From Agrobacterium tumefaciens (lineage in GTDB: Bacteria; Pseudomonadota; Alphaproteobacteria; Rhizobiales; Rhizobiaceae), in NCBI RefSeq assembly GCF_013337285.1, contig NZ_SUPW01000005.1:186001-250000 (forward strand): a DNA stretch of 64,000 bases. The letters are read 5' to 3'. This document shows, in pieces, positions 1-64,000 of the stretch; within the stretch, counting starts at the first letter, position 1, and every line of letters begins with the position of its first letter. Both the position numbers and the translations under genes were made by a program. Below the pieces are notes generated by a model. It was given only the letters and a program-made list of their open reading frames with translations, made no database searches and was not told the DNA's origin.

Positions 1-390
1 ATCCGCTCCGTTGAAGGCACGGTCTTCGACCTGCGCCAGCCGACACCGATGCGGCGCAAGGAAGATGGCGAGCAGGTCCTCTACGATCACAATTTCTGCC
101 TCTCGCCCGAGCGCCGCGCCAAGCGCAAGGTCGCCCGCGCCTATTCGCCCGCCTCCGATATCGCACTTGAGGTTCACACCACCGAACCCGGTGTGCAGTT
201 CTATTCGGCCTTCAAGCTGAACGTTCCGGTTCCCGGCCTCGATGGCCGCCACTACGGTCCCTTTGCCGGTTTCTGCCTGGAAACGCAGATTTGGCCCGAT
301 GCTGTCAATCACCCGGATTTTCCACACGCGATCCTGCGGCCGGGCGAAACCCTGCGTCAGGAAACGGACTATATTTTCACGAAGGGCTGA
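1..390 (+). CDS. Galactose mutarotase (aldose 1-epimerase), C-terminal part
   Basis: The reading frame is open from base 1 and ends at the TGA at 388-390, so the N-terminal part lies outside the window. The visible 129 residues are the C-terminal part of an aldose 1-epimerase, the enzyme that interconverts alpha and beta anomers of galactose and related sugars in the cytoplasm. The diagnostic stretch is FCLETQIWPDAVNHP, whose Glu is the catalytic base in the GalM family, followed by the family ending with ILRPGETL and a beta strand (TDYIF). The gene converges on mtgA with a 14-base gap. Nothing in the visible part tells which sugar is preferred. Confidence 0.88.
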   Translation: MRSVEGTVFDLRQPTPMRRKEDGEQVLYDHNFCLSPERRAKRKVARAYSPASDIALEVHTTEPGVQFYSAFKLNVPVPGLDGRHYGPFAGFCLETQIWPDAVNHPDFPHAILRPGETLRQETDYIFTKG

Positions 391-404
391 GTGGGCAGGC
401 TGGA

Positions 405-1151
405 TCAGTCCAGCACGCAGCCGACATAAGCGCCCGAGCCACGGGCACGCCGCTCAATAAGGCCTGCCAGCCGTTGCAGGCCGCGGCCCGGTTTGCTGGC
501 GACCCGATCAATCGGATTGGGCAGGGAAACGGCGAGCAGCGCCGCCTGACGGGAACTGAGCTTTGCCGCCGGCACCTTGAAATGATGCTGCGCGGCAGCC
601 TCGATGCCATAAATACCCGGCCCCCATTCGGCAACGTTGAGATAAATCTCCATCATCCGCTTTTTGGACCAGACAAAATCGGCCGCGATTGCCAGCGGCA
701 GTTCCAGCCCCTTGCGCAGGAGCGAGCGGCCGTTCCATAAAAACAGGTTCTTGGCTGTCTGCATCGGAATGGTGCTTGCACCGCGGGTGGAGGCCCCGTC
801 CAGCGCATTGCTGACGACGGACTGCATCTGATTCCAGTCCACGCCGCCATGGAAACAGAATTGCCCGTCCTCAGACATCATCACTGATTGCACAAGACGC
901 GGCGAAATATCCTCAAGCGGCACCCAGCGCCGGTCATAGCCCTGCAGGGTCACCAGATCGGCAAGCATCAAGGTCGAAACAGGCCGCATGAACGGCAGCG
1001 CATAGACGGGAATCAGCAGATAGGGCAGGATCAGCAAAGCCAGCAAGGTCATGATAATGCGCTTTGCCAACGTGCGAAAATCCACCTTCGGACTGCTCCG
1101 GTCTTCCGCCAGCACGGCGTAATCTGCGTCGCTTTCAGGCGTACTGCTCAA
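405..1151 (-). CDS. mtgA: Monofunctional biosynthetic peptidoglycan transglycosylase
   Basis: This 248-residue protein polymerises lipid II into glycan strands at the periplasmic face of the inner membrane. Residues about 33-56 form one membrane anchor. The GT51 domain follows with its ordered motifs: SEDGQF with catalytic Glu94 and the HGGVDW continuation, the RGxSTIxxQ motif at 123-131, and the [15 protein letters not shown] motif at 163-177. There is no transpeptidase domain, which separates it from bifunctional penicillin-binding proteins. The length is normal for MtgA. The frame starts at a TTG (1151-1149), with GGACGGAT just upstream as a possible ribosome site; no in-frame ATG precedes the membrane segment, so the TTG start is likely but not certain. 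Confidence 0.93.
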
Positions 1152-1286
1152 TATCCGTCCCAGCCCCGCGCCAATCGAAGCCTTTCATAGTCCATTGCCG
1201 TCTTCAAGGCGAGTCTGGTCAAACAGTTACACCCGGGAATCACGAAAAGGTTGCCTGGCCCCGCGCGGCATGTCAAAGAGCGCGGC

Positions 1287-2201
1287 ATGGACGCTCAGAT
1301 GACGAATTTCGAAACGAGGCTGCGCGAAAACGCGGCAAAAACCGAAGCCTTGCTTGGCCGCCTGCTCTCCGGTGAAGCGCGCGCAGACGAGATCACGCGT
1401 CCGCAAAACCTGCTCGACGCCATGCGCCATGGTGTGCTGAACGGCGGCAAACGCCTGCGGCCCTTCCTCGTCATCGAAAGCGCCGCCCTTCTGGGCGGAG
1501 ATGCCGAAGCCGCCCTTTATGTCGGCGCGGCACTGGAATGCCTGCATTGTTATTCGCTTGTGCATGACGATCTGCCGGCCATGGATGATGACGATCTGCG
1601 CCGTGGCCAGCCGACGGTACACCGTAAATTCGATGAGGCGACCGCCATTCTCGCCGGCGACAGCCTGCTGACGCTCGCCTTCGATATTATCGCCTCGGAT
1701 GAAAACCCGCTCGCGGCCGAGCGCAAGGCCGCGCTCGTGCTTTCACTTGCCCGCGCAGCCGGCATCGGCGGCATGGCCGGCGGACAGGCATTTGATCTTG
1801 CTGCGGAAAAAAACGCTCCGGATGAAGCCGGCATAGTTACATTGCAGGCTATGAAAACCGGCGCTTTGCTGCGTTTCGCCTGCGAGGCAGGCGCGATCAT
1901 TTCCGGAAGCGACGTCTCCGAGCGGCAAAGGCTGCGCCTCTTCGGCGAAAAAATCGGCCTCGCCTTCCAGCTCGCCGATGATCTTTTGGATTTGACCGCC
2001 GATGCCGCCACCATGGGCAAGGCAACCGGCAAGGATGCCGCACGCGGCAAGGGAACCTTGGTCGCCTTGCGCGGTGAAGACTGGGCGCGCACCAAGCTCA
2101 AGGAACAGGTGGCGGAAGCCAGTGACCTCCTGGCCCCCTATGGCGAAAAAGCCGCGATTCTCATCGCGGCCGCAAGGTTTATTGCCGAACGGAAAAGCTG
2201 A
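1287..2201 (+). CDS. ispA: Farnesyl diphosphate synthase (polyprenyl synthetase family)
   Basis: The product (304 residues from the ATG at 1287) condenses isopentenyl diphosphate with allylic diphosphates in the isoprenoid pathway. The first aspartate-rich motif is DDLPAMDDDD (from about residue 93), which has the two-residue insertion typical of bacterial type II farnesyl diphosphate synthases. A Tyr sits five residues before it (CYSLVHDD), as in E. coli IspA, which argues for a C15 product. The second motif is ADDLLD near residue 230. An in-frame TTG at 1251 would add 12 residues (PGPARHVKERG) that do not resemble the family; the ATG fits better. ispG, another isoprenoid gene, lies 0.8 kb away on the other strand. 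A longer-chain product cannot be excluded from sequence alone. Confidence 0.9.
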   Translation: MDAQMTNFETRLRENAAKTEALLGRLLSGEARADEITRPQNLLDAMRHGVLNGGKRLRPFLVIESAALLGGDAEAALYVGAALECLHCYSLVHDDLPAMDDDDLRRGQPTVHRKFDEATAILAGDSLLTLAFDIIASDENPLAAERKAALVLSLARAAGIGGMAGGQAFDLAAEKNAPDEAGIVTLQAMKTGALLRFACEAGAIISGSDVSERQRLRLFGEKIGLAFQLADDLLDLTADAATMGKATGKDAARGKGTLVALRGEDWARTKLKEQVAEASDLLAPYGEKAAILIAAARFIAERKS

Positions 2202-2233
2202 GCCGGTTTCCCCGCTCAGCCCCCTATACCCAA

Positions 2234-2896
2234 TCAGCCCTTGAGAGGCGAAATCAGCACTTCAACGCGACGGTTCTGAGCGCGACCGTCAGGCGTTGCA
2301 TTCGATGCGATCGGCTGTGAAGCACCGAAGCCAAGCGTCGAAATACGGCGCTGATCAACGCCGCGCGCGCCGAGATAATTGGCAACCGACGCCGCACGAC
2401 GTTCCGAAAGGCCCTGATTGTAACCGGGGCTACCGGTGGAATCGGTGTGACCGTTGATGTCGATCAGCGTGCGGTTGAACTTGTTCAGCACGATGCCGAC
2501 AGAATCGAGCGTCTGATAGAAGGGCGGAATGACCTGATCCTGATCCGTGGCGAAAGTGATGTTCGACGGCATATTGAGAACGATGCTGTCGCCGCGGCGG
2601 GAGACCGAAACGCCGGTGCCCTGAAGCTGAGCGCGAAGCTCGGATTCCTGACCATCCATGTAATTGCCGATAGCGCCGCCGGCGAGCGCACCGATGCCCG
2701 CACCGATAAGCGCGGCATTGCGGCGACCGACCGGCGAACCGCCGACAGCCAGACCGCCAAGCGCGCCAACGACAGCACCGATGCCGGCACCGCCTGCCGT
2801 GTTCGACATCTTCTGCTCACCCGTATACGGGTCGGTGGTGGTGCAGGCGGAAAGGTACGTTCCGCAAAGGGCAACGATCGCGATTTTTTTGATCAT
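2234..2896 (-). CDS. OmpA-family outer membrane lipoprotein with glycine zipper
   Basis: A 220-residue lipoprotein. The N-terminus is a lipoprotein signal peptide ending in LSAC, with Cys18 as the predicted lipid-attachment site. Residues about 35-80 are Gly/Ala-rich with repeated GxGxxxG spacing (GIGAVVGALGGLAVGG, GAGIGALAGGAIG), the glycine-zipper type segment seen in many envelope proteins. Residues about 115-215 form an OmpA C-terminal peptidoglycan-binding domain: NGHTDSTG, the LSERRAASVANYL helix and the closing NRRVEV are all present. The arrangement resembles E. coli YiaD. It probably anchors the outer membrane to peptidoglycan. Only a weak GGAG lies 13 bases before the ATG. Confidence 0.9.
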   Translation of the reverse strand: MIKKIAIVALCGTYLSACTTTDPYTGEQKMSNTAGGAGIGAVVGALGGLAVGGSPVGRRNAALIGAGIGALAGGAIGNYMDGQESELRAQLQGTGVSVSRRGDSIVLNMPSNITFATDQDQVIPPFYQTLDSVGIVLNKFNRTLIDINGHTDSTGSPGYNQGLSERRAASVANYLGARGVDQRRISTLGFGASQPIASNATPDGRAQNRRVEVLISPLKG

Positions 2897-2962
2897 GTTT
2901 TTTTATGCTCCGAGAGGTTCAGGAGATATGACAGTGGAATGTCGGGTTTTTCACGCTACGCA

Positions 2963-4213
2963 TTATTCAGCCGCATCTTTCTGGCCGAAACGCTTTTCGA
3001 TGTAGTCGGCCACAAGCGCTTCGAAATCACCGGCAATGTTGGGACCACGCAAAGTGAGCGCCTTTTCCCCATCGATGAAGACCGGCGCTGCCGGGCTTTC
3101 GCCGGTTCCGGGCAGGGAAATGCCGATATCGGCATGTTTGCTTTCACCCGGGCCATTGACGATGCAGCCCATGACGGCGACGTTCAACGCCTCGACGCCG
3201 GGATATTTTTCACGCCAGACCGGCATGTTTTTGCGAATATCGTTCTGGATGTTCTGGGCCAGTTCCTGAAAGACGGTGGACGTGGTGCGCCCGCAGCCGG
3301 GACATGCCGCAACCACCGGAATGAATTGGCGGAAACCCATGACCTGCAGCAACTCCTGCGCCACCTGCACCTCGCGGGTCCGGTCGCCATTCGGCTCCGG
3401 CGTCAGGGAGACGCGGATCGTATCACCAATGCCATGTTGCAGAACGTAACCCATGGCGGCGGAGGAAGCGACGATGCCCTTGGAACCCATGCCGGCTTCC
3501 GTCAGGCCAAGATGCAGGGCGTGGTTGGACCGCTCCGACAACATCGAATAGACCGCGATCAGGTCCTGCACCTGACTGACCTTGGCGGAAAGAATGATGC
3601 GGTTGCGCGGCAGGCCGATCTCTTCGGCAAGCTCGGCGGAAATCAGCGCCGACTGCACGATGGCTTCACGCGTCACCTGACGGGCGGAAAGCGGGAACCC
3701 CTGCTCCTTGTTCCTGTCCATCAGCGTGGTCAGCAATTCCTGATCGAGCGATCCCCAGTTCACGCCGATGCGCACAGGCTTGTCATAACGAATAGCCATT
3801 TCGACGATTTCGCCGAACTGCTTGTCCTTCTTGTCCTTGAAACCGACATTGCCCGGATTGATGCGGTATTTCGCCAGCGCCTCGGCACAGGCCGGATGAT
3901 CGGCCAGAAGCTTGTGGCCGATATAATGGAAATCGCCGATCAGCGGCACATCCATGCCAAGACGCAGCAGCCGCTCGCGGATTTTTGGCACGGCGGCAGC
4001 GCTCTCGTCGCGGTCGACAGTGATACGGACCATTTCCGAACCGGCCTGAAAAAGCGCTGCCACCTGTTGCACAGTGGCGTCGATGTCAGCCGTGTCGGTA
4101 TTGGTCATCGACTGCACGACGACGGGCGCGCCACCTCCCACAATGACGCCGCCCACGTCGACGGCGACGGATGCGCGGCGGGGCTTTGGATCGTAATCGG
4201 CATGTGACGTCAT
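2963..4213 (-). CDS. ispG: 4-hydroxy-3-methylbut-2-en-1-yl diphosphate synthase (GcpE)
   Basis: IspG catalyses the reductive ring opening of methylerythritol cyclodiphosphate, the next-to-last step of the MEP isoprenoid pathway, with a [4Fe-4S] cluster. The predicted protein has 416 residues from the ATG at 4213 (MTSHADYDP). The frame stays open to 4285, but the extra 24 residues are not family-like. The cluster ligands are visible as CPGCGRT (around residue 302) and GCIVNGPGE (around 347). The N-terminal TIM-barrel features [25 protein letters not shown] and RINPGN match the family. It ends with an acidic-tailed segment [10 protein letters not shown]. It is the first gene of a leftward run that also contains the OmpA-type lipoprotein, 66 bases downstream. 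Confidence 0.96.
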
Positions 4214-4333
4214 GGCGGTCTCTGGAGCTTGCGGCAAGGTCTGGCAATTGAGGTGAAACAAGGGGGCCTGCTTGTCAACACCCAACGCATAAGAGCTTCT
4301 ACTTTACCGCAATCATGGCAAAATTCGAGACGC

Positions 4334-5524
4334 CTATTCCTTCCCCGCGCCATCCGCATGCCGGGCGAGCCGCGAAAGCAGCAAAACCACCACATGCAGC
4401 AACGGCAATGCAAGGAAGACACTGGCGAGACCCGTATGTTCGGCAATGAAACCGATGGCGGACGGCGCCACCAGAATACCGGAATAACCCATGGTGGTCA
4501 CGACGGAGAGCCCGATTCCCGGTGCCAGCCCCGGCATGTTGCCCGCCGCCGAAAAGGCGATGGGTACCATGTTGGAAATGCCGATGCCGGCAATGGCAAA
4601 GCCGATAATCACGAAAGTGGAGCTTCCCGCAAGGCCGGCAATCAGAAGGCCCATGATCGACATGACCGAGCAGAACCGCAGGGTGTTGACCGCGCCGAAC
4701 CGGTCGCGCACCAGATCACCGGCAAAACGCATGGCCGCCATGGTCAGGGAGAAGGCCGCAAAAGCGAAACCGGACTGCGAAACGGAAGCCCCCAGTTCAT
4801 TGCGCAGATAAAGCGCACCCCAATCAAGGATCGCACCCTCCGGCACCATGGAAAACAGCGCCATCAGGCCGATGATCCACGGCAGCGGCGTCAGCGGTAA
4901 GCCGCCTCTCGGACGCTCGGCCTCGGCATGCGGACGATCCGCGAGAACCCGCGGCCAGGCAATGACCAGCAAAACAAGCGCGATGACCGTCAACGCAATG
5001 GCATGGCCCTGCACACCGATTGCCGTGATGAGATAACCACCAAGACCGGCCCCGATCAGACCGCCAAGGCTCCAGAAGGCGTGGCAGGACGACATGATCG
5101 CCCGGCGCATGTCCCGCTCCACCGCCACGGCATTGGCGTTCATGGCGACATCCATCGCCCCCGTGAGACCGCCAAACAGGAAGACCGCAATCACACCCGC
5201 CCAGATCGTGCCAGCCCAGGAGATGAAAAGCAGTGTCGGCAAGAAGATCGCTGCAGTGACCAGGCTGACGGTGCGCGAGCCGAAACGGGCGATCTGCGAA
5301 CCGGCAATCGGCATGAAAACCAGCGAGCCGATGCCGAAAACCAGAATGATCAGGCCAAGCGCGCTTTCACTGAGCGACAGGCGCGCGGCAAATTCCGGAA
5401 TCTTGGGCGCCCAGGACCCCATCATGAAACCATTCATCAGGAACAGCAGGGAAACGCCCAGCCTGTGCCGCGTCAGATAGGACGAGCGCGCAGCCGTCTG
5501 CGAAAATGTCGTGGGGCCATTCAT
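4334..5524 (-). CDS. MFS transporter, YbjJ-like
   Basis: A 396-residue polytopic membrane protein of the major facilitator superfamily, with about 12 hydrophobic segments split by a charged loop near residues 195-208 (DRPHAEAERPRGG). The N-terminal part MNGFMMGSWAPKIPEFAARL resembles the YbjJ/FucP-like branch, which contains sugar and other small-solute permeases; the substrate cannot be read from the sequence. It lies 12 bases downstream of a DeoR-type regulator on the same strand, so the two are probably co-transcribed and the regulator probably controls the transporter. Many DeoR regulators respond to sugar phosphates, which would favour a carbohydrate substrate; that is inference. Confidence 0.82.
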   Translation of the reverse strand: MNGPTTFSQTAARSSYLTRHRLGVSLLFLMNGFMMGSWAPKIPEFAARLSLSESALGLIILVFGIGSLVFMPIAGSQIARFGSRTVSLVTAAIFLPTLLFISWAGTIWAGVIAVFLFGGLTGAMDVAMNANAVAVERDMRRAIMSSCHAFWSLGGLIGAGLGGYLITAIGVQGHAIALTVIALVLLVIAWPRVLADRPHAEAERPRGGLPLTPLPWIIGLMALFSMVPEGAILDWGALYLRNELGASVSQSGFAFAAFSLTMAAMRFAGDLVRDRFGAVNTLRFCSVMSIMGLLIAGLAGSSTFVIIGFAIAGIGISNMVPIAFSAAGNMPGLAPGIGLSVVTTMGYSGILVAPSAIGFIAEHTGLASVFLALPLLHVVVLLLSRLARHADGAGKE

Positions 5525-5536
5525 CGGTAATATCCT

Positions 5537-6337
5537 TCAGACTTGACCGTGGGAAAATCGAACGGCGTCTTCGTCGCCGCAATGAACGTCTACGCCTTTT
5601 GCCGACAGTGCCTCGACCAATGCGCGGTCGGCATCCTGCTCCAGCACGAGGCAAAGCGGTGGGGAAAAATCATGCACGTGAAAAGCTGCCTTATGGCCGA
5701 GCTTTTCCGTCGTGATTGCGGCGACGATCCGCTGGCTGGCGCTGCAGGCAAGCCGCTTGAACACCGCATCCTCGAAAACATCTGCCGACAGCCCGGTGTC
5801 GGCCGCGACACCGCAGACGCCGAGAATACAGAGATCGGGCCGCATCAACTCAAGCTGCCTGAGCGCCATGGCGTCGATTGCAGCGCCGACAGCCGGATCG
5901 ACCTTGCCGCCGATCAGCACCAGATCGATATCGGCCCGCCCCGTCAGTTCGGCGGCTATGGCGGGTGTATTGGTCACTACCGTCAACTTGAGACCGGCGG
6001 GAATGGCCCTTGCGACAGCGAGGTTAGTGGAGCCGGCGTCGATGAAGACGACCATACCCGGCTCCAGAAGCGGGATGACGGCACGCGCCAGCAGGGCCTT
6101 GCGATCGGCATCTTCGGCAATCCGCGTCTTCAGCGGGACCGTCGTGCTATCAGAAAGCAGCGCTCCGCCATAAACCCGCAGGCATTCCCCGCGCGCCGCC
6201 ATCTCGCGCAGGTCGCGGCGCACCGTGTCTTCGGAAACACCAAAATTCTGGGCAAGATCCTGCGCAAGCACGCGGCCGCTTTGCCGCAACTGCGCTAGGA
6301 TGAGCGCCTGCCGCTCACTGACAAAATGATCGCTCAT
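5537..6337 (-). CDS. DeoR/GlpR-family transcriptional regulator
   Basis: A 266-residue cytoplasmic regulator. Residues about 6-60 are the DeoR winged helix-turn-helix, with the characteristic VSEDTVRRDLREMAARG and RVYGGAL that define this family. The rest is the sugar-phosphate sensor domain (DeoRC), with VFIDAGSTNLAVARAIP and VVTNTPAIAAELTGR matching the family's ligand-binding loops. Family members are usually repressors released by a phosphorylated sugar intermediate. It is the upstream gene of a probable two-gene unit with the MFS transporter. The stretch between its start and the pyc terminator is only about 75 bases, so its promoter must lie there. Confidence 0.9.
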   Translation of the reverse strand: MSDHFVSERQALILAQLRQSGRVLAQDLAQNFGVSEDTVRRDLREMAARGECLRVYGGALLSDSTTVPLKTRIAEDADRKALLARAVIPLLEPGMVVFIDAGSTNLAVARAIPAGLKLTVVTNTPAIAAELTGRADIDLVLIGGKVDPAVGAAIDAMALRQLELMRPDLCILGVCGVAADTGLSADVFEDAVFKRLACSASQRIVAAITTEKLGHKAAFHVHDFSPPLCLVLEQDADRALVEALSAKGVDVHCGDEDAVRFSHGQV

Positions 6338-6403
6338 CGAGACTCATGCATAAACAGGAATAAACGTGCACGAACATGCATATTCGAGTTTTTGCAGCAG
6401 CGC

Positions 6404-6433
6404 AATAAAAAACGCCCGCCGAAAGGCGGGCGT
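6404..6433 (-). terminator. Rho-independent terminator of pyc
   Basis: Read on the minus strand, a 9-bp stem (ACGCCCGCC with a four-base loop and its exact complement at 6412-6433) is followed by six T residues. It lies 30 bases past the pyc stop codon. Confidence 0.9.
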
Positions 6434-6463
6434 CTATGATCTTATTACCGATGTAATGCGACG

Positions 6464-9400
6464 TTATTCAGCGTAGGAGATCAACAGATCCTTCGCGTCG
6501 ATCTGGTCGCCGGGGCGCACCAGAACCTCAGTGATCTTGCCGTCGCGTTCGGCGTGAAGTGCCGTTTCCATCTTCATGGCCTCGATGGACAGCAGAACAT
6601 CGCCAGCCTTCACATCCTGACCCTGATTGATGAAGACGCGGCTGATGACACCAGGCATCGGCGCACCGATATGTGTCGCGTTGCCGAGTTCCGCCTTGCG
6701 GCGCACGGCGGAACCGGAAGCACCATGGGTGCGATCCGGCACCTTGATGCGGCGCGGCTGACCGTTGATCTCGAAGAACACCGTCACCATGCCCTTATCA
6801 TCAGTACCGGACGAGGCCTGATTGACGATGACAAGCGTCTTGCCGCGTTCGATATCGGCAAACAGCTCCTCGCCATCCTCCATGCCGTAGAAATAGGCAT
6901 GGGTGGGCAGCACGGAAACCGGACCATAAGTTTCGGCGGTCAGCGCAAAGTCAGTGAACACCTTCGGATACATCAGATAGGAGGCAAACTCGAAGTCGTC
7001 GACTTTGCGCTCCAGCTTGGTTTCGATGACATTGCGCTCCGCATCGAGGTCAGCATCCGCCAGCAACGAACCCGGACGAACCGTGTACGGCGCATCACCC
7101 TTCAGCGCCTTTTTCTGCAGGACTTCCGGCCAGCCGCCCGGCGATTGTCCAAGATCGCCCTTCAGCATCGAAACCACCGAATCCGGGAAGGACACTTCAC
7201 GATCAGGGTTTTCGACATCGGCGACCGTCAAATCCTGGCTGACCATCATCAGCGCCATGTCACCGACGACCTTCGAGGACGGCGTTACCTTGACGATATC
7301 GCCGAACATCCGGTTGGCGTCGGCATAGGCCTGCGCCACCTCGTGCCAGCGACTCTCGAGACCGAGCGAACGCGCCTGTTCCTTGAGATTGGTGAACTGG
7401 CCGCCCGGCATCTCATGTAAATAGACTTCCGAGGCCGGCCCCTTCAGATCGCTCTCGAAAGCCGCATACTGGTTGCGCACGGCCTCCCAATAGAAAGAAA
7501 TGCGGCGGATCCATTCGGTATCGAGACCCGTATCACGCTCCGACCCCGCCAGCGCCTCCACAATCGAACCGAGGCATGGCTGCGACGTATTGCCGGAAAA
7601 GGCATCCATTGCGGCATCGACGGCGTCGACACCGGCATCCACAGCTGCAAGAACGGTCGCAGCGGAAATACCTGATGTATCATGGGTGTGGAAGTGGATC
7701 GGCAGACCGGTCGCCTCGCGCAGCGCCTTGAACAGAACCTTGGCGGCAGCCGGCTTTAACAGGCCCGCCATGTCCTTGACGGCGATGATATGCGCGCCTG
7801 CCTTTTCAAGCTCGGCGGCAAGGCTGGTATAATATTTGAGATCGTATTTCGGACGCGCCGAATTCAGCAGATCGCCGGTATAGCAGATGGTCGCCTCGCA
7901 GAGCTTGTTCTCCTCGGCAATCGCATCCATCGAGACCCGCATATTCTCCACCCAGTTCAGGCAGTCGAAGACACGGAAAAGATCGACGCCACCCTTTGCG
8001 GCCTGACGGACGAAATATTTGACGACATTATCAGGGTAATTTTTGTACCCGACGCCGTTTGCGCCACGCAGAAGCATCTGCAGCAGCAGGTTCGGCGCGC
8101 CTTCGCGGATGAGCGCCAGACGCTCCCACGGGTCTTCGGTCAGGAAGCGCATGGAGACGTCAAACGTCGCACCACCCCAGCATTCCAGCGACAGAAGCTG
8201 CGGCAGCGCCTTGCCGTAAACGCTGGCAACGCGGGCGATATCATGTGTGCGAACGCGGGTGGCCAGAAGCGACTGGTGTCCGTCACGCATGGTCGTATCG
8301 GTGACCAGCACGCGCTTTTCGTTGCGCATCCAGTCCGCAAAGCCCTTCGGACCGAGCTTGTCCAGCAGCTGCTTGGTACCGTCAGGCGTCGGCGCATCGA
8401 TGTAAGGCACGATGGGCTTTGCCGCCTTTTCGGACGGTCTGGCGCGTCCCTTGGTTTCCGGGTGGCCATTGACGGTCACGTCGGCAAGATAGGTCAAAAG
8501 CTTGGTGGCGCGGTCCTGACGCTTGACCTGCGCGAACAACTCCGGCGTCGAATCGATGAAGCGTGTCGTGTAGGTATTGTTGCGGAAACTGTCGTGACCG
8601 ATGATGGCTTCAAGGAAAGTGAGGTTGGTCGCAACGCCGCGGATACGGAATTCGCGCAGCGCACGGTCCATGCGGCTGATCGCTTCATCCGGCTGCGGCG
8701 CCCACGCGGTGACCTTTACCAGCAGCGGATCGTAATAGCGGGTGATAACAGCGCCCGTATAGGACGTGCCGCCATCCAGACGAATACCGAAGCCCGAAGC
8801 GGAGCGGTAGGCGGTGATGCGTCCATAGTCCGGAATGAAGTTGTGTTCCGGGTCTTCCGTGGTGATGCGGCACTGCAGCGCATGGCCGTTGAGGCGGATA
8901 TCCTCCTGGCGCGGAACACCAGATTCCGCCGTACCGATCGCGGCCCCTTCGAGAATATGGATCTGCGCCTTGACGATATCGATACCGGTCACGACTTCGG
9001 TGACGGTATGTTCCACCTGAATGCGCGGATTGACCTCGATGAAGTAGAATTTGCCGGTATCGGCATCCATCAGATATTCGACCGTGCCGGCACCGATATA
9101 ATTGGTCGCGGCGGCGATCTTCAGCGAATAGGCGGCCAGCTCCTGACGCTGGGCTTCGGACAAATATGGCGCCGGTGCGCGCTCGACGACCTTTTGATTA
9201 CGACGCTGGATCGAACAATCGCGCTCGAACAGATGCACGACATTGCCATGCGTATCGCCCAGCACCTGGCTTTCCACGTGGCGGGCGCGCTCAAGCAGCT
9301 TTTCGAGATAAACCTCGTCCTTGCCGAAAGCGGCCTTCGCCTCGCGCTTGGCTTCGGTCACTTCACGGGCAAGGTCTTCCTTTTTGCGAATGGCGCGCAT

Positions 9401-9925
9401 GCCGCGACCGCCGCCGCCCCAGGAGGCTTTGAGCATGACCGGATAGCCGATTTCCTCGGCCATGCGCTCCACTTCGGCGATATCGTCCGGCAGCGGATCG
9501 GTGGCAGGAACAACGGGTACATCAACCGAAATCGCCAGATTGCGGGCGGCGACCTTGTTGCCGAGCTGGCGCATTGTATCCGCCGTCGGTCCGATGAAGG
9601 TGATGCCGGCCGCATTGCAGGCCTCCACGAATTCCGGGCTTTCAGACAGAAGGCCGTAACCGGGATGGATAGCATCCGCTCCAGAGAGCCTGGCCACGCG
9701 GATGACCTCCTCGATCGAAAGATAACTCTCGATCGGCCCCATATCCTTGGCGAGATGCGGACCCCTGCCAACCTGATAGGACTCGTCGGCCTTGAAGCGG
9801 TGCAAAGACAGCTTGTCCTCTTCCGCCCAAATCGCAACGGTTTTTATCCCAAGCTCGTTGGCTGCCCGGAAAACGCGGATCGCTATTTCGGATCGGTTGG
9901 CAACAAGTATTTTCGATATTTTCAA
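6464..9925 (-). CDS. pyc: Pyruvate carboxylase
   Basis: Pyruvate carboxylase makes oxaloacetate from pyruvate, bicarbonate and ATP and refills the TCA cycle. Domain order: ATP-grasp biotin carboxylase (residues about 1-450, with IHPGYGLLSE and the ASWGGGGRGM loop), carboxyltransferase barrel (about 530-830, with DTTMRDGHQSLLATR and FRVFDCLNW), the pyruvate carboxylase-specific domain, and a C-terminal biotinyl domain with the biotinylated Lys in EAMKMET, 35 residues from the end. An ATG at 9946 is in frame, but the TTG at 9925 fits better: GGGGAG lies seven bases before it and the product then starts LKISKILVANRS, matching the ~1154-residue R. etli enzyme as I remember it. Single-chain, full length, with its own terminator. 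Confidence 0.96.
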   Translation of the reverse strand: MKISKILVANRSEIAIRVFRAANELGIKTVAIWAEEDKLSLHRFKADESYQVGRGPHLAKDMGPIESYLSIEEVIRVARLSGADAIHPGYGLLSESPEFVEACNAAGITFIGPTADTMRQLGNKVAARNLAISVDVPVVPATDPLPDDIAEVERMAEEIGYPVMLKASWGGGGRGMRAIRKKEDLAREVTEAKREAKAAFGKDEVYLEKLLERARHVESQVLGDTHGNVVHLFERDCSIQRRNQKVVERAPAPYLSEAQRQELAAYSLKIAAATNYIGAGTVEYLMDADTGKFYFIEVNPRIQVEHTVTEVVTGIDIVKAQIHILEGAAIGTAESGVPRQEDIRLNGHALQCRITTEDPEHNFIPDYGRITAYRSASGFGIRLDGGTSYTGAVITRYYDPLLVKVTAWAPQPDEAISRMDRALREFRIRGVATNLTFLEAIIGHDSFRNNTYTTRFIDSTPELFAQVKRQDRATKLLTYLADVTVNGHPETKGRARPSEKAAKPIVPYIDAPTPDGTKQLLDKLGPKGFADWMRNEKRVLVTDTTMRDGHQSLLATRVRTHDIARVASVYGKALPQLLSLECWGGATFDVSMRFLTEDPWERLALIREGAPNLLLQMLLRGANGVGYKNYPDNVVKYFVRQAAKGGVDLFRVFDCLNWVENMRVSMDAIAEENKLCEATICYTGDLLNSARPKYDLKYYTSLAAELEKAGAHIIAVKDMAGLLKPAAAKVLFKALREATGLPIHFHTHDTSGISAATVLAAVDAGVDAVDAAMDAFSGNTSQPCLGSIVEALAGSERDTGLDTEWIRRISFYWEAVRNQYAAFESDLKGPASEVYLHEMPGGQFTNLKEQARSLGLESRWHEVAQAYADANRMFGDIVKVTPSSKVVGDMALMMVSQDLTVADVENPDREVSFPDSVVSMLKGDLGQSPGGWPEVLQKKALKGDAPYTVRPGSLLADADLDAERNVIETKLERKVDDFEFASYLMYPKVFTDFALTAETYGPVSVLPTHAYFYGMEDGEELFADIERGKTLVIVNQASSGTDDKGMVTVFFEINGQPRRIKVPDRTHGASGSAVRRKAELGNATHIGAPMPGVISRVFINQGQDVKAGDVLLSIEAMKMETALHAERDGKITEVLVRPGDQIDAKDLLISYAE

Positions 9926-10031
9926 GACGGTCTCCCCACACGCCAAAACAAAATTTCTGCTGCACTGCGGAATTAAGCAGCAAAACCCGGTCTTGGAAAG
10001 GGCAATTCGGGAGAGAACCGTCCTGTCGACG

Positions 10032-10838
10032 TTAGCTCAGCAGGCCATGGCGGAAAGCAAGCGCTACGGTATGCTGCCGGTTCTTGGCGCTGAAACGGCG
10101 CTGGATCCCATTGATATACCAATCGACCGTGTGGTTGGAGATGGATAGCTGGCGTCCTATCTCAGTCGAGGTCATGCCATCCGCCATCAGCGTCAGCACT
10201 TCCATTTCACGCCTCGTCAAATCGAGAGCGGAAACCTCCGGGGCATTACTGAGACCATGGGACTGACCTGAAAGATCAAGCAGGCGCCAGAACACCGCGC
10301 GCGTTGCAGCATCCAGCAACTCCACCTGCAGGGAAGGCAATTGTCGGTCCTGGCCGCCAATGAACACCGCGCCGATAAATCCCGCTCGCCCATGCACTGG
10401 AAAAGCATAACCGCCCTGCAGACCATATCGGCCGGCATCATTGAAAAAGACACTCGCCCTTTTTCGATGCATCGCGCGGGGCAGGCCCTCAAGCGCTTCT
10501 TTCCACTGAAACGGTTTGTGCACCATGCCGATCACCTTGCGGACGGGGTCGACGAGATTGTATTTCTTGGCCCTGTAGACCTCGAGCCAGCCGTCAGGCA
10601 GATGTTGTGCGAGAACCTGGCCGGTGGAGGCGATCTCCCCGGTCATCCGCCTGCTGATGAGGAAATATTCGAAACCATATTCGCGAATGAGCGTGGCAAA
10701 TTCGGCGCGAACGCGATCGGCGTTTCCCGCCTGGTAACACGCAGAGATAAAATGAAGAATATCGTGCATAAAGACACAGGGTCCGGAGCTTGACTTGAAA
10801 GGAATGGCACGAAGGACATGGTCCCGCGATGACGTCAT
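10032..10838 (-). CDS. LuxR-type regulator with autoinducer-binding domain (orphan/solo)
   Basis: A 268-residue protein with an N-terminal autoinducer-binding domain (about residues 30-185) and a C-terminal LuxR/GerE helix-turn-helix (about 200-265; LTRREMEVLTLMADGMTSTEIGRQL). The positions that contact acyl-homoserine lactones in TraR/LuxR proteins appear kept: the W-x3-Y pair (GWLEVY), the DPV motif (LVDPVRK) and the Trp in PFQWKE. The DNA-binding helix is normal. No luxI-type synthase is present in the window, so this would be a LuxR solo. It sits alone between pyc and chvA. The ATG at 10838 has only a weak GAG; an internal ATG at 10769 has no better site. The ligand and targets are unknown. 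Confidence 0.85.
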   Translation of the reverse strand: MTSSRDHVLRAIPFKSSSGPCVFMHDILHFISACYQAGNADRVRAEFATLIREYGFEYFLISRRMTGEIASTGQVLAQHLPDGWLEVYRAKKYNLVDPVRKVIGMVHKPFQWKEALEGLPRAMHRKRASVFFNDAGRYGLQGGYAFPVHGRAGFIGAVFIGGQDRQLPSLQVELLDAATRAVFWRLLDLSGQSHGLSNAPEVSALDLTRREMEVLTLMADGMTSTEIGRQLSISNHTVDWYINGIQRRFSAKNRQHTVALAFRHGLLS

Positions 10839-10857
10839 GTTACTCGGGCGCCGGTCG

Positions 10858-10870
10858 GTTCAGATTGAAC
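10858..10870. promoter_or_regulatory. 13-bp perfect palindrome upstream of the LuxR-type gene
   Basis: GTTCA-GAT-TGAAC is a perfect inverted repeat 20 bases upstream of the start of the LuxR-type gene, within the 269-base gap shared with chvA. Its position suits an autoregulatory operator, but it does not match a classical lux box, so the role is a guess. The rest of the gap is AT-rich near 10980-11060 and must hold the chvA promoter. Confidence 0.35.
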
Positions 10871-11107
10871 ATATCGTCGTTAGCAATCCCTGAAACGAAG
10901 ATGCGAAATCTTGTGACGGCGTCCCCAGAAACATCGGGTTCGGTTTTTTTCGGTTCGTACGCGCGGTCGATTTGTTAAGCCGCCATTCAGACAGAAAGAG
11001 CGATAATTACACAAATTTCGCCGTCTCATGCAACCTTGCTAAAGTAGCATGGCGTTGAGGCCGAACAATTAACCGCTCGAAAAAGACGCTCGGACTGGAT
11101 TGAAAAT

Positions 11108-12871
11108 TTGACCTTGTTTCAGGTTTACACACGCGCTCTGCGCTATCTGACCGTTCATAAATGGCGGGTGACTGTAGTCGTCATCGCCAACGTCATTCTT
11201 GCAGCGATCACCATTGCCGAACCCGTACTGTTCGGCCGGATCATCGACGCTATTTCCTCCGGCACCAATGTCACGCCGATCCTCATTCTGTGGGCGGGCT
11301 TCGGTGTCTTCAACACCGTCGCTTACGTCGCCGTCGCCCGCGAGGCCGACCGGCTGGCGCATGGCCGGCGCGCGACATTGCTGACGGAAGCCTTCGGCCG
11401 CATCATTTCGATGCCGCTGTCCTGGCACCATCTGCGCGGCACGTCCAACGCCCTGCACACCCTGCTGCGCGCCAGCGAGACGCTGTTCGGCCTCTGGCTG
11501 GAATTCATGCGCACCCATCTGGCCACCTTCGTGGCGCTGGTGCTGCTCATCCCAACGGCCATGGCCATGGACCTGCGTCTCAGCTTCGTGCTGATCGGCC
11601 TCGGTATCGTTTACTGGTTCATCGGCAAGTGGGTGATGGGCCGCACCAAGGACGGGCAGGCTTCGGTCGAGGAGCACTATCACAGTGTTTTTGCCCATGT
11701 CAGCGATTCCATCAGCAACGTATCGGTGCTGCACAGCTACAACCGCATCGAAGCTGAAACGAAGGCACTGAAATCCTTCACCGAAAAACTGCTGAGCGCC
11801 CAATACCCGGTGCTCGACTGGTGGGCCTTCGCCAGCGCGCTGAACCGCACGGCCTCCACCGTTTCGATGATGATCATCCTCGTCATCGGCACCGTGCTGG
11901 TGAAAAACGGCGAATTGCGCGTCGGCGACGTCATCGCCTTCATCGGTTTCGCCAATCTCCTGATCGGCAGGCTGGACCAGATGCGCCAGTTCGTGACCCA
12001 GATTTTCGAAGCCCGTGCCAAGCTTGAAGACTTCTTCGTGCTGGAGGATTCCGTCAAGGAACGGGAAGAGCCGGGCGACGCCCGCGAATTGTCGAATGTC
12101 TCCGGCACCGTGGAGTTCCGCAACATCAATTTCGGTTTTGCCAACACCAAGCAGGGCGTTCACGACGTCTCGTTTACGGCCAAAGCCGGAGAGACCATCG
12201 CCATCGTCGGACCAACCGGCGCCGGCAAGACCACGCTCATCAACCTGTTGCAGCGCGTCTATGACCCGGATTCCGGCCAGATCCTGATCGATGGAACCGA
12301 TATTTCGACGGTGACGAAGAACTCGCTTCGCAACTCCATCGCCACCGTGTTTCAGGATGCCGGCCTGCTCAACCGTTCCATCCGCGAAAATATCCGCCTC
12401 GGCCGCGAATCAGCCACCGATGCCGAAGTGGTGGAGGCAGCGGCGGCAGCGGCGGCGACGGATTTCATCGACAGCCGCATTACCGGCTACCTGACGCAGG
12501 TCGGCGAACGCGGCAACCGCCTGTCCGGCGGCGAACGCCAGCGCATCGCCATCGCCCGCGCCATCCTCAAGAACGCCCCCATTCTGGTTCTCGACGAGGC
12601 GACCAGCGCGCTGGACGTGGAAACGGAAGCCCGCGTGAAGGCCGCCGTGGATGCGCTGCGAAAGAACCGCACGACCTTCATCATCGCCCACCGCCTTTCC
12701 ACGGTTCGCGATGCCGATCTCGTGCTGTTTCTCGATCAGGGTCGGGTCATTGAAAAGGGTACTTTCGATGAGCTGAGCCAACGCGGCGGACGCTTCACCT
12801 CGCTGCTGCGCACCAGCGGCCTGCTGACGGAAGATGAGGGCCAACCCCGGCCAAAAGCCATAGCGTCCTGA
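11108..12871 (+). CDS. chvA: Cyclic beta-1,2-glucan ABC exporter (ChvA/NdvA)
   Basis: ChvA moves cyclic beta-1,2-glucan made by ChvB from the cytoplasm to the periplasm, where it is needed for osmotic adaptation and for attachment and infection of plants. The 587-residue half-transporter has an N-terminal six-helix membrane domain (about 1-310) and a C-terminal ATPase: Walker A GPTGAGKTT near residue 367, signature LSGGERQ near 471, Walker B ILVLDEAT near 495, and the switch His in IIAHRLS. It presumably works as a homodimer. The start is a TTG (MTLFQVYTRAL), which agrees with the remembered ChvA N-terminus; the ribosome site is poor. It converges on chvB with an 81-residue gene between them, and has a strong terminator. 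Confidence 0.97.
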   Translation: MTLFQVYTRALRYLTVHKWRVTVVVIANVILAAITIAEPVLFGRIIDAISSGTNVTPILILWAGFGVFNTVAYVAVAREADRLAHGRRATLLTEAFGRIISMPLSWHHLRGTSNALHTLLRASETLFGLWLEFMRTHLATFVALVLLIPTAMAMDLRLSFVLIGLGIVYWFIGKWVMGRTKDGQASVEEHYHSVFAHVSDSISNVSVLHSYNRIEAETKALKSFTEKLLSAQYPVLDWWAFASALNRTASTVSMMIILVIGTVLVKNGELRVGDVIAFIGFANLLIGRLDQMRQFVTQIFEARAKLEDFFVLEDSVKEREEPGDARELSNVSGTVEFRNINFGFANTKQGVHDVSFTAKAGETIAIVGPTGAGKTTLINLLQRVYDPDSGQILIDGTDISTVTKNSLRNSIATVFQDAGLLNRSIRENIRLGRESATDAEVVEAAAAAAATDFIDSRITGYLTQVGERGNRLSGGERQRIAIARAILKNAPILVLDEATSALDVETEARVKAAVDALRKNRTTFIIAHRLSTVRDADLVLFLDQGRVIEKGTFDELSQRGGRFTSLLRTSGLLTEDEGQPRPKAIAS

Positions 12872-12893
12872 CGCTCTGGCGAACGAAATGCGG

Positions 12894-12925
12894 AAAGGGC
12901 GGACAACATATTGTCCGCCCTTTTT
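12894..12925 (+). terminator. Rho-independent terminator of chvA, possibly bidirectional
   Basis: A perfect 13-bp stem (AAAGGGCGGACAA, loop CATA, exact complement) is followed by a T run. It starts 22 bases after the chvA stop codon. It also lies just past the end of the leftward 81-residue gene and may stop transcription from both sides. Confidence 0.92.
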
Positions 12926-12951
12926 CTTTGCCTGCTTCACCCACAGGTGGC

Positions 12952-13197
12952 CTATCGGAGAATGTCAGCCAAAGAACTTGCCAGCCAAAAATCTATCTGT
13001 CCGAATGGGAGGGCATTTCCCAGAAAGGCAACGAGGCCCGCCGTGGCATTGATTAAGAAAACACCGAGAAGCACGCCGAGCGTCACTCCGACGCTCGTTT
13101 TCGAGGGGTATCGCGCCAGCCAACACGACAATGACAAGGACAGGACCACGAAGAATGCCAGCAGCGCGGTTTCTGTGAAAGAGACGTTGAACTGCAA
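12952..13197 (-). CDS. Small membrane protein of unknown function between chvA and chvB
   Basis: An 81-residue protein that I do not recognise. It contains two hydrophobic segments, about residues 9-27 (ALLAFFVVLSLSLSCWLA) and 36-60 (VGVTLGVLLGVFLINATAGLVAFLG), joined by a short polar loop with KTS. The start codon is TTG at 13197-13195, and a strong AGGGAGG ribosome site lies six to eight bases upstream, which is the main reason to believe it is translated. It lies downstream of chvB on the same strand, 370 bases after the chvB stop and beyond the chvB terminator, so it probably has its own promoter. The location suggests, but does not show, a link with cyclic glucan. Confidence 0.6.
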   Translation of the reverse strand: MQFNVSFTETALLAFFVVLSLSLSCWLARYPSKTSVGVTLGVLLGVFLINATAGLVAFLGNALPFGQIDFWLASSLADILR

Positions 13198-13510
13198 AAT
13201 AACCTCCCTTTCGGCCTAACGAAATTATCGCGACACGCGCGAAGAACACTTCAAATCACAACGGGTACATTCTGAAACCGGCCATCCATGACAGCTTTCC
13301 TGCCATTCGCAAATAAAATGCCAGCAAGCACTGCTTCTGCCCGAAAGCAGTTAACGTCACCAGAGCCGACAAATCCGTCCGATCCAACGAGGATTTCCTA
13401 GATGAAGACCTCTCGGCGCCGCTGGCTTTCAGCCGGCAACTTCGAGAGCAGTAGAGCTTCACGGCCATGACACCGCCAACACGCTGAATCGGATGCAAAG
13501 GTAGCCCATA
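13198..13510. other. Intergenic region with no convincing gene
   Basis: This stretch lies between the 81-residue gene and the chvB terminator. An 80-codon open frame on the minus strand (13256-13498) has a Ser/Arg/Leu composition without any recognisable motif or ribosome site, and a short plus-strand open run near 13318-13453 is equally uninformative. The start-proximal end should hold the promoter of the 81-residue gene. I see no RNA structure or repeat. Confidence 0.5.
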
Positions 13511-13544
13511 AAAATTCAGGCCCCCGCGTCACCGCGGGAGCCTG
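13511..13544 (-). terminator. Rho-independent terminator of chvB
   Basis: On the minus strand a 12-bp stem (CAGGCTCCCGCG, loop GTGA, complement with one mismatch) is followed by AATTTTTAT. It lies 26 bases past the chvB stop codon. Confidence 0.85.
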
Positions 13545-13570
13545 ATCTTAAGTAAAAAGAGCTGGGTGCC

Positions 13571-16500
13571 TCAATCGAACGGTATCACCCGATCGCCCGC
13601 CGCCAGATCCTTGCCGTCAACGGACACTGAAACCTCCGCCGTATCTGCCTTGCGGCTGACGGCGATGTTCCTTGCCTTGCCATCCAACGTGATCTTGATC
13701 GAGAAACCATCCCAGTCATCCGGCAGCGACGGCGATATATGAAGCTTGCCGTTGGTGCGGGTGATGCCGAGAATACCCTCGATCGCGGCACGGTAGAGCC
13801 AGCCGGCCGAACCCGTGTACCAGCTCCAGCCGCCGCGGCCCGCATAGGCGCCCTCACCGTAAACATCCGCGGTCACCACATAGGGCTCGACCCGATAGGT
13901 TTCCGATGCAGCCGCATCGAGTGCATGATTGACCGGGTTGAGCAGCTTGAAGCAGTTCCATGCCTCTTGCGCGCGGCCCTGTTTCGCAAGGGCGAGAACC
14001 ACCCAGGTCGCCGCATGGGTATATTGTCCGCCGTTTTCGCGCACACCCGGTGGATATCCCTTGATGTAGCCCGGATCATGCGGCGCACGCGAGAAGGGCG
14101 GCGTGAACAGCCGGATGATGCCGGTCTTTTCATCGACCAGATGCTCCATCACGGCATCCATTGCCTGGCGCGACCGACCTTCTTCACCCTCACCGGAGAG
14201 AACGCTCCAGCTCTGGCCGAGCGAATCGATCCGGCATTCCTCGCTTTCGGCGGAACCGAGCGGTGTGCCGTCATCGAAGTAACCGCGCCGATAATAGCTG
14301 CCGTCCCAGCCAGCGGTTTCGAGAACATTACGCAGCTTTTCACGATGCGACGCCCACTTGCCAACACGGTCGGTATCACCACGCTTTTCGGCGATCTCAA
14401 TGAAATCGCGCAAAGCGCCAGCCAGGAACCAGCCGAGCCAGACGCTGGTGCCCTTGCCGCCAACACCGACGCGGTTCATGCCGTCGTTCCAGTCACCACC
14501 GAGGATCAGCGGCAGACCGTTTTCACCGGTGCGATGAATGGCGAGATCAAGCGCAAGCGCCGCATGTTCGTAAAGCGTGACGGACCTGTCGCTTGTCTCC
14601 GGCTGGAAGAAAGCGTCATGCTGACCGGGCATCAATGCCGGCCCCTTCAGGAAGGGGATGCTTTCATCGAGGATGGCGGCATCGCCCGTGGCCGAGACAT
14701 ACTGGTTGATCGCATAAGCGAGCCAGACGACATCGTCCGAGATGGTCGTGCGGACACCGGCACCCGTTAGCGGCAACCACCAATGCTGTACGTCGCCTTC
14801 CGGGAACTGGCGGCCTGCCGCACGCAGGATTTGCTTGCGGGCAAGATCCGGCTGATAGAGCAGGAAGGCCAGCGTATCCTGAAGCTGGTCGCGGAAGCCG
14901 AAAGCGCCGCTCGACTGGTAGAATGCCGTGCGCGCCAGAATACGGCAGGCAAGCGCCTGATAGGGCAGCCAGTTATTGACCATATGGTTGAAGCCGGCAT
15001 CCGGCGTGGAAACCTGCAGCTGGCCGGTAAAGCCCGTCCAGAATGCCTTGCTCTCGTCCAGCACCGACTGGAAGTCTGCCTGGCGTGCATCTTTCACCAG
15101 CGCTTCGGCTTCTTCCGCATTATCGGCATCACCGAGAATGAAGGTCATGTGCCTTTCTTCGCCGGGCTTTAGGTGGATTTCCTGCATCAGCGCAGCACAG
15201 GGATCGCCATCCACCTCGGTGCTGCCGCTGAGTGCGGCACCGGATACGATGCCCTGCGGTGCCTGTGCCGAACCAAAGCGGCCGATGAATTCCCGGCGGC
15301 TGGTGGTGAAACCGCTCGCCTCGCTGTCAAGCGTCAGGAAGGACGTGCGGGCGCTATAGTCGATGCTGTAAGGGTTCGACGCAAAAATCGCGTTGCTGGC
15401 GGCATCGTGCCTGCTCAGAATGAACGGCGCGGACTTCTGGCCGTTATTGCCAAGTACCCATTCCACATAGGCATAGACCTTCAGGCGGCGGCTTTTCGAG
15501 CCCTTGTTGCGAACGATGACCTGCGAGAACTTGACTGGTTTTTCGCGGTCCACAGTCTGTGTTACCTCGACTTCGAGCGTATCCGCCACGCCAGTAAATA
15601 CGGAGTAACCAAGACCATGGCGGGTTTCAAACAAAGCTTCGGGATCACGCGAGAGTGCGGCACAGGGCGTATAGAGCTTTCCTGTTTCCACGTCGGCGAC
15701 ATAGAAGGCCTCACCCGGTCGGTTGATGACGGGATCGTTGCTCCATGGCGTCAGCTGATAGTCGCGCGAATTGCGGCTCCAGCTGAAACCTGCGCCTTCG
15801 GCCGAAATATGGAAACCGAAATTCTCGTTCGAGACGACGTTGATCCACGGATGCGGCGTGGACTGCCCGCCATTGAGGCGCACGACATATTCCTGTCCGC
15901 CCTTGGCGAAGCCGCCAAAACCGTTCCAGAAATCGAGATCGCCCGCATCCTCGACCGGCTCCGCGATGGGGAAGGCCGGAACAGGCAAACGTGCCTGCGC
16001 AGCATCGGTCGTGCCATCTGGACCGCGATGGGCCGCAAACAGCGATACCGCACGGTTGATCTGGTCGACGATCTTGCCGTTGCGCACATGCAGGACGACG
16101 CGGGAAGCCGCCAGAAGCGCACTCCAGGTCTCTTCGTCCGTCAGATCCCGACGCACGGAGAACACATGGGGTCGGCCGCCATCGGCAGGGTTGATGCGGC
16201 GCTGCGCCTCGGAAATATGATCCAGCGCATGCTGCATGTCCTGCGCATAGGACGCGGCCCGTTCGTTGACGATGACGAGATCGAAGATCACGCCGCGTGA
16301 ACGCAGATATTCGTGAGCGCTCAGCGCCTCACGGGCGATATCCATGTCCATATCGTCGTTGATGCGCAAGCTGAAGATCGGGAAATCACCCGAAATAGCA
16401 AGCGGCCAAAGGGCGCGCTGCGAGGCGAGACCCGTTTTCAGCGTTTCCGAATCCGCACGCAGATGCATATCCGGATAGGTCAGATAACGGCCGAGATGCT

Positions 16501-19500
16501 GGAAGGCGGCCGCCTGCTGCGAGGTGACGCCGACATGGCGCATCTGCACCTGCGTGCGTGTCCAGGCATGCACGAGTTCATGGGCGAAAGCGTCGGGGTG
16601 ACGGTAACGGTCGATCGCCTTGTCGACTTCCTCGCGGCTCGGCGCGGCAATCGTCCAGAAGATCACACTCACCTTCTTGCCCGCCGGCACGCGCACGGTG
16701 CGGCGCAGCGACAGGATCGGATCGAGCGTAAAGCCGTCAGCGCTGGAAAGCGTCGCACCGGCATCAAAGGCTGCGGCTTCGCGCAGTGACCGGCCGCGAC
16801 CGATGAACTTGGCGCGATCCGTCTCGAATTCCGTCGGACGCGACGGGCCGGCATTGTCGGCGGCCAGATGCGCGATGACGGTTCCCGGCTCGTTCGGGCT
16901 GCGACGGTTGCGCCAGGCGCGGATGACATCGCCACGCCGGCCGATTTCCGTCTGCACGAACATGCGCGAGAACAGCGGATGGGCGTTGTCGTCATCCTCG
17001 GAAGCAATGACCGGCTCCATATAGGAGGTCACTTCGATGTAGCGATCCTCGGAACCGACATTCAGCAGGGTAATACGGCGCCCTTCGGCATCGTGCTCGG
17101 TGGCGACGATGCATTCGACCACGCTCTGCAGATCGCCGATGGTCTTGTGGAACTCGGCCTTGTCGTCGGTGAAGATGGTTTTGGTCTTTTCACCTTCGGC
17201 AACGCGCGGCTCGGCCGTGGCACTCCACCATTGTCCATTGGTGGTGTCGCGCAGGAAGATGAAAGTGCCCCAGCGATCTTCGGTGGGGTCGGCCTTCCAG
17301 CGGGAAATCGCCTGCCCGTTCCACTTCGAATAACCCGCACCTGTAGAAGTGAGCATGGTCGAATAGTGGCCGTTCGAAAGGAACACCACTTCGCGGTCGC
17401 GCACGGCCGGGTCGGCGATGGAGCGCACTTCCGCACGCAAGAGATCCGCCTGTTCCTTGCCGGGAGTTTCCGGCTCGTATTTGGCGCTCATGACAGGCAC
17501 TTCGCGCGGCGCCTTCTCCTGCAGCAGAAGCTCGGCGGCCTCGATTACCGGATCGGAGTGGAACAGTTCACGCAACACGCCGTCAAAGGCAACGTTGGCG
17601 ACAGCCGCAATCGACATGCCATGGTGGTGGGCATAATAATTGTAGACAATCGCGCAGACCTTGCCATCCGGCACACGCGTCGGCGTGAAGTCCACCGCAT
17701 CGTGGAAGCCATATTGGCCAAGCGCGCCAAGCTTGCGCAGCTTGTCGAGGTTCTCCAGCGCACCGTCAGGATCATATTGGCTGGCGAGGATCGAGGCATA
17801 AGGCGCGATCACCGCATTCTGACCAAGGCCACGCTTGAGACCCAGCGTCGGCACACCGAAGTTGGTGTACTGGTAGTTCATGTTGTGATCGCGGGCGTTG
17901 AACGCCGCTTCGGAAATGCCCCATGGCGTGCCGAGACGGCGGCCGTGGTTCATCTGCTCCTTGACGATCAGATTGTTGGTCTGGTTGAGGATGCCACCCT
18001 GACGCTCCTGCATGACGAGCGGCGGCATCAGATATTCGAACATAGAACCCGACCACGACACCAGCGCGCCCTGCGCGCCGATCGGCACCACCTGGCGGCC
18101 GAGGCGGTACCAATGCTCGGTCGGCAAATCGCCCTTGGCGATGGCGAACAGGCTGGTCAGGCGGCATTCGGAGGCCAGAAGGTCGTAGCAGGCCTCGTCC
18201 AGCTCCTTGCTTTCAACACGGTAGCCGATCGACAGAAGACGGCGATCCTTGCGGTAAAGGAAGGTGAAATCCATCGAGAAGGCGAGGTTGCGGCTGCGGT
18301 CGCGCAGCGAGGCAAGACGCTGGCGCAGTGGCTCCATATTGGTGAGATCGATGGCGCTGTCGGAAATATGCGCCTCGCAGGATTCGACGAGTAATTGCGC
18401 CCAGCGGGTCACTTCCGCACTCTGCGCGGACTTCACCTCGTGGTCAACATTGGTGGCGAGCTTCTGGATGTCGCGCGCAAGCACCGCCAGATTGATAACG
18501 CGGATCGAGGCGAATTCATGCTCACGCTTAACGGAGGCAAGCGCGTTCGAGAAGCCGATGATGCGCTCCTCGAGGCGGCGATGCAGCGGGCGCAGGTTCT
18601 TGCGGTTGTCGGGCAGGGCCTTCAGCGTTTCGCGCAGGATGCCGGCAACATCGCCGATACCATCCAGATTGCCCTGAAGATGGGCGGATGGCGCTTCCGC
18701 CCAGTCGCGGCAGGCGGACGAAACCGCAATCAGGTGACCGGCGAGATTACCGCTGTCCACCGCAGAAACATAGCGGGGTCCAAGCGTCTGCAATGTGTCC
18801 GTATGGTACCAGTTGTAGAGATGGCCGCGATGCTTTTCCATCTTTTCAACGGTCTGGATCGTGTTCTCGATCCGCTCCAGCGTATCGGCAAAGCTGATCC
18901 AGCCGAACTGGCGCGCCGAAATGACGGACAACAGATAGACGCCGATATTGGTGGGCGAGGTGCGCGAGGCGACGATCGGCTCCGGCGTCTCCTGGAAGTT
19001 GTCCGGCGGCAGGTGGTTTTCCTGCGGCGTCACGAAGGCCTCGTAATAACGCCATGTGCGACGCGCGATCTTGCGAAGCTCGAAGGAGACATGTTCCGAA
19101 ACGAACAGGCGATCCTCTGTTTCGGCAGACTGGCTGACATACCAGGCGACGGCAGGAGACAGAACCCAGAGCAGCGTGAAGGGAATGCCGATCAGGAAGG
19201 CATTATCACCGGGCAACGCTGCAAACAGCAGGCCGAGCATGGCCACCACGGGCGCGTGCCACATCTGGCGGAAATAATAGCTGATGCCACCCTGCGCGCT
19301 CGATTGCATGCTGGCGGCGGTGCGCCATTCCAGCATCAGCTTGTGACTGACGAGCAGACGGTAGAGCGAACGAACGATCGCATCCGTCATCATGCAGGCG
19401 GAATCGGCAATGAAGACGATGCGCAGCGCAACCTGCGCATTGGTGGCGCGGATTTCCGACCAGATAGTGTGGAAATGCGCCTGTGGCACGATGTCGGTCG

Positions 19501-22066
19501 AACGCGGCACGAGGCCGGACAGCAGGGAAAGCGTGGGCGCGACGAAGAGCGAGAAGATCAGCAGGATCTGCCAGATCAACGCGCCGAGCGGATCCATGAA
19601 ATACCAGCCGAGAATCGAGGCGAAGAACCAGGCGATCGGCGTCAGCGAACGGCGCAGATTGTCGACCATCTTCCAGCGGCCAATGGCGGTAACGCCACGC
19701 GCGCGGTCGAGAATATAGGGAAGCAGCTGCCAGTCGCCACGCGCCCAGCGATGCTGTCGCGACACTTCCACCTCGTAGCGGGTCGGGAAGTCCTCGACCA
19801 GTTCCACATCGGTCACCAGCGCGCAACGCGCGAAGGAGCCCTCGAGCAGATCGTGGCTGAGGATGGAGTTTTCTTCGATCCGGCCCTTCAGCGCCGCCTC
19901 GAAGGCATCCACATCGTAAAGGCCCTTGCCGGTGAATGTGCCTTCGGAGGTCAGATCCTGATAAACGTCGGAAACGGTGAAGACGTAAGGATCGATACCG
20001 CGGTTGATCGAGAAGACACGCTGGAAGACGGAAGCGTCCTTGCCGGTCGTGAGCGAGGGCGTTACGCGCGGCTGCAGCAGCCCGTAACCTTCGACAACAC
20101 GGCCGGAAACAGGATCGATCACCGGACGGTTGATCGGGTGATGCATCTTGCCGACGAGCTTGGTCACCGCATCGCGCATCAGGCGCGTATCGGCATCCAG
20201 CGTCATGACGTATTTGACATCCTCCGGCACGACATTGGCGCCGCCGAGGAACGTCGTGTCCTTGTCGCCGCGCAGCAGCATGTTCAGTTCATGCAGCTTG
20301 CCGCGCTTGCGCTCCCAGCCCATCCAGCAGCCTTCGGCCGGATTGTAGATACGGCGACGATGCAGCAGGTAAAAGCGAGTCTTGCCGTCAAAGGCATAAC
20401 GGCCGTTCAGCGCCGCAAGCTCGCGCTTGGCATAGTCGAGAATCTCAAGGTCCTCATCGGACTGCTCGTATTGCGCGTCACGCCAGTCGCTGACGAGCGA
20501 GAAATAAATCTCGCCATGCGGATTGGCGAGATAATGCACCTCGATATTGCGCATCATCTCGTCGACGCTGTCGCGACTGGTGAGCATGCAGGGCACGGCA
20601 ACCAGCGTGCGGGCATCCTGCGGGATGCCGTTCTTGAACTCGTATCCAACCAGCCGGAACGGCTTTACGAAGAAGGTGACGAGCGTGTTGAAGAGACCTG
20701 TCGCCCCTTCCGAGGCGGGAAGTGCAAACATCAGCAGGAAGGCAGTGACGACATACCACGGCATGCCCGCTTCCGCGAGGAACCAACCAACCGCCAGCAT
20801 TGCAAGCGCAGTGATCAGAAATACCGGCGCGGCGATTGCCAGCCAGTTGAACTTGCGCATCGATCGGACGATGTGCTGCGACACCAGCGGCCGGTAACCC
20901 AGTGCCTTTTCAAGCTCGAAGCGGCGCTGGCCGACAAGCACGGAGCCGACATTGACGCGATGGTTTTCGTCAGCACCGGCAGGCATATCGGCCCGTGCCA
21001 TTTCGACGGCGGCGCGCGCAACCTCCACTTCAGTCTTGGGAGAGCGGCGGGCCAAAAGCTCGATCGTGTTGCGATAAGTGTTGCGCGAACCGAAATCGAG
21101 AACTTCGTAATCGGTTTCCTCGCGCAGAACCTTGTCGATATGGCTGACTTCCTCAAACCACACCGACCACTCGGTATCGTCGATTTCCCGCAGGCTCTTG
21201 ACGATGTTGCCCATCGTCACATTGCCGGACGCCAGACGATTATGTTCCGACATCATGACGTTTTCGGCATCGGTGCCGGCGGCATGCAGACGTTCTTCGA
21301 GCCACGCGACGGCAAAGCCCGATGTCTGTGAGCCGTTACGGAGGCGATAGAGGAACTGCGTCGCGAAAGTCGGATCGTCGACCAGCGAATCGACCTGCTT
21401 CAGAAGTGCTGCCGAGGCTTCGGCATCGTTCAGCCGGATGATCTCATCGACCACCTCATTCGCCTTCTGGCGCATGCGGCGCGAGCGTTCCACACGAATG
21501 GAGATGCGGCGCAGATTTTCGATGAGGACAAAGCGGATGATCGAGGGCAGCGCCCACAATTCGCCGATCTGCAGCGTCTTCGACGTCTGGTAGCCATCCA
21601 CCAGCGCCGTCATGTTCTCGCGCGAAACCGTGCTGTGGGTATAGGCGACATAAAGCCAGCCAAGCGCCATGACCCGCGGAATGGTCACGCCGCCAACCGT
21701 CATCGTCGGCAACTGGCGATAGAACTTGCGCGGAAAATCGCGCCGCACTTCCTGGATCGCCTCTTCGATGACGTAGTGATTGTCGAGCAGCCATTCCGCC
21801 GCCGGCGTGATGGTCGCGCCATTTTCCGAATCGACAGCCGTCGTGCGGTAAACCCGCAGGATTTCCTTCTCGTTCTCACGGTGACGCTCGAAGAAATCGA
21901 ATTCCATGAAGCCGGGAAGACTATCGGCGCCATCGCGGGAAAGCGTGGCACCGGCATCATGCAGTTCCTCGATCGTCATATAGGACGCACGGATCGAATC
22001 ATTATGGTCGATCTGCTTCGTCTCGGAATCACGGGCGGCGGCGGTCGGGGTGATATGAAATGACAT
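13571..22066 (-). CDS. chvB: Cyclic beta-1,2-glucan synthase (ChvB/NdvB)
   Basis: This very large inner-membrane enzyme (2831 residues from the ATG at 22066) starts, extends and cyclises beta-1,2-glucan from UDP-glucose. Several hydrophobic segments flank the cytoplasmic GT84 glycosyltransferase region, where TLDADTRL (about residue 621) holds the metal-binding aspartates and QHRWARGDW (about 770) is the QxxRW motif. The C-terminal third is a GH94 phosphorylase-like region thought to control ring size; GGDWNDGMNRVG and PPGVRENGGQYTHAATW are typical of that family. The frame stays open upstream to 22525, but that extension has no protein character, and MSFHITP matches the remembered family start and length. 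No strong ribosome site precedes the ATG. Confidence 0.96.
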   Translation of the reverse strand: MSFHITPTAAARDSETKQIDHNDSIRASYMTIEELHDAGATLSRDGADSLPGFMEFDFFERHRENEKEILRVYRTTAVDSENGATITPAAEWLLDNHYVIEEAIQEVRRDFPRKFYRQLPTMTVGGVTIPRVMALGWLYVAYTHSTVSRENMTALVDGYQTSKTLQIGELWALPSIIRFVLIENLRRISIRVERSRRMRQKANEVVDEIIRLNDAEASAALLKQVDSLVDDPTFATQFLYRLRNGSQTSGFAVAWLEERLHAAGTDAENVMMSEHNRLASGNVTMGNIVKSLREIDDTEWSVWFEEVSHIDKVLREETDYEVLDFGSRNTYRNTIELLARRSPKTEVEVARAAVEMARADMPAGADENHRVNVGSVLVGQRRFELEKALGYRPLVSQHIVRSMRKFNWLAIAAPVFLITALAMLAVGWFLAEAGMPWYVVTAFLLMFALPASEGATGLFNTLVTFFVKPFRLVGYEFKNGIPQDARTLVAVPCMLTSRDSVDEMMRNIEVHYLANPHGEIYFSLVSDWRDAQYEQSDEDLEILDYAKRELAALNGRYAFDGKTRFYLLHRRRIYNPAEGCWMGWERKRGKLHELNMLLRGDKDTTFLGGANVVPEDVKYVMTLDADTRLMRDAVTKLVGKMHHPINRPVIDPVSGRVVEGYGLLQPRVTPSLTTGKDASVFQRVFSINRGIDPYVFTVSDVYQDLTSEGTFTGKGLYDVDAFEAALKGRIEENSILSHDLLEGSFARCALVTDVELVEDFPTRYEVEVSRQHRWARGDWQLLPYILDRARGVTAIGRWKMVDNLRRSLTPIAWFFASILGWYFMDPLGALIWQILLIFSLFVAPTLSLLSGLVPRSTDIVPQAHFHTIWSEIRATNAQVALRIVFIADSACMMTDAIVRSLYRLLVSHKLMLEWRTAASMQSSAQGGISYYFRQMWHAPVVAMLGLLFAALPGDNAFLIGIPFTLLWVLSPAVAWYVSQSAETEDRLFVSEHVSFELRKIARRTWRYYEAFVTPQENHLPPDNFQETPEPIVASRTSPTNIGVYLLSVISARQFGWISFADTLERIENTIQTVEKMEKHRGHLYNWYHTDTLQTLGPRYVSAVDSGNLAGHLIAVSSACRDWAEAPSAHLQGNLDGIGDVAGILRETLKALPDNRKNLRPLHRRLEERIIGFSNALASVKREHEFASIRVINLAVLARDIQKLATNVDHEVKSAQSAEVTRWAQLLVESCEAHISDSAIDLTNMEPLRQRLASLRDRSRNLAFSMDFTFLYRKDRRLLSIGYRVESKELDEACYDLLASECRLTSLFAIAKGDLPTEHWYRLGRQVVPIGAQGALVSWSGSMFEYLMPPLVMQERQGGILNQTNNLIVKEQMNHGRRLGTPWGISEAAFNARDHNMNYQYTNFGVPTLGLKRGLGQNAVIAPYASILASQYDPDGALENLDKLRKLGALGQYGFHDAVDFTPTRVPDGKVCAIVYNYYAHHHGMSIAAVANVAFDGVLRELFHSDPVIEAAELLLQEKAPREVPVMSAKYEPETPGKEQADLLRAEVRSIADPAVRDREVVFLSNGHYSTMLTSTGAGYSKWNGQAISRWKADPTEDRWGTFIFLRDTTNGQWWSATAEPRVAEGEKTKTIFTDDKAEFHKTIGDLQSVVECIVATEHDAEGRRITLLNVGSEDRYIEVTSYMEPVIASEDDDNAHPLFSRMFVQTEIGRRGDVIRAWRNRRSPNEPGTVIAHLAADNAGPSRPTEFETDRAKFIGRGRSLREAAAFDAGATLSSADGFTLDPILSLRRTVRVPAGKKVSVIFWTIAAPSREEVDKAIDRYRHPDAFAHELVHAWTRTQVQMRHVGVTSQQAAAFQHLGRYLTYPDMHLRADSETLKTGLASQRALWPLAISGDFPIFSLRINDDMDMDIAREALSAHEYLRSRGVIFDLVIVNERAASYAQDMQHALDHISEAQRRINPADGGRPHVFSVRRDLTDEETWSALLAASRVVLHVRNGKIVDQINRAVSLFAAHRGPDGTTDAAQARLPVPAFPIAEPVEDAGDLDFWNGFGGFAKGGQEYVVRLNGGQSTPHPWINVVSNENFGFHISAEGAGFSWSRNSRDYQLTPWSNDPVINRPGEAFYVADVETGKLYTPCAALSRDPEALFETRHGLGYSVFTGVADTLEVEVTQTVDREKPVKFSQVIVRNKGSKSRRLKVYAYVEWVLGNNGQKSAPFILSRHDAASNAIFASNPYSIDYSARTSFLTLDSEASGFTTSRREFIGRFGSAQAPQGIVSGAALSGSTEVDGDPCAALMQEIHLKPGEERHMTFILGDADNAEEAEALVKDARQADFQSVLDESKAFWTGFTGQLQVSTPDAGFNHMVNNWLPYQALACRILARTAFYQSSGAFGFRDQLQDTLAFLLYQPDLARKQILRAAGRQFPEGDVQHWWLPLTGAGVRTTISDDVVWLAYAINQYVSATGDAAILDESIPFLKGPALMPGQHDAFFQPETSDRSVTLYEHAALALDLAIHRTGENGLPLILGGDWNDGMNRVGVGGKGTSVWLGWFLAGALRDFIEIAEKRGDTDRVGKWASHREKLRNVLETAGWDGSYYRRGYFDDGTPLGSAESEECRIDSLGQSWSVLSGEGEEGRSRQAMDAVMEHLVDEKTGIIRLFTPPFSRAPHDPGYIKGYPPGVRENGGQYTHAATWVVLALAKQGRAQEAWNCFKLLNPVNHALDAAASETYRVEPYVVTADVYGEGAYAGRGGWSWYTGSAGWLYRAAIEGILGITRTNGKLHISPSLPDDWDGFSIKITLDGKARNIAVSRKADTAEVSVSVDGKDLAAGDRVIPFD

Positions 22067-22641
22067 CGGGCTCGTATTCTGAACTTTAAGGGATAGTTGT
22101 TCGACTTGACCGTCATTTCGTCCGCGGCGGGAACACACACGAAATCGGGCCACGCTATATTTATGACTTATCCTGAACCTTCGGTGAACCGGACCGGGCA
22201 CCGGGCGGATCGGATTATCCGATGACGGATATCCGTGGGCGCGACATCGGGCGGCACAATCTTTCCGAAAAATTTGCAAGGCGGAAGATCGGTGCGAACA
22301 GGGGATTTCCGGCGACAGGAAAATTTCCTCCCGCGGCCCGGCAAAGCCGTTCCGATCGGATTTCGCACACTCCGCAAGGGCGAAAATTGTTCGCGCAACG
22401 CCCGATAGTCCCCCGTTGACAACCTGAAAGGCAACACAAAGCCGAGAAGGCCCGCGCCACATCCGAAAGAAGCTAATGCCCCAGGACGTCAATAGTTCCA
22501 TGCCACCTGTCGCAGCACGATGCAAGCGCTGAATTTCAGGGCATTTCAGGCGCCGGAACGCCTCTTCCGCGCAGAGACATATGCTGCTAAGTCCTTGCTA
22601 AAATACGTCGGAAAAAAGCGGCGCAAACCGGGACTTCGAAA
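22067..22641. other. 575-base chvB/M20 intergenic region
   Basis: A non-coding gap between divergent genes; it must hold the chvB promoter and leader and the promoter of the M20 hydrolase gene. A TTGACA at 22416-22421 on the plus strand could be a -35 element for the hydrolase, but no clear -10 follows at 17 bases. Around 22205-22235 there are overlapping CCGAT/ATCCG repeats that form short palindromes. The open frame antisense through this stretch is an artefact of high GC. I see no tRNA or recognisable small RNA. Confidence 0.5.
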
Positions 22642-23820
22642 ATGACCAGACAGACCGCCAACGTCACCTCCTTTGCCAACCATATGCCGGATGTGGTGGC
22701 GATCCGCCACCATCTGCACCGCCATCCCGAAATCGGCCTTTCCGAATTCAGGACCTCGGATTTCATTGCCGAAAAGCTGATGGAAATGGGCTATGAGGTG
22801 ACGCGCGGGCTTGCCGGCACCGGCATTGTCGCAACGCTGCGTAATGGCGACAGCGAGCGCACGCTCGGCATTCGCGCCGATATCGACGCCCTGCCGATCC
22901 ATGAGGAAACTGGTGCGGAATATGCCAGCGCCAATCAGGGTGTGATGCATGCCTGCGGCCATGACGGCCATACCGCCATGCTCCTGGGTGCGGCAAAGAT
23001 CATTGCCGAACGCCGGAATTTCGATGGAACGCTGCATCTTATCTTCCAGCCGGCGGAAGAGAATTTTGGCGGCGCCCGCATCATGATCGAGGACGGCCTG
23101 TTTGACCGCTTCCCATGCGATGCGGTTTTTGCCCTGCATAACGATCCCGGCGTGCCCTTCGGGCAATTCGTGCTGCGCGACGGACCGATCCTTGCCGCCG
23201 TCGATGAGTGCAGGATCACCGTCAACGGTTATGGCGGCCACGGCGCCGAACCACAGGATGCCGCCGATCCCATCGTTGCCGGTGCAAGCATCATCATGGC
23301 GCTACAGACCGTGGTGTCCCGCAACATTCATCCGCAATTGTCGGCCGTCGTCACCGTGGGCGCATTCCATGCCGGTGTTGCCAGCAACGTCATTCCCGAA
23401 ACGGCGGAGATGCTGCTCACCATCCGCTCCTTTGATGCCGGCGTGCGCGACGAACTGGAAAAGCGCATTCGGGCGATAGCCGAAGGCCAGGCCGCAAGCT
23501 ACGGCATGAGTGTGACGCTCGATTACGAGCGCGGTTATAACGCAACGGTCAACCACAAGGCGGAGACGGACTATGTTGCCGATCTCGCCCGCCGCTTTGC
23601 CGGTGCTGAAAAGGTGGTCGAGATGCAGCGCCCGTCGATGGGCGCGGAAGACTTCGCTTATATGCTGGAAAAACGGCCCGGCTGTTATTTCTTCCTCGGC
23701 ACGGCGCGCACCGACAACGACCCGCCGCTGCACCATCCGAAATTCGACTTCAACGACGACATCCTGCCAATTGGAACGGCTTTCTGGGTGGATCTCGCCG
23801 AGGACTACCTGAAGGCGTGA
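22642..23820 (+). CDS. M20-family amidohydrolase (hippurate hydrolase-like)
   Basis: A 392-residue cytoplasmic metallohydrolase of the M20D branch, which removes acyl groups from amino acids or related amides (hippurate, N-acetyl amino acids, IAA-amino acid conjugates). Metal-binding and catalytic features are in order: HHLHRHPEIGLSEF (N-terminus), GIRADIDALPI, ACGHDGHTAMLL with the Asp/His ligands, and PAEENFGGARIMIEDG with the catalytic Glu pair. A dimerisation insert follows (about 190-300), and the last metal ligand lies in PLHHPKFDFND. The ATG at 22642 follows GGGACTTCG, which is not a strong site. The natural substrate cannot be inferred; in a plant-associated bacterium an auxin conjugate is one possibility. 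Confidence 0.9.
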   Translation: MTRQTANVTSFANHMPDVVAIRHHLHRHPEIGLSEFRTSDFIAEKLMEMGYEVTRGLAGTGIVATLRNGDSERTLGIRADIDALPIHEETGAEYASANQGVMHACGHDGHTAMLLGAAKIIAERRNFDGTLHLIFQPAEENFGGARIMIEDGLFDRFPCDAVFALHNDPGVPFGQFVLRDGPILAAVDECRITVNGYGGHGAEPQDAADPIVAGASIIMALQTVVSRNIHPQLSAVVTVGAFHAGVASNVIPETAEMLLTIRSFDAGVRDELEKRIRAIAEGQAASYGMSVTLDYERGYNATVNHKAETDYVADLARRFAGAEKVVEMQRPSMGAEDFAYMLEKRPGCYFFLGTARTDNDPPLHHPKFDFNDDILPIGTAFWVDLAEDYLKA

Positions 23821-23831
23821 GTGGACGTGAA

Positions 23832-23861
23832 AAAGGCCGGTCGGAGGAGCGACCGGCCTTT
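23832..23861 (+). terminator. Rho-independent terminator of the M20 hydrolase gene
   Basis: A perfect 12-bp stem (AAAGGCCGGTCG, loop GAGGAG, exact complement) starts 11 bases after the stop codon. Its T run is short. Confidence 0.8.
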
Positions 23862-23896
23862 AGTTCTCAAGCACCCTGATGGAAAAGACGGGAGGA

Positions 23897-24040
23897 TCAG
23901 GGAACGAGACCGAATATGACGGCGGCGACAAACGCCACGCAGACACCGACAAGAGCCGCATGAACCGAATCTCTCCAGCTTCGCGGCGACTGGGGCTGCG
24001 AGACAAAGTCTTTTACTTTTCCTGCCTTGGAATAAGACAT
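23897..24040 (-). CDS. 47-residue single-pass membrane protein of unknown function
   Basis: A short gene found by reading the minus strand. The ATG at 24040 follows a very good ribosome site (GGGAAGGGAG, six bases before the start), and the frame ends in TGA at 23899-23897. The protein begins with a basic, polar part (MSYSKAGKVKDFVSQPQSPR) and ends with one hydrophobic helix (about residues 28-46, AALVGVCVAFVAAVIFGLV). This layout, a charged head and a C-terminal anchor, is common among small alphaproteobacterial membrane proteins. It has no neighbours on its strand and faces the M20 terminator. Function is unknown. A GCCCGT-CAA-ACGGGC hairpin lies at 24063-24077 in its leader. Confidence 0.65.
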   Translation of the reverse strand: MSYSKAGKVKDFVSQPQSPRSWRDSVHAALVGVCVAFVAAVIFGLVP

Positions 24041-24268
24041 CGTGCGCTCCCTTCCCTGTCTGGCCCGTCAAACGGGCAATGGTTAATCTCACCCAGAGAA
24101 TAGCGTCATCCCCTACTGTTCCAGTAGAGATAAAATTCCATAAGAAGCGCCAATTGGGAAAAATAGGGGTCGCCACTTGCCTCCCGACAAGCATCAATCT
24201 ACCCATCGCGGAATATTAGCGCAGCGCGGCGGCGTTCGTTCAAATGAACTATCTGCGGACAGGGAGAC

Positions 24269-25372
24269 ATGATGGATATCGACACCATCATCATTGGGGC
24301 AGGAGTAATCGGGCTGGCGGCGGCCCGTGAACTGTCGATGCGCGGCCTCTCTGTCATCGTCCTCGAGAGCGAAAAGGAATTCGGCTCCGCGACCTCTTCC
24401 CGCAACAGCGAGGTCATTCACGCCGGGCTTTATTATCCGGCCGGAAGCCTCAAGGCCCGCCTCTGCGTCGAGGGAAAAAAGAAGCTCTATGCCTTCTGTC
24501 AAAGCCACGGTGTTGCACACCGCCGCTGCGGCAAACTCATCGCGGCGGCAGATGAAGCTGAAACGGCCCTGCTGGCCGGGCTCAAGGACAAGGGCGAGGC
24601 CAATGGCTGTGAAGACCTGGAGCTGATCGATGAACGACAGGCGCTTTCGCTTGAACCCGCTCTCGCCTGCAGGGCGGCCCTGCTTTCGCCCTCGACCGGC
24701 ATCATCGACAGCCATGGTTATATGCTGGCGTTGCTCGGTGAGGCGGAAGACCATGGCGCCGCTCTTGCCTTGAACGCCCCTTTCGAAGGGGCGCAGGCAA
24801 TCAGCGGGGGTTTCCGGGTTCATGTCGGCGGCAAAGAGCCGATGAGCCTGACATGCCGCCTGCTCATCAATTCCGCCGGCCTCATCGCGCCGATGGTGGC
24901 AAAAAAGATCGAGGGACTGTCGGCACAAGCGATCCCTCAGGCGCGTTTTGCCAAGGGCAGCTATTTTTCGCTGGCAGGCAAGTCGCCGTTTTCACGGCTC
25001 ATCTATCCCGCACCGCATACCCACGGCCTTGGCGTGCACCTCACGCTCGATCTCGCCGGTCAGGCCCGGTTCGGCCCTGACGTGGAATGGGTCGAAACCA
25101 TCGATTATGCCGTCAATCCCCGCCGCATGGAGGGTTTCGGCGACGCGATACGGCGTTATTGGCCGGGCCTTCCAGAGGGTGCCTTGGTACCCGCCTATTC
25201 TGGCATCCGGCCAAAGATTTCCGGACCCGACGAACCTGCCATGGATTTCCGCATCGACGGACCGGAAACCCACGGACTTGCCGGCCTCGTCAATCTTTTT
25301 GGCATAGAAAGCCCCGGCCTGACCGCCTCGCTGGCGATCGCCGCAGACATTGCGGCACGGCTCAGGTATTAA
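24269..25372 (+). CDS. FAD-dependent oxidoreductase, L-2-hydroxyglutarate oxidase-like
   Basis: A 367-residue flavoprotein of the DAO superfamily. The N-terminal dinucleotide-binding motif is IIIGAGVIGLAAARELSMRG, followed by the family stretch ATSSRNSEVIHAGLYYPAGS, which is characteristic of the L-2-hydroxyglutarate dehydrogenase/oxidase (LhgO/L2HGDH) group. Further matches are LINSAGLIAP, RFAKGSYFSL, HTHGLGVHLT and the C-terminal GLVNLFGIESPGLTASLAI. Members oxidise L-2-hydroxyglutarate to 2-oxoglutarate, often with electrons going to the quinone pool. Two adjacent ATG codons (24269 and 24272) are both possible starts; GGGAGAC lies upstream. Its neighbour is convergent, so no operon informs the function. 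Another 2-hydroxyacid or amino acid substrate remains possible. Confidence 0.85.
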   Translation: MMDIDTIIIGAGVIGLAAARELSMRGLSVIVLESEKEFGSATSSRNSEVIHAGLYYPAGSLKARLCVEGKKKLYAFCQSHGVAHRRCGKLIAAADEAETALLAGLKDKGEANGCEDLELIDERQALSLEPALACRAALLSPSTGIIDSHGYMLALLGEAEDHGAALALNAPFEGAQAISGGFRVHVGGKEPMSLTCRLLINSAGLIAPMVAKKIEGLSAQAIPQARFAKGSYFSLAGKSPFSRLIYPAPHTHGLGVHLTLDLAGQARFGPDVEWVETIDYAVNPRRMEGFGDAIRRYWPGLPEGALVPAYSGIRPKISGPDEPAMDFRIDGPETHGLAGLVNLFGIESPGLTASLAIAADIAARLRY

Positions 25373-25387
25373 TTTCAGGCTGCCGCC

Positions 25388-26362
25388 TCAGCCAAAACGC
25401 GACAGCGCATCCGCCATGATCCCGGGATCGACATTGCCGCCGGATGCAACTGCAATCACCATTTCACTCTCCAGTTCACCACTATGGAAAAGTGCCGCGG
25501 CAAGAGCCACCGCACCGCCGGGTTCAACAACGATCTTCAGCCGGTTGAAGGCGAGGACCGCAGCCCGCAGCGCTTCCTCATCAGTCACGGCAATGCCTTT
25601 TCCGCAAAGCCCGGCCATGATCGGGAAAGTGATGTTACCGGGTTGCGGAGTAACGATAGCGTCGCAGATCGAACCAGAGGTCGCGGCGTTACGCTCTATC
25701 TTACCCGCAGCAAGGGAGCGCGCCACATCGTCGAACCGCTCCGGTTCTGAAGTCCTGACCCTGTAGTTCGGTGCTTTCGCGGCAAGCGCGAGCGAGATGC
25801 CGGATGTGAGGCCACCGCCGCCGCAGGGCACCAGAACCTCTGCCGCACCGATCCCCAACTCCGCGCCCTGTTCAGCAATCTCCAGTCCCACCGTGCCCTG
25901 CCCGGCAATGACCAAAGGTTCGTCGTAAGGCCTGATCAGCGTCAGCCCACGTTCGCGCGACAGCCGGTCGCCAATGGCGTCTCGATCCTCGTTGGCCCGG
26001 TCATATAGCACTACCTCCGCCCCATAGGCGCGGGTATTGTCGATTTTGATCTTCGGCGCGTCGGAGGGCATGATGATGACGGCGGGAACGCCGTGCAGGC
26101 GGGCGGCGAGCGCCACACCCTGCGCGTGGTTACCGGAAGAAAAAGCCAGCACGCCCTTAGAACGCACCTCGGCAGGCAGGCCGGAGACGGCTGACCAGCC
26201 GCCGCGAAACTTGAAGGAACCCGTCCTTTGCAGGCACTCGGCCTTTACGAAGAGCTTTCGCCCGGCAATCTCATCCAGAAACGGTGATGACAGCAGCGGT
26301 GTCCGCACCGCCTGATTGCCGATGCGCTGACGCGCCGCCTCGATCATGGAAATATCTGTCAT
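25388..26362 (-). CDS. Threonine/serine dehydratase-like PLP enzyme
   Basis: A 324-residue fold-type II PLP enzyme related to catabolic threonine dehydratase, serine racemase and threo-3-hydroxyaspartate ammonia-lyase. The PLP Lys is in GSFKFRGG (about residue 52), the cofactor-binding SSGNHAQGVA follows, the phosphate-binding glycine loop is PCGGGGLTSG, and the C-terminal part ends with VASGGNVDP. There is no C-terminal ACT domain, so this is not the isoleucine-inhibited biosynthetic IlvA form. The products would be 2-oxo acids and ammonia. It converges with the flavoprotein gene (15-base gap) and stands alone on its strand. Which hydroxyamino acid it uses cannot be told from sequence. Confidence 0.88.
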   Translation of the reverse strand: MTDISMIEAARQRIGNQAVRTPLLSSPFLDEIAGRKLFVKAECLQRTGSFKFRGGWSAVSGLPAEVRSKGVLAFSSGNHAQGVALAARLHGVPAVIIMPSDAPKIKIDNTRAYGAEVVLYDRANEDRDAIGDRLSRERGLTLIRPYDEPLVIAGQGTVGLEIAEQGAELGIGAAEVLVPCGGGGLTSGISLALAAKAPNYRVRTSEPERFDDVARSLAAGKIERNAATSGSICDAIVTPQPGNITFPIMAGLCGKGIAVTDEEALRAAVLAFNRLKIVVEPGGAVALAAALFHSGELESEMVIAVASGGNVDPGIMADALSRFG

Positions 26363-26430
26363 GCCCTGCTCCTGTGATGCGGATTTGCAGGTACATTAGG
26401 AGGTCGCAATCAAATGCGAAACCGTCCGGA

Positions 26431-26464
26431 AAAGAAAAATCCCCGGCCATAGTCGGGGATTTTC
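26431..26464 (-). terminator. Terminator of the XylD-like operon
   Basis: Minus-strand reading gives ATCCCCG, an eight-base loop, and CGGGGAT followed by TTTTTCTTTT. It lies about 25 bases after the stop of the XylD-like dehydratase gene. The threonine dehydratase gene begins further on, so this separates the two units. Confidence 0.85.
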
Positions 26465-26486
26465 ATCATGTCTGATCATTGCCCAA

Positions 26487-28271
26487 TCAGTGATTGTGCC
26501 GGGGCATCTTCTCGGCAATCCTTCGGAAATCCGCAGCCCCATCCAGAACCGCGCCGTCCGAAAGCTGCGTCACCGATTGACGGTAGATGCGCTGCCAGGG
26601 CGTCGCATCCGCCGGCACCGCCGGGATGCCATCAGCCTTGCGCGCTTCAAGTTCTGCCTCCGGCACCAGCGCGTTGCATGCACCCTCATTAAAGTCGATG
26701 CGGATCACGTCGCCGGTGCGAAGCCAGGCCAGCCCGCCACCGGCTGCACTTTCCGGCGAGGCATTGAGGATTGACGGGCTGTCCGCCGTTCCCGATTGCC
26801 GGCCATCGCCGATTGTTGGCAGGCTGGTGATGCCTTTTTTCAACAAGGCATCCGGCGGCTGCATGTTGACGACCTCAGCTGAACCCGGCCAGCCGAGCGG
26901 CCCCGCCCCGCGAATGACAAGGATGGTGCGCTCGTCAATACCGAGCGATGGATCGTTGATACGGGCGTGATAGTCTTCCGAACCATCGAACACCACACAT
27001 TTGCCCTCGAAAATGCCTTCGCGGCCCGGCTCGCTCAGATAACGCTGCCGGAACTCCGCCGAGATCACACTCGTCTTCATGATGGCGAAATCGAACAGAT
27101 TGCCCTTGAGCACGAGGAAACCGGCCCGTTCCTTCAGCGGCTTGTCGTAGGGAAGGATCACGTCGCGATCGGTCGATTCCCGCCCGTCCAGATTTTCCGC
27201 CATGGTCTTGCCGGTCACGGTCGGACAGTTTCCATCGAGCTTGCCGGCCTGCAGAAGCTCCCACATGATCGCCGGCGTGCCGCCGGCGCGGTGATATTTC
27301 TCACCCAGCCATTTTCCGGCCGGCTGGACATTGGCCAGCAGCGGAATATCGTAACCGTGGACCTGCCAATCCTCTTCGAAAAGCTCGACGCCCGCATGTT
27401 TCGCCATCGCCGCGAGATGCGGCTGAGCATTGGTCGAGCCACCGATTGCCGAATTGACGCGGATCGCGTTCAAAAACGCCTCGCGCGTCATGATGTCGGA
27501 AGGCTTGATATTTTCGACAACCAGTTCAACGGCGCGTCGGCCGGTGCGATAGGCCATCTGGCCGCGCTCGCGATAAGCGGCCGGGATCGCGCCGCAGCCG
27601 GTGAGCGACATACCGAGCGCTTCCGCCATGGCATTCATGGTGGACGCCGTGCCCATGGTATTGCAATGGCCGACGGAAGGAGCAGATTCGAGCGCCGCCT
27701 GCAAGAATTCCTCGCGGGTGATTTCGCCCGCACCATATTTGCGGCGCATGCGCCAGATCACCGTGCCGGAACCGACCAGATCGCCGTCATGATAACCGTC
27801 GAGCATCGGACCCCCGGAAAGCACAATAGCCGGAATATCGACCGTGCTTGCCGCCATCAGCGCCGAAGGCGTGGTCTTGTCACAGCCCGTCGTCAGAACG
27901 ACACCGTCGAGCGGATAACCGTAAAGCACTTCCACGAGGCTGAGATAGGCAAGATTGCGGTCAAGCGCCGCGGTCGGGCGCTTGCAGTTTTCGAACATCG
28001 GATGGGTCGGAAACTCGATGGGAATACCGCCCGCATCGCGGATACCGTCACGCACCCGCTTGACCAGTTCCACATGGACGCGGTTGCAGGGCGTGAGATC
28101 GCTGCCGCTCTGCGCGATACCAATGACAGGTTTACCGGAACGCAGCTCTTCCGGCGTCACACCGTAATTCATGAAGCGCTCCAGATAGAGAGCTGTCATG
28201 TCGAGATGGTCAGGATTGTCGAACCAGTCCTGGGACCGGAGGCGGCGCATGGGTGTCTTGTCGTCGCTCAT
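26487..28271 (-). CDS. xylD: Aldonate dehydratase, XylD-like (IlvD/EDD family)
   Basis: A 594-residue [2Fe-2S] dehydratase. It resembles the Caulobacter D-xylonate dehydratase XylD along its whole length as I remember that sequence, including [11 protein letters not shown] at the start, [13 protein letters not shown] in the C-terminal part and the closing PRHNH. The three cluster cysteines are present: Cys62 (TPCNRV), Cys130 (TGCDKT) and Cys203 (GHCNTMG). It would convert a C5 aldonate such as D-xylonate to the 2-keto-3-deoxy acid. It is the last gene of a leftward unit, nine bases after the preceding reductase gene. The XylX-like gene 4.6 kb away would act on its product. Closely related IlvD/EDD enzymes accept L-arabinonate, galactonate or gluconate, so the exact substrate is not certain. 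Confidence 0.88.
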
Positions 28272-28280
28272 CAGATCGCC

Positions 28281-29183
28281 TCAGCCCTGTTCCCGATTGT
28301 TGAGTTTTTCGAGGTAAAGCAGGATGCCGCTATGGTCGATATCTGCGCCGCCGTCGCCGACGAAGTCATCGAATTCGCGCGTTACCTGCTGAGTCAAAGG
28401 CAGCGTCAACGACAGATCCTGCGCCGTCGCCAGCACGCCGTTCAGATCCTTGAGCTGGAACTTCGACGGGCCGCCCGGCACGAAATTACGCTTCACCATG
28501 CGCTCGCCATGCAGTTCCAGAATCCGGCTTTCGGCAAAACCGCCGCGTATGGCATTGCGGAAACCTTCGCGGGATGCACCGCCCGCTTCCACAAGCATCA
28601 TCGCCTCGGCAACCGCGCCGATGGTGATGGCGACGATCTGCTGGTTGGCAAGTTTGCAGAGCTGGCCCGCGCCTGAGGGACCGACATAGGTCAGCCGGCC
28701 CATCGGCGCAAAGACATCGGCAAGATCCGCAATCAGAGCCTCGTCACCGCCGGCCATGATGGCGAGCGTACCGGCAGTCGCACCCGGAACGCCGCCGGAA
28801 ACCGGCGCATCGACGTGATGAATGCCCAGCGCCTCAAGCCGGGAGGAGTGGTCGCGCGCAATCGGCGGCGCAATCGAGCTGCTGTCGATCACGACAGCAC
28901 CTTTTTTAAGCGCTTCGGCCACGCCCGCCTCGAACAGCACTTCGCCCACGGCCTTGCCATCGCTCAGCATGGTGATGACGATATCGGCACCTTTGGCGGC
29001 GTCCGCCGACGATGCCGCCAGAACTGCGCCATCAGCAACAAGAGCTTCAGCCTTATCCACGCTACGGTTCCAAACGGAAACCGCAAAGCCCGCGCCTAGC
29101 AGACGCCGGGCCATCGGCCCGCCCATCAGGCCCGTGCCGATAAAGGCAACCGACCGCTTTTTCTCCTCCCCACCGACACTCAT
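28281..29183 (-). CDS. 3-hydroxyisobutyrate dehydrogenase-family reductase
   Basis: A 300-residue beta-hydroxyacid dehydrogenase. The N-terminal Rossmann motif is FIGTGLMGGPMARRLLGAGF; the substrate-binding DAPVSGGVPGATAGTL and the catalytic Lys177 in GQLCKLANQ are intact. Relatives include 3-hydroxyisobutyrate dehydrogenase, tartronate semialdehyde reductase (GlxR) and L-threonate dehydrogenase (LtnD). Its ATG overlaps the stop of the DenD-like gene by four bases (ATGA), so translation of the two is coupled, and it precedes the XylD-like gene by nine bases. Context therefore points to a sugar-acid or small hydroxyacid substrate, not valine breakdown. The exact reaction is not readable from the sequence. 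Confidence 0.87.
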   Translation of the reverse strand: MSVGGEEKKRSVAFIGTGLMGGPMARRLLGAGFAVSVWNRSVDKAEALVADGAVLAASSADAAKGADIVITMLSDGKAVGEVLFEAGVAEALKKGAVVIDSSSIAPPIARDHSSRLEALGIHHVDAPVSGGVPGATAGTLAIMAGGDEALIADLADVFAPMGRLTYVGPSGAGQLCKLANQQIVAITIGAVAEAMMLVEAGGASREGFRNAIRGGFAESRILELHGERMVKRNFVPGGPSKFQLKDLNGVLATAQDLSLTLPLTQQVTREFDDFVGDGGADIDHSGILLYLEKLNNREQG

Positions 29184-30166
29184 TTCAGTGAACCTCCCAG
29201 TTCGTCTTCGATATGCACCTGAATGATCTCTTCGAAGGAGCTTTCAGCCGTGAAGCCCAGCTCGCGGGCGCGCTTGGCTTCGAAACCGGGCGCCCAGCCT
29301 TCGCACATGCGCATGATCATCTCGTTCGGCTCGCGGCGAATGAGGGCGACGGCCTTTTCACCGGCGACCTTGCGCAGCGCTTCGATCTGTTCGCCAACCG
29401 TGGCGCTGAGACCCGGCATCGACAGGTTGCGGCGCGGACCGACCTTTTCGACGTCAATCGTCGCACCATGGATGAGGAAACCGACGGCGGAACGCGGCGA
29501 GGCATGCCAGTGGCGAATGCTTTCCGGCACCGGCAGAACCGCTTCCTGGCCGACCAGCGGCTCTCGCAGGATATTGGAGAAGAAGCCGGAGGCGGCGGCA
29601 TTCGGCTTGCCGGGACGAATGCAGATGGTCGGGAGACGAATGCCGATACCGTCGAAGAAACCGCGGCGGCTGTAATCGGACAGCAGCAGCTCGCAAATCG
29701 CCTTCTGTGTGCCGTAGCTTGTCAGCGGCGTGGTGTGGAATTCATCCGGGATCGGATAGGGAAGCGGTGCGCCAAACACGGCGATCGACGAGGTGAAGAC
29801 CACGCGCGGCTTGTAACCATCCTTGCCGTTGGCAATGCGGATGGCGTCGAAGAGATAACGGGTGCCGTCGAGATTGATGCGGTAGCCCTTGTCAAAATCG
29901 AGTTCAGCTTCGCCGGACACGATGGCGGCGAGATGGAAGATGGCATCCGGACGGGCGTCCACCAGCTTTTCAGCTTCACCCGGAGCGGAGAGATCAGCTG
30001 CGCGCGCATCGACAGCACCGGAAAAACCGGCGGGTGCCTCGGGCTGGAACACGTCAATAAGCGTGAACTTCTCGATCGGCTTGCCACCGAGCGATCCATC
30101 TTTCACGAGACGCTGCGTCAGCTTGCGGCCAACCATGCCTGCGGCGCCGATGATTGCGATATGCAT
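29180..30166 (-). CDS. NAD-dependent epimerase/dehydratase-type sugar-acid dehydrogenase, DenD-like
   Basis: A 328-residue extended short-chain dehydrogenase starting at the ATG at 30166, which has a strong GAGGAGG ribosome site; an open extension to 30217 is not needed. The nucleotide-binding motif is IGAAGMVGRKL (residues 6-16), and the catalytic set is Ser126/127 with Tyr151 and Lys155 (SYGTQKAICEL). The overall sequence suggests the D-erythronate dehydrogenase (DenD) group. Classical erythronate loci also carry OtnK, OtnI and OtnC, none of which is present here, so it may oxidise another aldonate, or a lactone or sugar. It is the first gene of the leftward three-gene unit, and a candidate operator lies 80-98 bases upstream. 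Confidence 0.82.
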   Translation of the reverse strand: MHIAIIGAAGMVGRKLTQRLVKDGSLGGKPIEKFTLIDVFQPEAPAGFSGAVDARAADLSAPGEAEKLVDARPDAIFHLAAIVSGEAELDFDKGYRINLDGTRYLFDAIRIANGKDGYKPRVVFTSSIAVFGAPLPYPIPDEFHTTPLTSYGTQKAICELLLSDYSRRGFFDGIGIRLPTICIRPGKPNAAASGFFSNILREPLVGQEAVLPVPESIRHWHASPRSAVGFLIHGATIDVEKVGPRRNLSMPGLSATVGEQIEALRKVAGEKAVALIRREPNEMIMRMCEGWAPGFEAKRARELGFTAESSFEEIIQVHIEDELGGSLK

Positions 30167-30245
30167 GTCTTCCTCCTCTGTGTCCCGGTCATTCTCCCGA
30201 GACCGAAAAAACATCATCGGCCGATGGACCGATAAATTAGCTTGT

Positions 30246-30264
30246 AAGGTTGTCTGATAACCTT
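30246..30264. promoter_or_regulatory. Candidate operator for the FadR-type regulator, site 1
   Basis: The palindrome AAGGTT-GTCTGAT-AACCTT lies between the divergent DenD-like and FAD-oxidase genes. On the opposite strand it reads AGGTTATCAGACAACC, which matches site 2 (32803-32818, AGGTTGTCAGACATCC) at 14 of 16 positions. Sites with GTC/GAC half-elements are common for FadR-type GntR proteins. Function is inferred from position and similarity. Confidence 0.6.
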
Positions 30265-30383
30265 ATATGATCCGATTGAAAATAGTATTTTTTCACAAAC
30301 TAACAAAAGCAGGGGCGCCGGCAAAAGCAAGGCCACAAACCCTTGCCTTCATATTTTAGGGCGGATTGGACGGAGAGGGTGGA

Positions 30384-31829
30384 ATGACGATCGTGAGTGA
30401 ACACGATATCGAGGAATTGCGGTTCTCGCTGAAGAACAGGCTTGGCGAAGCTCTGCTGCTGACATCGCAGGAAGACATGCTGCGCTATTGCCGCGACTGG
30501 CACGGGGATGTCACCAGTTCGGCCGTGGCCGTCATCCGCCCCCGCTCAACGCAGGAAGTGTCCGACACGGTGCGCGCCTGCGCCGAACTCGGCCTCGCCA
30601 TCATCCCCCAGGGCGGCAATACCGGACTGGTGCTCGGCGGCATTCCCGATGCTCCCAAACATCAGGTCGTGCTGAGCCTTGAGCGTATGAACGCCATCCG
30701 CACCATAGACAGCGACGATTTTTCCGCTGTCGTTGAAGCCGGCTGCATTCTCTCGGAATTCAAGGATGCCGTTCAGGACAAGGGCATGTTCTTCCCGCTG
30801 TCGCTCGGCGCGCAGGGCAGCTGCCGCATCGGCGGCAACGTCTCCACCAATGCCGGCGGCATCAATGTTCTGCGTTACGGTATGACCCGCGAACTGGTGC
30901 TGGGTCTAGAAGTGGTCCTGCCGGATGGCACTATCTGGAACGGCCTGTCGACCCTGCGCAAGGACAATCGCGGTATCGATCTGAAGCAGCTTTTCATCGG
31001 CGCAGAAGGAACGCTCGGCATCATCACCGCCGTTGCCGTCAAGCTTTACCCCAATCCAGAACATGTCGAAACCGCGCTGCTTGGCCTCAATTCGCTTGAC
31101 GACGCCATCAAGCTTTACCGCCGCGCCCGCCGCGAATGTTGCGATCTGATGTCCGCCTTCGAATTCATGCCGCCCGTCGCCTTCACGCTGGCGATCGAAG
31201 CCATACCCGATCTCAAAATGCCGATCGCCGGCGATTATCCGGCCTATGTGCTGATGGAAATTTCCGGCTCCGGTCTGGTGGATACCGCCGATCTAATGGG
31301 CCGCTTCCTTGAGGGCGTCATGGAAGACGGTCTGGTGCTGGATGGCGTCATTGCCTCCTCGCGTGCGCAGGCGCAGTCGCTGTGGCTTTTCCGTGAGGGC
31401 ATGAACGAGGGTCAGGCGCTGCGCGGCAGCCATATGCGTACCGACATTTCGGTGCCGCTTTCGAAACTCTCGGCTTTCGTGGCCGAGGCCGAAGCGGAAC
31501 TTGCGGAAAAACTGCCGGAATGCCTTGCCGTTTCCTATGGCCATGTCGGCGACGGCAACGTCCATCTCAACGTCTTGCCGCCCAACGGTGCGACACCGCA
31601 GGAGCGTGAGGCGTTCATCTACAAGTCCAAGACACTCGTTAACGAGGTCCTCGACCGTTACGTCGGCAGCATCAGCGCCGAACACGGCATCGGCCGCCTG
31701 AAACGCTCCGATTTCGAAAGCCGGCTATCGGATGTGCAGCGCCGGATGATCACGGGTTTGAAAAATGCCTTCGACCCCGATTTGCGGATGAATCCCGGTT
31801 GCCAGATAAGCCTGCAACCGGATAGCTAA
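30384..31829 (+). CDS. FAD-linked 2-hydroxyacid dehydrogenase (GlcD/D2HGDH family)
   Basis: A 481-residue flavoenzyme of the FAD-binding type 4 family. The PP-loop of the FAD domain is PQGGNTGLVLGG, followed by GNVSTNAGGINVLRYG; the C-terminal domain holds the metal/substrate motif SYGHVGDGNVHLNV and SAEHGIGRLKR. D-2-hydroxyglutarate dehydrogenase, D-lactate dehydrogenase and the glycolate oxidase subunit GlcD belong here. The ATG at 30384 has a GGAGAGGGTGGA ribosome site; an upstream TTG at 30366 would add only six residues. It is divergent from the DenD-like unit and shares its control region, so it probably acts in the sugar-acid pathway, for example on a D-2-hydroxy acid by-product. The substrate is not determined by the motifs. 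Confidence 0.86.
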   Translation: MTIVSEHDIEELRFSLKNRLGEALLLTSQEDMLRYCRDWHGDVTSSAVAVIRPRSTQEVSDTVRACAELGLAIIPQGGNTGLVLGGIPDAPKHQVVLSLERMNAIRTIDSDDFSAVVEAGCILSEFKDAVQDKGMFFPLSLGAQGSCRIGGNVSTNAGGINVLRYGMTRELVLGLEVVLPDGTIWNGLSTLRKDNRGIDLKQLFIGAEGTLGIITAVAVKLYPNPEHVETALLGLNSLDDAIKLYRRARRECCDLMSAFEFMPPVAFTLAIEAIPDLKMPIAGDYPAYVLMEISGSGLVDTADLMGRFLEGVMEDGLVLDGVIASSRAQAQSLWLFREGMNEGQALRGSHMRTDISVPLSKLSAFVAEAEAELAEKLPECLAVSYGHVGDGNVHLNVLPPNGATPQEREAFIYKSKTLVNEVLDRYVGSISAEHGIGRLKRSDFESRLSDVQRRMITGLKNAFDPDLRMNPGCQISLQPDS

Positions 31830-31947
31830 TCGAGGAACGGCACGGGGCGGCTGAATACGCCGCCCTTTAAAACCCGCTGACGGTGAAGGAGGAAGTCGCC
31901 TGCAGCGGGTAAGATGAACCAATCGTTTCTGCGGAACGGGAGCAATC

Positions 31948-32664
31948 ATGACGCTGGAGTTCAATCAGATACATCGCAACGACCATCTGCCCGGCCGGAT
32001 CGCCGCGGAGATCGCACGCGAGATCAATGATTCGAAACTCGGGCCGGGCGACAGGCTGCCGACGGAACATGTTCTGGCAAAAACCTTCGGTGTCAGCCGC
32101 TCGGTCATTCGCGAAGCGATCGCGCAATTGCGCAATGAAGGTTTCGTCGAAACCCGCCAGGGCGTGGGTGCATTCGTCACCGATCCCCGGCAGAGGCTGT
32201 CCATCCGCATCGAGCGCTCCCGTCTGAACGACCCTGAAAATTTTCGCGATCTTTTCCAGCTTCGTATGCCCCTCGAAATCGAGGCGGCGGGGCTGGCCGC
32301 ATTGCACCGCAGTCCGCAGCAACTGGCGCGGCTGGCGGCGGCGCTGGAAAAGATGAAGACCGCTGACGACTGGTCGACGGAAGGTGTTGCCGCCGATCTC
32401 GACTTTCACCGCATTCTGGCGGAGGCAACCCAGAACGAATATTTTCTGATGTTCCTCGGTTTCATCGCGGAACGCATCAGCTCGGCCATCAACATCGCTT
32501 TCTCCCGCGCGGTTTTTGGTGACATTCTCGAGGTGACGATCGCCGAACATGTGGCAATCTACGAGGCCGTCGGGAAGGCCGACGCAACAGCCGCCAAGAA
32601 CGCCATGCGCAAGCACCTGATCGGCGCCGCAAGCCGGGTCAATCTCGAACTGGATATCTTCTGA
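31948..32664 (+). CDS. GntR-family transcriptional regulator, FadR subfamily
   Basis: A 238-residue regulator. Residues about 15-80 form the GntR winged helix with the typical GDRLPTEHVLAKTFGVSRSVIREAIAQLRNEGFVETRQGVGAFV. The C-terminal all-helical FCD domain (about 95-225) includes FHRILAEATQN and the late EHVAIYEAV, whose Asp/His residues usually bind a metal and a carboxylate ligand. The gene lies 118 bases after the FAD oxidase and 209 bases before the XylX-like gene. In such loci the regulator is usually a repressor released by the substrate or a pathway intermediate. Two matching palindromes, at 30246-30264 and 32803-32824, are its best candidate sites. Confidence 0.92.
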   Translation: MTLEFNQIHRNDHLPGRIAAEIAREINDSKLGPGDRLPTEHVLAKTFGVSRSVIREAIAQLRNEGFVETRQGVGAFVTDPRQRLSIRIERSRLNDPENFRDLFQLRMPLEIEAAGLAALHRSPQQLARLAAALEKMKTADDWSTEGVAADLDFHRILAEATQNEYFLMFLGFIAERISSAINIAFSRAVFGDILEVTIAEHVAIYEAVGKADATAAKNAMRKHLIGAASRVNLELDIF

Positions 32665-32802
32665 AAAGAAAAATAAACGCGTAAACCGTAAAGCTATAGG
32701 ACAGGTTTCCGGGCTTTGCGGATAACCAGCGATAAAAGACGATAATTTTGTCGGTGAGACCGCTAGACTCGCTTCAAAAGTCATACTAAGAAGAATAAGA
32801 TT

Positions 32803-32824
32803 AGGTTGTCAGACATCCAGACAA
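32803..32824. promoter_or_regulatory. Candidate operator for the FadR-type regulator, site 2
   Basis: AGGTTGTCAGACATCC at 32803-32818 overlaps the inverted repeat TTGTC-N9-GACAA (32806-32824). It lies 50-70 bases upstream of the XylX-like gene and matches site 1 at 14 of 16 positions. The position suits a repressor site covering the promoter of the xylX-dctQMP unit. Confidence 0.6.
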
Positions 32825-32873
32825 TAAGACCGCAGGAGGCGGCCTGTCGGAAGGCTGAAAGGGGAGGACATAT

Positions 32874-34034
32874 ATGACCGGCAAAAGGTCCATCGACGCT
32901 ACTGCAATTCTGCCTGAGGATTATGAAAACGCTTTGCTCGTCGGCCGCGTCTGGTCGAAAAGCGAAGGCGGCCCCTGCCCCGTCCTGCTCAAGGATGGCG
33001 TGCTTTATGACCTCACCTCTATCTCGCCCACCATGTCCGAACTTCTGGAAAAGACGGATCTGGTGGAGCGGCTTGCCGATACCGGAACATTCATCGCACT
33101 CGGCACGCTCGACGCCTTTCTCGACGGCTCGGCCGGCGAACTCCTCGCTCCCAACGATATTCAGGCCGTCAAGGCCGCAGGCGTTACCTTCGCCGACAGC
33201 ATGCTTGAACGGGTGATCGAGGAGCAGGCCAAGGGCGACCCTCTTCGTGCGCAGGAAATTCGCGGAAGGCTGGCTCCGGTTCTCGGCGACAACCTCAAAG
33301 GACTTGAGGCCGGTTCAGAAAAAGCAGCGGAAGTGAAGAAGCTGCTCCAGGAAATGGGCCTCTGGTCGCAATATCTGGAAGTCGGCATCGGTCCGGATGC
33401 GGAAATATTCTCCAAGGCGCAGGCCATGGCCTCGGTTGGCTGCGGCGCGCTGATCGGCGTTCACCCGAAGTCGCAATGGAACAACCCGGAGCCGGAAGTG
33501 GTGCTCGCCATTGCCTCCGACGGCCGCATTGTCGGTGCAACCCTCGGCAACGACGTCAACCTGCGCGATTTCGAAGGCCGCTCCGCCCTCCTGCTCAGCA
33601 AGGCGAAGGATAACAACGCATCCTGCGCGATCGGCCCCTTTATCCGCCTGTTTGACGGACGCTTCACTATCGAAGACGTGAAGAAGTCGCAGATTTCGCT
33701 TCTGGTCGAAGGCGAAGACGGTTTCACCATGACGGGTGTAAGCCCCATGGAGGCGATCAGCCGCACGCCGGAAAACCTTGCATCCCAGCTTCTGAACCGC
33801 AATCATCAATATCCTGACGGAGCCGTCTTTTTCCTTGGCACGATGTTCGCGCCGGTGAAGGATCGTCATGGGCCGGGTCTCGGTTTCACCCACTCCAGGG
33901 GCGACCGTGTCGAAATCTCCTCGCCCAAGCTCGGCAAGTTGATCAATTGGGTCGCGACAACCGACGAGTGCCCGGAATGGACATTCGGCACCGCGGCCCT
34001 GATGCGCAATCTGGCGAAACGCGGGCTACTCTGA
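32874..34034 (+). CDS. xylX: 2-keto-3-deoxy-xylonate dehydratase, XylX-like (FAH family)
   Basis: A 386-residue protein of the fumarylacetoacetate hydrolase superfamily. It has the blocks that I recall from Caulobacter XylX: LWSQYLEVxIGPDAEIF, WNNPEPEVVL, the long LGNDVNLRDFEGRSALLL and SKAKDNNASCAIGPF, HQYPDG, FLGTMFAP and the closing IRNLA/MRNLAKRGLL type end. XylX removes water from 2-keto-3-deoxy-D-xylonate and gives 2-oxoglutarate semialdehyde in the Weimberg pathway. The ATG at 32874 follows GGGGAGGACATAT. It is the first gene of a probable unit with the TRAP transporter. The L-arabinose branch enzyme (KDA dehydratase) belongs to another family, which supports the XylX reading. Some relatives act on other 2-keto-3-deoxy acids. 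Confidence 0.87.
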   Translation: MTGKRSIDATAILPEDYENALLVGRVWSKSEGGPCPVLLKDGVLYDLTSISPTMSELLEKTDLVERLADTGTFIALGTLDAFLDGSAGELLAPNDIQAVKAAGVTFADSMLERVIEEQAKGDPLRAQEIRGRLAPVLGDNLKGLEAGSEKAAEVKKLLQEMGLWSQYLEVGIGPDAEIFSKAQAMASVGCGALIGVHPKSQWNNPEPEVVLAIASDGRIVGATLGNDVNLRDFEGRSALLLSKAKDNNASCAIGPFIRLFDGRFTIEDVKKSQISLLVEGEDGFTMTGVSPMEAISRTPENLASQLLNRNHQYPDGAVFFLGTMFAPVKDRHGPGLGFTHSRGDRVEISSPKLGKLINWVATTDECPEWTFGTAALMRNLAKRGLL

Positions 34035-34138
34035 GCGATCAGCAGAGGTGCGTGCAGTTTTTGCGAAAAACCCATAGGTGGAGCATTCGCGGCGATCCTT
34101 AGCCGAAAATGCTTCAGATATTTCTTCGGGAGGGGAAA

Positions 34139-34669
34139 ATGCAAAAGACCATCAATCTCTTTTACCGGATTCTCGAAATCATTCTCGTCCTGCTGCTTGC
34201 CGGCATGTCGATCATGGTCTTCGTCAACGTCGTCATGCGTTACACGATGAATTCCGGCATCAACATCTCTGAAGAACTGTCGCGCTATTTCTTCGTGTGG
34301 CTGACTTTCATCGGCGCCGTGCTGACCTTTCGCGAAAACAGCCACATGGGCATTGAAACGCTCGTGATGTTCCTGTCGCGCCGCGCCCGCGTTTTTTGCA
34401 TGATCGTATCGAACATCATCATCCTGGCCTGTTCCGCCATCTTCTTCTGGGGAACCTGGAAGCAGTCCGCCATCAATGCCAGCATGCATGCCCCCGTCAC
34501 CAAGCTTTCGATGATCTGGGTATATGGCATCGGCATGTTCACCGGCGGCCTGATGTTCATCATCGCGCTGGAGCGCCTGTACCGTTATCTGACGGGTCGC
34601 GTCACAGAAGACGAAATCGCCCAGTTCGCGGGCGAGAACCTGACGATCGAACAGCTTTCGGAGCGCTGA
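34139..34669 (+). CDS. dctQ: TRAP transporter small membrane subunit
   Basis: A 176-residue DctQ-type protein with four predicted membrane helices (about 9-30, 46-64, 85-107 and 127-150). The ATG at 34139 follows an excellent GGGAGGGG ribosome site. MRYTMNSGINISEELSRYFFVWLTFIGA contains the family's conserved SEELSRY segment. DctQ pairs with the large subunit DctM in a sodium-driven tripartite transporter fed by a periplasmic binding protein. The gene is 104 bases downstream of the XylX-like gene and four bases upstream of dctM. The gap before it shows no terminator, so it is probably in the same transcript. Confidence 0.92.
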   Translation: MQKTINLFYRILEIILVLLLAGMSIMVFVNVVMRYTMNSGINISEELSRYFFVWLTFIGAVLTFRENSHMGIETLVMFLSRRARVFCMIVSNIIILACSAIFFWGTWKQSAINASMHAPVTKLSMIWVYGIGMFTGGLMFIIALERLYRYLTGRVTEDEIAQFAGENLTIEQLSER

Positions 34670-34673
34670 TACC

Positions 34674-35951
34674 ATGACACTTTTCGTTTTTGTCGGCTCT
34701 CTGCTGGGGGCCATGGCGATCGGCGTTCCCGTCGCCTTCTCCCTGATGTTCTGCGGCGTCGTGCTCATGTGGTACATGGGCATGTTCAACACCGCGATCA
34801 TCGCCCAGAACATGATCTCGGGCGCCGATACCTTCACGCTGCTCGCCATCCCCTTCTTCATCCTGGCTGGCGAACTGATGAATTCCGGTGGTCTCTCCCG
34901 CCGCATCATCGACTTCGCGATCGCACTCGTCGGCCATATCCGTGGCGGCCTCGGCATCGTGGCGATCGTCGCAGCCATCATCATGGCCAGCATCTCCGGT
35001 TCGGCCGCAGCCGATACCGCAGCCCTTGCCGCGATCCTCATTCCGATGATGGCGAAGGCCGGTTACAACATCCCGCGCTCCGGCGGCCTCATTGCCGCAG
35101 GCGGTATCATCGCGCCGGTCATTCCGCCGTCCATGGCCTTCATTGTCTTCGGCGTCGCCGCCAACGTCTCGATCACCCAGCTTTTCCTCGCCGGCATCGT
35201 TCCGGGTATTCTGATGGGCACATCGCTCATCGTCGCCTGGCTGATCGTGGTGCGTAAGGACAACGTAAAGCCCCTGCCCAAAACCTCGGGCAAGGAACGT
35301 CTGCTCGTGACCGCTCGCGCCGGCTGGGCGCTCGGCATGCCTGTCATCATTCTTGGCGGCATCAAGGCCGGCATCATGACACCGACGGAAGCTGCCGTCG
35401 TTGCCGCCGCCTATGCGCTCTTTGTCGGCATGGTGATCTATCGCGAATTGAAGCCGGCGGACCTGTTTCATGTCCTCCTGCGTGCTGCCAAGAGCACCTC
35501 GATCATCATGTTCCTCGTCTGCGCAGCACTCGTCTCCGCGTGGCTCATCACGGCTGCGAATATTCCGAACGAAGTGGCTGGCTATATCGAGCCGCTGATC
35601 GATCGCCCGATGCTGCTGATGGCCGCGATGATGGTGCTGGTTTTCATCGTCGGCACGGCGCTCGACCTGACGCCGACCATCCTCATCCTGACGCCCGTTC
35701 TGATGCCTATCGTCAAGCAGGCGGGCATCGATCCGATCTATTTCGGTGTACTCTTCATCATCAACAACGCCATCGGCCTGATTACCCCTCCGGTTGGCGT
35801 TGTACTGAACGTCGTCAGCGGCGTCGGGCGCATCCCGCTCGGCAAGGTCACGGTCGGCGTCTGGCCGTTCCTCGTTGCCGAAACCATCGTCCTGGCGCTG
35901 CTGGTGATTTTCCCGGACATCGTCCTGGTGCCTCTGCAGTACCTTCGCTAA
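34674..35951 (+). CDS. dctM: TRAP transporter large membrane subunit
   Basis: A 425-residue polytopic protein, the translocating subunit of the TRAP transporter, with about 12 hydrophobic segments. Typical DctM elements are FTLLAIPFFILAGELMNSGG, SGSAAADTAALAAILIP, GGIIAPVIPPS near the centre and the C-terminal INNAIGLITPPVGVVLNV. The family couples sodium entry to import of carboxylates presented by the binding protein. It begins four bases after dctQ. The substrate is decided mainly by the binding protein, but the location within a sugar-acid locus makes an aldonate or related acid the obvious candidate. Confidence 0.94.
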   Translation: MTLFVFVGSLLGAMAIGVPVAFSLMFCGVVLMWYMGMFNTAIIAQNMISGADTFTLLAIPFFILAGELMNSGGLSRRIIDFAIALVGHIRGGLGIVAIVAAIIMASISGSAAADTAALAAILIPMMAKAGYNIPRSGGLIAAGGIIAPVIPPSMAFIVFGVAANVSITQLFLAGIVPGILMGTSLIVAWLIVVRKDNVKPLPKTSGKERLLVTARAGWALGMPVIILGGIKAGIMTPTEAAVVAAAYALFVGMVIYRELKPADLFHVLLRAAKSTSIIMFLVCAALVSAWLITAANIPNEVAGYIEPLIDRPMLLMAAMMVLVFIVGTALDLTPTILILTPVLMPIVKQAGIDPIYFGVLFIINNAIGLITPPVGVVLNVVSGVGRIPLGKVTVGVWPFLVAETIVLALLVIFPDIVLVPLQYLR

Positions 35952-35990
35952 TCGATACTTTTTCTCGACCACAATCCAAGGGAGGATATT

Positions 35991-36998
35991 ATGAGAAAGC
36001 TTCTTCTGACCACCACCGCCATCGCTTTCGCCGTTGGCGCGGCAGCCCCGGCAATGGCTGAATTCAACAGCCGCAACATCCGCGTCTCGAACGGCATCAA
36101 CCAGGACCACCCGGTTGGCAACGGCATCAAGGCCATGCAGGCCTGCCTCGACGACAAGTCGGGCGGCAAGCTGAAGCTGACGGCATTCTGGGGCGGCGCT
36201 CTCGGCGGCGACCTTCAGGCAACACAGGCCCTGCGCTCTGGCGTTCAGGAAGCCGTCGTGACGTCGTCGTCGCCGCTCGTCGGCCTCATCCCGTCGCTCG
36301 GCGTCTTCGACCTGCCGTTCCTTTTCGCCAACGACAAGGAAGCCGATGCCGTCATGGACGGCGCCTTCGGCGACATGATGAACAAGAAGCTGGAAGAACA
36401 GGGCCTCGTCAACCTGGCCTACTGGGAAAACGGTTTCCGCAACCTGTCGAACTCCAAGCACGCCGTGAACAAGTGGGAAGATTTCTCGGGCCTCAAGGTC
36501 CGCGTAATGCAGAACAACATCTTCCTCGACACCTTCCAGAACCTCGGCGCCAATGCGACGCCGATGGCTTTCGGCGAAGTCTTCTCGGCGCTTGAAACCA
36601 ACGCGATCGACGCACAGGAAAACCCCTATGTGACGATCGACACCTCCAAGTTCTACGAGGTGCAGAAGTACATCACCGAGACAAACCACGCCTACACGCC
36701 GTTCCTCTTCCTCTTCTCCAAGCCCATCTTCGACAGCTATACGGCTGAAGAACAGACGGCCCTGCGCGAATGTGCAGTCGTCGGCCGCGACGAAGAGCGC
36801 AAGGTCATCCGCGAACTGAACCAGAAGTCGCTGGAAAAGATCAAGGCTGCCGGTCTCGAGGTCAACTCGCTGTCTCCGGAAGAACAGACCCGTATCCGCG
36901 AGAAGTCGATGGTCGTTTACGAAAAGCACAAGGCTGAAATCGGCGCCGATGTCGTTGACGCCGTTCTGGCGGACCTGAAGAAGATCCGCGGCCAGTAA
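35991..36998 (+). CDS. dctP: TRAP transporter periplasmic binding protein
   Basis: A 335-residue DctP-family binding protein. Residues 1-23 are a clear signal peptide (MRKLLLTTTAIAFAVGAAAPAMA). The mature protein holds the usual carboxylate-binding Arg in the GLKVRVMQN stretch and the family pair NPYVTIDTSKFYEVQKYIT, which lines the ligand cleft. The protein delivers a small organic acid to DctQM. It lies 39 bases after dctM with a strong GGGAGG ribosome site, and a terminator follows it. Its ligand would define the function of the whole locus. Family-level sequence suggests a sugar acid but does not identify it. Confidence 0.92.
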   Translation: MRKLLLTTTAIAFAVGAAAPAMAEFNSRNIRVSNGINQDHPVGNGIKAMQACLDDKSGGKLKLTAFWGGALGGDLQATQALRSGVQEAVVTSSSPLVGLIPSLGVFDLPFLFANDKEADAVMDGAFGDMMNKKLEEQGLVNLAYWENGFRNLSNSKHAVNKWEDFSGLKVRVMQNNIFLDTFQNLGANATPMAFGEVFSALETNAIDAQENPYVTIDTSKFYEVQKYITETNHAYTPFLFLFSKPIFDSYTAEEQTALRECAVVGRDEERKVIRELNQKSLEKIKAAGLEVNSLSPEEQTRIREKSMVVYEKHKAEIGADVVDAVLADLKKIRGQ

Positions 36999-37019
36999 GC
37001 CTGTCTGTATTGAATAAAA

Positions 37020-37049
37020 AACACCCGGAAGTTCGCTTCCGGGTGTTTT
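37020..37049. terminator. Rho-independent terminator after dctP, bidirectional
   Basis: A perfect 12-bp stem (AACACCCGGAAG, TTCG tetraloop, complement) has an A run before it and a T run after it, so it can act on both strands. It ends the rightward dctP transcript. Confidence 0.92.
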
Positions 37050-37059
37050 CGTTTGCAGA

Positions 37060-37086
37060 AAGAAAAAGGCTGCCGAAGCAGCCTTT
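37060..37086 (-). terminator. Rho-independent terminator of acsA
   Basis: On the minus strand AAAGGCTGC, a TTCG tetraloop and the exact complement are followed by TTTTTCTTT. It starts nine bases past the acsA stop codon. Confidence 0.9.
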
Positions 37087-37094
37087 CCAGAAAA

Positions 37095-39050
37095 TCAGGA
37101 CGCCGTGCGGTTCTGGCGGTTGGCGATGAGGTCTTCCACCACTGCCGGATCGGCAAGCGTCGACGTATCCCCCAGCGCACCAAAATCGTCCTCGGCGATC
37201 TTGCGCAGGATACGCCGCATGATCTTGCCGGAGCGCGTCTTGGGCAGGCCCGGCGCGAACTGGATCTTGTCCGGCGTCGCAACCGGCCCGATCTCGTTGC
37301 GGACGTGCTTCACCAACTCCTCGCGCAGCGCATAATCGCCATTCTGCCCCGCCATCAGCGTGACATAACAATAAATGCCCTGTCCCTTGATAGGGTGCGG
37401 ATAACCGACCACGGCCGCTTCCGAAACGAGATGATGCGATACCAGCGCCGATTCCACTTCGGCAGTACCGAGACGATGGCCGGAGACGTTCAGCACGTCA
37501 TCGACACGACCGGTGATCCAGTAATAACCGTCCTCATCGCGCCGGCAGCCATCGCCGGTGAAATACTTGCCCTTATAGGTCGAGAAATACGTATCGACAA
37601 AGCGCTGGTGATCGCCATAAACCGACCGCGACTGGCCCGGCCAGCTGTCGGTGATGCAGAGATTGCCGTCGGCCGGCCCTTCCAGCACATTGCCTTCAGC
37701 ATCGACAAGCTGCGGCTGCACGCCGAAGAATGGCCGTGTCGCCGAACCCGGCTTCAGATCGGTCGCGCCTGGCAACGGCGATATCAGAATGCCACCGGTT
37801 TCCGTCTGCCACCAGGTATCGACAATGGGGCTCTTGTCCTCGCCGACCACATGGTAATACCATTCCCATGCTTCCGGATTGATCGGCTCGCCAACCGTGC
37901 CCAGAAGCCGGATGCTGGAGCGCGACGAACGCGTGACGAACTGGTCGCCAGCCCCCATCAGCGATCGAAGCGCTGTCGGCGCGGTGTAGAAGATATTGAC
38001 CTTGTGCTTGTCGATGACTTCCCAGAAACGACCCTGATCCGGGAAGTTGGGAACGCCTTCGAACATCAACGTCGTCGCACAATTCGCAAGTGGCCCGTAG
38101 ACGATGTAGGAATGGCCTGTGACCCAGCCGACATCGGCCGTACACCAGAAGACCTCGCCATCCTTGTAGTCGAACACATATTCATGCGTCATCGACGTAT
38201 AGACGAGATAACCACCCGTCGTGTGCAGAACGCCCTTCGGCTTGCCGGTGGACCCTGATGTGTAGAGGATAAACAGCGGATCTTCCGCCCGCATCTTCGC
38301 CGGCGGGCAATCCGGTTTAACCGTGGCGATTTCCTGATGGTACCAGATATCGCGGCCGGGCGCCCAGCCGGTCTTGCCGCCGGTGCGGCGCACGACCAGA
38401 ACCTTGTTGACGATGACATATTGCTTGGCGGCGATATCGATCGCCTTATCGGTATTTTCCTTGAGCGGGATCGGCTTGCCGCCGCGCACGCCTTCATCGC
38501 AGGTGATGACGAAGGTCGATTCGCAATCGACGATACGGCCCGCCAGCGCTTCCGGCGAGAAGCCGCCAAAGACGACGGAATGCACCGCACCGATACGCGC
38601 GCAGGCGAGCATGGCATAGGCCGCTTCTGGTATCATCGGCATGTAGATGGTGACGCGGTCGCCCTTCTTGACGCCGTGCTTCTTCAGCACATTCGCCAGA
38701 CGGCAGACATAGTCATAAAGCTGGTTATAGGTGATCTTCTTGTCGATATAGGGATTGTCGCCTTCCCAGATGATCGCCGTGCGCTCGCCATGCGTCTTCA
38801 GATGCCGGTCGATACAGTTGTAGGAGACGTTGGTCAGGCCGTCCTCGAACCACTTGATCGGCACTCTTCCCTTAAAGGAAGTGTTCTTGACCTTGGTATA
38901 GGGCTTGAACCAGTCGATCCGCCGGCCGTGCTTGTCCCAGAACTTTTCCGGATCCTCGACGCTCTCCTGATACCATTTCTGGTAACGCTCATTATCGATG
39001 AGCGTGCGGGCTTTCGCCGATTTGAGCACCGGGTAGATTTTGGCAGACAT
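37095..39050 (-). CDS. acsA: Acetyl-CoA synthetase (AMP-forming)
   Basis: The 651-residue enzyme activates acetate through acetyl-AMP to acetyl-CoA. The ATG at 39050 follows GGAGGAGTT; the open frame reaches 39128, but those extra residues are not family-like. The ANL-superfamily motifs are complete: the phosphate loop [20 protein letters not shown] with the adenine pocket, [20 protein letters not shown] and the hinge, and the C-terminal Lys in [11 protein letters not shown], which is the site controlled by reversible acetylation in this family. N-terminal signature [10 protein letters not shown] is typical of Acs. It is divergent from trcR, and the shared 234-base region carries repeated TTGCAA elements that may be a fatty acyl-CoA regulator site. 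Confidence 0.96.
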
Positions 39051-39169
39051 GAACTCCTCCTGAAACCAAGTATGTCTTGTTTTAGCGCGCGCCCAGAGAC
39101 TCCCACCTCGGGCATGTGGTGAATTCATAGCAGGTCAATGACTGACGGCAATTAGACAAAGGCATTTGT

Positions 39170-39198
39170 TTTGCAAAGAATTGCAATTATGATGCAAT
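39170..39198. promoter_or_regulatory. Array of TTGCAA-type elements upstream of acsA
   Basis: TTTGCAAA (39170-39177), ATTGCAAT (39180-39187) and GATGCAAT (39191-39198) are spaced about one helical turn apart, and ATTGCA-N7-TGCAAT forms an inverted repeat. TTTGCAAA pairs are the reported motif of ScfR/RamB-type regulators of acetate and propionate genes. The spacing here differs from the reported four-base gap. Confidence 0.4.
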
Positions 39199-39284
39199 CC
39201 GGTTATAGAGCGCCAATATCCCGGAAATCAGTGGTTGATACCACGCCCGCGACCCCGGCGCGGACGGACAGAAGGACTGTATCT

Positions 39285-39986
39285 ATGGCTCAACAATTGC
39301 TCATGCCAAAAGCTACGGCTGTATGGCTGGTTGACAACACCGCGCTGTCGTTCGATCAGATCGCCACGTTCTGCAAACTGCATCCGCTTGAAGTCAAGGC
39401 GATTGCCGATGGTGAAGCCGCGCAGGGCATCAAGGGTCTGGATCCGATCGCGACCGGACAGCTTTCCCGCGACGAGATCGCCCGTGCCGAAGGCAACCCC
39501 AACCACAAGCTCAAGCTTTCCGAGCCGAAGGTGCGCGTGCCGGAATCAAAGCGTCGCGGCCCGCGTTATACGCCGGTGTCCAAGCGTCAGGACCGTCCGA
39601 ACGCCATTCTCTGGCTGGTTCGCAACCATCCGGAACTGAAGGATGCGCAGATTTCGCGCCTCGTCGGCACCACCAAATCCACCATCGAACAGATTCGCGA
39701 CCGCACCCATTGGAATTCGGCCAACCTGACGCCGATGGACCCGGTAACGCTCGGCCTCTGCAGCCAGATCGATCTTGACCTTGAAGTCGAACGCGCATCG
39801 CGCGGCCGCCCGCTGCCAACAGCCGAAGAACTCGGCAACACGCTGCAGCCAGCAACGGCGACGGAAGGTCTGGATTACAATTTCCAGCGCGAGGAAGAAC
39901 AGCAGATCGACGCCGACGCCGTCTTCAAGAAGCTTTCCTCGCTGAAGTCTGCACCGAAGGACGAAGACGAGGACGATCAATACTGA
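39285..39986 (+). CDS. trcR: Cell-cycle transcriptional regulator TrcR (DUF1013)
   Basis: A 233-residue cytoplasmic protein of the DUF1013 family, found throughout alphaproteobacteria. The family opening MAQQLLMPKATAVWLVDNTALSFDQIATFC is present, and KLHPLEVKAIADGE with SRLVGTTKSTIEQIRDRTHW suggests two helix-turn-helix-like elements. The Caulobacter homologue TrcR interacts with RNA polymerase and influences ctrA transcription; that knowledge is from the family, not from this sequence. The C-terminus is strongly acidic (PKDEDEDDQY). The ATG at 39285 is chosen because the upstream extension to 39171 is not conserved in type. A strong terminator follows at 40008. Confidence 0.88.
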   Translation: MAQQLLMPKATAVWLVDNTALSFDQIATFCKLHPLEVKAIADGEAAQGIKGLDPIATGQLSRDEIARAEGNPNHKLKLSEPKVRVPESKRRGPRYTPVSKRQDRPNAILWLVRNHPELKDAQISRLVGTTKSTIEQIRDRTHWNSANLTPMDPVTLGLCSQIDLDLEVERASRGRPLPTAEELGNTLQPATATEGLDYNFQREEEQQIDADAVFKKLSSLKSAPKDEDEDDQY

Positions 39987-40007
39987 TCGAAGTCTTTCCG
40001 ACATTTG

Positions 40008-40035
40008 AAACCCGGCCGCAGTGCCGGGTTTTTTG
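40008..40035 (+). terminator. Rho-independent terminator of trcR
   Basis: AAACCCGGC, a six-base loop and GCCGGGTTT followed by more T residues. It lies 22 bases after the trcR stop; the yggS-type gene converges from the other side. Confidence 0.88.
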
Positions 40036-40046
40036 TTTTAAGGATT

Positions 40047-40709
40047 TTACCGGGTGCCGAAGATCGCCGAGCCGACCCGGACGCTGGTGGCACCGAACTC
40101 TACGGCGGTTTCGAAATCGCCGGACATGCCCATGGAAAGCTTCTCAAGGCCACATTGCCTGGCAAGCTTCGCCAGAAGCGCAAAATGCGGCCCCGGATTT
40201 TCCTCCGCCGGCGGAATGCACATCAACCCCTCGACCGACAGTTTCAAGTCGTCCCGGCAAAAAGCTACGAAAGCGACCGTTTCACGCGGATCGATGCCGG
40301 CCTTCTGCGGTTCAAGGCCGGTGTTGACCTGTACATAAAACCGCAGGCTGCGGCCCTGTTTGGCGCATTCTTCGGAAAGCGCGCGGGCGATCTTTTCCCG
40401 GTCCACGCTCTCGACGACATCAAACAAAGCCACCGCATCCGCAGCCTTGTTGGATTGCAGCGGTCCGATCAGACGCAGTTCGATAGCGGGTGTCTTTTCT
40501 TTCAGGGCAGGCCACTTGCCCTGCGCCTCCTGCACACGGTTTTCACCAAACACGCGCTGCCCGGCATCGATGACGGGCTGGATCGCCTCCGCGTCGAATG
40601 TCTTCGAGACCGCGACGAGCGCAACATCCGTTGCCTTGCGGCCGGATTTTTCCGCAACATCCGCAATGCGCTGCCTGACATCCTCAAGACGTGCTTCGAT
40701 TTCCATCAC
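40047..40709 (-). CDS. YggS-family PLP homeostasis protein
   Basis: A 220-residue protein of the YggS/PLPBP family, a fold-type III (alanine-racemase N-domain-like) PLP-binding barrel. The PLP Lys is in VALVAVSKTFDAEAI (about residue 35); further signatures are FGENRVQEAQGKW, IGPLQSNKA, FYVQVNTG and the C-terminal LSMGMSGDFETAVEFGATSVRVGSAIFG. The family takes part in vitamin B6 and amino acid balance and has no proven enzyme activity. It converges with trcR and is divergent from leuS. No neighbouring gene gives further clues, which is common for this family in rhizobia. Confidence 0.94.
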   Translation of the reverse strand: MMEIEARLEDVRQRIADVAEKSGRKATDVALVAVSKTFDAEAIQPVIDAGQRVFGENRVQEAQGKWPALKEKTPAIELRLIGPLQSNKAADAVALFDVVESVDREKIARALSEECAKQGRSLRFYVQVNTGLEPQKAGIDPRETVAFVAFCRDDLKLSVEGLMCIPPAEENPGPHFALLAKLARQCGLEKLSMGMSGDFETAVEFGATSVRVGSAIFGTR

Positions 40710-40898
40710 AAGACCTTTTTTAAACCGTTCGAACCGCTAACTAGACGCCGATTGCCTTGATGCCAAGCGGGTTTAGCACCATTTGAAGCACGCTGGCCAA
40801 GATTGAACGCCCGAACGCCCCGCCAAACTTGACGCCCCGGTCGTTTCATGGTGAAGGTCAGCGCAAATTTTTCCCCTCGATACCCGGAATTCTACACA

Positions 40899-43529
40899 AT
40901 GGCCATCGAACGTTACAATCCTCGCGACGCCGAGCCGCGCTGGCAGCAGAAATGGAACGAAGACAACGTCTTCGTCACCGACAACAGCGACCCGCGCGAG
41001 AAATATTACGTTCTGGAGATGTTTCCGTATCCATCGGGACGCATCCACATGGGCCATGTCCGCAACTACGCCATGGGCGACGTCGTTGCGCGTTACAAGC
41101 GCGCGCGCGGCTTCAACGTTCTGCACCCGATGGGCTGGGACGCCTTCGGCATGCCTGCCGAAAACGCGGCAATGCAGAACAAGGTTCACCCCAAGGACTG
41201 GACTTACCAGAACATCGCCACCATGCGCGGCCAGCTGAAATCCATGGGCCTGTCCTTGGACTGGACCCGCGAATTCGCCACCTGCGATGTGGAATATTAC
41301 CATCGCCAGCAGGCGCTGTTTATCGATTTCATGGAAAAGGGTCTGGTCTACCGCAAGCAGTCCAAGGTCAACTGGGATCCGGTCGACCACACGGTTCTGG
41401 CCAATGAGCAGGTGATCGACGGTCGCGGCTGGCGCTCCGGCGCGCTGGTCGAACAGCGTGAACTGACGCAATGGTTCTTCCGCATCACCGATTTCAGCCA
41501 GGACCTACTGGACGAGTTGGACGAACTGGATCAATGGCCGGAAAAAGTGCGCCTGATGCAGAAGAACTGGATCGGCCGTTCCGAAGGCCTGTCGCTGCGC
41601 TGGCAGACCGTCGCTGACACGGCGCCGCAAGGTTTTTCCGATATCACCGTCTATACAACGCGCCCCGACACCCTGTTCGGCGCCTCCTTCCTGGCGATCG
41701 CCGCTGACCATCCGCTGGCAAGGGAACTGTCGGCGAACAATTCTGATATTGCCGAGTTCTGCGACGAATGCCGCCGCCATGGCACCTCTTTGGCAGCGCT
41801 GGAAACCGCCGAAAAGAAGGGCATCGATACCGGCGTCAAGGTCGTGCACCCGCTGGACCCCAGCTGGGAACTGCCCGTCTATGTCGCAAACTTCGTATTG
41901 ATGGATTACGGCACCGGCGCAATCTTCGGCTGCCCTTCGGGTGACCAGCGCGATCTGGATTTCGCCCGTAAATACGGCCTTCCGGTCGTGGCCGTCGTCG
42001 CACCCGAAGGTCCCGACGCCGCAAGCTTCACCGTTGAGGACACCGCCTTCACCGATGATGGCGTGATGATCAATTCTGGCTTCCTGAACGGCATGAAGAC
42101 GGCTGACGCCTTCGAAGCCGTCGTGCAGAAGCTGTCCGCTGAGACTCTGGGGAATGCACCCCAGGCCGAGCGCAAGGTCAATTTCCGCCTGCGCGACTGG
42201 GGCATTTCCCGCCAGCGTTACTGGGGTTGCCCTATCCCGGTCATTCACTGCGAAGTCTGCGGCGTGGTGCCGGTTTCGAAAAAGGACCTGCCGGTCAAGC
42301 TGCCCGACGACGTGACTTTCGACGTGCCCGGCAACCCGCTGGATCGCCACCCCACATGGCGGCACGTTTCCTGCCCGCAATGCGGCCATGACGCGCGGCG
42401 CGAAACCGACACGATGGACACCTTCGTCGATTCCAGCTGGTATTACACCCGCTTTACAGCACCGTGGGAAGACCAGCCGACCGACCCCAAGGTCGCCAAT
42501 CACTGGCTGCCGGTCGATCAATATATCGGCGGCATCGAGCACGCGATCCTGCATCTGCTCTATTCGCGTTTCTTCACCCGCGCCATGCGCGAAACCGGCC
42601 ATGTCGGCGTCAAGGAGCCCTTCAAGGGCCTGTTCACGCAGGGTATGGTGGTTCACGAGACCTATAGCCACGGCGAAGGCATGAGCCGCGAATGGATAGC
42701 CCCCGCCGACCTGCGCATCGAAGAGACCGACGGCGCACGCCGGGCATTCCTGTTGTCTTCCGGCGCAGAAGTGAAGATCGGCTCCATCGAGAAGATGTCG
42801 AAGTCGAAGAAGAACGTGGTCGACCCTGACGATATCATCGCATCCTATGGGGCCGATACCGCACGTTTCTTCGTTCTGTCTGATTCGCCCCCTGATCGTG
42901 ACGTCATCTGGTCCGAAGCGGGTGTGGAGGGCTCAAACCGCTTCGTCCAGCGCGTCTGGCGCATTGTCGGCGAAGTCGCGAGTGAGCTGAAGAGCGTCAA
43001 GCCGAAGCCGGCGGCCGAGGGCGAAGGGCTGGTAGCCTCCAAGGCGGCACACAAGACGCTGAAGGCCGTTCAGGACGATCTGGACAAGCTCGCCTTCAAC
43101 AAGGCGATCGCCCGCATCTATGAGCTGGTCAACGCGCTCGCCGGGCCACTTGCGGACGTCGCAGCAGGCGGAAAGTCTGACGACGTCAGGGCAGCTGCTC
43201 GCGATGCCGTCGAAATCCTCATCCGCATCATCGCCCCCATGACGCCGCATCTGGCGGAAGAATGCTGGTCGGCGCTGGGTAATGAGGGTCTCGTTGCACA
43301 GACACCGTGGCCGGTCTTCGTCGCCTCGCTGGTTGAGGAAAACGACGTGGTCATGCCCGTGCAGGTCAACGGCAAGAAGCGCGGCGAATTGACAATCGCG
43401 CGCGATGCGGATCAAGATGCGGTCCGTGCGGCTGCCCTTGCTCTGGATGCCGTCAAATCTATTCTTGCCGGTGGCGAGCCCAAGAAAGTCATCGTGGTTC
43501 CGCAGAGGATTGTGAACATTGTTGTCTGA
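40899..43529 (+). CDS. leuS: Leucyl-tRNA synthetase
   Basis: An 876-residue class I aminoacyl-tRNA synthetase that charges tRNA-Leu. The HIGH-type motif is [15 protein letters not shown] near residue 43, the editing CP1 domain follows (about 220-420, with [16 protein letters not shown] and the [15 protein letters not shown] region), and the KMSKS motif is [13 protein letters not shown] near residue 633. The C-terminal anticodon-binding and tRNA-binding domains are complete. The ATG at 40899 ([15 protein letters not shown]) fits the family; an in-frame ATG at 40848 would add 17 residues. It is the first gene of a leuS-lptE-holA unit, with lptE overlapping its 3' end by 11 bases. Confidence 0.97.
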
Positions 43530-44067
43530 CGTTTTTTCGAGATGGAGCCGCGTCGCGGCAGCAATTTCCGTCGTGATGATGGCCGGTCTTCTGGCGGGCT
43601 GCCAGGTGCGCCCGCTTTATGGCGAGGCTTCCGGAACCAAGGAGAGGCTGGCGGCTGTCAGCGTCTCCGAAGTCGGTGGCAGGGTTGGGCAGGAAGTCCG
43701 CAACCAGCTGATCTTCCTGATGGCTGGCGGCGCGGGTGAACCGGCCACGGCCCAGTATAATGTCAAGATTTCCGTAAGCTCGAGCGCCACCTCCACGGAA
43801 GTCGAGAATTACGACCTGACGACCCGCACCAACAACAACTATGACGGCCCTTATCCCGGCCGCGTGGTGATGAGCGGTCAATATGTCCTGACGCGTATTT
43901 CCGACGGCCAGATCCTGCGCTCCGCACGCCGCAGCGTGACGGCGCAGGTGGACCTGCCGCAGCAGGAATTCGCCAAGATCAGGGCAACCCGCGACGCCGA
44001 AAACCGTGCGGCCCGGGAACTGGCTGAAATCATCCGCACTGATATCGCCGCCACCCTCGGCCGCTGA
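43519..44067 (+). CDS. lptE: LPS assembly lipoprotein LptE-like
   Basis: A 182-residue lipoprotein. The first 28 residues form a lipoprotein signal with the lipobox LLAGC. The mature part starts QVRPLYG, the usual LptE beginning, and continues with [24 protein letters not shown] and alternating beta strands ([28 protein letters not shown]). LptE plugs the LptD barrel and helps place lipopolysaccharide in the outer membrane. The start is a TTG at 43519 (a second TTG follows), overlapping leuS by 11 bases, and no in-frame ATG lies before the signal peptide's hydrophobic core. Its place between leuS and holA is the usual order in many proteobacteria and supports the call. Confidence 0.88.
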
Positions 44068-44078
44068 GAGCCAAGGCC

Positions 44079-45116
44079 GTGGCGGAGATAAAATCGCATG
44101 AATTTGAGCGCTTCGCCGAAAATCCGGCGGAGCGCTTTCGCGTTTTCGTGCTCTATGGTCCGGACCGCGGCCTTGTGTCGGAACGGGCAACCCTCATCGC
44201 CAAAAAGACTGGCATCGACCCGGATGACGCTTTCGCATCTTTGAAGCTGACCGCATCCGATCTGCAGGGCGATCCCGGTCGCCTTCTCGACGAGGTGAAC
44301 GCCATCGGCCTTTTCGGCGGCGAAAAACTCGTCTGGATCAAAAGTGCGGCGGCGGAAAAGGCACTGGTGGACGCGCTCCAGATTCTGGCCGAGACACCGC
44401 CAGAGGCGAGCTTCCTGATTATAGAGGCTGGCGACATCAAGAAGGGCACGGGGCTGCGCAAGATCGCGGAACCCGCGCGCTCCATCGCCGCGATCCCCTG
44501 TTATGCGGACGATGCGCGATCTTTGAACGCATTGATCGATCAGGAGCTTTCCAACGACAATCTGCGCATCGCGCCCGCCGCACGACAAAGGCTGATCGAA
44601 TCCCTGGGTGGCGATCGCATCGCATCGCGCAACGAAATCCGCAAGCTGGCACTTTATTGCCGTGGCGCGGAAGTGATTGAAGAAGAAGACGTGCTGGCCA
44701 TCATCGGCGATGCCAGTACGGTTTCCGCTGACGATGCCGTTGACGCCATCCTGAAAGGCGACAGAAACGCCTTTTTCCACGCCACCCAGAAGATCGTCTC
44801 GTCGAAGACGCCGATCTTCCTCGTGCTTCAGGGATGCCTCAAGCAATTCCAGCTGCTCGACCAGATGCGCGCCGAGATGGACGAGAAAAAGCAGCAGGCC
44901 GGTCAGGTCATGCAGACACTCGGACGCCATATCCATTTTCGCCGAAAGCCGATCATCGAAAGGGCGCTGCGGACGTGGCAGCCGGCTGCGATCGCCCGCG
45001 AGATGAACCGCCTGCAAGCAGCCATATTGCAAAGTCGCCAGCGGCAAAGCCTGGAAGACAGCGTGGCTCTTTTGACGTTGCTATCGACCACCCTGCAATC
45101 CGGCCGCGGCGGATGA
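44079..45116 (+). CDS. holA: DNA polymerase III delta subunit
   Basis: A 345-residue AAA+-type clamp-loader subunit that opens the beta clamp and loads it on DNA. Recognisable elements are FVLYGPDRGLVSERATLIAK near residue 22, the LFGGEKLVWIKSA stretch, and the central SLGGDRIASRNEIRKLALYC, which match HolA proteins of alphaproteobacteria. As expected for delta, there is no Walker A loop. The start is GTG at 44079 (VAEIKSHEFERFAENP), 11 bases after lptE. It closes the leuS-lptE-holA unit and is followed by a strong terminator. Confidence 0.93.
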   Translation: MAEIKSHEFERFAENPAERFRVFVLYGPDRGLVSERATLIAKKTGIDPDDAFASLKLTASDLQGDPGRLLDEVNAIGLFGGEKLVWIKSAAAEKALVDALQILAETPPEASFLIIEAGDIKKGTGLRKIAEPARSIAAIPCYADDARSLNALIDQELSNDNLRIAPAARQRLIESLGGDRIASRNEIRKLALYCRGAEVIEEEDVLAIIGDASTVSADDAVDAILKGDRNAFFHATQKIVSSKTPIFLVLQGCLKQFQLLDQMRAEMDEKKQQAGQVMQTLGRHIHFRRKPIIERALRTWQPAAIAREMNRLQAAILQSRQRQSLEDSVALLTLLSTTLQSGRGG

Positions 45117-45134
45117 CCTGCTGAAATTCAGCAA

Positions 45135-45168
45135 AAAGCCCTCGCGCCTGTGCTGCGAGGGCTTTAAA
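45135..45168. terminator. Terminator between holA and fdxA, bidirectional
   Basis: A perfect 11-bp stem (AAAGCCCTCGC, nine-base loop, complement) has A residues on both flanks in the plus strand, so the better T run (TTTTTG) is on the minus strand for fdxA. It lies 18 bases past holA and can serve both convergent genes. Confidence 0.8.
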
Positions 45169-45202
45169 AATGACGGCGCAAAAGACGCGCATCGTCGAAA
45201 AA

Positions 45203-45541
45203 TCAGTCGCCCTGACCGGGCTCGGCGGAAAAATAAAGCTCCAGCTTGCCCTCAACGCCATCCATTTCCTTGGCCTCGGGCATGGGATCACGCTTGATGG
45301 TGATATTCGGCCAGATCGCCGCATATTCCGTATTGAGCTTCAGCCACTTGTCGAGACCCGGCTCCGTATCGGGCTTGATCGCCTCGGCGGGACATTCCGG
45401 TTCGCACACACCGCAATCGATACATTCGTCGGGGTTGATCGCGAGAAAATTTTCACCCTCGTAGAAGCAGTCAACGGGGCAGACTTCAACGCAATCGGTA
45501 TATTTGCAGCGAATGCAGTTGTCGGTCACGACATATGTCAT
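45203..45541 (-). CDS. fdxA: 7Fe ferredoxin FdxA
   Basis: A 112-residue electron carrier starting at the ATG at 45541. The N-terminal half holds the cysteine pattern for one [3Fe-4S] and one [4Fe-4S] cluster: [19 protein letters not shown] and [16 protein letters not shown]. The C-terminal half is the helical extension of FdxA proteins, ending in a variable tail ([12 protein letters not shown]). It probably passes electrons to cytoplasmic oxidoreductases; the partner is unknown. It lies 157 bases downstream of the S4-domain gene on the same strand. In many alphaproteobacteria the order helicase, S4 protein, fdxA and carD is kept; here carD is 15 kb away. Confidence 0.95.
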
Positions 45542-45698
45542 GATGAACTCCAGAATATGCAGACCGGGTCTTTGAGCTTCGGAACACAAGCCGACGCCCG
45601 GAATTCAGACAGGGCAATTTCGCAAAGGAGGTAATGCCTTTGACTTCAGATAGCAAGGATAAACAATTCTGAAAACGGGGCCGACCTGGAGGTTTATT

Positions 45699-46115
45699 CT
45701 AATCTTTGCTTCCGTCACTATCCGACAAAAACCTGTCGAGCGCCCGACGCTCTTTTTTTGTCGGACGGCCGCTGCCCGGCTCGCGCATCGCCTGCTCCAG
45801 CGGGCTCAACCTGTCGGAAGGCTCCCGTGGCGGCGTCAGATCGTCGTAGAGAAGTCTGGCTTCCTCGTAGGGTCCGCGTCGCTCCCCTCCGGATTTGATG
45901 ACAAGCACCTTGTCCATCCGCTCGAAACCGATATCTAGCCGGTCAGCGGCCTTCACCAGATGGCTGGGCTGGCGGATAGTGACACCGTTGACCTTGACCT
46001 TGCCCGACTGAATATAGCTTTGAGCAAGCGAGCGGGATTTGGCCATGCGGGCAAAGAACAGCCACTTGTCCAGACGCTGACGCGTGCTCTCCAGTGGCTG
46101 TTCGTTGCTCCCCAT
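45699..46115 (-). CDS. S4-domain RNA-binding protein (Hsp15/HslR-like)
   Basis: A 138-residue protein with an N-terminal S4 domain (about residues 10-70): RQRLDKWLFFARMAKSR, SLAQSYIQSGKVKVNGV and the tail KAADRLDIGF match the family. The C-terminal part is basic and polar (REPGSGRPTKKERRALDRFL). In E. coli, Hsp15 binds the 50S subunit carrying a nascent chain and helps to rescue stalled ribosomes; a similar role is likely. The gene starts four bases after the stop of the SUV3-like helicase, so the two are co-transcribed and probably translationally coupled, which fits a shared role in RNA handling. Confidence 0.9.
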   Translation of the reverse strand: MGSNEQPLESTRQRLDKWLFFARMAKSRSLAQSYIQSGKVKVNGVTIRQPSHLVKAADRLDIGFERMDKVLVIKSGGERRGPYEEARLLYDDLTPPREPSDRLSPLEQAMREPGSGRPTKKERRALDRFLSDSDGSKD

Positions 46116-46119
46116 GGGC

Positions 46120-49100
46120 TTATTTCTTCAACTGCTCCTTGAGAGCAGCGAGCTTTGCGAAAGGCGAATCCGGATCGATCGGCTTCTCCTTGCGTGGCGG
46201 CTTGGCTTCGAAACGCTGCTGACCCTGCGGCTTTCCGCCACGGTCATTACGGTCCGGCCTGTCCTTGCGCTCACCACGGTCTTGACGATCGTTGCGATTG
46301 CCACGGTCAGGACGTCCGCCATCACGCTTGCGCTCGCCCTCGCCACCACGATTGGCAGCTTCGCGATTTGCGCCGTCACGGTTGTCACGACGGCCTTCGC
46401 CGCGACGTTCGCCCTGCTCACGGGGAGCCTGTTCACGGTTTTGACCGCGATTGCCGGGACGACGGTTTTCGCTGCGCTGATTTTCGTTGCGGCCACCCGG
46501 ACGCCACAAAAGAACAGGCTTCGGCTCTGCAGCCTCCGTGCTTTCTGCGGACACGGCCTCGCTTGCACCAGCCTCTTCGGCAACGGCTTCCGCGACAGGC
46601 GTCTCCGCAGCGGTTTCGCTGACGGCTTCCACAACCGACGTCTCATCAACAGCTTCGCTCTCCGCGACAGCCGCCGTCTCTGACGCCTGCTCTTCGGCGG
46701 CCGGCTCATCCTGCTCGGTCTCGGCGCTTTCCTCTTCCGCCACCGTCTCAGCGGCGGCCGGAGCGGCAGCACCGGTCTGGCTGGCGAGGAAGACCTGCGC
46801 CTCCTCCGCTGTCACCTGATCGGCGCGGTAACCAAGACCCTTGAGAATCTCTTCCATATCGTCGAGCGTCGCGCCGAGAATGGAAAGCATCGCAGTCGTC
46901 GTCGTGAAACGGCGGCCGTCATAGGCACCTTCCGGACGCGGCTGCTGGCCGGGCTTCCACTGCAACAGCGGACGGATGAGATCGGCCAGGCGCTCGAGAA
47001 TGTCGATACGCACGGCGCGCTTTCCGAGGAAGCGGAAACCGGCAAGCTTGTAGAACATCCGCTCGAATGCGGGGTCCGTCACCACCGAGGTACGGCCGGC
47101 GGCCAGAACCGGAATGAGATCGCCATAACCCGGCTTGCCGAGGCCGTCATTCTTCAGCGCCCAGAGCAGCGTGACAAGCTCCGCCGGAGCGGGCTTGAGA
47201 AGCGCAGGCAGGAAAACATGATAGGCGCCGAAACGCACACCGTAACGGCGCATGGAGGCACGCGCATCCTGATCCAGCGACTTCACATCTTCGGTGACGT
47301 CGCGGCGGAACAGAACGCCAAGATTTTCCACCAGCTGGAACGCCAGCCCCTTCGCCAGACCCTGAAGGTCTTCGGCACGCGAAATATCGTCCAGCGGCTT
47401 CAGCACGGTCGCAATCTGGTGATTGACGAAACGTTCGACACGCGCCAGCGCATGATCACGGGCATTGCCGCTCAACTGCTCGTCGGCGACGAGGATCACC
47501 CGCGGCTTCATAATGTTATCACCTGCCGAAAGGCGGGCCACCGGTTCGCCCAACCAGCGAACCAAACCATCGGAGCTCAAAGCGAGATCGCCGTTTCCAC
47601 TGGCATGCAGACGCGCTGCGCGCGCCTCGTATTCGAGAGCGAGCGCCTTCTGGGCCGCACCTTGAACGGCCTTCTGATCCGGCCCTTCCATTCCCGGCAC
47701 CGGCGTGAACCGGAACCCGGCCAATTGGCCGACGTGATGTCCTTCTACGAAGACATCACCATTTACACTGATTTCAGCTTCAAGCATCGCATTCTCTCTC
47801 AGGCGCCTCATGAGCACAGATGTCCTGCGATCAACAAAGCGTTTCGTCAACCTTTCATGTAGAGCATCGGACAATCGATCTTCGATTTCCCGCGTCTTTT
47901 CTTGCCAGTGTGTCGGATCGGCAAGCCATCCTGGGCGGTTCGATACATAAGTCCATGTTCTGATCTGCGCAATCCTTGCAGACAAGGTATCGATTTCTCC
48001 ATCGGTACGATCGGCGCGGCGCACCTGTTCGCTTAAGAAATCTTCGTTCACCGTGCCACGTTTTACCAGATCGAAATAGAGCGTCGAGATCAGATCCGCA
48101 TGCTGGGCGGGTGCGATGCGGCGATAGTCCGGAAGTGCACAAGCCTCCCAGAGTTTTTCCACCCGCGCATCGGTCGTCGTCACGTCGTTGATCTCAGGAT
48201 AACGTGACAAATATTCGAGCGCCTGCTGGTCGATTGCCGGCAAGGCGCGGGAAAGACCCTGGATCGCAGGCGCGGCATCCAGACTGAGACGCAGATTGGC
48301 AATGGAGGAAAAATCGAAATTTTTCGTCCGCCACTGCAGCACCTTCACCGCATCGAACTGATGGGTTTCGATGCGTTCCACCAACTCATCATCGAACGGA
48401 TCGACACGGCCGGTTACCCCAAAGGTGCCATCGCGAAGATGGCGGCCGGCGCGGCCGGCGATCTGGCCGATCTCACCTGGATTGAGATTGCGGAACTGGT
48501 AACCGTCGAACTTGCGGTCCTGCGCAAACGCGACATGATCGACATCGAGGTTGAGGCCCATGCCGATAGCGTCCGTCGCCACGAGATATTCGACATCGCC
48601 AGACTGGTAGAGCCCAACCTGGGCATTGCGCGTGCGCGGCGAGAGCGCGCCCATCACCACGGCCGCGCCACCGCGCTGGCGGCGAACGAGTTCCGCGATG
48701 GCATAGACCTCTTCTGCCGAAAACGCGACGATCGCCGTGCGTTGCGGCAGGCGGGTGATTTTCTTCTGGCCCGCATAAAAAAGCTGCGACAGGCGCGGCC
48801 GCTCCACCACCGTAATGCCCGGCAACAGCTTTTGCAGGATCGGGCGCATCGTGCCGGCACCCAGAAGCAGCGTTTCCTCCCGCCCGCGTAAATGCAGCAC
48901 GCGGTCGGTGAAGATATGGCCGCGCTCCAGATCGCCGGCCAACTGCACCTCGTCGATCGCGACGAAAGCGGCCGTCGTCTCGCGCGGCATGGCTTCCACC
49001 GTGCAGACGGAATATTTGGCTTTGGGCGGAGATATTTTTTCTTCGCCGGTGATCAGCGCCACATTCGGCGCCCCCACCTTTTCCACGAGACGAGTATAAA

Positions 49101-49251
49101 CCTCCCGCGCCAGAAGACGCAGCGGCAGGCCGATGACACCGCTGCCATGGGCAACCATCCGCTCGATCGCGTAATGGGTCTTGCCGGTATTGGTGGGGCC
49201 GAGAACGGCCGTGACACCGCGGCCGCTCAGGATCATGGGGCGAAAATTCAA
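46120..49251 (-). CDS. SUV3-like superfamily 2 helicase with long charged tail
   Basis: A 1043-residue RNA/DNA helicase related to the mitochondrial SUV3 helicase. The core has Walker A GPTNTGKTH (residues 18-26), the DEVQ form of motif II (100-103), motif V ATDAIGMGLNLD and motif VI QIAGRAGRH near 265. A SUV3-type C-terminal domain follows. From about residue 825 the protein is low-complexity: first acidic and Ala-rich (about 830-912, many Glu and Ala residues), then basic and rich in Arg, Asn, Gly and Asp (about 914-1030). This tail is disordered and RNA-binding in character. The gene is followed at once by an S4 protein. SUV3 works with PNPase in mitochondria; a link to bacterial RNA decay is inferred. 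Confidence 0.9.
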   Translation of the reverse strand: MNFRPMILSGRGVTAVLGPTNTGKTHYAIERMVAHGSGVIGLPLRLLAREVYTRLVEKVGAPNVALITGEEKISPPKAKYSVCTVEAMPRETTAAFVAIDEVQLAGDLERGHIFTDRVLHLRGREETLLLGAGTMRPILQKLLPGITVVERPRLSQLFYAGQKKITRLPQRTAIVAFSAEEVYAIAELVRRQRGGAAVVMGALSPRTRNAQVGLYQSGDVEYLVATDAIGMGLNLDVDHVAFAQDRKFDGYQFRNLNPGEIGQIAGRAGRHLRDGTFGVTGRVDPFDDELVERIETHQFDAVKVLQWRTKNFDFSSIANLRLSLDAAPAIQGLSRALPAIDQQALEYLSRYPEINDVTTTDARVEKLWEACALPDYRRIAPAQHADLISTLYFDLVKRGTVNEDFLSEQVRRADRTDGEIDTLSARIAQIRTWTYVSNRPGWLADPTHWQEKTREIEDRLSDALHERLTKRFVDRRTSVLMRRLRENAMLEAEISVNGDVFVEGHHVGQLAGFRFTPVPGMEGPDQKAVQGAAQKALALEYEARAARLHASGNGDLALSSDGLVRWLGEPVARLSAGDNIMKPRVILVADEQLSGNARDHALARVERFVNHQIATVLKPLDDISRAEDLQGLAKGLAFQLVENLGVLFRRDVTEDVKSLDQDARASMRRYGVRFGAYHVFLPALLKPAPAELVTLLWALKNDGLGKPGYGDLIPVLAAGRTSVVTDPAFERMFYKLAGFRFLGKRAVRIDILERLADLIRPLLQWKPGQQPRPEGAYDGRRFTTTTAMLSILGATLDDMEEILKGLGYRADQVTAEEAQVFLASQTGAAAPAAAETVAEEESAETEQDEPAAEEQASETAAVAESEAVDETSVVEAVSETAAETPVAEAVAEEAGASEAVSAESTEAAEPKPVLLWRPGGRNENQRSENRRPGNRGQNREQAPREQGERRGEGRRDNRDGANREAANRGGEGERKRDGGRPDRGNRNDRQDRGERKDRPDRNDRGGKPQGQQRFEAKPPRKEKPIDPDSPFAKLAALKEQLKK

Positions 49252-49696
49252 CGTACTATCCGCGAATCGACTTCATCTGCTTGGCCGCGCCGCCCGCCGT
49301 CGCTAAGGCGGGCCGCACGCACCACACATGGCAATGCCCGTCGGCAAAGGCAATAGGCCCTGCCCGCAAAGTGGCGCGTGGCGCTCTCTTCACGTAATTT
49401 TCCATTCAGATTCAGCCAGTTAAAGGAACAAAAAGAATCCGGCAAAAAACAGAGTCGATTGAGGTTTGGAACAGTTTGCGAACGAATCGAATACGAATCG
49501 CTGACTCAGCGGGATTCAGCTTTTGTTCTCCGCAACATCTGGTTGGCGAAGACACAGCTCATACCAGATTATGAATCCGGATAAGTCCTTGGCCGGATTC
49601 AGCTTTATGGCGAAGCCTTCCGGCAGAAAATACCGGAATCGGCTGTCAAGCGACAATCATAGGAAAGCCGGTCCGGAACACGCGGAAAAGGCCGGA
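49252..49696. other. 445-base helicase/UbiH intergenic region
   Basis: A non-coding gap that should contain the helicase promoter and the 3' end of the UbiH-type transcript. Visible elements are the palindrome CGCTGA-C-TCAGCG (49499-49511), a tandem CGAATCG pair at about 49482-49500, the inverted repeat TTCCGG-N9-CCGGAA (49618-49638), and an imperfect repeat of GGATTCAGCTT at about 49511 and 49596. The last inverted repeat lies past the UbiH stop but lacks a T run. No open frame here has protein character. Confidence 0.5.
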
Positions 49697-50911
49697 TCAG
49701 AGCGCCTCGCCAGTGAGCAGGCGTGGCGCATTCGCATCCGTCGTACCGGCGGCCTGGCCGATGAAATAGGATTTCAGACCCGGCAAACGATCGACCACAC
49801 CCAGACCGAAATCGCGCATGATGCGGATGGGACCGACATCATTGGAGAAAAGCCGGTTCAGCACATCCGTCGTCACGCCCATCCGCAAGGTGTCGAAACG
49901 CCGCCAGGACTGGTAACGCTCGAGAACATTGAGAGAGCCGATATCGAGGCCAAGCCGGTCGGCCTCGACCACGGTTTCGGCCAGCGCCGCAACGTCCTTG
50001 AAGCCGAGGTTGAGGCCCTGGCCGGAGATCGGATGAATTCCGTGCGCAGCATCGCCGGCAAGTGCCACACGCGGCGCAACGAAGGAGCGTGCCAGTGTCA
50101 GGCCAAGCGGAAAGGCGCGGCGGGGACCGACGGGACGGACATGGCCGAGCTTGTGGCCAAACCGGCGCTCCAGCTCCTCCTCGAACACCAGATCATCGGC
50201 GGCCACCAGCCTGTCGGCATCCGCCTTGCGTTCTGTCCAGACGAGCGAGGAACGATTTCCCTTCAGCGGCAGGATGGCGAAGGGACCGGACGGCAGGAAA
50301 TGTTCCTCCGCGCAGCCCTCATGCGACCGCTCATGTTCGACGGTAGTGACAATACCGGCCTGATCATAGTCCCATTGCACAGTCTTGATACCGGCCATAT
50401 CTCTCAGCGCTGAGCGAACCCCGTCGCAGGCAATCAACAATCGCGCGTCTAGCGATGAGCCGTCGGAAAGGCTGATCGCCGTCGATTGCGCACCTGCGGT
50501 AAAGCCGGAAACACTGAGGCCGTGGCGAATTTCGATGCCAAGACGCTCGCAAAGCCCCCTGAGCGCCCCGACCATCGCGACGTTCGGAACCATATGGGCA
50601 AACGGCCTACCCTCTTCCACTGCTCCATCGAAGGTCAGAAACACCGGACGAACAGGATCGGCGGTCTTCGAATCGGTGACGATCATCCTGTTGATCGGCT
50701 GGGCCTCAGGTTCGATCTCGTTCCATATGCCGAAAACATCGAGCATGCGTGTGGCCGCCGCGATAATCGCGGAGGCGCGGACATCCTTCTTCCAGACATC
50801 CTCCGGAACAGCCTCGACCACCTGCACATTGAGGTGTGGGGCCGCCTGCTTGATTGCGACAGCAACCGAAAGGCCGACATATCCGCCGCCTGCCACCACC
50901 ACGTCCAGCAT
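49697..50911 (-). CDS. UbiH/UbiF/Coq6-family FAD monooxygenase
   Basis: A 404-residue flavin hydroxylase. The start at 50911 has a good GAGGAG ribosome site, and the FAD motif VVVAGGGYVGLSVAVAIKQ begins at residue 4. The second FAD motif is ARVALAGDAAHGIHPISGQGLNLGFKDV, the typical GDAAH-GQGLN stretch of the ubiquinone hydroxylases. The family adds ring hydroxyl groups during ubiquinone synthesis. Rhizobia often use one enzyme (UbiL-type) for several positions; the sequence does not tell which carbon. It is divergent from the tesB-like gene, with 86 bases between the starts. Confidence 0.9.
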   Translation of the reverse strand: MLDVVVAGGGYVGLSVAVAIKQAAPHLNVQVVEAVPEDVWKKDVRASAIIAAATRMLDVFGIWNEIEPEAQPINRMIVTDSKTADPVRPVFLTFDGAVEEGRPFAHMVPNVAMVGALRGLCERLGIEIRHGLSVSGFTAGAQSTAISLSDGSSLDARLLIACDGVRSALRDMAGIKTVQWDYDQAGIVTTVEHERSHEGCAEEHFLPSGPFAILPLKGNRSSLVWTERKADADRLVAADDLVFEEELERRFGHKLGHVRPVGPRRAFPLGLTLARSFVAPRVALAGDAAHGIHPISGQGLNLGFKDVAALAETVVEADRLGLDIGSLNVLERYQSWRRFDTLRMGVTTDVLNRLFSNDVGPIRIMRDFGLGVVDRLPGLKSYFIGQAAGTTDANAPRLLTGEAL

Positions 50912-50997
50912 CGCGCTTCTCCTCAAATCTTGTGCACCCATCATCGGCGCACTATAGACCATATGACATCTTCCTACAGCCGGAGCAGGTCGAAAAA

Positions 50998-51882
50998 ATG
51001 TCGCATCCCTCGCAAACGTCCGACCCGATGGCCAACCTCATCGCCACACTCGACCTCGAGAAGCTGGAAGAGAACCTGTTCCGGGGCGAAAGCCCGCAAA
51101 TCGGCTGGCAGCGGGTTTTCGGCGGCCAGGTCATCGCGCAGGCCCTGATTGCGGCGCAAAGAACGGTGGATGATAACCGCCAAGTGCATTCGCTGCATTC
51201 CTATTTCATGCGCCCCGGCGATCCGCTGGTGCCTATCGTCTACCAGGTGGAGCGCATTCGCGACGGCGCGAGCTTCTGTACCCGCCGCGTGGTCGCCATC
51301 CAGCATGGCAAGGCGATTTTCTCCATGTCGGCGTCGTTTCAGATCTTCGAGGACGGTTTTAATCATCAGATAAAAATGCCTGATGTGACGCCGCCCGAAA
51401 AACTGATGAGTGAAGAACAGATGCAGGCAGCCTTTCTGGCCAAGGCGCCGGCTTCGATCCGGAACTACTGGAGCAACAAGCGACCGATCGAGATACGTCC
51501 GGTTTCACTGACCCATTATATCTCGAAGGAAAAGCTGGAACCGCAGCAGGACATCTGGGTGCGCGCCGTTGGCGATGTGCCTGATAACCCGCGCCTGCAA
51601 TCGGCCATTCTCGCCTATCTCTCCGATATGACCCTGCTCGACACCTCGCTCTATGCCCACGGCACGACGATTTTCGATCCTTCCATTCAGGTGGCAAGCC
51701 TCGATCATGCCATGTGGTTCCACCGCCCCTGCCGACTGGACGACTGGCTGCTCTACACGCAGGACAGCCCAAGCGCCTCAGGCGCCCGCGGCCTGACCCG
51801 TGGCAATATTTTCACCAGACAGGGTGAACTGGTCGCCTCCGTGGCGCAGGAAGGTCTGATCCGCAAAAGGGCAATTGATTAA
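50998..51882 (+). CDS. tesB: Acyl-CoA thioesterase II
   Basis: A 294-residue double hot-dog thioesterase that hydrolyses medium- and long-chain acyl-CoA. The N-terminal segment LEENLFRGESPQIGWQRVFGGQVIAQAL is a TesB signature, and the second hot-dog includes YLSDMTLLDTSLYAHG and the SLDHAMWFHRPCRLDDWLLY stretch, with the catalytic Asp of the family in SDMTLLD. The end is GELVASVAQEGLIR, also typical. The ATG at 50998 is preceded by GGAGCAGG. The gene stands alone; no terminator with a T run is obvious, but the 3' gap has a TGCGC/GCACA pair around TTTTTT at about 51888. Confidence 0.94.
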   Translation: MSHPSQTSDPMANLIATLDLEKLEENLFRGESPQIGWQRVFGGQVIAQALIAAQRTVDDNRQVHSLHSYFMRPGDPLVPIVYQVERIRDGASFCTRRVVAIQHGKAIFSMSASFQIFEDGFNHQIKMPDVTPPEKLMSEEQMQAAFLAKAPASIRNYWSNKRPIEIRPVSLTHYISKEKLEPQQDIWVRAVGDVPDNPRLQSAILAYLSDMTLLDTSLYAHGTTIFDPSIQVASLDHAMWFHRPCRLDDWLLYTQDSPSASGARGLTRGNIFTRQGELVASVAQEGLIRKRAID

Positions 51883-52005
51883 ATAATGCGCTTTTTTCAA
51901 AAACCGCACATTTAATAGACGAAAATTACGCGACTTCCTGCCCGTTTTTCAGACGTCCGTCATATAAATTTTATATTTCAATAAGTTAGACACGCCATCC
52001 AAAAC

Positions 52006-52021
52006 TGGCACGCCCTTTGAA
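52006..52021 (+). promoter_or_regulatory. Candidate sigma-54 promoter of glnK-amtB
   Basis: TGGCAC-GCCCT-TTGAA lies 87 bases before the glnK start. It matches the -24 element of the sigma-54 consensus perfectly and has TTGA where TTGC is usual at -12. glnK-amtB is classically controlled by NtrC and sigma-54. I found no convincing NtrC site. Confidence 0.55.
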
Positions 52022-52047
52022 TGTATGTCCGCAGTCGCTGTTACTGA

Positions 52048-52446
<399 letters not shown>

Positions 52447-52475
52447 AGCACGGCTGACAGGGGAGTTTTCTCGCT

Positions 52476-53825
52476 ATGCAATTCAACAAGTTTTCAACAC
52501 TCGGCAAGCTGGGCGCCGGTGCGGCAGCCCTGATGGCCCCGGCCATCGCCTTTGCCCAGGATGCCGCGCCGGCAGTGGCAGCAGCAGCGCCCGTTCCGGA
52601 TAAAGCCGACACCGCTTTCATGTATGTCGCGACAATCCTCGTGCTGTTCATGATCATTCCCGGTCTGGCGCTGTTTTACGGCGGCCTCGTCCGCACCAAG
52701 AACATGCTCTCCGTTCTCATGCAGTGCACGGTCGTCGGCGCGGTCATGATGCTCGTCTGGGTGATCTACGGATACTCCTTCGCCTTCGGCGGCGGCACCG
52801 GTCCCTATTTCGGCGGCTTCGGCAAGCTGTTCCTGTCGGGCGTTTCGCTTGACAGCACGTCGGCAACCTTCTCCGAAGGCGTGGTGATCTACGAATACAC
52901 CTTCATCGCCTTCCAGATGACCTTTGCGGCCATCACGCCGGCCCTGATCGTCGGTGCTTTCGCCGAACGCGTGAAGTTCTCTGCCGTCATCCTCTTCACC
53001 ATCCTGTGGGCCACTTTCGTCTACTTCCCGATTGCACACATGGTCTGGGATGCGAACGGCCTGATCTTCGGCATGGGCGCTCTCGACTTCGCCGGCGGTA
53101 CGGTCGTTCACATCAATGCCGGTGTGGCAGGCCTGATCGGCGCGATCATGGTCGGGAAGCGTACCGGCTTCGGCAAGGACATGATGGCACCCCACTCCAT
53201 GACGCTGACGCTGGTTGGCGCAGCCATGCTGTGGTTCGGCTGGTTCGGCTTCAACGCCGGCTCAAACCTCGAAGCATCCGGTGGTGCGGTTCTTGCAACC
53301 ATGAACACCTTCCTCGCAACGGCCGCCGCCATCGTTTCCTGGTCGCTGGTTGAAAGCTTCACCCGCGGCAAGGCCTCCATGCTGGGCGCTGCCTCGGGCA
53401 TGATTGCCGGCCTCGTTGCCGTCACGCCTGCCGCCGGCTCCGTTGGCCCGATGGGTGCGATCGTTCTCGGCCTCATCGTCTCGCCGATCTGCTACTTCTT
53501 CGTCTCCGTGGTGAAGAACAAGTTCGGTTATGACGACACGGCCGACGTCTTCGGCGTTCACGGTATCGGTGGCATCATCGGCGCTCTCGGCACCGGCATC
53601 TTCACGTCGCCGCTGCTCGGCGGCACCGGCAAGGCTGATTTCTCGATTACCTCGCAGCTCTGGACGCAGTTCGTCGCCGTCGCCATCACCATCGTCTGGT
53701 GTGCGGTCGTCTCGGTGATCCTCTACAAGATCGTTGACGTGATCGTCGGTCTGCGGGTTCCGGTGGAAGCGGAACGTGAAGGTCTCGACCTCGCAACCCA
53801 CGGCGAAGCCGCTTACCACTCGTAA
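52476..53825 (+). CDS. amtB: Ammonium transporter
   Basis: A 449-residue Amt/MEP/Rh channel. It has a signal-like N-terminus (residues 1-28, ending AIAFAQDA) and then 11 membrane helices. The ammonium path residues are visible: the outer aromatic region and FYGGLVRTKN, the first pore His in GGTVVHINAGVAGL, and the second in DTADVFGVHGIGGIIGALGTG. The C-terminal cytoplasmic segment (VEAEREGLDLATHGEAAYHS) is the family's conserved tail that couples subunits and binds GlnK. It forms a unit with glnK and is followed by a terminator. Confidence 0.97.
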   Translation: MQFNKFSTLGKLGAGAAALMAPAIAFAQDAAPAVAAAAPVPDKADTAFMYVATILVLFMIIPGLALFYGGLVRTKNMLSVLMQCTVVGAVMMLVWVIYGYSFAFGGGTGPYFGGFGKLFLSGVSLDSTSATFSEGVVIYEYTFIAFQMTFAAITPALIVGAFAERVKFSAVILFTILWATFVYFPIAHMVWDANGLIFGMGALDFAGGTVVHINAGVAGLIGAIMVGKRTGFGKDMMAPHSMTLTLVGAAMLWFGWFGFNAGSNLEASGGAVLATMNTFLATAAAIVSWSLVESFTRGKASMLGAASGMIAGLVAVTPAAGSVGPMGAIVLGLIVSPICYFFVSVVKNKFGYDDTADVFGVHGIGGIIGALGTGIFTSPLLGGTGKADFSITSQLWTQFVAVAITIVWCAVVSVILYKIVDVIVGLRVPVEAEREGLDLATHGEAAYHS

Positions 53826-53863
53826 TCTAGGGACAAGGGGTTCTCCATCCCCTTTCCCAAAAG

Positions 53864-53891
53864 AAAGGCCCGTTTCGACGGGCCTTTTTCT
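53864..53891 (+). terminator. Rho-independent terminator of glnK-amtB
   Basis: AAAGGCCCG, a six-base loop and CGGGCCTTT followed by TTCTTT, about 40 bases after the amtB stop. A smaller GGGG/CCCC hairpin precedes it at 53837-53853. Confidence 0.9.
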
Positions 53892-54033
53892 TTGCCGCAA
53901 ATCTGCTGAAAACAGCAAAAAACTGCATGGTTAACACGACATTAACCAGCAAGCGGTTAGTTTTCCCTGTCAATCCGGGATCAGGTCAACGGCCGGATCT
54001 TGCCGAAACCACAAAAATGACGGGTTCAGGGAC

Positions 54034-56718
54034 ATGGGCAGAATGCATTCTCCGACATTCGATGGTCGTCACACGCGCTTCGTGCTGACGGCGTTTTTCG
54101 TGCGTCAGATCATGGCTCTGGCCGGTTTCGCTCTGCTCGCGACGATCGCGCTGGGCATTGCCGCTCTCGCCACATGGAATGTGGCGGATCCAAGCCTGTC
54201 CTATGCCACGGGGAACCAGCCCACCAATCTCTTGGGTTACAGCGGCGCCATCTTCGCCGATATCGTCATGCAGTTCCTCGGGCTTTCCGCAATCATTTCC
54301 CTTCTCCCGGTCATCGCCTGGGCAATCACCCTGATCGCCGGCCGCAAATTCAGCCGGATACCCGTCCGCCTCGTCGCCTGGGTCGCAGGTACCATCGTCT
54401 GCGCCGCCTCGCTCGGCTGTTTTCCCGCCCCCGTCACCTGGCCGCTGCCGAACGGCATCGGCGGTGTCATCGGTGACATGATTCTCCGCTTTCCCGCCCT
54501 TTTCATTGGCGCTTACCCGACCGGCACCGTTGCCACCGTGCTGGGTGCCATATTTGCAGCACCCGCCGCCTGGCTGATGCTGTTTGCCGCAGGCGTTGTC
54601 GGCGGCTCGGACGATGAACTCGAGCGGGAAGAACCGGCGCCGGTTGCGAACAAGGCTCGCGCCGCGCGTGAGGTCGAAGAGGATGACGAAGACGACGGTG
54701 AGGGCTTCTTCGCCAACATTCTCGCCTTCGGCGCGCTCACACATTACTGGTATACCACCCAGGCGCGCTTGCGCCGCCTGTTCGGCCTGAAGTCGAAGTC
54801 CCTGCACGATGAATTCGAACACCCCTACGATTTCAACGAATATGAATTCGGCACCCTGAACGAACCCTCCCGCCTGAAGACCGCAATCAACCGCCTCGAC
54901 CAGCGCGCCGAACCATCTTTCGAGGAACGCGCCGCATCGCGTCGGCAGATGTCGCCTCCTTCCATCGCTCTCGATCATGACGGCGACATGGATGACGAGC
55001 CGTCTTTCGATGCGGACGGACGCCGTCTGCCGAGCGGCATCCTCTCGGACGACGACAATGCCGACGAAGCCGATCAGAAATTCACTCCCAGACAGGCGCC
55101 GGGACGCGGGCAGCCCAGAATAGCCGCCGCCTCCGCACGCCCCAAACCCAGCGAACGCGTGGCAAGGGAGGCGCAGGCCTCCTTTATCGCCGCCGACGGT
55201 TTCCAGCTGCCAACCGTCCATCTTCTGGCCGAACCCAAGAATGTCGTGCGCGATAATACGCTCAGCGCGGAAGTGCTGGAGCAGAATGCCCGCCTTCTGG
55301 AAGGCGTTCTCGAAGATTTCGGCGTCAAGGGCGAGATCATTCATGTCCGCCCCGGTCCGGTCGTCACGCTCTATGAACTGGAACCCGCACCGGGCATCAA
55401 ATCCTCGCGCGTCATCGGTCTTGCCGATGACATCGCCCGCTCCATGAGCGCGATTGCCGCGCGTGTCGCCGTTGTTCCAGGCCGCAACGCCATCGGCATC
55501 GAGCTTCCCAACCAGACGCGCGAAACGGTGTTTCTGCGTGAGTTGGTCGGCAGCCGCGATTTCGAAAACAGCAAGGCCAAGCTCGCCATGGCGCTCGGCA
55601 AGACGATCGGCGGCGAGCCCGTCATCGCCGATCTCGCCAAGATGCCGCATCTGCTGGTCGCCGGCACCACCGGTTCAGGCAAGTCCGTCGCCATCAACAC
55701 CATGATCCTGTCACTGCTTTACCGCCTGTCGCCGGAACAGTGCCGCCTGATCATGATCGACCCGAAAATGCTCGAACTGTCGATCTATGACGGCATTCCG
55801 CATTTGCTTTCCCCCGTTGTCACCGATCCGAAAAAGGCCGTCGTGGCCCTGAAATGGACGGTGCGCGAGATGGAAGAACGCTACAAGAAGATGTCGAAGA
55901 TCGGCGTGCGCAATATCGACGGCTTCAACAGCCGCGTGCAGCAGGCGCTCGACAAGGGCGAAATCCTCACCCGCACCGTGCAGACCGGCTTCGACCGCCA
56001 GACCGGCGAGGCGATGTACGAGACGGAAGAGTTCGATCTGAAGCCCCTGCCCTATATCGTCGTCATCATCGACGAAATGGCTGACCTGATGATGGTCGCC
56101 GGCAAGGACATCGAAGGCGCGGTGCAGCGTCTGGCGCAGATGGCGCGTGCCGCCGGCATCCACGTCATCATGGCCACCCAGCGTCCGTCCGTCGATGTCA
56201 TCACCGGCACGATCAAGGCGAACTTCCCGACCCGCATCTCCTTCCAGGTGACGTCGAAGATCGACAGCCGCACCATTCTTGGAGAGCAGGGCGCCGAACA
56301 GCTGCTCGGCATGGGCGACATGCTCTATATGGCGGGCGGCGGACGCATCCAGCGCGTACACGGCCCCTTCGTCTCCGACAACGAGGTGGAGGAAATCGTC
56401 GCCTATCTGAAGACACAAGGCTCGCCGGAATATCTTGAGGCGATCACCGAGGAAGACGACGAGGAAGGCAATGGCGGCGGCCCTGCTGGCGCTGGAAACT
56501 TCTCCGATTCCGAAGACCCCTATGATCAGGCCGTGGCCGTCGTGCTGAGGGACGGAAAAGCCTCTACCTCCTATGTGCAGCGCCGTCTTGGCATCGGTTA
56601 TAACCGCGCCGCTTCGCTGATCGAGCGCATGGAGCAGGAGGGCATTATCGGCCCCGCCAACCATGCTGGAAAACGCGAAATCCTCGTACCAACGGAAGCA
56701 GACATCATCGAGCGGTAA
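54034..56718 (+). CDS. ftsK: DNA translocase FtsK
   Basis: An 894-residue hexameric DNA pump that clears the terminus region at the division septum and activates XerCD recombination. The N-terminus has four membrane helices (about 20-185). An acidic, disordered linker follows (residues about 190-370, with [13 protein letters not shown]). The motor has Walker A in [13 protein letters not shown] (about residue 543), Walker B in [17 protein letters not shown], and the sensor region [12 protein letters not shown]. The C-terminal winged-helix gamma domain (about 830-894; [22 protein letters not shown]) recognises the orienting KOPS sequences. The length is normal for alphaproteobacteria. It stands in its own unit before the LolA-like gene. 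Confidence 0.96.
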
Positions 56719-56886
56719 TGACATGTCGCCCGAAAGTGCTTAGCGGTTTCGGGGTAACGACATGCACAAAGCAAAGGCCCGACGCGTCGGGCAACCAAGC
56801 GGGGCTGAGAAGCGTTATTACACGCGTCCAACGTCATGAAGCCGCCGCCTTTTATGCGGACAATCGCTGCGATGAAGGAGAACAGA

Positions 56887-57561
56887 ATGAACGACCTCAC
56901 TACCGGCGAAACGGCCACCGCAAGCGCACCTGAAAAAGGGATGACGCGGCGTGGCGTGCTGACGGCATTTTCCATGGCTGCGGTCATGGCGGGCCTGTCG
57001 CCGCTTGACGCCTTTGCCCAGGCAGCCGGCAATGGCGCAACCGCACAGAAAATTGCCAATCATTTCTCGTCGGTCAAAACGATGATGGGCGAATTTGTGC
57101 AGTTTGGCCCGCGCGGCGAACAGACCGGCGGTAAATTCTACATCGAACGGCCGGGCAAGCTTCGCTTCAATTATGAAGACCCCTCACCCATGCGGGTCAT
57201 TGCCGATGGCAAGAATGTGGTTATCGGCAACATGAAGCTGAAGACCTGGGATCTCTATCCGCTGTCCAAGACCCCTCTCAGCCTGCTTCTGTCCGACAAG
57301 ATCGATCTCGGCAACCAGAAGGTCCGGAACGTGAAGGAAGAGTCAGACCTGACCACCATCGTTTTGGGTGACAAGAGCATCTTCGGCGATTCGACCATCA
57401 CCCTGATGTTCGACCCGAAAACCTTCGATCTGAGGCAATGGACAACGACCGACGCCCAGAACAAGGACACCACCGTCATGATCTTCAACGTCCAGACGGG
57501 CGTGAACCTCGATGAGCGCGTCTTCAACATCAACTATGAGGAAGTGCGCAAGCGCGGCTGA
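56887..57561 (+). CDS. LolA-like outer membrane lipoprotein carrier with Tat-like signal
   Basis: A 224-residue protein of the LolA fold, which carries lipoproteins across the periplasm. The ATG at 56887 has a strong AAGGAGAA ribosome site. Family elements are IANHFSSVKTMMGEFVQFGPRGEQTGGKFYIERPGKLRFNYEDPSP in overall pattern, with MRVIADGKNVVI and the later strand pairs. The N-terminus is unusual: about 18 polar residues precede TRRGVLTAFSMAAVMAGL, which looks like a twin-arginine signal, not the usual Sec signal of LolA. It follows ftsK, the usual order in this group (ftsK, lolA, xthA). No LolB gene is visible. Confidence 0.88.
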   Translation: MNDLTTGETATASAPEKGMTRRGVLTAFSMAAVMAGLSPLDAFAQAAGNGATAQKIANHFSSVKTMMGEFVQFGPRGEQTGGKFYIERPGKLRFNYEDPSPMRVIADGKNVVIGNMKLKTWDLYPLSKTPLSLLLSDKIDLGNQKVRNVKEESDLTTIVLGDKSIFGDSTITLMFDPKTFDLRQWTTTDAQNKDTTVMIFNVQTGVNLDERVFNINYEEVRKRG

Positions 57562-57589
57562 GCACCGTCTATTTTGGAAAAACGGTTCG

Positions 57590-57615
57590 AAGGCGGCCTC
57601 GCGGTCGCCTTTTTC
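57590..57615 (+). terminator. Terminator of the LolA-like gene
   Basis: AAGGCGGCC and GGTCGCCTT pair with one mismatch around a four-base loop, followed by TTTTCATTTT. It lies 28 bases after the stop codon. Confidence 0.75.
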
Positions 57616-57724
57616 ATTTTGCCGCTAAAATACATTCCCGTTTTCATCACGATGTTATAAGCCTGCGCCCCGGAAACATGTCTCGAAACAACGGGGTTCG
57701 GGGCAGCAAACGCGGAGCACATGC

Positions 57725-58528
57725 ATGTCGTTTTCGATAACCACCTGGAACATCAACTCTGTCAGGCTGAGAATGCCGATCGTTGAGCAGTTTCTGGTGC
57801 GTTACAAACCCGACATTCTCTGCCTGCAGGAAACGAAATGCCCGAATGGCGAGTTTCCGATGAAGCCGCTGAAGGCACTGGGTTACGAGCACGTCATCAT
57901 CCACGGCCAGAAGGGCTATCACGGTGTGGCGATCGCTTCGAAAATCCCGCTGACCGAAGACCACCGGCAGGACTATTGCGGTATCGGCGATGCGCGTCAC
58001 ATCTCGGCGATTTTTCAGGTCGGGTCGCGCCGCGTGCGGCTGCATAATTTCTACGTTCCGGCCGGTGGCGACGAGCCGGATCGGTCGATCAATCCGAAAT
58101 TCGGCCACAAGCTCGATTTCATCGAGGAAATGAAGGCGCTGCGCGCCGATGGTGTGCCCGGCACTTCCTCCATCCTCGTCGGCGATCTCAACATCGCGCC
58201 GTTTGAAAATGACGTCTGGTCACACAAACAACTTCTAAAGATCGTCAGCCACACGCCTGTCGAAACCGACGGCATGCTTGATATCATGAAGCAGGGCAAC
58301 TGGCTTGATCTGATGCGCCTGAACGTGCCGGAGACGGAAAAGATCTATACGTGGTGGAGCTACCGCGCCAAGGATTGGGAAGCGGCCAATCGTGGCCGCC
58401 GTCTCGACCATATCTGGTCGTCGCAGGATCTCGGCGCCTCGCTCGAAAAAATCGACATATTGCAGGAGGCGCGCGGCTGGAACCGACCATCGGACCACGT
58501 TCCGGTTACAGCCCATTTCCGGTTCTGA
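57725..58528 (+). CDS. xthA: Exodeoxyribonuclease III
   Basis: A 267-residue enzyme of the exonuclease-endonuclease-phosphatase superfamily that cuts abasic sites and trims 3' ends in base excision repair. The N-terminal ITTWNINSVRLRMPIVEQFL and the catalytic Glu in CLQETKCPNGEFP are typical; VGDLNIAP holds the Asp/Asn pair; the C-terminal WWSYRAKDWEAANRGRRLDHIW and RPSDHVPV complete the active site with the final Asp-His. The ATG is at 57725. It is convergent with the cyclic-nucleotide-binding gene, with a 21-base gap. Confidence 0.96.
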   Translation: MSFSITTWNINSVRLRMPIVEQFLVRYKPDILCLQETKCPNGEFPMKPLKALGYEHVIIHGQKGYHGVAIASKIPLTEDHRQDYCGIGDARHISAIFQVGSRRVRLHNFYVPAGGDEPDRSINPKFGHKLDFIEEMKALRADGVPGTSSILVGDLNIAPFENDVWSHKQLLKIVSHTPVETDGMLDIMKQGNWLDLMRLNVPETEKIYTWWSYRAKDWEAANRGRRLDHIWSSQDLGASLEKIDILQEARGWNRPSDHVPVTAHFRF

Positions 58529-58549
58529 ACCGGCATTTTCCGGACGATC

Positions 58550-59005
58550 TCAGACGAAGCGGTTCTGTAAACGGGCCGCACCCGCCGCGAGCGCGGCGAT
58601 ATTGTCACGGATGCGCGCCGACACGATATCGGCGACCTCCGGAAACTCCTCCACCAGCCGGTGAAAGAGGATGCGCGTTATCCGTATGACTTCGGAATCC
58701 TCCGCCGCAACGGCAGTGAATTTCCGTTCGCAGAGGGTGAAAAGGGCAAGCTCCGAAAGCAGCGCTCCCTTGCCCGGTGTCGCCTGCAGTTCGGGTTTGC
58801 CGTCTCGCCCCGCCGTAAAAAGCTCGAAATGGCCCGATGTCACCGCAAAGGCGCATTCCGCCGGCGAATGCTCCCGGAACAATGTCTGGCCCGCCGATAC
58901 GCGGCGGCGCTCCGCACCGAAGGCGATGAGCCGCAACTGGTCGTCGCTGAAGCCAGCGAACAACGGCACTTGCCCCAGCAGCATGATATCGTCCGTCAAG
59001 GCCAT
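58550..59005 (-). CDS. Stand-alone cyclic-nucleotide-binding-domain protein
   Basis: A 151-residue protein made almost only of a Crp-type cNMP-binding beta roll: LLGQVPLFAGFSDDQLRLIAF leads into the roll, and PGKGALLSELALF has the phosphate-binding cassette shape, although the classical Arg of cAMP receptors is not in place. There is no helix-turn-helix after it, so it cannot bind DNA as Crp does. The C-terminal helix (RLVEEFPEVADIVSARIRDNIAALA) may be a dimerisation or partner helix. It lies between xthA and cenR, downstream of a palindromic repeat. Related proteins in rhizobia are called Crp/Fnr-like by similarity alone; the role is unknown. Confidence 0.8.
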   Translation of the reverse strand: MALTDDIMLLGQVPLFAGFSDDQLRLIAFGAERRRVSAGQTLFREHSPAECAFAVTSGHFELFTAGRDGKPELQATPGKGALLSELALFTLCERKFTAVAAEDSEVIRITRILFHRLVEEFPEVADIVSARIRDNIAALAAGAARLQNRFV

Positions 59006-59079
59006 GTCGTTCGTTACTCCGGAAAACCGCCTGCATCACTATAGCGGTTTTCCAATATCAGCCTTCAAAATACAAGACG

Positions 59080-59124
59080 TTAGAGCGCCGCGCGGTTTTT
59101 TCAGATGCGCCCGGCAGGCTCTAA
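59080..59124. repeat. Intergenic palindromic repeat, copy 1 (downstream of cenR)
   Basis: A 45-bp element with the outer inverted repeat TTAGAGC/GCTCTAA and an inner GCGC-rich pair (GCGCCGCGCGG and GATGCGCCC). It looks like the short RIME-type intergenic palindromes of Rhizobiaceae. It could also act as the cenR terminator, since a T/A run lies inside it. A related element is on the other side of cenR. Confidence 0.6.
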
Positions 59125-59140
59125 GCCATCAGGTCCCTGT

Positions 59141-59824
59141 TCAGGGAACGATCTTGTAGCCGCCATTCTCGGTGACCAGAATTTCGGCATTGGAAGGATC
59201 CCGCTCGATTTTCTGACGCAGACGATACACATGCGTTTCGAGCGTGTGCGTCGTCACACCGGAATTGTAACCCCAGACCTCTTCCAGCAGGACGTCGCGG
59301 GTAACGACGGCGCTGCCAGCGCGGTAGAGATAACGGATGATCGCCGCCTCCTTTTCCGTCAACCGGATTTTCTTGCCGTCTTCGGTCGTCAGCAGCTTCT
59401 GGCTAGGCTTGAACTGATAGGGACCAACGGTGAAAACCGCATCTTCACTCTGTTCATATTGGCGAAGCTGCGCCCGGATGCGCGCCAGAAGCACGGCGAA
59501 GCGGAACGGCTTCGTCACATAATCATTGGCACCCGCTTCAAGCCCGAGGATCGTGTCGGAATCGGTGTCATGGCCGGTCAGCATGATGATCGGCGCTTTG
59601 AAGCCGCCCTTGCGCAACAGCTTCACGGCCTCGCGGCCGTCCATGTCCGGAAGGCCTACATCCATGATGAGGAGGTCAACCTGGGCGGTCTTGGCGGTCT
59701 GCATCGCCTGCGCGGCATTTGCACCGCTCAGCAGCGAGAATTCCTCATAGGGAGACAATTGCTCGGTCAGCGTCTCCCGAAGATCGTCGTCATCGTCCAC
59801 CAGAAGGATTGTGCGAGCCGTCAT
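59141..59824 (-). CDS. cenR: OmpR-family response regulator, CenR-like
   Basis: A 227-residue response regulator. The receiver domain has the acidic pocket VDDDDD, the phosphorylated Asp in MDVGLPDMDGRE (about residue 55), and the Lys switch in TKPFRFAVLLARIRAQLR. The C-terminal winged helix (about 130-227) includes VLLEEVWGYNSGVTTHTLETHVYRLRQKIE, which is close in character to the CenR group. CenR is an essential envelope regulator paired with kinase CenK in Caulobacter and rhizobia. No kinase gene lies nearby. The gene is bracketed by two related palindromes. The ATG is at 59824. Confidence 0.85.
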   Translation of the reverse strand: MTARTILLVDDDDDLRETLTEQLSPYEEFSLLSGANAAQAMQTAKTAQVDLLIMDVGLPDMDGREAVKLLRKGGFKAPIIMLTGHDTDSDTILGLEAGANDYVTKPFRFAVLLARIRAQLRQYEQSEDAVFTVGPYQFKPSQKLLTTEDGKKIRLTEKEAAIIRYLYRAGSAVVTRDVLLEEVWGYNSGVTTHTLETHVYRLRQKIERDPSNAEILVTENGGYKIVP

Positions 59825-59911
59825 TCGGATTCTCAGCCTTTCTTACTTTAGCGCCTCGGTTCAAAAAATCGGGCTCGATTTTAGGAAGGCACGAGGCGTA
59901 GTTTAAAAGAG

Positions 59912-59955
59912 TTAGAGCGCTCGCTGTGCATCGATAGTGACGCACGGCGCTCTAA
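59912..59955. repeat. Intergenic palindromic repeat, copy 2 (upstream of cenR)
   Basis: A 44-bp element bounded by a perfect 9-bp inverted repeat TTAGAGCGC/GCGCTCTAA, with a second inner pair (GTGC/GCAC). It shares its ends with copy 1 at 59080-59124 and lies 88 bases upstream of the cenR start. Confidence 0.65.
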
Positions 59956-60066
59956 TTATCAGCCAATTCAGCGGTTTGCCGGTAAAAGGTCAACCCATTG
60001 CCATGATATAACGAAGTGCTATGACTTCACGTTAAATAACCTGCAAAGCAAAATCTCGTGAAAAAC

Positions 60067-60615
60067 ATGAGCAAACCCTCGCCAAGACAACGTAAACGCG
60101 CATCAACGCTCGTGGTTCGGCCGGCTCCCTCAAAAACCAGCCGTGCCATCGTCCAGCTCGGGCACCTCACCTTTCCCGCCGCGATCGGGCGCAATGGCCG
60201 CACCGCGATGAAACGCGAGGGAGACGGCAAATCACCCATTTCCCGCACCCGCCTGCTGTATGGATTTTATCGCGGCGACCGCAATACCGGCATCACCACA
60301 ACATTGCCGATGCAGCGGACGCGCAGATCCATGCTATGGTGTGACGAACCCCGTAGCGCCAATTACAACAGGCTGGTCAAAACGCCCTTTGCGCCAAGCC
60401 ATGAAGAAATGATGCGCAAGGACGGTCTCTACGACGTCTGCCTGGTGCTTGACTGGAACATCACCTCAAGAAGCCGCAACCGGGGCTCGGCGATCTTCAT
60501 GCATTTGATCCGTCCGGGATATGAGCCGACCGCTGGCTGCGTCGCCCTCCACCCTAAAGACATGCGGCGTATTCTGCCCCACATGCGCAAAGGCACGAGA
60601 ATCCGCATTCTTTGA
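60067..60615 (+). CDS. L,D-transpeptidase (YkuD-type) domain protein without signal peptide
   Basis: A 182-residue protein whose C-terminal half resembles the YkuD L,D-transpeptidase domain: GSAIFMHLIRPGYEPTAGCVALHPKDMRRIL contains the upstream His and the catalytic Cys in TAGCVAL, while the usual His right before Gly-Cys is Ala. TFPAAIGRNGRTAMKREGDGKSPISRTRLLYGFYR is the typical N-terminal part of the domain. Such enzymes make 3-3 peptide cross-links or attach proteins to peptidoglycan. The N-terminus is basic (KPSPRQRKRAS) with no hydrophobic signal, which is unusual for a periplasmic enzyme. A GTG at 60058 is an alternative start. Confidence 0.75.
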   Translation: MSKPSPRQRKRASTLVVRPAPSKTSRAIVQLGHLTFPAAIGRNGRTAMKREGDGKSPISRTRLLYGFYRGDRNTGITTTLPMQRTRRSMLWCDEPRSANYNRLVKTPFAPSHEEMMRKDGLYDVCLVLDWNITSRSRNRGSAIFMHLIRPGYEPTAGCVALHPKDMRRILPHMRKGTRIRIL

Positions 60616-60638
60616 AGCGCATCGTGCAATCGGGCAAC

Positions 60639-60667
60639 AAAAAACCCGCCATTCGTGGCGGGTTTTT
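60639..60667. terminator. Terminator between the transpeptidase gene and carD, bidirectional
   Basis: A perfect 10-bp stem (AAAACCCGCC, loop ATTCGT, complement) has an A run before and a T run after. It can end both convergent transcripts. Confidence 0.93.
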
Positions 60668-60688
60668 TTAGAAGGAAGAGGCCGGTTA

Positions 60689-61258
60689 TTAAGCGGCTTC
60701 GTCCTGAGAATCGTCCTCTTCAACAGCCTTGCCACGCTTGGGGCCTTTGGCAAGGTTGACTTCCACCAGGCGAACAGCCTCGGTTTCGGACATCTTGTTG
60801 ACGGCGGCAATTTCGCGCGCCATGCGATCGAGAGCAGCTTCATAAAGCTGACGCTCGGAATAGGACTGCTCCGGCTGATTTTCGGCACGGTAAAGATCGC
60901 GCACCACTTCCGCGATCGCGATAAGATCGCCGGAATTGATTTTCGCATCATATTCCTGGGCGCGGCGCGACCACATGGTACGCTTCACACGTGCCTTGCC
61001 CTGCACCACTTTCAGCGCCCGCTCGACAAAATCGCCTTCGGAAAGCTTGCGCATGCCGATGCTCACGGCTTTAGCGACGGGAACCTTAAGACGCATCTTG
61101 TCTTTTTCGAAATCGATGACAAAAAGCTCAAGCTTCATGCCGGCGACTTCTTGTTCCTCGATTGCAGAAATGGTACCGACACCATGAGCGGGATACACAA
61201 TCGCTTCACCGGTCTTGAAACCGTGATGTGCTGGAGATTTCTTCTGCTGGGTCGTCAT
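60689..61258 (-). CDS. carD: CarD-family transcriptional regulator
   Basis: A 189-residue protein of the CarD_CdnL_TRCF family. The N-terminal RNA-polymerase-interaction domain (about 12-75) has VYPAHGVGTISAIEEQEVAG, the typical start of this Tudor-like fold, and the helical C-terminal domain contains RRAQEYDAKINSGDLIAIAEVVRDLYR, a family signature with the promoter-contacting Trp region nearby (TMWSRRAQEY). CarD/CdnL proteins stabilise the RNA polymerase open complex at housekeeping promoters, including rRNA promoters. The ends are charged (EEDDSQDEAA). The gene stands alone, 15 kb from fdxA. Confidence 0.94.
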   Translation of the reverse strand: MTTQQKKSPAHHGFKTGEAIVYPAHGVGTISAIEEQEVAGMKLELFVIDFEKDKMRLKVPVAKAVSIGMRKLSEGDFVERALKVVQGKARVKRTMWSRRAQEYDAKINSGDLIAIAEVVRDLYRAENQPEQSYSERQLYEAALDRMAREIAAVNKMSETEAVRLVEVNLAKGPKRGKAVEEDDSQDEAA

Positions 61259-61799
61259 TCGTTCTAAAAACTCCCTGTTACATACCCGGCAATGCCGGGG
61301 TTGGGTCGGTCAGGCCCTGATGAGACGGGGGAACCGTCAAGTGACTCCGCACTGGTCCAGCCGTGTACGCAAAAAAACACCTTCCCGCATTGCGGGGTTC
61401 GATAACGTAAACGCTCGATATGTCACGGAAACCGCGTGCAAAAGAGGTGTTGCTTTCGTGGTGTTTTTGGGCACACAAATGCCACGCTGTGGATCAGTGT
61501 CGTTGGTGTACCACAAAAATAGGCGCAAATCAATAATTTGCTTCGACCGTGGCCGCAACATCACATGGCGGCTCAATAACCGCCTAAAAATTAGTCGCTA
61601 AAATACTGTCAAATGCTTCGCGACAGACCCTCATGGCAAAAGAAGCAAAAAAATTTCACTTACCAACCAAAGAAATACGAAAGCCTCTTAAACTCTTCGT
61701 AATTCCACGCCAATATCCGATTCGACTGAAAAGGCAAAATCCGTAAATTGACGGTGCTTTTTTACATTAAAGTGTGATTTTTGGAGGAATCCACGTCAA
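61259..61799. other. 541-base carD/gdh intergenic region, AT-rich on the right
   Basis: The region separates divergent carD and the NAD-glutamate dehydrogenase gene and should hold both promoters. The right half (about 61600-61799) is clearly richer in A and T than the rest of the window. A small hairpin GGCGG-N8-CCGCC lies at 61567-61584, and a possible -35 element TTGACG at about 61748 faces the dehydrogenase gene. No open frame has protein character. I cannot exclude a small RNA here. Confidence 0.45.
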
Positions 61800-64000
61800 A
61801 TGGGCTACAGAAATAATCCAAAACGCGAAAAACAGATCGAAAAAGCGCGCCAGCAGGCAATTGCCGAAAATGTCCAATTTCTTGATCCAGGTATTCTTTA
61901 TGGAAGGGCAAGTGCCGACGATATAGAATATTATTCCGCCGAGATGCTGGCGGCCAGCGCGGCTCACAGTTTCCAGGCGCTTTCGCACTGGACCAGAGAG
62001 ACGCCCCACATCAGCATCACCCAGGTGGAAGGCGTTTCACCGCGCGATATTCCGGTAACCGTCCTGACCATTATCGGCCGCAACATGCCTTTCCTTTATG
62101 ATTCGGTCATGGGTGAGGTCACCAGCAGCTATCGCGGCCTTTATCTGGCAGTCCACCCCATCCTCGTGCATGATGACGACGCGCAGGCTGGCTACCGCCT
62201 TGCGGAACCCGAGGATGATCCCGCCGAGAATATCAGCCTCATCCAGCTGCATATCGCGCCGCTGACACAGCAGGCCGCCGCAGCGCTGGAAGAACGGCTG
62301 CGCTTTGTCCTCACACAGGTGCAATCCGCCTATCGTGACTGGCGGCCCATGCTGGCGAAGCTTGACGAGGCGCTGGACGAATTATCGAAGCGCGGCTCCT
62401 CGCGGCGCAAGACCGAGCGTACCGAAGCGGTCGAATTCCTCAACTGGCTTCGCAATGACAATTTCACCTTCCTCGGCATGCGGGATTACACCTATTCCGG
62501 CAAGGGGAAGAACGCCAGGATCGAACGCGGTGACGGCGTCGGCCTCGGCAGCCTGAGCGATCCGGATGTGCGCGTGCTGCGCCTCGGCAAGAACGCCGTA
62601 ACGACGACGCCTGAAATTCTCGCCTTCCTGGATGGCCCGGATTTCCTCATCGTCACCAAGGCCAATGTGAAATCCATCGTGCATCGCCGCGCCTATATGG
62701 ATTATATCGGCATCAAGCGCTTTGATGAGGACGGCAACGTCATCGGCGAATTGCGCATCGTCGGCCTTTTCACCGCCACCGCCTATACGCGTTCTGTTAA
62801 GCAGATCCCGTTGCTGCGCGCCAAGGTCGCGGATGTCGAGCGGCACTTCGGCTTCGATCCGAACAGTCACTCCGGCCGCATCCTGCAAAACACGCTGGAA
62901 GCCTATCCACGTGACGACCTCTTCCAGATCGAGACGGACCTTCTGATCCGCTTCATCGAGCAGATCATGGAACTGAGCGACCGGCCACGCGTGCGCGTGC
63001 TTGCCCGTATCGACCGTTTCGACCGCTTCGTCTCGGCCATCATCTTCGTGCCGCGCGAAGAGTATAATTCCTATGTGCGCGAGAAGATCGGCGATTATCT
63101 GAGCAGGGTCTATGACGGGCATATTTCCGCCTATTACCCCGCCTTCCCCGAAGGTGCAGTCGCCCGCGTCCACTTCATCGTCGGCCGCACGGAAGGCAAG
63201 ACACCGCGCATCGCGCAGGACAGGCTGGAAGACGCCGTCAGCGATATTGCGGCACGCTGGATAGACCACCTCGTCACCCTGTCCGAACCGGGTGCGCCGG
63301 TGCTGGAGGTCGATCAGGCCTATCAGGAAGCCTTCGCGCCTGAAGAGGCGATCGGCGACATGCCGGACATTCTGGCTGCCGCCAATGGTGAGCCGGTCCG
63401 CATTGAATTCTACCAGCAGGAAGGGCAGTCGGCCGACACGCTGTCGCTGAAGATTTTCCACCGCGACGGCCATCTGCCGCTTTCGCGCCGTGTGCCGCTG
63501 CTCGAAAATCTCGGCTTCAACGTCATCAGCGAACGTACCTTCGATATCGGTGTCGTTTCAGATGACGGTAAGCGCGACATCGTGCTGCACGACATGGAGC
63601 TATCCGTCGCGGCGGGCACGACACTCGACCTGCCGCATTACGGACCGAAACTCGAGGAAGCCTTCCTTGCCGCCTTTTCGGCCAAGGTTGATAATGACAA
63701 CTTCAATCGGCTGATCCTCGCCTGCGGCCTGTCCGTGCGCGAAGTCTCTGTTTTGCGCGCCTATGCACGCTACCTTCGTCAGACCGGCATTGTTTATTCG
63801 CAGGAGCATATTTCCGAAACGCTCTTCAAATATCCGGCCATTTCCCGTAATATTTTCGCGCTGTTCAAGGCTGGCTTCGACCCGTCTATCGACGAAAAGA
63901 AGCGGCTGAAGAAACTTGCCGAAATACACAAGGCGATCGAAGCGGCATTGAGCGGCGTTCCCAATCTCGATGAAGACCGCACGCTGAGGCGTTACGTCAA
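61800..64000 (+). CDS. gdhZ: NAD-specific glutamate dehydrogenase, large type (N-terminal part)
   Basis: The frame opens with ATG at 61800 and stays open to the window edge, giving 733 codons of an enzyme that is about 1,600 residues long in related bacteria. It oxidises glutamate to 2-oxoglutarate and ammonia with NAD. The visible N-terminal part matches this large GDH family: FLDPGILYGRASADDIEYYS, VLTIIGRNMPFLYDSVMGEV, LNWLRNDNFTFLGMRDY, VPREEYNSYVREKIGDYL and the YYPAFPEGAVARVHFIVGR stretch. These are the ACT-like regulatory segments before the catalytic domain, which lies outside the window. The ribosome site GGAGGA stands 12 bases before the ATG, which is somewhat far. The symbol follows the Caulobacter gene. 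Confidence 0.92.
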   Translation, partial: MGYRNNPKREKQIEKARQQAIAENVQFLDPGILYGRASADDIEYYSAEMLAASAAHSFQALSHWTRETPHISITQVEGVSPRDIPVTVLTIIGRNMPFLYDSVMGEVTSSYRGLYLAVHPILVHDDDAQAGYRLAEPEDDPAENISLIQLHIAPLTQQAAAALEERLRFVLTQVQSAYRDWRPMLAKLDEALDELSKRGSSRRKTERTEAVEFLNWLRNDNFTFLGMRDYTYSGKGKNARIERGDGVGLGSLSDPDVRVLRLGKNAVTTTPEILAFLDGPDFLIVTKANVKSIVHRRAYMDYIGIKRFDEDGNVIGELRIVGLFTATAYTRSVKQIPLLRAKVADVERHFGFDPNSHSGRILQNTLEAYPRDDLFQIETDLLIRFIEQIMELSDRPRVRVLARIDRFDRFVSAIIFVPREEYNSYVREKIGDYLSRVYDGHISAYYPAFPEGAVARVHFIVGRTEGKTPRIAQDRLEDAVSDIAARWIDHLVTLSEPGAPVLEVDQAYQEAFAPEEAIGDMPDILAAANGEPVRIEFYQQEGQSADTLSLKIFHRDGHLPLSRRVPLLENLGFNVISERTFDIGVVSDDGKRDIVLHDMELSVAAGTTLDLPHYGPKLEEAFLAAFSAKVDNDNFNRLILACGLSVREVSVLRAYARYLRQTGIVYSQEHISETLFKYPAISRNIFALFKAGFDPSIDEKKRLKKLAEIHKAIEAALSGVPNLDEDRTLRRYV

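Follow-up and report, generated by a model that had tools for sequence, protein, structure and literature searches.

The window, the whole 64,000-nucleotide stretch of DNA that was analysed, contains nine genes at positions 26487 to 36998. All nine are present in its open reading frame listing in two divergent units, as the original prediction had placed them. Gene families were assigned with NCBIfam and Pfam, and the locus comprises the following features.

26487..28271, minus strand: XylD-like IlvD/Edd [Fe-S] dehydratase, a predicted D-xylonate dehydratase (594 residues)
28281..29183, minus strand: 3-hydroxyisobutyrate/tartronate-semialdehyde-reductase-like NAD(P) reductase (300 residues; Pfam NAD_binding_2 and NAD_binding_11)
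29180..30169, minus strand: DenD-like extended SDR (329 residues; NF043036)
30248..30262, no strand: operator-like 15-bp palindrome in the divergent DenD/flavoenzyme promoter, GGTTGTCTGATAACC
30384..31829, plus strand: FAD-linked D-2-hydroxyacid dehydrogenase, D2HGDH-like with a changed distal pocket (481 residues; FAD_binding_4 and FAD-oxidase_C)
31948..32664, plus strand: FadR/GntR-type regulator (Pfam GntR and FCD)
32804..32818, no strand: second operator-like palindrome, upstream of the FAH-dctQMP unit, GGTTGTCAGACATCC
32874..34034, plus strand: XylX-like FAH-superfamily protein, a predicted 2-keto-3-deoxypentonate dehydratase (386 residues)
34109..34669, plus strand: TRAP small permease DctQ (PF04290)
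34674..35951, plus strand: TRAP large permease DctM (PF06808; TIGR00786, 454.1 bits against a cut-off of 268.45)
35991..36998, plus strand: TRAP solute receptor DctP, CxaP-like, a predicted aldonate binder (best solved match 7bbr)

The complete dctQMP set and the FadR-type regulator that had been predicted are borne out by these domain and receptor matches. The DenD and reductase genes overlap by 4 bp. For DenD, the ATG at 30169 is favoured over that at 30217, with the ribosome site judged by eye; the flavoenzyme start was taken as the ATG at 30384, and the open reading frame list gives a TTG at 30366. A gene resembling that of L-2-hydroxyglutarate oxidase, scoring below the model cut-off, lies nearby at 24269 to 25372. 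Because of the gene order, the long frames and the conservation, chance is ruled out as the source of the locus.

The two palindromes are the only exact matches to this element in the genome. Among relatives, the element recurs in 75/75 divergent DenD/flavoenzyme promoters (at least 13 of 15 positions) and in 57/62 FAH promoters (at least 12 of 15 positions), the counted promoters being also the source of its consensus, with shuffles and the reversed pattern as controls. The reversed pattern gave three genome matches at no more than one mismatch. Co-regulation of the two units, as originally predicted, is well supported, because the palindrome occurs in both promoters, has its only exact genome matches here and recurs across relatives. 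Judging from its position and the common palindrome, the FadR/GntR-type regulator probably controls both units. A third genome match, with one mismatch (C1:834676), was set aside, as it lies inside a frame that reads by eye like a cytochrome. With exact palindromes confined to the locus, the palindrome scan lends no support to a wider regulon. The palindrome at 30248 to 30262 overlaps a promoter-like pair at 30242 to 30271 that did not rise above shuffles; a sigma-70 promoter scan returned 4 hits against 3.6 (s.d. 1.9) in shuffles and a terminator scan 14 against 10.3 (s.d. 3.0), and we claim none of either.

The genome-neighbourhood search that the original prediction had proposed was run on the 80 loci with the best DenD match, out of at least 496 confirmed relatives among 592 stretches. 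With gene presence counted at 60% coverage, all nine core genes occur in 47 of these best 80 of 496 loci, although such frequencies are no unbiased census, because the loci were ranked by DenD match. The carriers are mostly Rhizobiaceae, and also include Paracoccus and one Brucella pituitosa strain. Without the coverage limit, the counts become 48 for the nine genes, 57 for XylD, 73 for FAH and 39 for the enolase type, three fragments then being counted as genes. Within the same best 80 of 496, the reductase is missing from 7 loci, FAH from 8, the flavoenzyme from 5 and a full XylD from 24, one of which (L126) lies at a contig end. An enolase-superfamily enzyme, nearest to galactonate/gluconate dehydratase models but below their cut-off, is present in 15 of those 24. 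An Agrobacterium homologue of this enolase type is encoded at C14:203669-204859. Around FAH relatives, only 5 of 20 regions carry all nine genes, and FAH occurs without the other locus genes in all six of these regions that come from other families of the order. Among 16 DenD regions of plasmid records, the operon is found in four (L183, L187, L205 and L206) and otnK in three (L184, L190 and L207); three are unannotated (L209 to L211) and six have other contexts.

The nearest solved relative of DctP is 7bbr, which we take to be the aldonate receptor CxaP. The residues aligned with N151, R154 and R175 of 7bbr, presumably its ligand residues, are kept in 77/77 DctP rows (the window and 76 compared). 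At the level of sequence, import of an aldonate by the TRAP system is supported, in line with the proposal that a C5 or related aldonate enters by this route. NCBIfam and Pfam identified no sugar dehydrogenase, xylose dehydrogenase or lactonase among the nine locus genes, as expected if the acid itself is imported, and the genome encodes a PQQ membrane dehydrogenase (1172.7 bits against a cut-off of 832.65).

The assignment of both dehydratases to the Weimberg type is likewise supported. The XylD-like protein scores 1038.6 bits against the NF009560 cut-off of 684, and its closest solved chain is the IlvD/Edd dehydratase 5oyn (73.8% identity over 591 columns), which we take to be Caulobacter crescentus XylD. 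The alignment places C62, C130 and C203, presumably the cluster ligands, at the expected positions, so the three cysteines noted in the original prediction are indeed there. Caulobacter XylD also accepts D-gluconate, and hexonates are therefore possible substrates. A locus whose true substrate is D-gluconate, D-galactonate or D-fuconate, with the oxidoreductases acting on six-carbon acids, nevertheless seems unlikely to us. These three acids are also listed for CxaP, 15 of the best 80 of 496 loci have a gluconate-5-dehydrogenase-like SDR (below the model cut-off) within the retrieved sequence, and the model matches of the enolase-type neighbour point the same way, but the FAH step fits a five-carbon 2-keto-3-deoxy acid, and a separate second copy of the XylD-like subfamily (61% identity to 5oyn) lies beside ABC transporter genes in the genome. 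A separate L-arabinonate dehydratase in the genome passes its own model cut-off. The FAH protein matches 9kkt with 405.7 bits, and its E177, E206, E208 and D227 align with E114, E143, E145 and D164 of 2q18. E177, the counterpart of E114, is the glutamate given as specific for KDP dehydratases in PMC6336799, which agrees with the XylX-like dehydratase of the original prediction.

On the Weimberg-type route that we prefer, the next enzyme would be a semialdehyde dehydrogenase, whose gene is absent from the locus in the window. In seven Agrobacterium-relative genomes, an aldehyde dehydrogenase is found at the gene set. In five of them (L050, L051, L052, L077 and L078) it adjoins both DenD and the reductase, the contig of L052 being equal in length to L076, and in L053 and L063 it adjoins FAH alone. 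The two best models of this aldehyde dehydrogenase, both below cut-off, are 2-oxoglutarate-semialdehyde and 2,5-dioxovalerate dehydrogenase. Pfam and BLAST identified no orthologue of it among the 17 PF00171 places in the genome (best match 39%). Four of the five genomes in which it stands beside DenD and the reductase (L050, L051, L077 and L078) have no XylD there. Another candidate, L169:9233-10708, adjoins DapA-like and D-amino-acid-dehydrogenase-like genes, as in hydroxyproline clusters, but was not chosen, since the model it matches best, below cut-off, is that for betaine aldehyde dehydrogenase.

In keeping with its predicted DenD-like identity, DenD scores above the cut-off of NF043036, the NCBIfam model for D-erythronate dehydrogenase (367.1 against 325 bits), and its sequence is almost the same as that of PDB 2hrz. 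OtnK, OtnI and OtnC, already noted as absent in the prediction, are not among the nine locus genes by NCBIfam and Pfam. A PF07005 search for a full OtnK in the genome found one place only, encoding a 346-residue protein that matches an N-terminal part alone and scores 102.5 bits where the D-threonate kinase model asks for 450. That DenD is a true D-erythronate dehydrogenase, in a locus for D-erythronate or L-threonate use, would accord with its model score and with the neighbours of other DenDs: on S. meliloti pSymB a 68% identical one adjoins otnK, otnI and ltnD, in Martelella a 66% identical one adjoins otnK, and in Nitratireductor a 59% identical one adjoins otnK together with an IlvD/Edd gene. 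Yet no Otn enzyme is among the locus genes, the PF07005 search found no full OtnK in the genome, the partner genes are pentonate enzymes and a tree of 29 DenD rows separates the 17 operon DenDs from the remaining 12 (support 0.73); we regard a four-carbon substrate as very improbable.

The reductase keeps its predicted place among 3-hydroxyisobutyrate-dehydrogenase-like enzymes, with the refinement that its nearest models are those for tartronate semialdehyde reductase (TSAR), below cut-off (265.8 of 340.75 bits). The flavoenzyme, predicted to be of the GlcD/D2HGDH type, does belong to this family and is closer to D-2-hydroxyglutarate dehydrogenase (PDB 3pm9 and 6lpn) than to GlcD; among NCBIfam models GlcD scores best, though at 243.2 bits it stays well short of the 567.9-bit cut-off. 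With R386, H434, H441, E475 and H476, the metal and catalytic residues, kept in 76/76 rows, the predicted role on a D-2-hydroxy acid is backed at the family level, but the residue pattern of D-2-hydroxyglutarate dehydrogenase itself is absent: the distal pocket reads N/R/Y/N, and Asn and Arg occupy the positions of Thr390 and Lys401, in 76/76 rows. According to the accessible part of PMC7801405, Lys401 is strictly conserved in D2HGDH orthologues and required for activity of the human enzyme, and Thr390 is highly conserved. These replacements, together with another genome paralogue that bears the D2HGDH-like S/K pattern, argue against a repair or detoxification role of the flavoenzyme and reductase outside the pathway, for example against D-2-hydroxyglutarate formed from 2-oxoglutarate. 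We give such a role a small chance, in view of the D2HGDH-like match with its kept catalytic residues, the L-2-hydroxyglutarate-oxidase-like neighbour and the ability that Arg could still have to hold the carboxylate.

A variant of route III would provide a job for every gene: after XylD, DenD would oxidize 2-keto-3-deoxypentonate at C-4, hydrolysis of the diketo acid by the FAH protein would release pyruvate together with glycolate, which the flavoenzyme would oxidize further to glyoxylate, and tartronate semialdehyde would be the substrate of the TSAR-like reductase. Its first part exists in Herbaspirillum, as far as the accessible part of PMC6336799 goes, and GlcD and TSAR are the best models for the two enzymes, though with scores below cut-off. 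The FAH protein, however, belongs to the long XylX type, carries E177 as the dehydratase glutamate and, by eye, lacks the His/Glu pair ascribed to the hydrolase in that part of PMC6336799; the polar distal pocket of the flavoenzyme differs from those of GlcD and D-lactate dehydrogenases in the accessible text of PMC7801405; and sister loci carry the 2-oxoglutarate-semialdehyde-dehydrogenase-like gene. We thus consider this variant quite improbable.

Gene content, conservation, the common palindrome and the kept active-site residues are established from sequence comparison, and we think it rather likely that the genes form an inducible locus for aldonate use that follows the non-phosphorylative Weimberg scheme and takes in an acid rather than a sugar. 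The imported acid is probably a five-carbon aldonate, D-xylonate. Aldonates of the (2R,3S) pattern, most likely D-xylonate, would come from other organisms or from the membrane PQQ sugar dehydrogenase acting outside the cytoplasm, a use that we infer. DctP would bind the aldonate and DctQM import it, XylD would dehydrate it to 2-keto-3-deoxypentonate, the FAH enzyme would dehydrate this to 2-oxoglutarate semialdehyde, and an aldehyde dehydrogenase, encoded at the locus in some sister lineages and presumably elsewhere in this genome, would yield 2-oxoglutarate. The FadR-type regulator may bind the palindrome of both promoters and be released by the acid or a product.

Redox chemistry at C-2 by DenD, the flavoenzyme and the reductase may bring other aldonates into this route; the interconversion of stereoisomers by an oxidation/reduction pair, as suggested in the original prediction, is plausible. 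The flavoenzyme would oxidize a 2-hydroxy acid in an irreversible step that feeds the respiratory chain, and NAD(P)-linked hydride transfer at the same C-2 would fall to DenD, the reductase or both, so that aldonates unusable by the dehydratase would be turned into a usable one. We put this relay, taken on its own, forward tentatively. The weak point of the relay is stereochemical: D2HGDH-type enzymes and DenD are both known for an R-configured C-2, with no evident need for both. The joint proposal, that such a relay, its oxidation made irreversible by the flavoenzyme, channels a mixture of imported aldonates to a single Weimberg dehydratase, and that XylD has an isofunctional replacement in the enolase-superfamily enzyme (PDB 4dx3 group), which would be a bacterial xylonate dehydratase of another superfamily, is doubtful. 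The relay, if true, would explain the use of mixed acids by bacteria that oxidize sugars outside the cell. Our reading offers a testable function for a gene set found in many soil and plant-associated bacteria, as well as for two proteins with generically named PDB relatives (2hrz and 4dx3), and indicates that the automatic label 'D-erythronate dehydrogenase' can occur in a pentonate-type operon without erythronate enzymes.

A search of the openly licensed literature found no paper on the nine-gene set, in agreement with the original view that the combination is not a described pathway, although papers on Advenella CxaPQM may describe part of it. The locus, by our prediction, shares with Herbaspirillum route II a KDP dehydratase of the FAH superfamily (COG3970), whereas, in the accessible part of PMC6336799, the KDP dehydrogenases of routes II and III are COG1028 SDRs, the FAH hydrolase is of another type and no TRAP importer is described. 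Its flavoenzyme resembles D-2-hydroxyglutarate dehydrogenases in sequence family and in metal and catalytic residues, and departs from them at Thr390 and Lys401, the C5-carboxylate residues. With the D-erythronate/L-threonate pathway (DenD, LtnD, OtnI, OtnK and OtnC) it shares a DenD family member and a reductase of the LtnD superfamily, but it has no OtnK, OtnI or OtnC, and the reductase, at 140.5 bits, stays a long way short of the LtnD cut-off of 350. The Weimberg gene set of Caulobacter crescentus is xylXABCD; both loci combine XylD-type and XylX-type dehydratases with 2-oxoglutarate as the predicted end, whereas the present one has no xylose dehydrogenase, lactonase or semialdehyde dehydrogenase and adds a TRAP importer, DenD, a D2HGDH-like flavoenzyme, a reductase and a FadR-type regulator. 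In Advenella mimigardefordensis, CxaPQM serves acid uptake after periplasmic sugar oxidation. The present locus resembles that system in its DctP, whose nearest solved relative it provides and whose ligand residues are kept, in the same import logic and in the PQQ sugar dehydrogenase of the genome.

All nine genes of the original prediction were recovered by family profile matches as two divergent units (26487 to 36998), and a literature search of open-licence papers returned no account of this gene set. The units probably make up a genuine aldonate locus that is widely conserved, apparently under joint control and a variant of the Weimberg type. The features are as follows.

26487 to 28271, minus strand, XylD-like IlvD/Edd dehydratase
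28281 to 29183, minus strand, HIBADH/TSAR-like reductase
29180 to 30169, minus strand, DenD-like SDR
30248 to 30262, palindrome copy matching the 15-bp motif
30384 to 31829, plus strand, D2HGDH-like flavoenzyme
31797 to 31811, weaker palindrome copy, near the flavoenzyme gene end and ahead of the regulator gene
31948 to 32664, plus strand, FadR/GntR regulator
32804 to 32818, palindrome copy matching the 15-bp motif
32874 to 34034, plus strand, XylX-like FAH protein
35991 to 36998, plus strand, dctP, after dctQ and dctM

The genome comprises 19 contigs (5.0 Mb), and the window corresponds to C15:186001-250000. For DenD, the start at 30169 is favoured, a ribosome site having been recognized there by eye. 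Because the reductase gene and the DenD stop share four bases, their translation may be coupled. Beside the XylD end lie an L-2-hydroxyglutarate-oxidase-like gene (24269 to 25372) and a threo-3-hydroxyaspartate-ammonia-lyase-like PLP enzyme gene (25388 to 26362), both below cut-off; they occur in eight and nine, respectively, of the best 80 of 496 DenD loci, all of the Agrobacterium type. Positions 60001 to 62000 have a G+C content of 0.524, below the rest of the window.

Genes were counted at 60% coverage in the best 80 of 496 DenD loci, the nearest named of which belong mainly to Agrobacterium. Among these 80, XylD is present in 56, the reductase in 73, the flavoenzyme in 75, the regulator in 76, FAH in 72 and each TRAP gene in 76. 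All nine genes occur in 47 of the best 80 of 496 loci, mainly from Rhizobiaceae and also from Paracoccus (L104, L107 and L132), Falsirhodobacter (L138), Tianweitania (L118) and Brucella pituitosa (L101); the loci of Pannonibacter (L129) and Bordetella (L136) have every gene except the reductase. Of 20 FAH-centred regions of relatives, five hold all nine genes, and at the thresholds applied ten, including the six from other families, hold FAH without any of its eight partners, indicating that FAH is more widespread than the operon. Regions L110 and L055, taken as one strain from their equal FAH coordinates, carry a split operon, with DenD–flavoenzyme–regulator in one place and FAH–dctQMP elsewhere.

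A palindrome search over the intergenic regions yielded one 15-bp motif, GGTTGTCWGACAACC. Within the best 80 of 496 loci, it is matched at 13 or more of 15 positions in all 75 DenD/flavoenzyme regions (0 of 1,500 base shuffles). Of the 62 regulator/FAH regions, 49 match at 13 or more positions and 57 at 12 or more; 0.08% of base shuffles of the latter regions match at 13. The pattern GGTTRTCWGAYAWCC, built to fit both window copies, has no other exact places genome-wide, and the window contains six matches with at most two mismatches (three places, both strands) versus 0.63 expected. The weaker copy reaches 13/15 in L070–L074. Co-regulation of the two units, which the original prediction had set as its own test, would thus be borne out in silico by an operator-like palindrome common to both promoters.

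The window IlvD/Edd protein, a member of the PRK13017 subfamily, shares 73.8% identity with the printed chain of 5oyn, which we take to be C. crescentus XylD. PF00920 occurs at five places in the genome, one of them clearly encoding an L-arabinonate dehydratase (1120.5 bits against a cut-off of 882), while a further PRK13017 member shares about 61% identity with both the window enzyme and 5oyn; the window enzyme is therefore the genome's XylD-type copy. Solved relatives of the FAH protein are 9kkt (405.7 bits) and, at a weaker match, the 2-keto-3-deoxy-D-arabinonate dehydratase 2q18. In the FAH protein, E177, E206, E208 and D227 align with E114, E143, E145 and D164 of 2q18, the last three having roles there that we presume. 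PMC6336799 names such a glutamate, at the E177 place, as specific to 2-keto-3-deoxypentonate dehydratases, and gives the hydrolase a His/Glu pair.

A full XylD is missing in 24 of the best 80 of 496 loci, one of which (L126) is cut by a contig end. An enolase-superfamily enzyme lies within the fetched stretch in 15 of these 24, occupying XylD's place between the reductase and FAH in L103, L112, L114, L117, L125 and L128; L122 has only an enolase-type fragment there, and a full enolase-type copy is absent from the fetched stretch of nine of the 24. The solved structures closest to the enolase-type enzyme are 4dx3 and 2pod, and the closest models, below cut-off, are galactonate/gluconate dehydratases. 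Genes of the 4dx3 group lie inside or flank the TRAP operon in 38 of the best 80 of 496 relatives; the window genome's copy (C14:203669-204859; L165:9158-10360) adjoins a GntR gene and is unlinked to the locus. Among 20 genomes lacking the operon XylD, 19 have no XylD copy above 64% identity and G068 has one at 86%. All 20 encode a 62–64% paralogue, which could possibly perform the dehydration. An FAH homologue of at least 56% was present in all 14 genomes searched for it.

A 477-residue aldehyde dehydrogenase accompanies this gene set in eight regions, which come from seven genomes. DenD and the reductase stand with it in L050, L051, L052 (taken as the same as L076), L077 and L078, whereas in L053 and L063 its only partner is FAH. 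In L062, from another family, a 78% relative adjoins FAH. XylD is absent from the loci of four of the five genomes that pair the enzyme with DenD. Its top models, both below cut-off, are 2-oxoglutarate-semialdehyde (558.7/770 bits) and 2,5-dioxovalerate dehydrogenase (514.3/750); a search of the window genome for an orthologue found none (best, 39%).

The nearest solved structure to DctP is 7bbr, presumably CxaP. The residues N151, R154 and R175, whose roles in CxaP we assume, are all kept in 77 of 77 DctP rows (76 from the best 80 of 496 loci plus the window), whereas in 4p47, the solved match ranked second, Leu replaces N151. The window genome encodes a PQQ membrane sugar dehydrogenase, and an annotated PQQ-dependent sugar dehydrogenase gene (L183:17502-18494) is some 5 kb away from the operon copy on S. 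meliloti pSymA.

DenD is nearly identical to PDB 2hrz, which we take to be a protein from A. tumefaciens, and 68% identical to the otnK-linked copy on S. meliloti pSymB. Brucella DenD is treated in PMC10580937 as oxidizing D-erythronate to 2-oxo-tetronate. A second DenD of the window genome (70% identity, over the NCBIfam cut-off; G000:C13:501032-502009, L164:9024-10067) neighbours a tripartite tricarboxylate-type transporter (by eye), a 2-hydroxyacid dehydrogenase and SDRs. A 29-row tree set 17 operon copies apart from 12 others with modest support (0.73). One of the 12, from a plasmid of the betaproteobacterium Caballeronia sp. SBC2 (L211, 8001-10900; 68.5%), is directly followed by an IlvD/Edd dehydratase 64% identical to XylD, and in Nitratireductor (L190) an IlvD/Edd gene directly precedes DenD; DenD and such dehydratases thus meet repeatedly.

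DenD, the flavoenzyme and the reductase, whose substrates we infer, might interconvert aldonates at C-2 to feed the Weimberg dehydratases, a relay that we regard as tentative and rather doubtful. The DenD family prefers the R configuration, and this preference, known also for the D2HGDH-type family, is a difficulty for such a relay. In the flavoenzyme, the residues that serve metal binding and catalysis in human D2HGDH are conserved, but Asn and Arg occupy the Thr390 and Lys401 places in 76 of 76 rows (75 from the best 80 of 496 loci plus the window); in the 44% paralogue of the window genome, Ser and Lys stand there. PMC7801405 describes Lys401 as strictly conserved and binding the C5 carboxylate, with small or hydrophobic residues at its place in GlcD and most D-lactate dehydrogenases. 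The flavoenzyme pocket is polar, and differs both from that of D2HGDH and from those described for GlcD and most D-lactate dehydrogenases.
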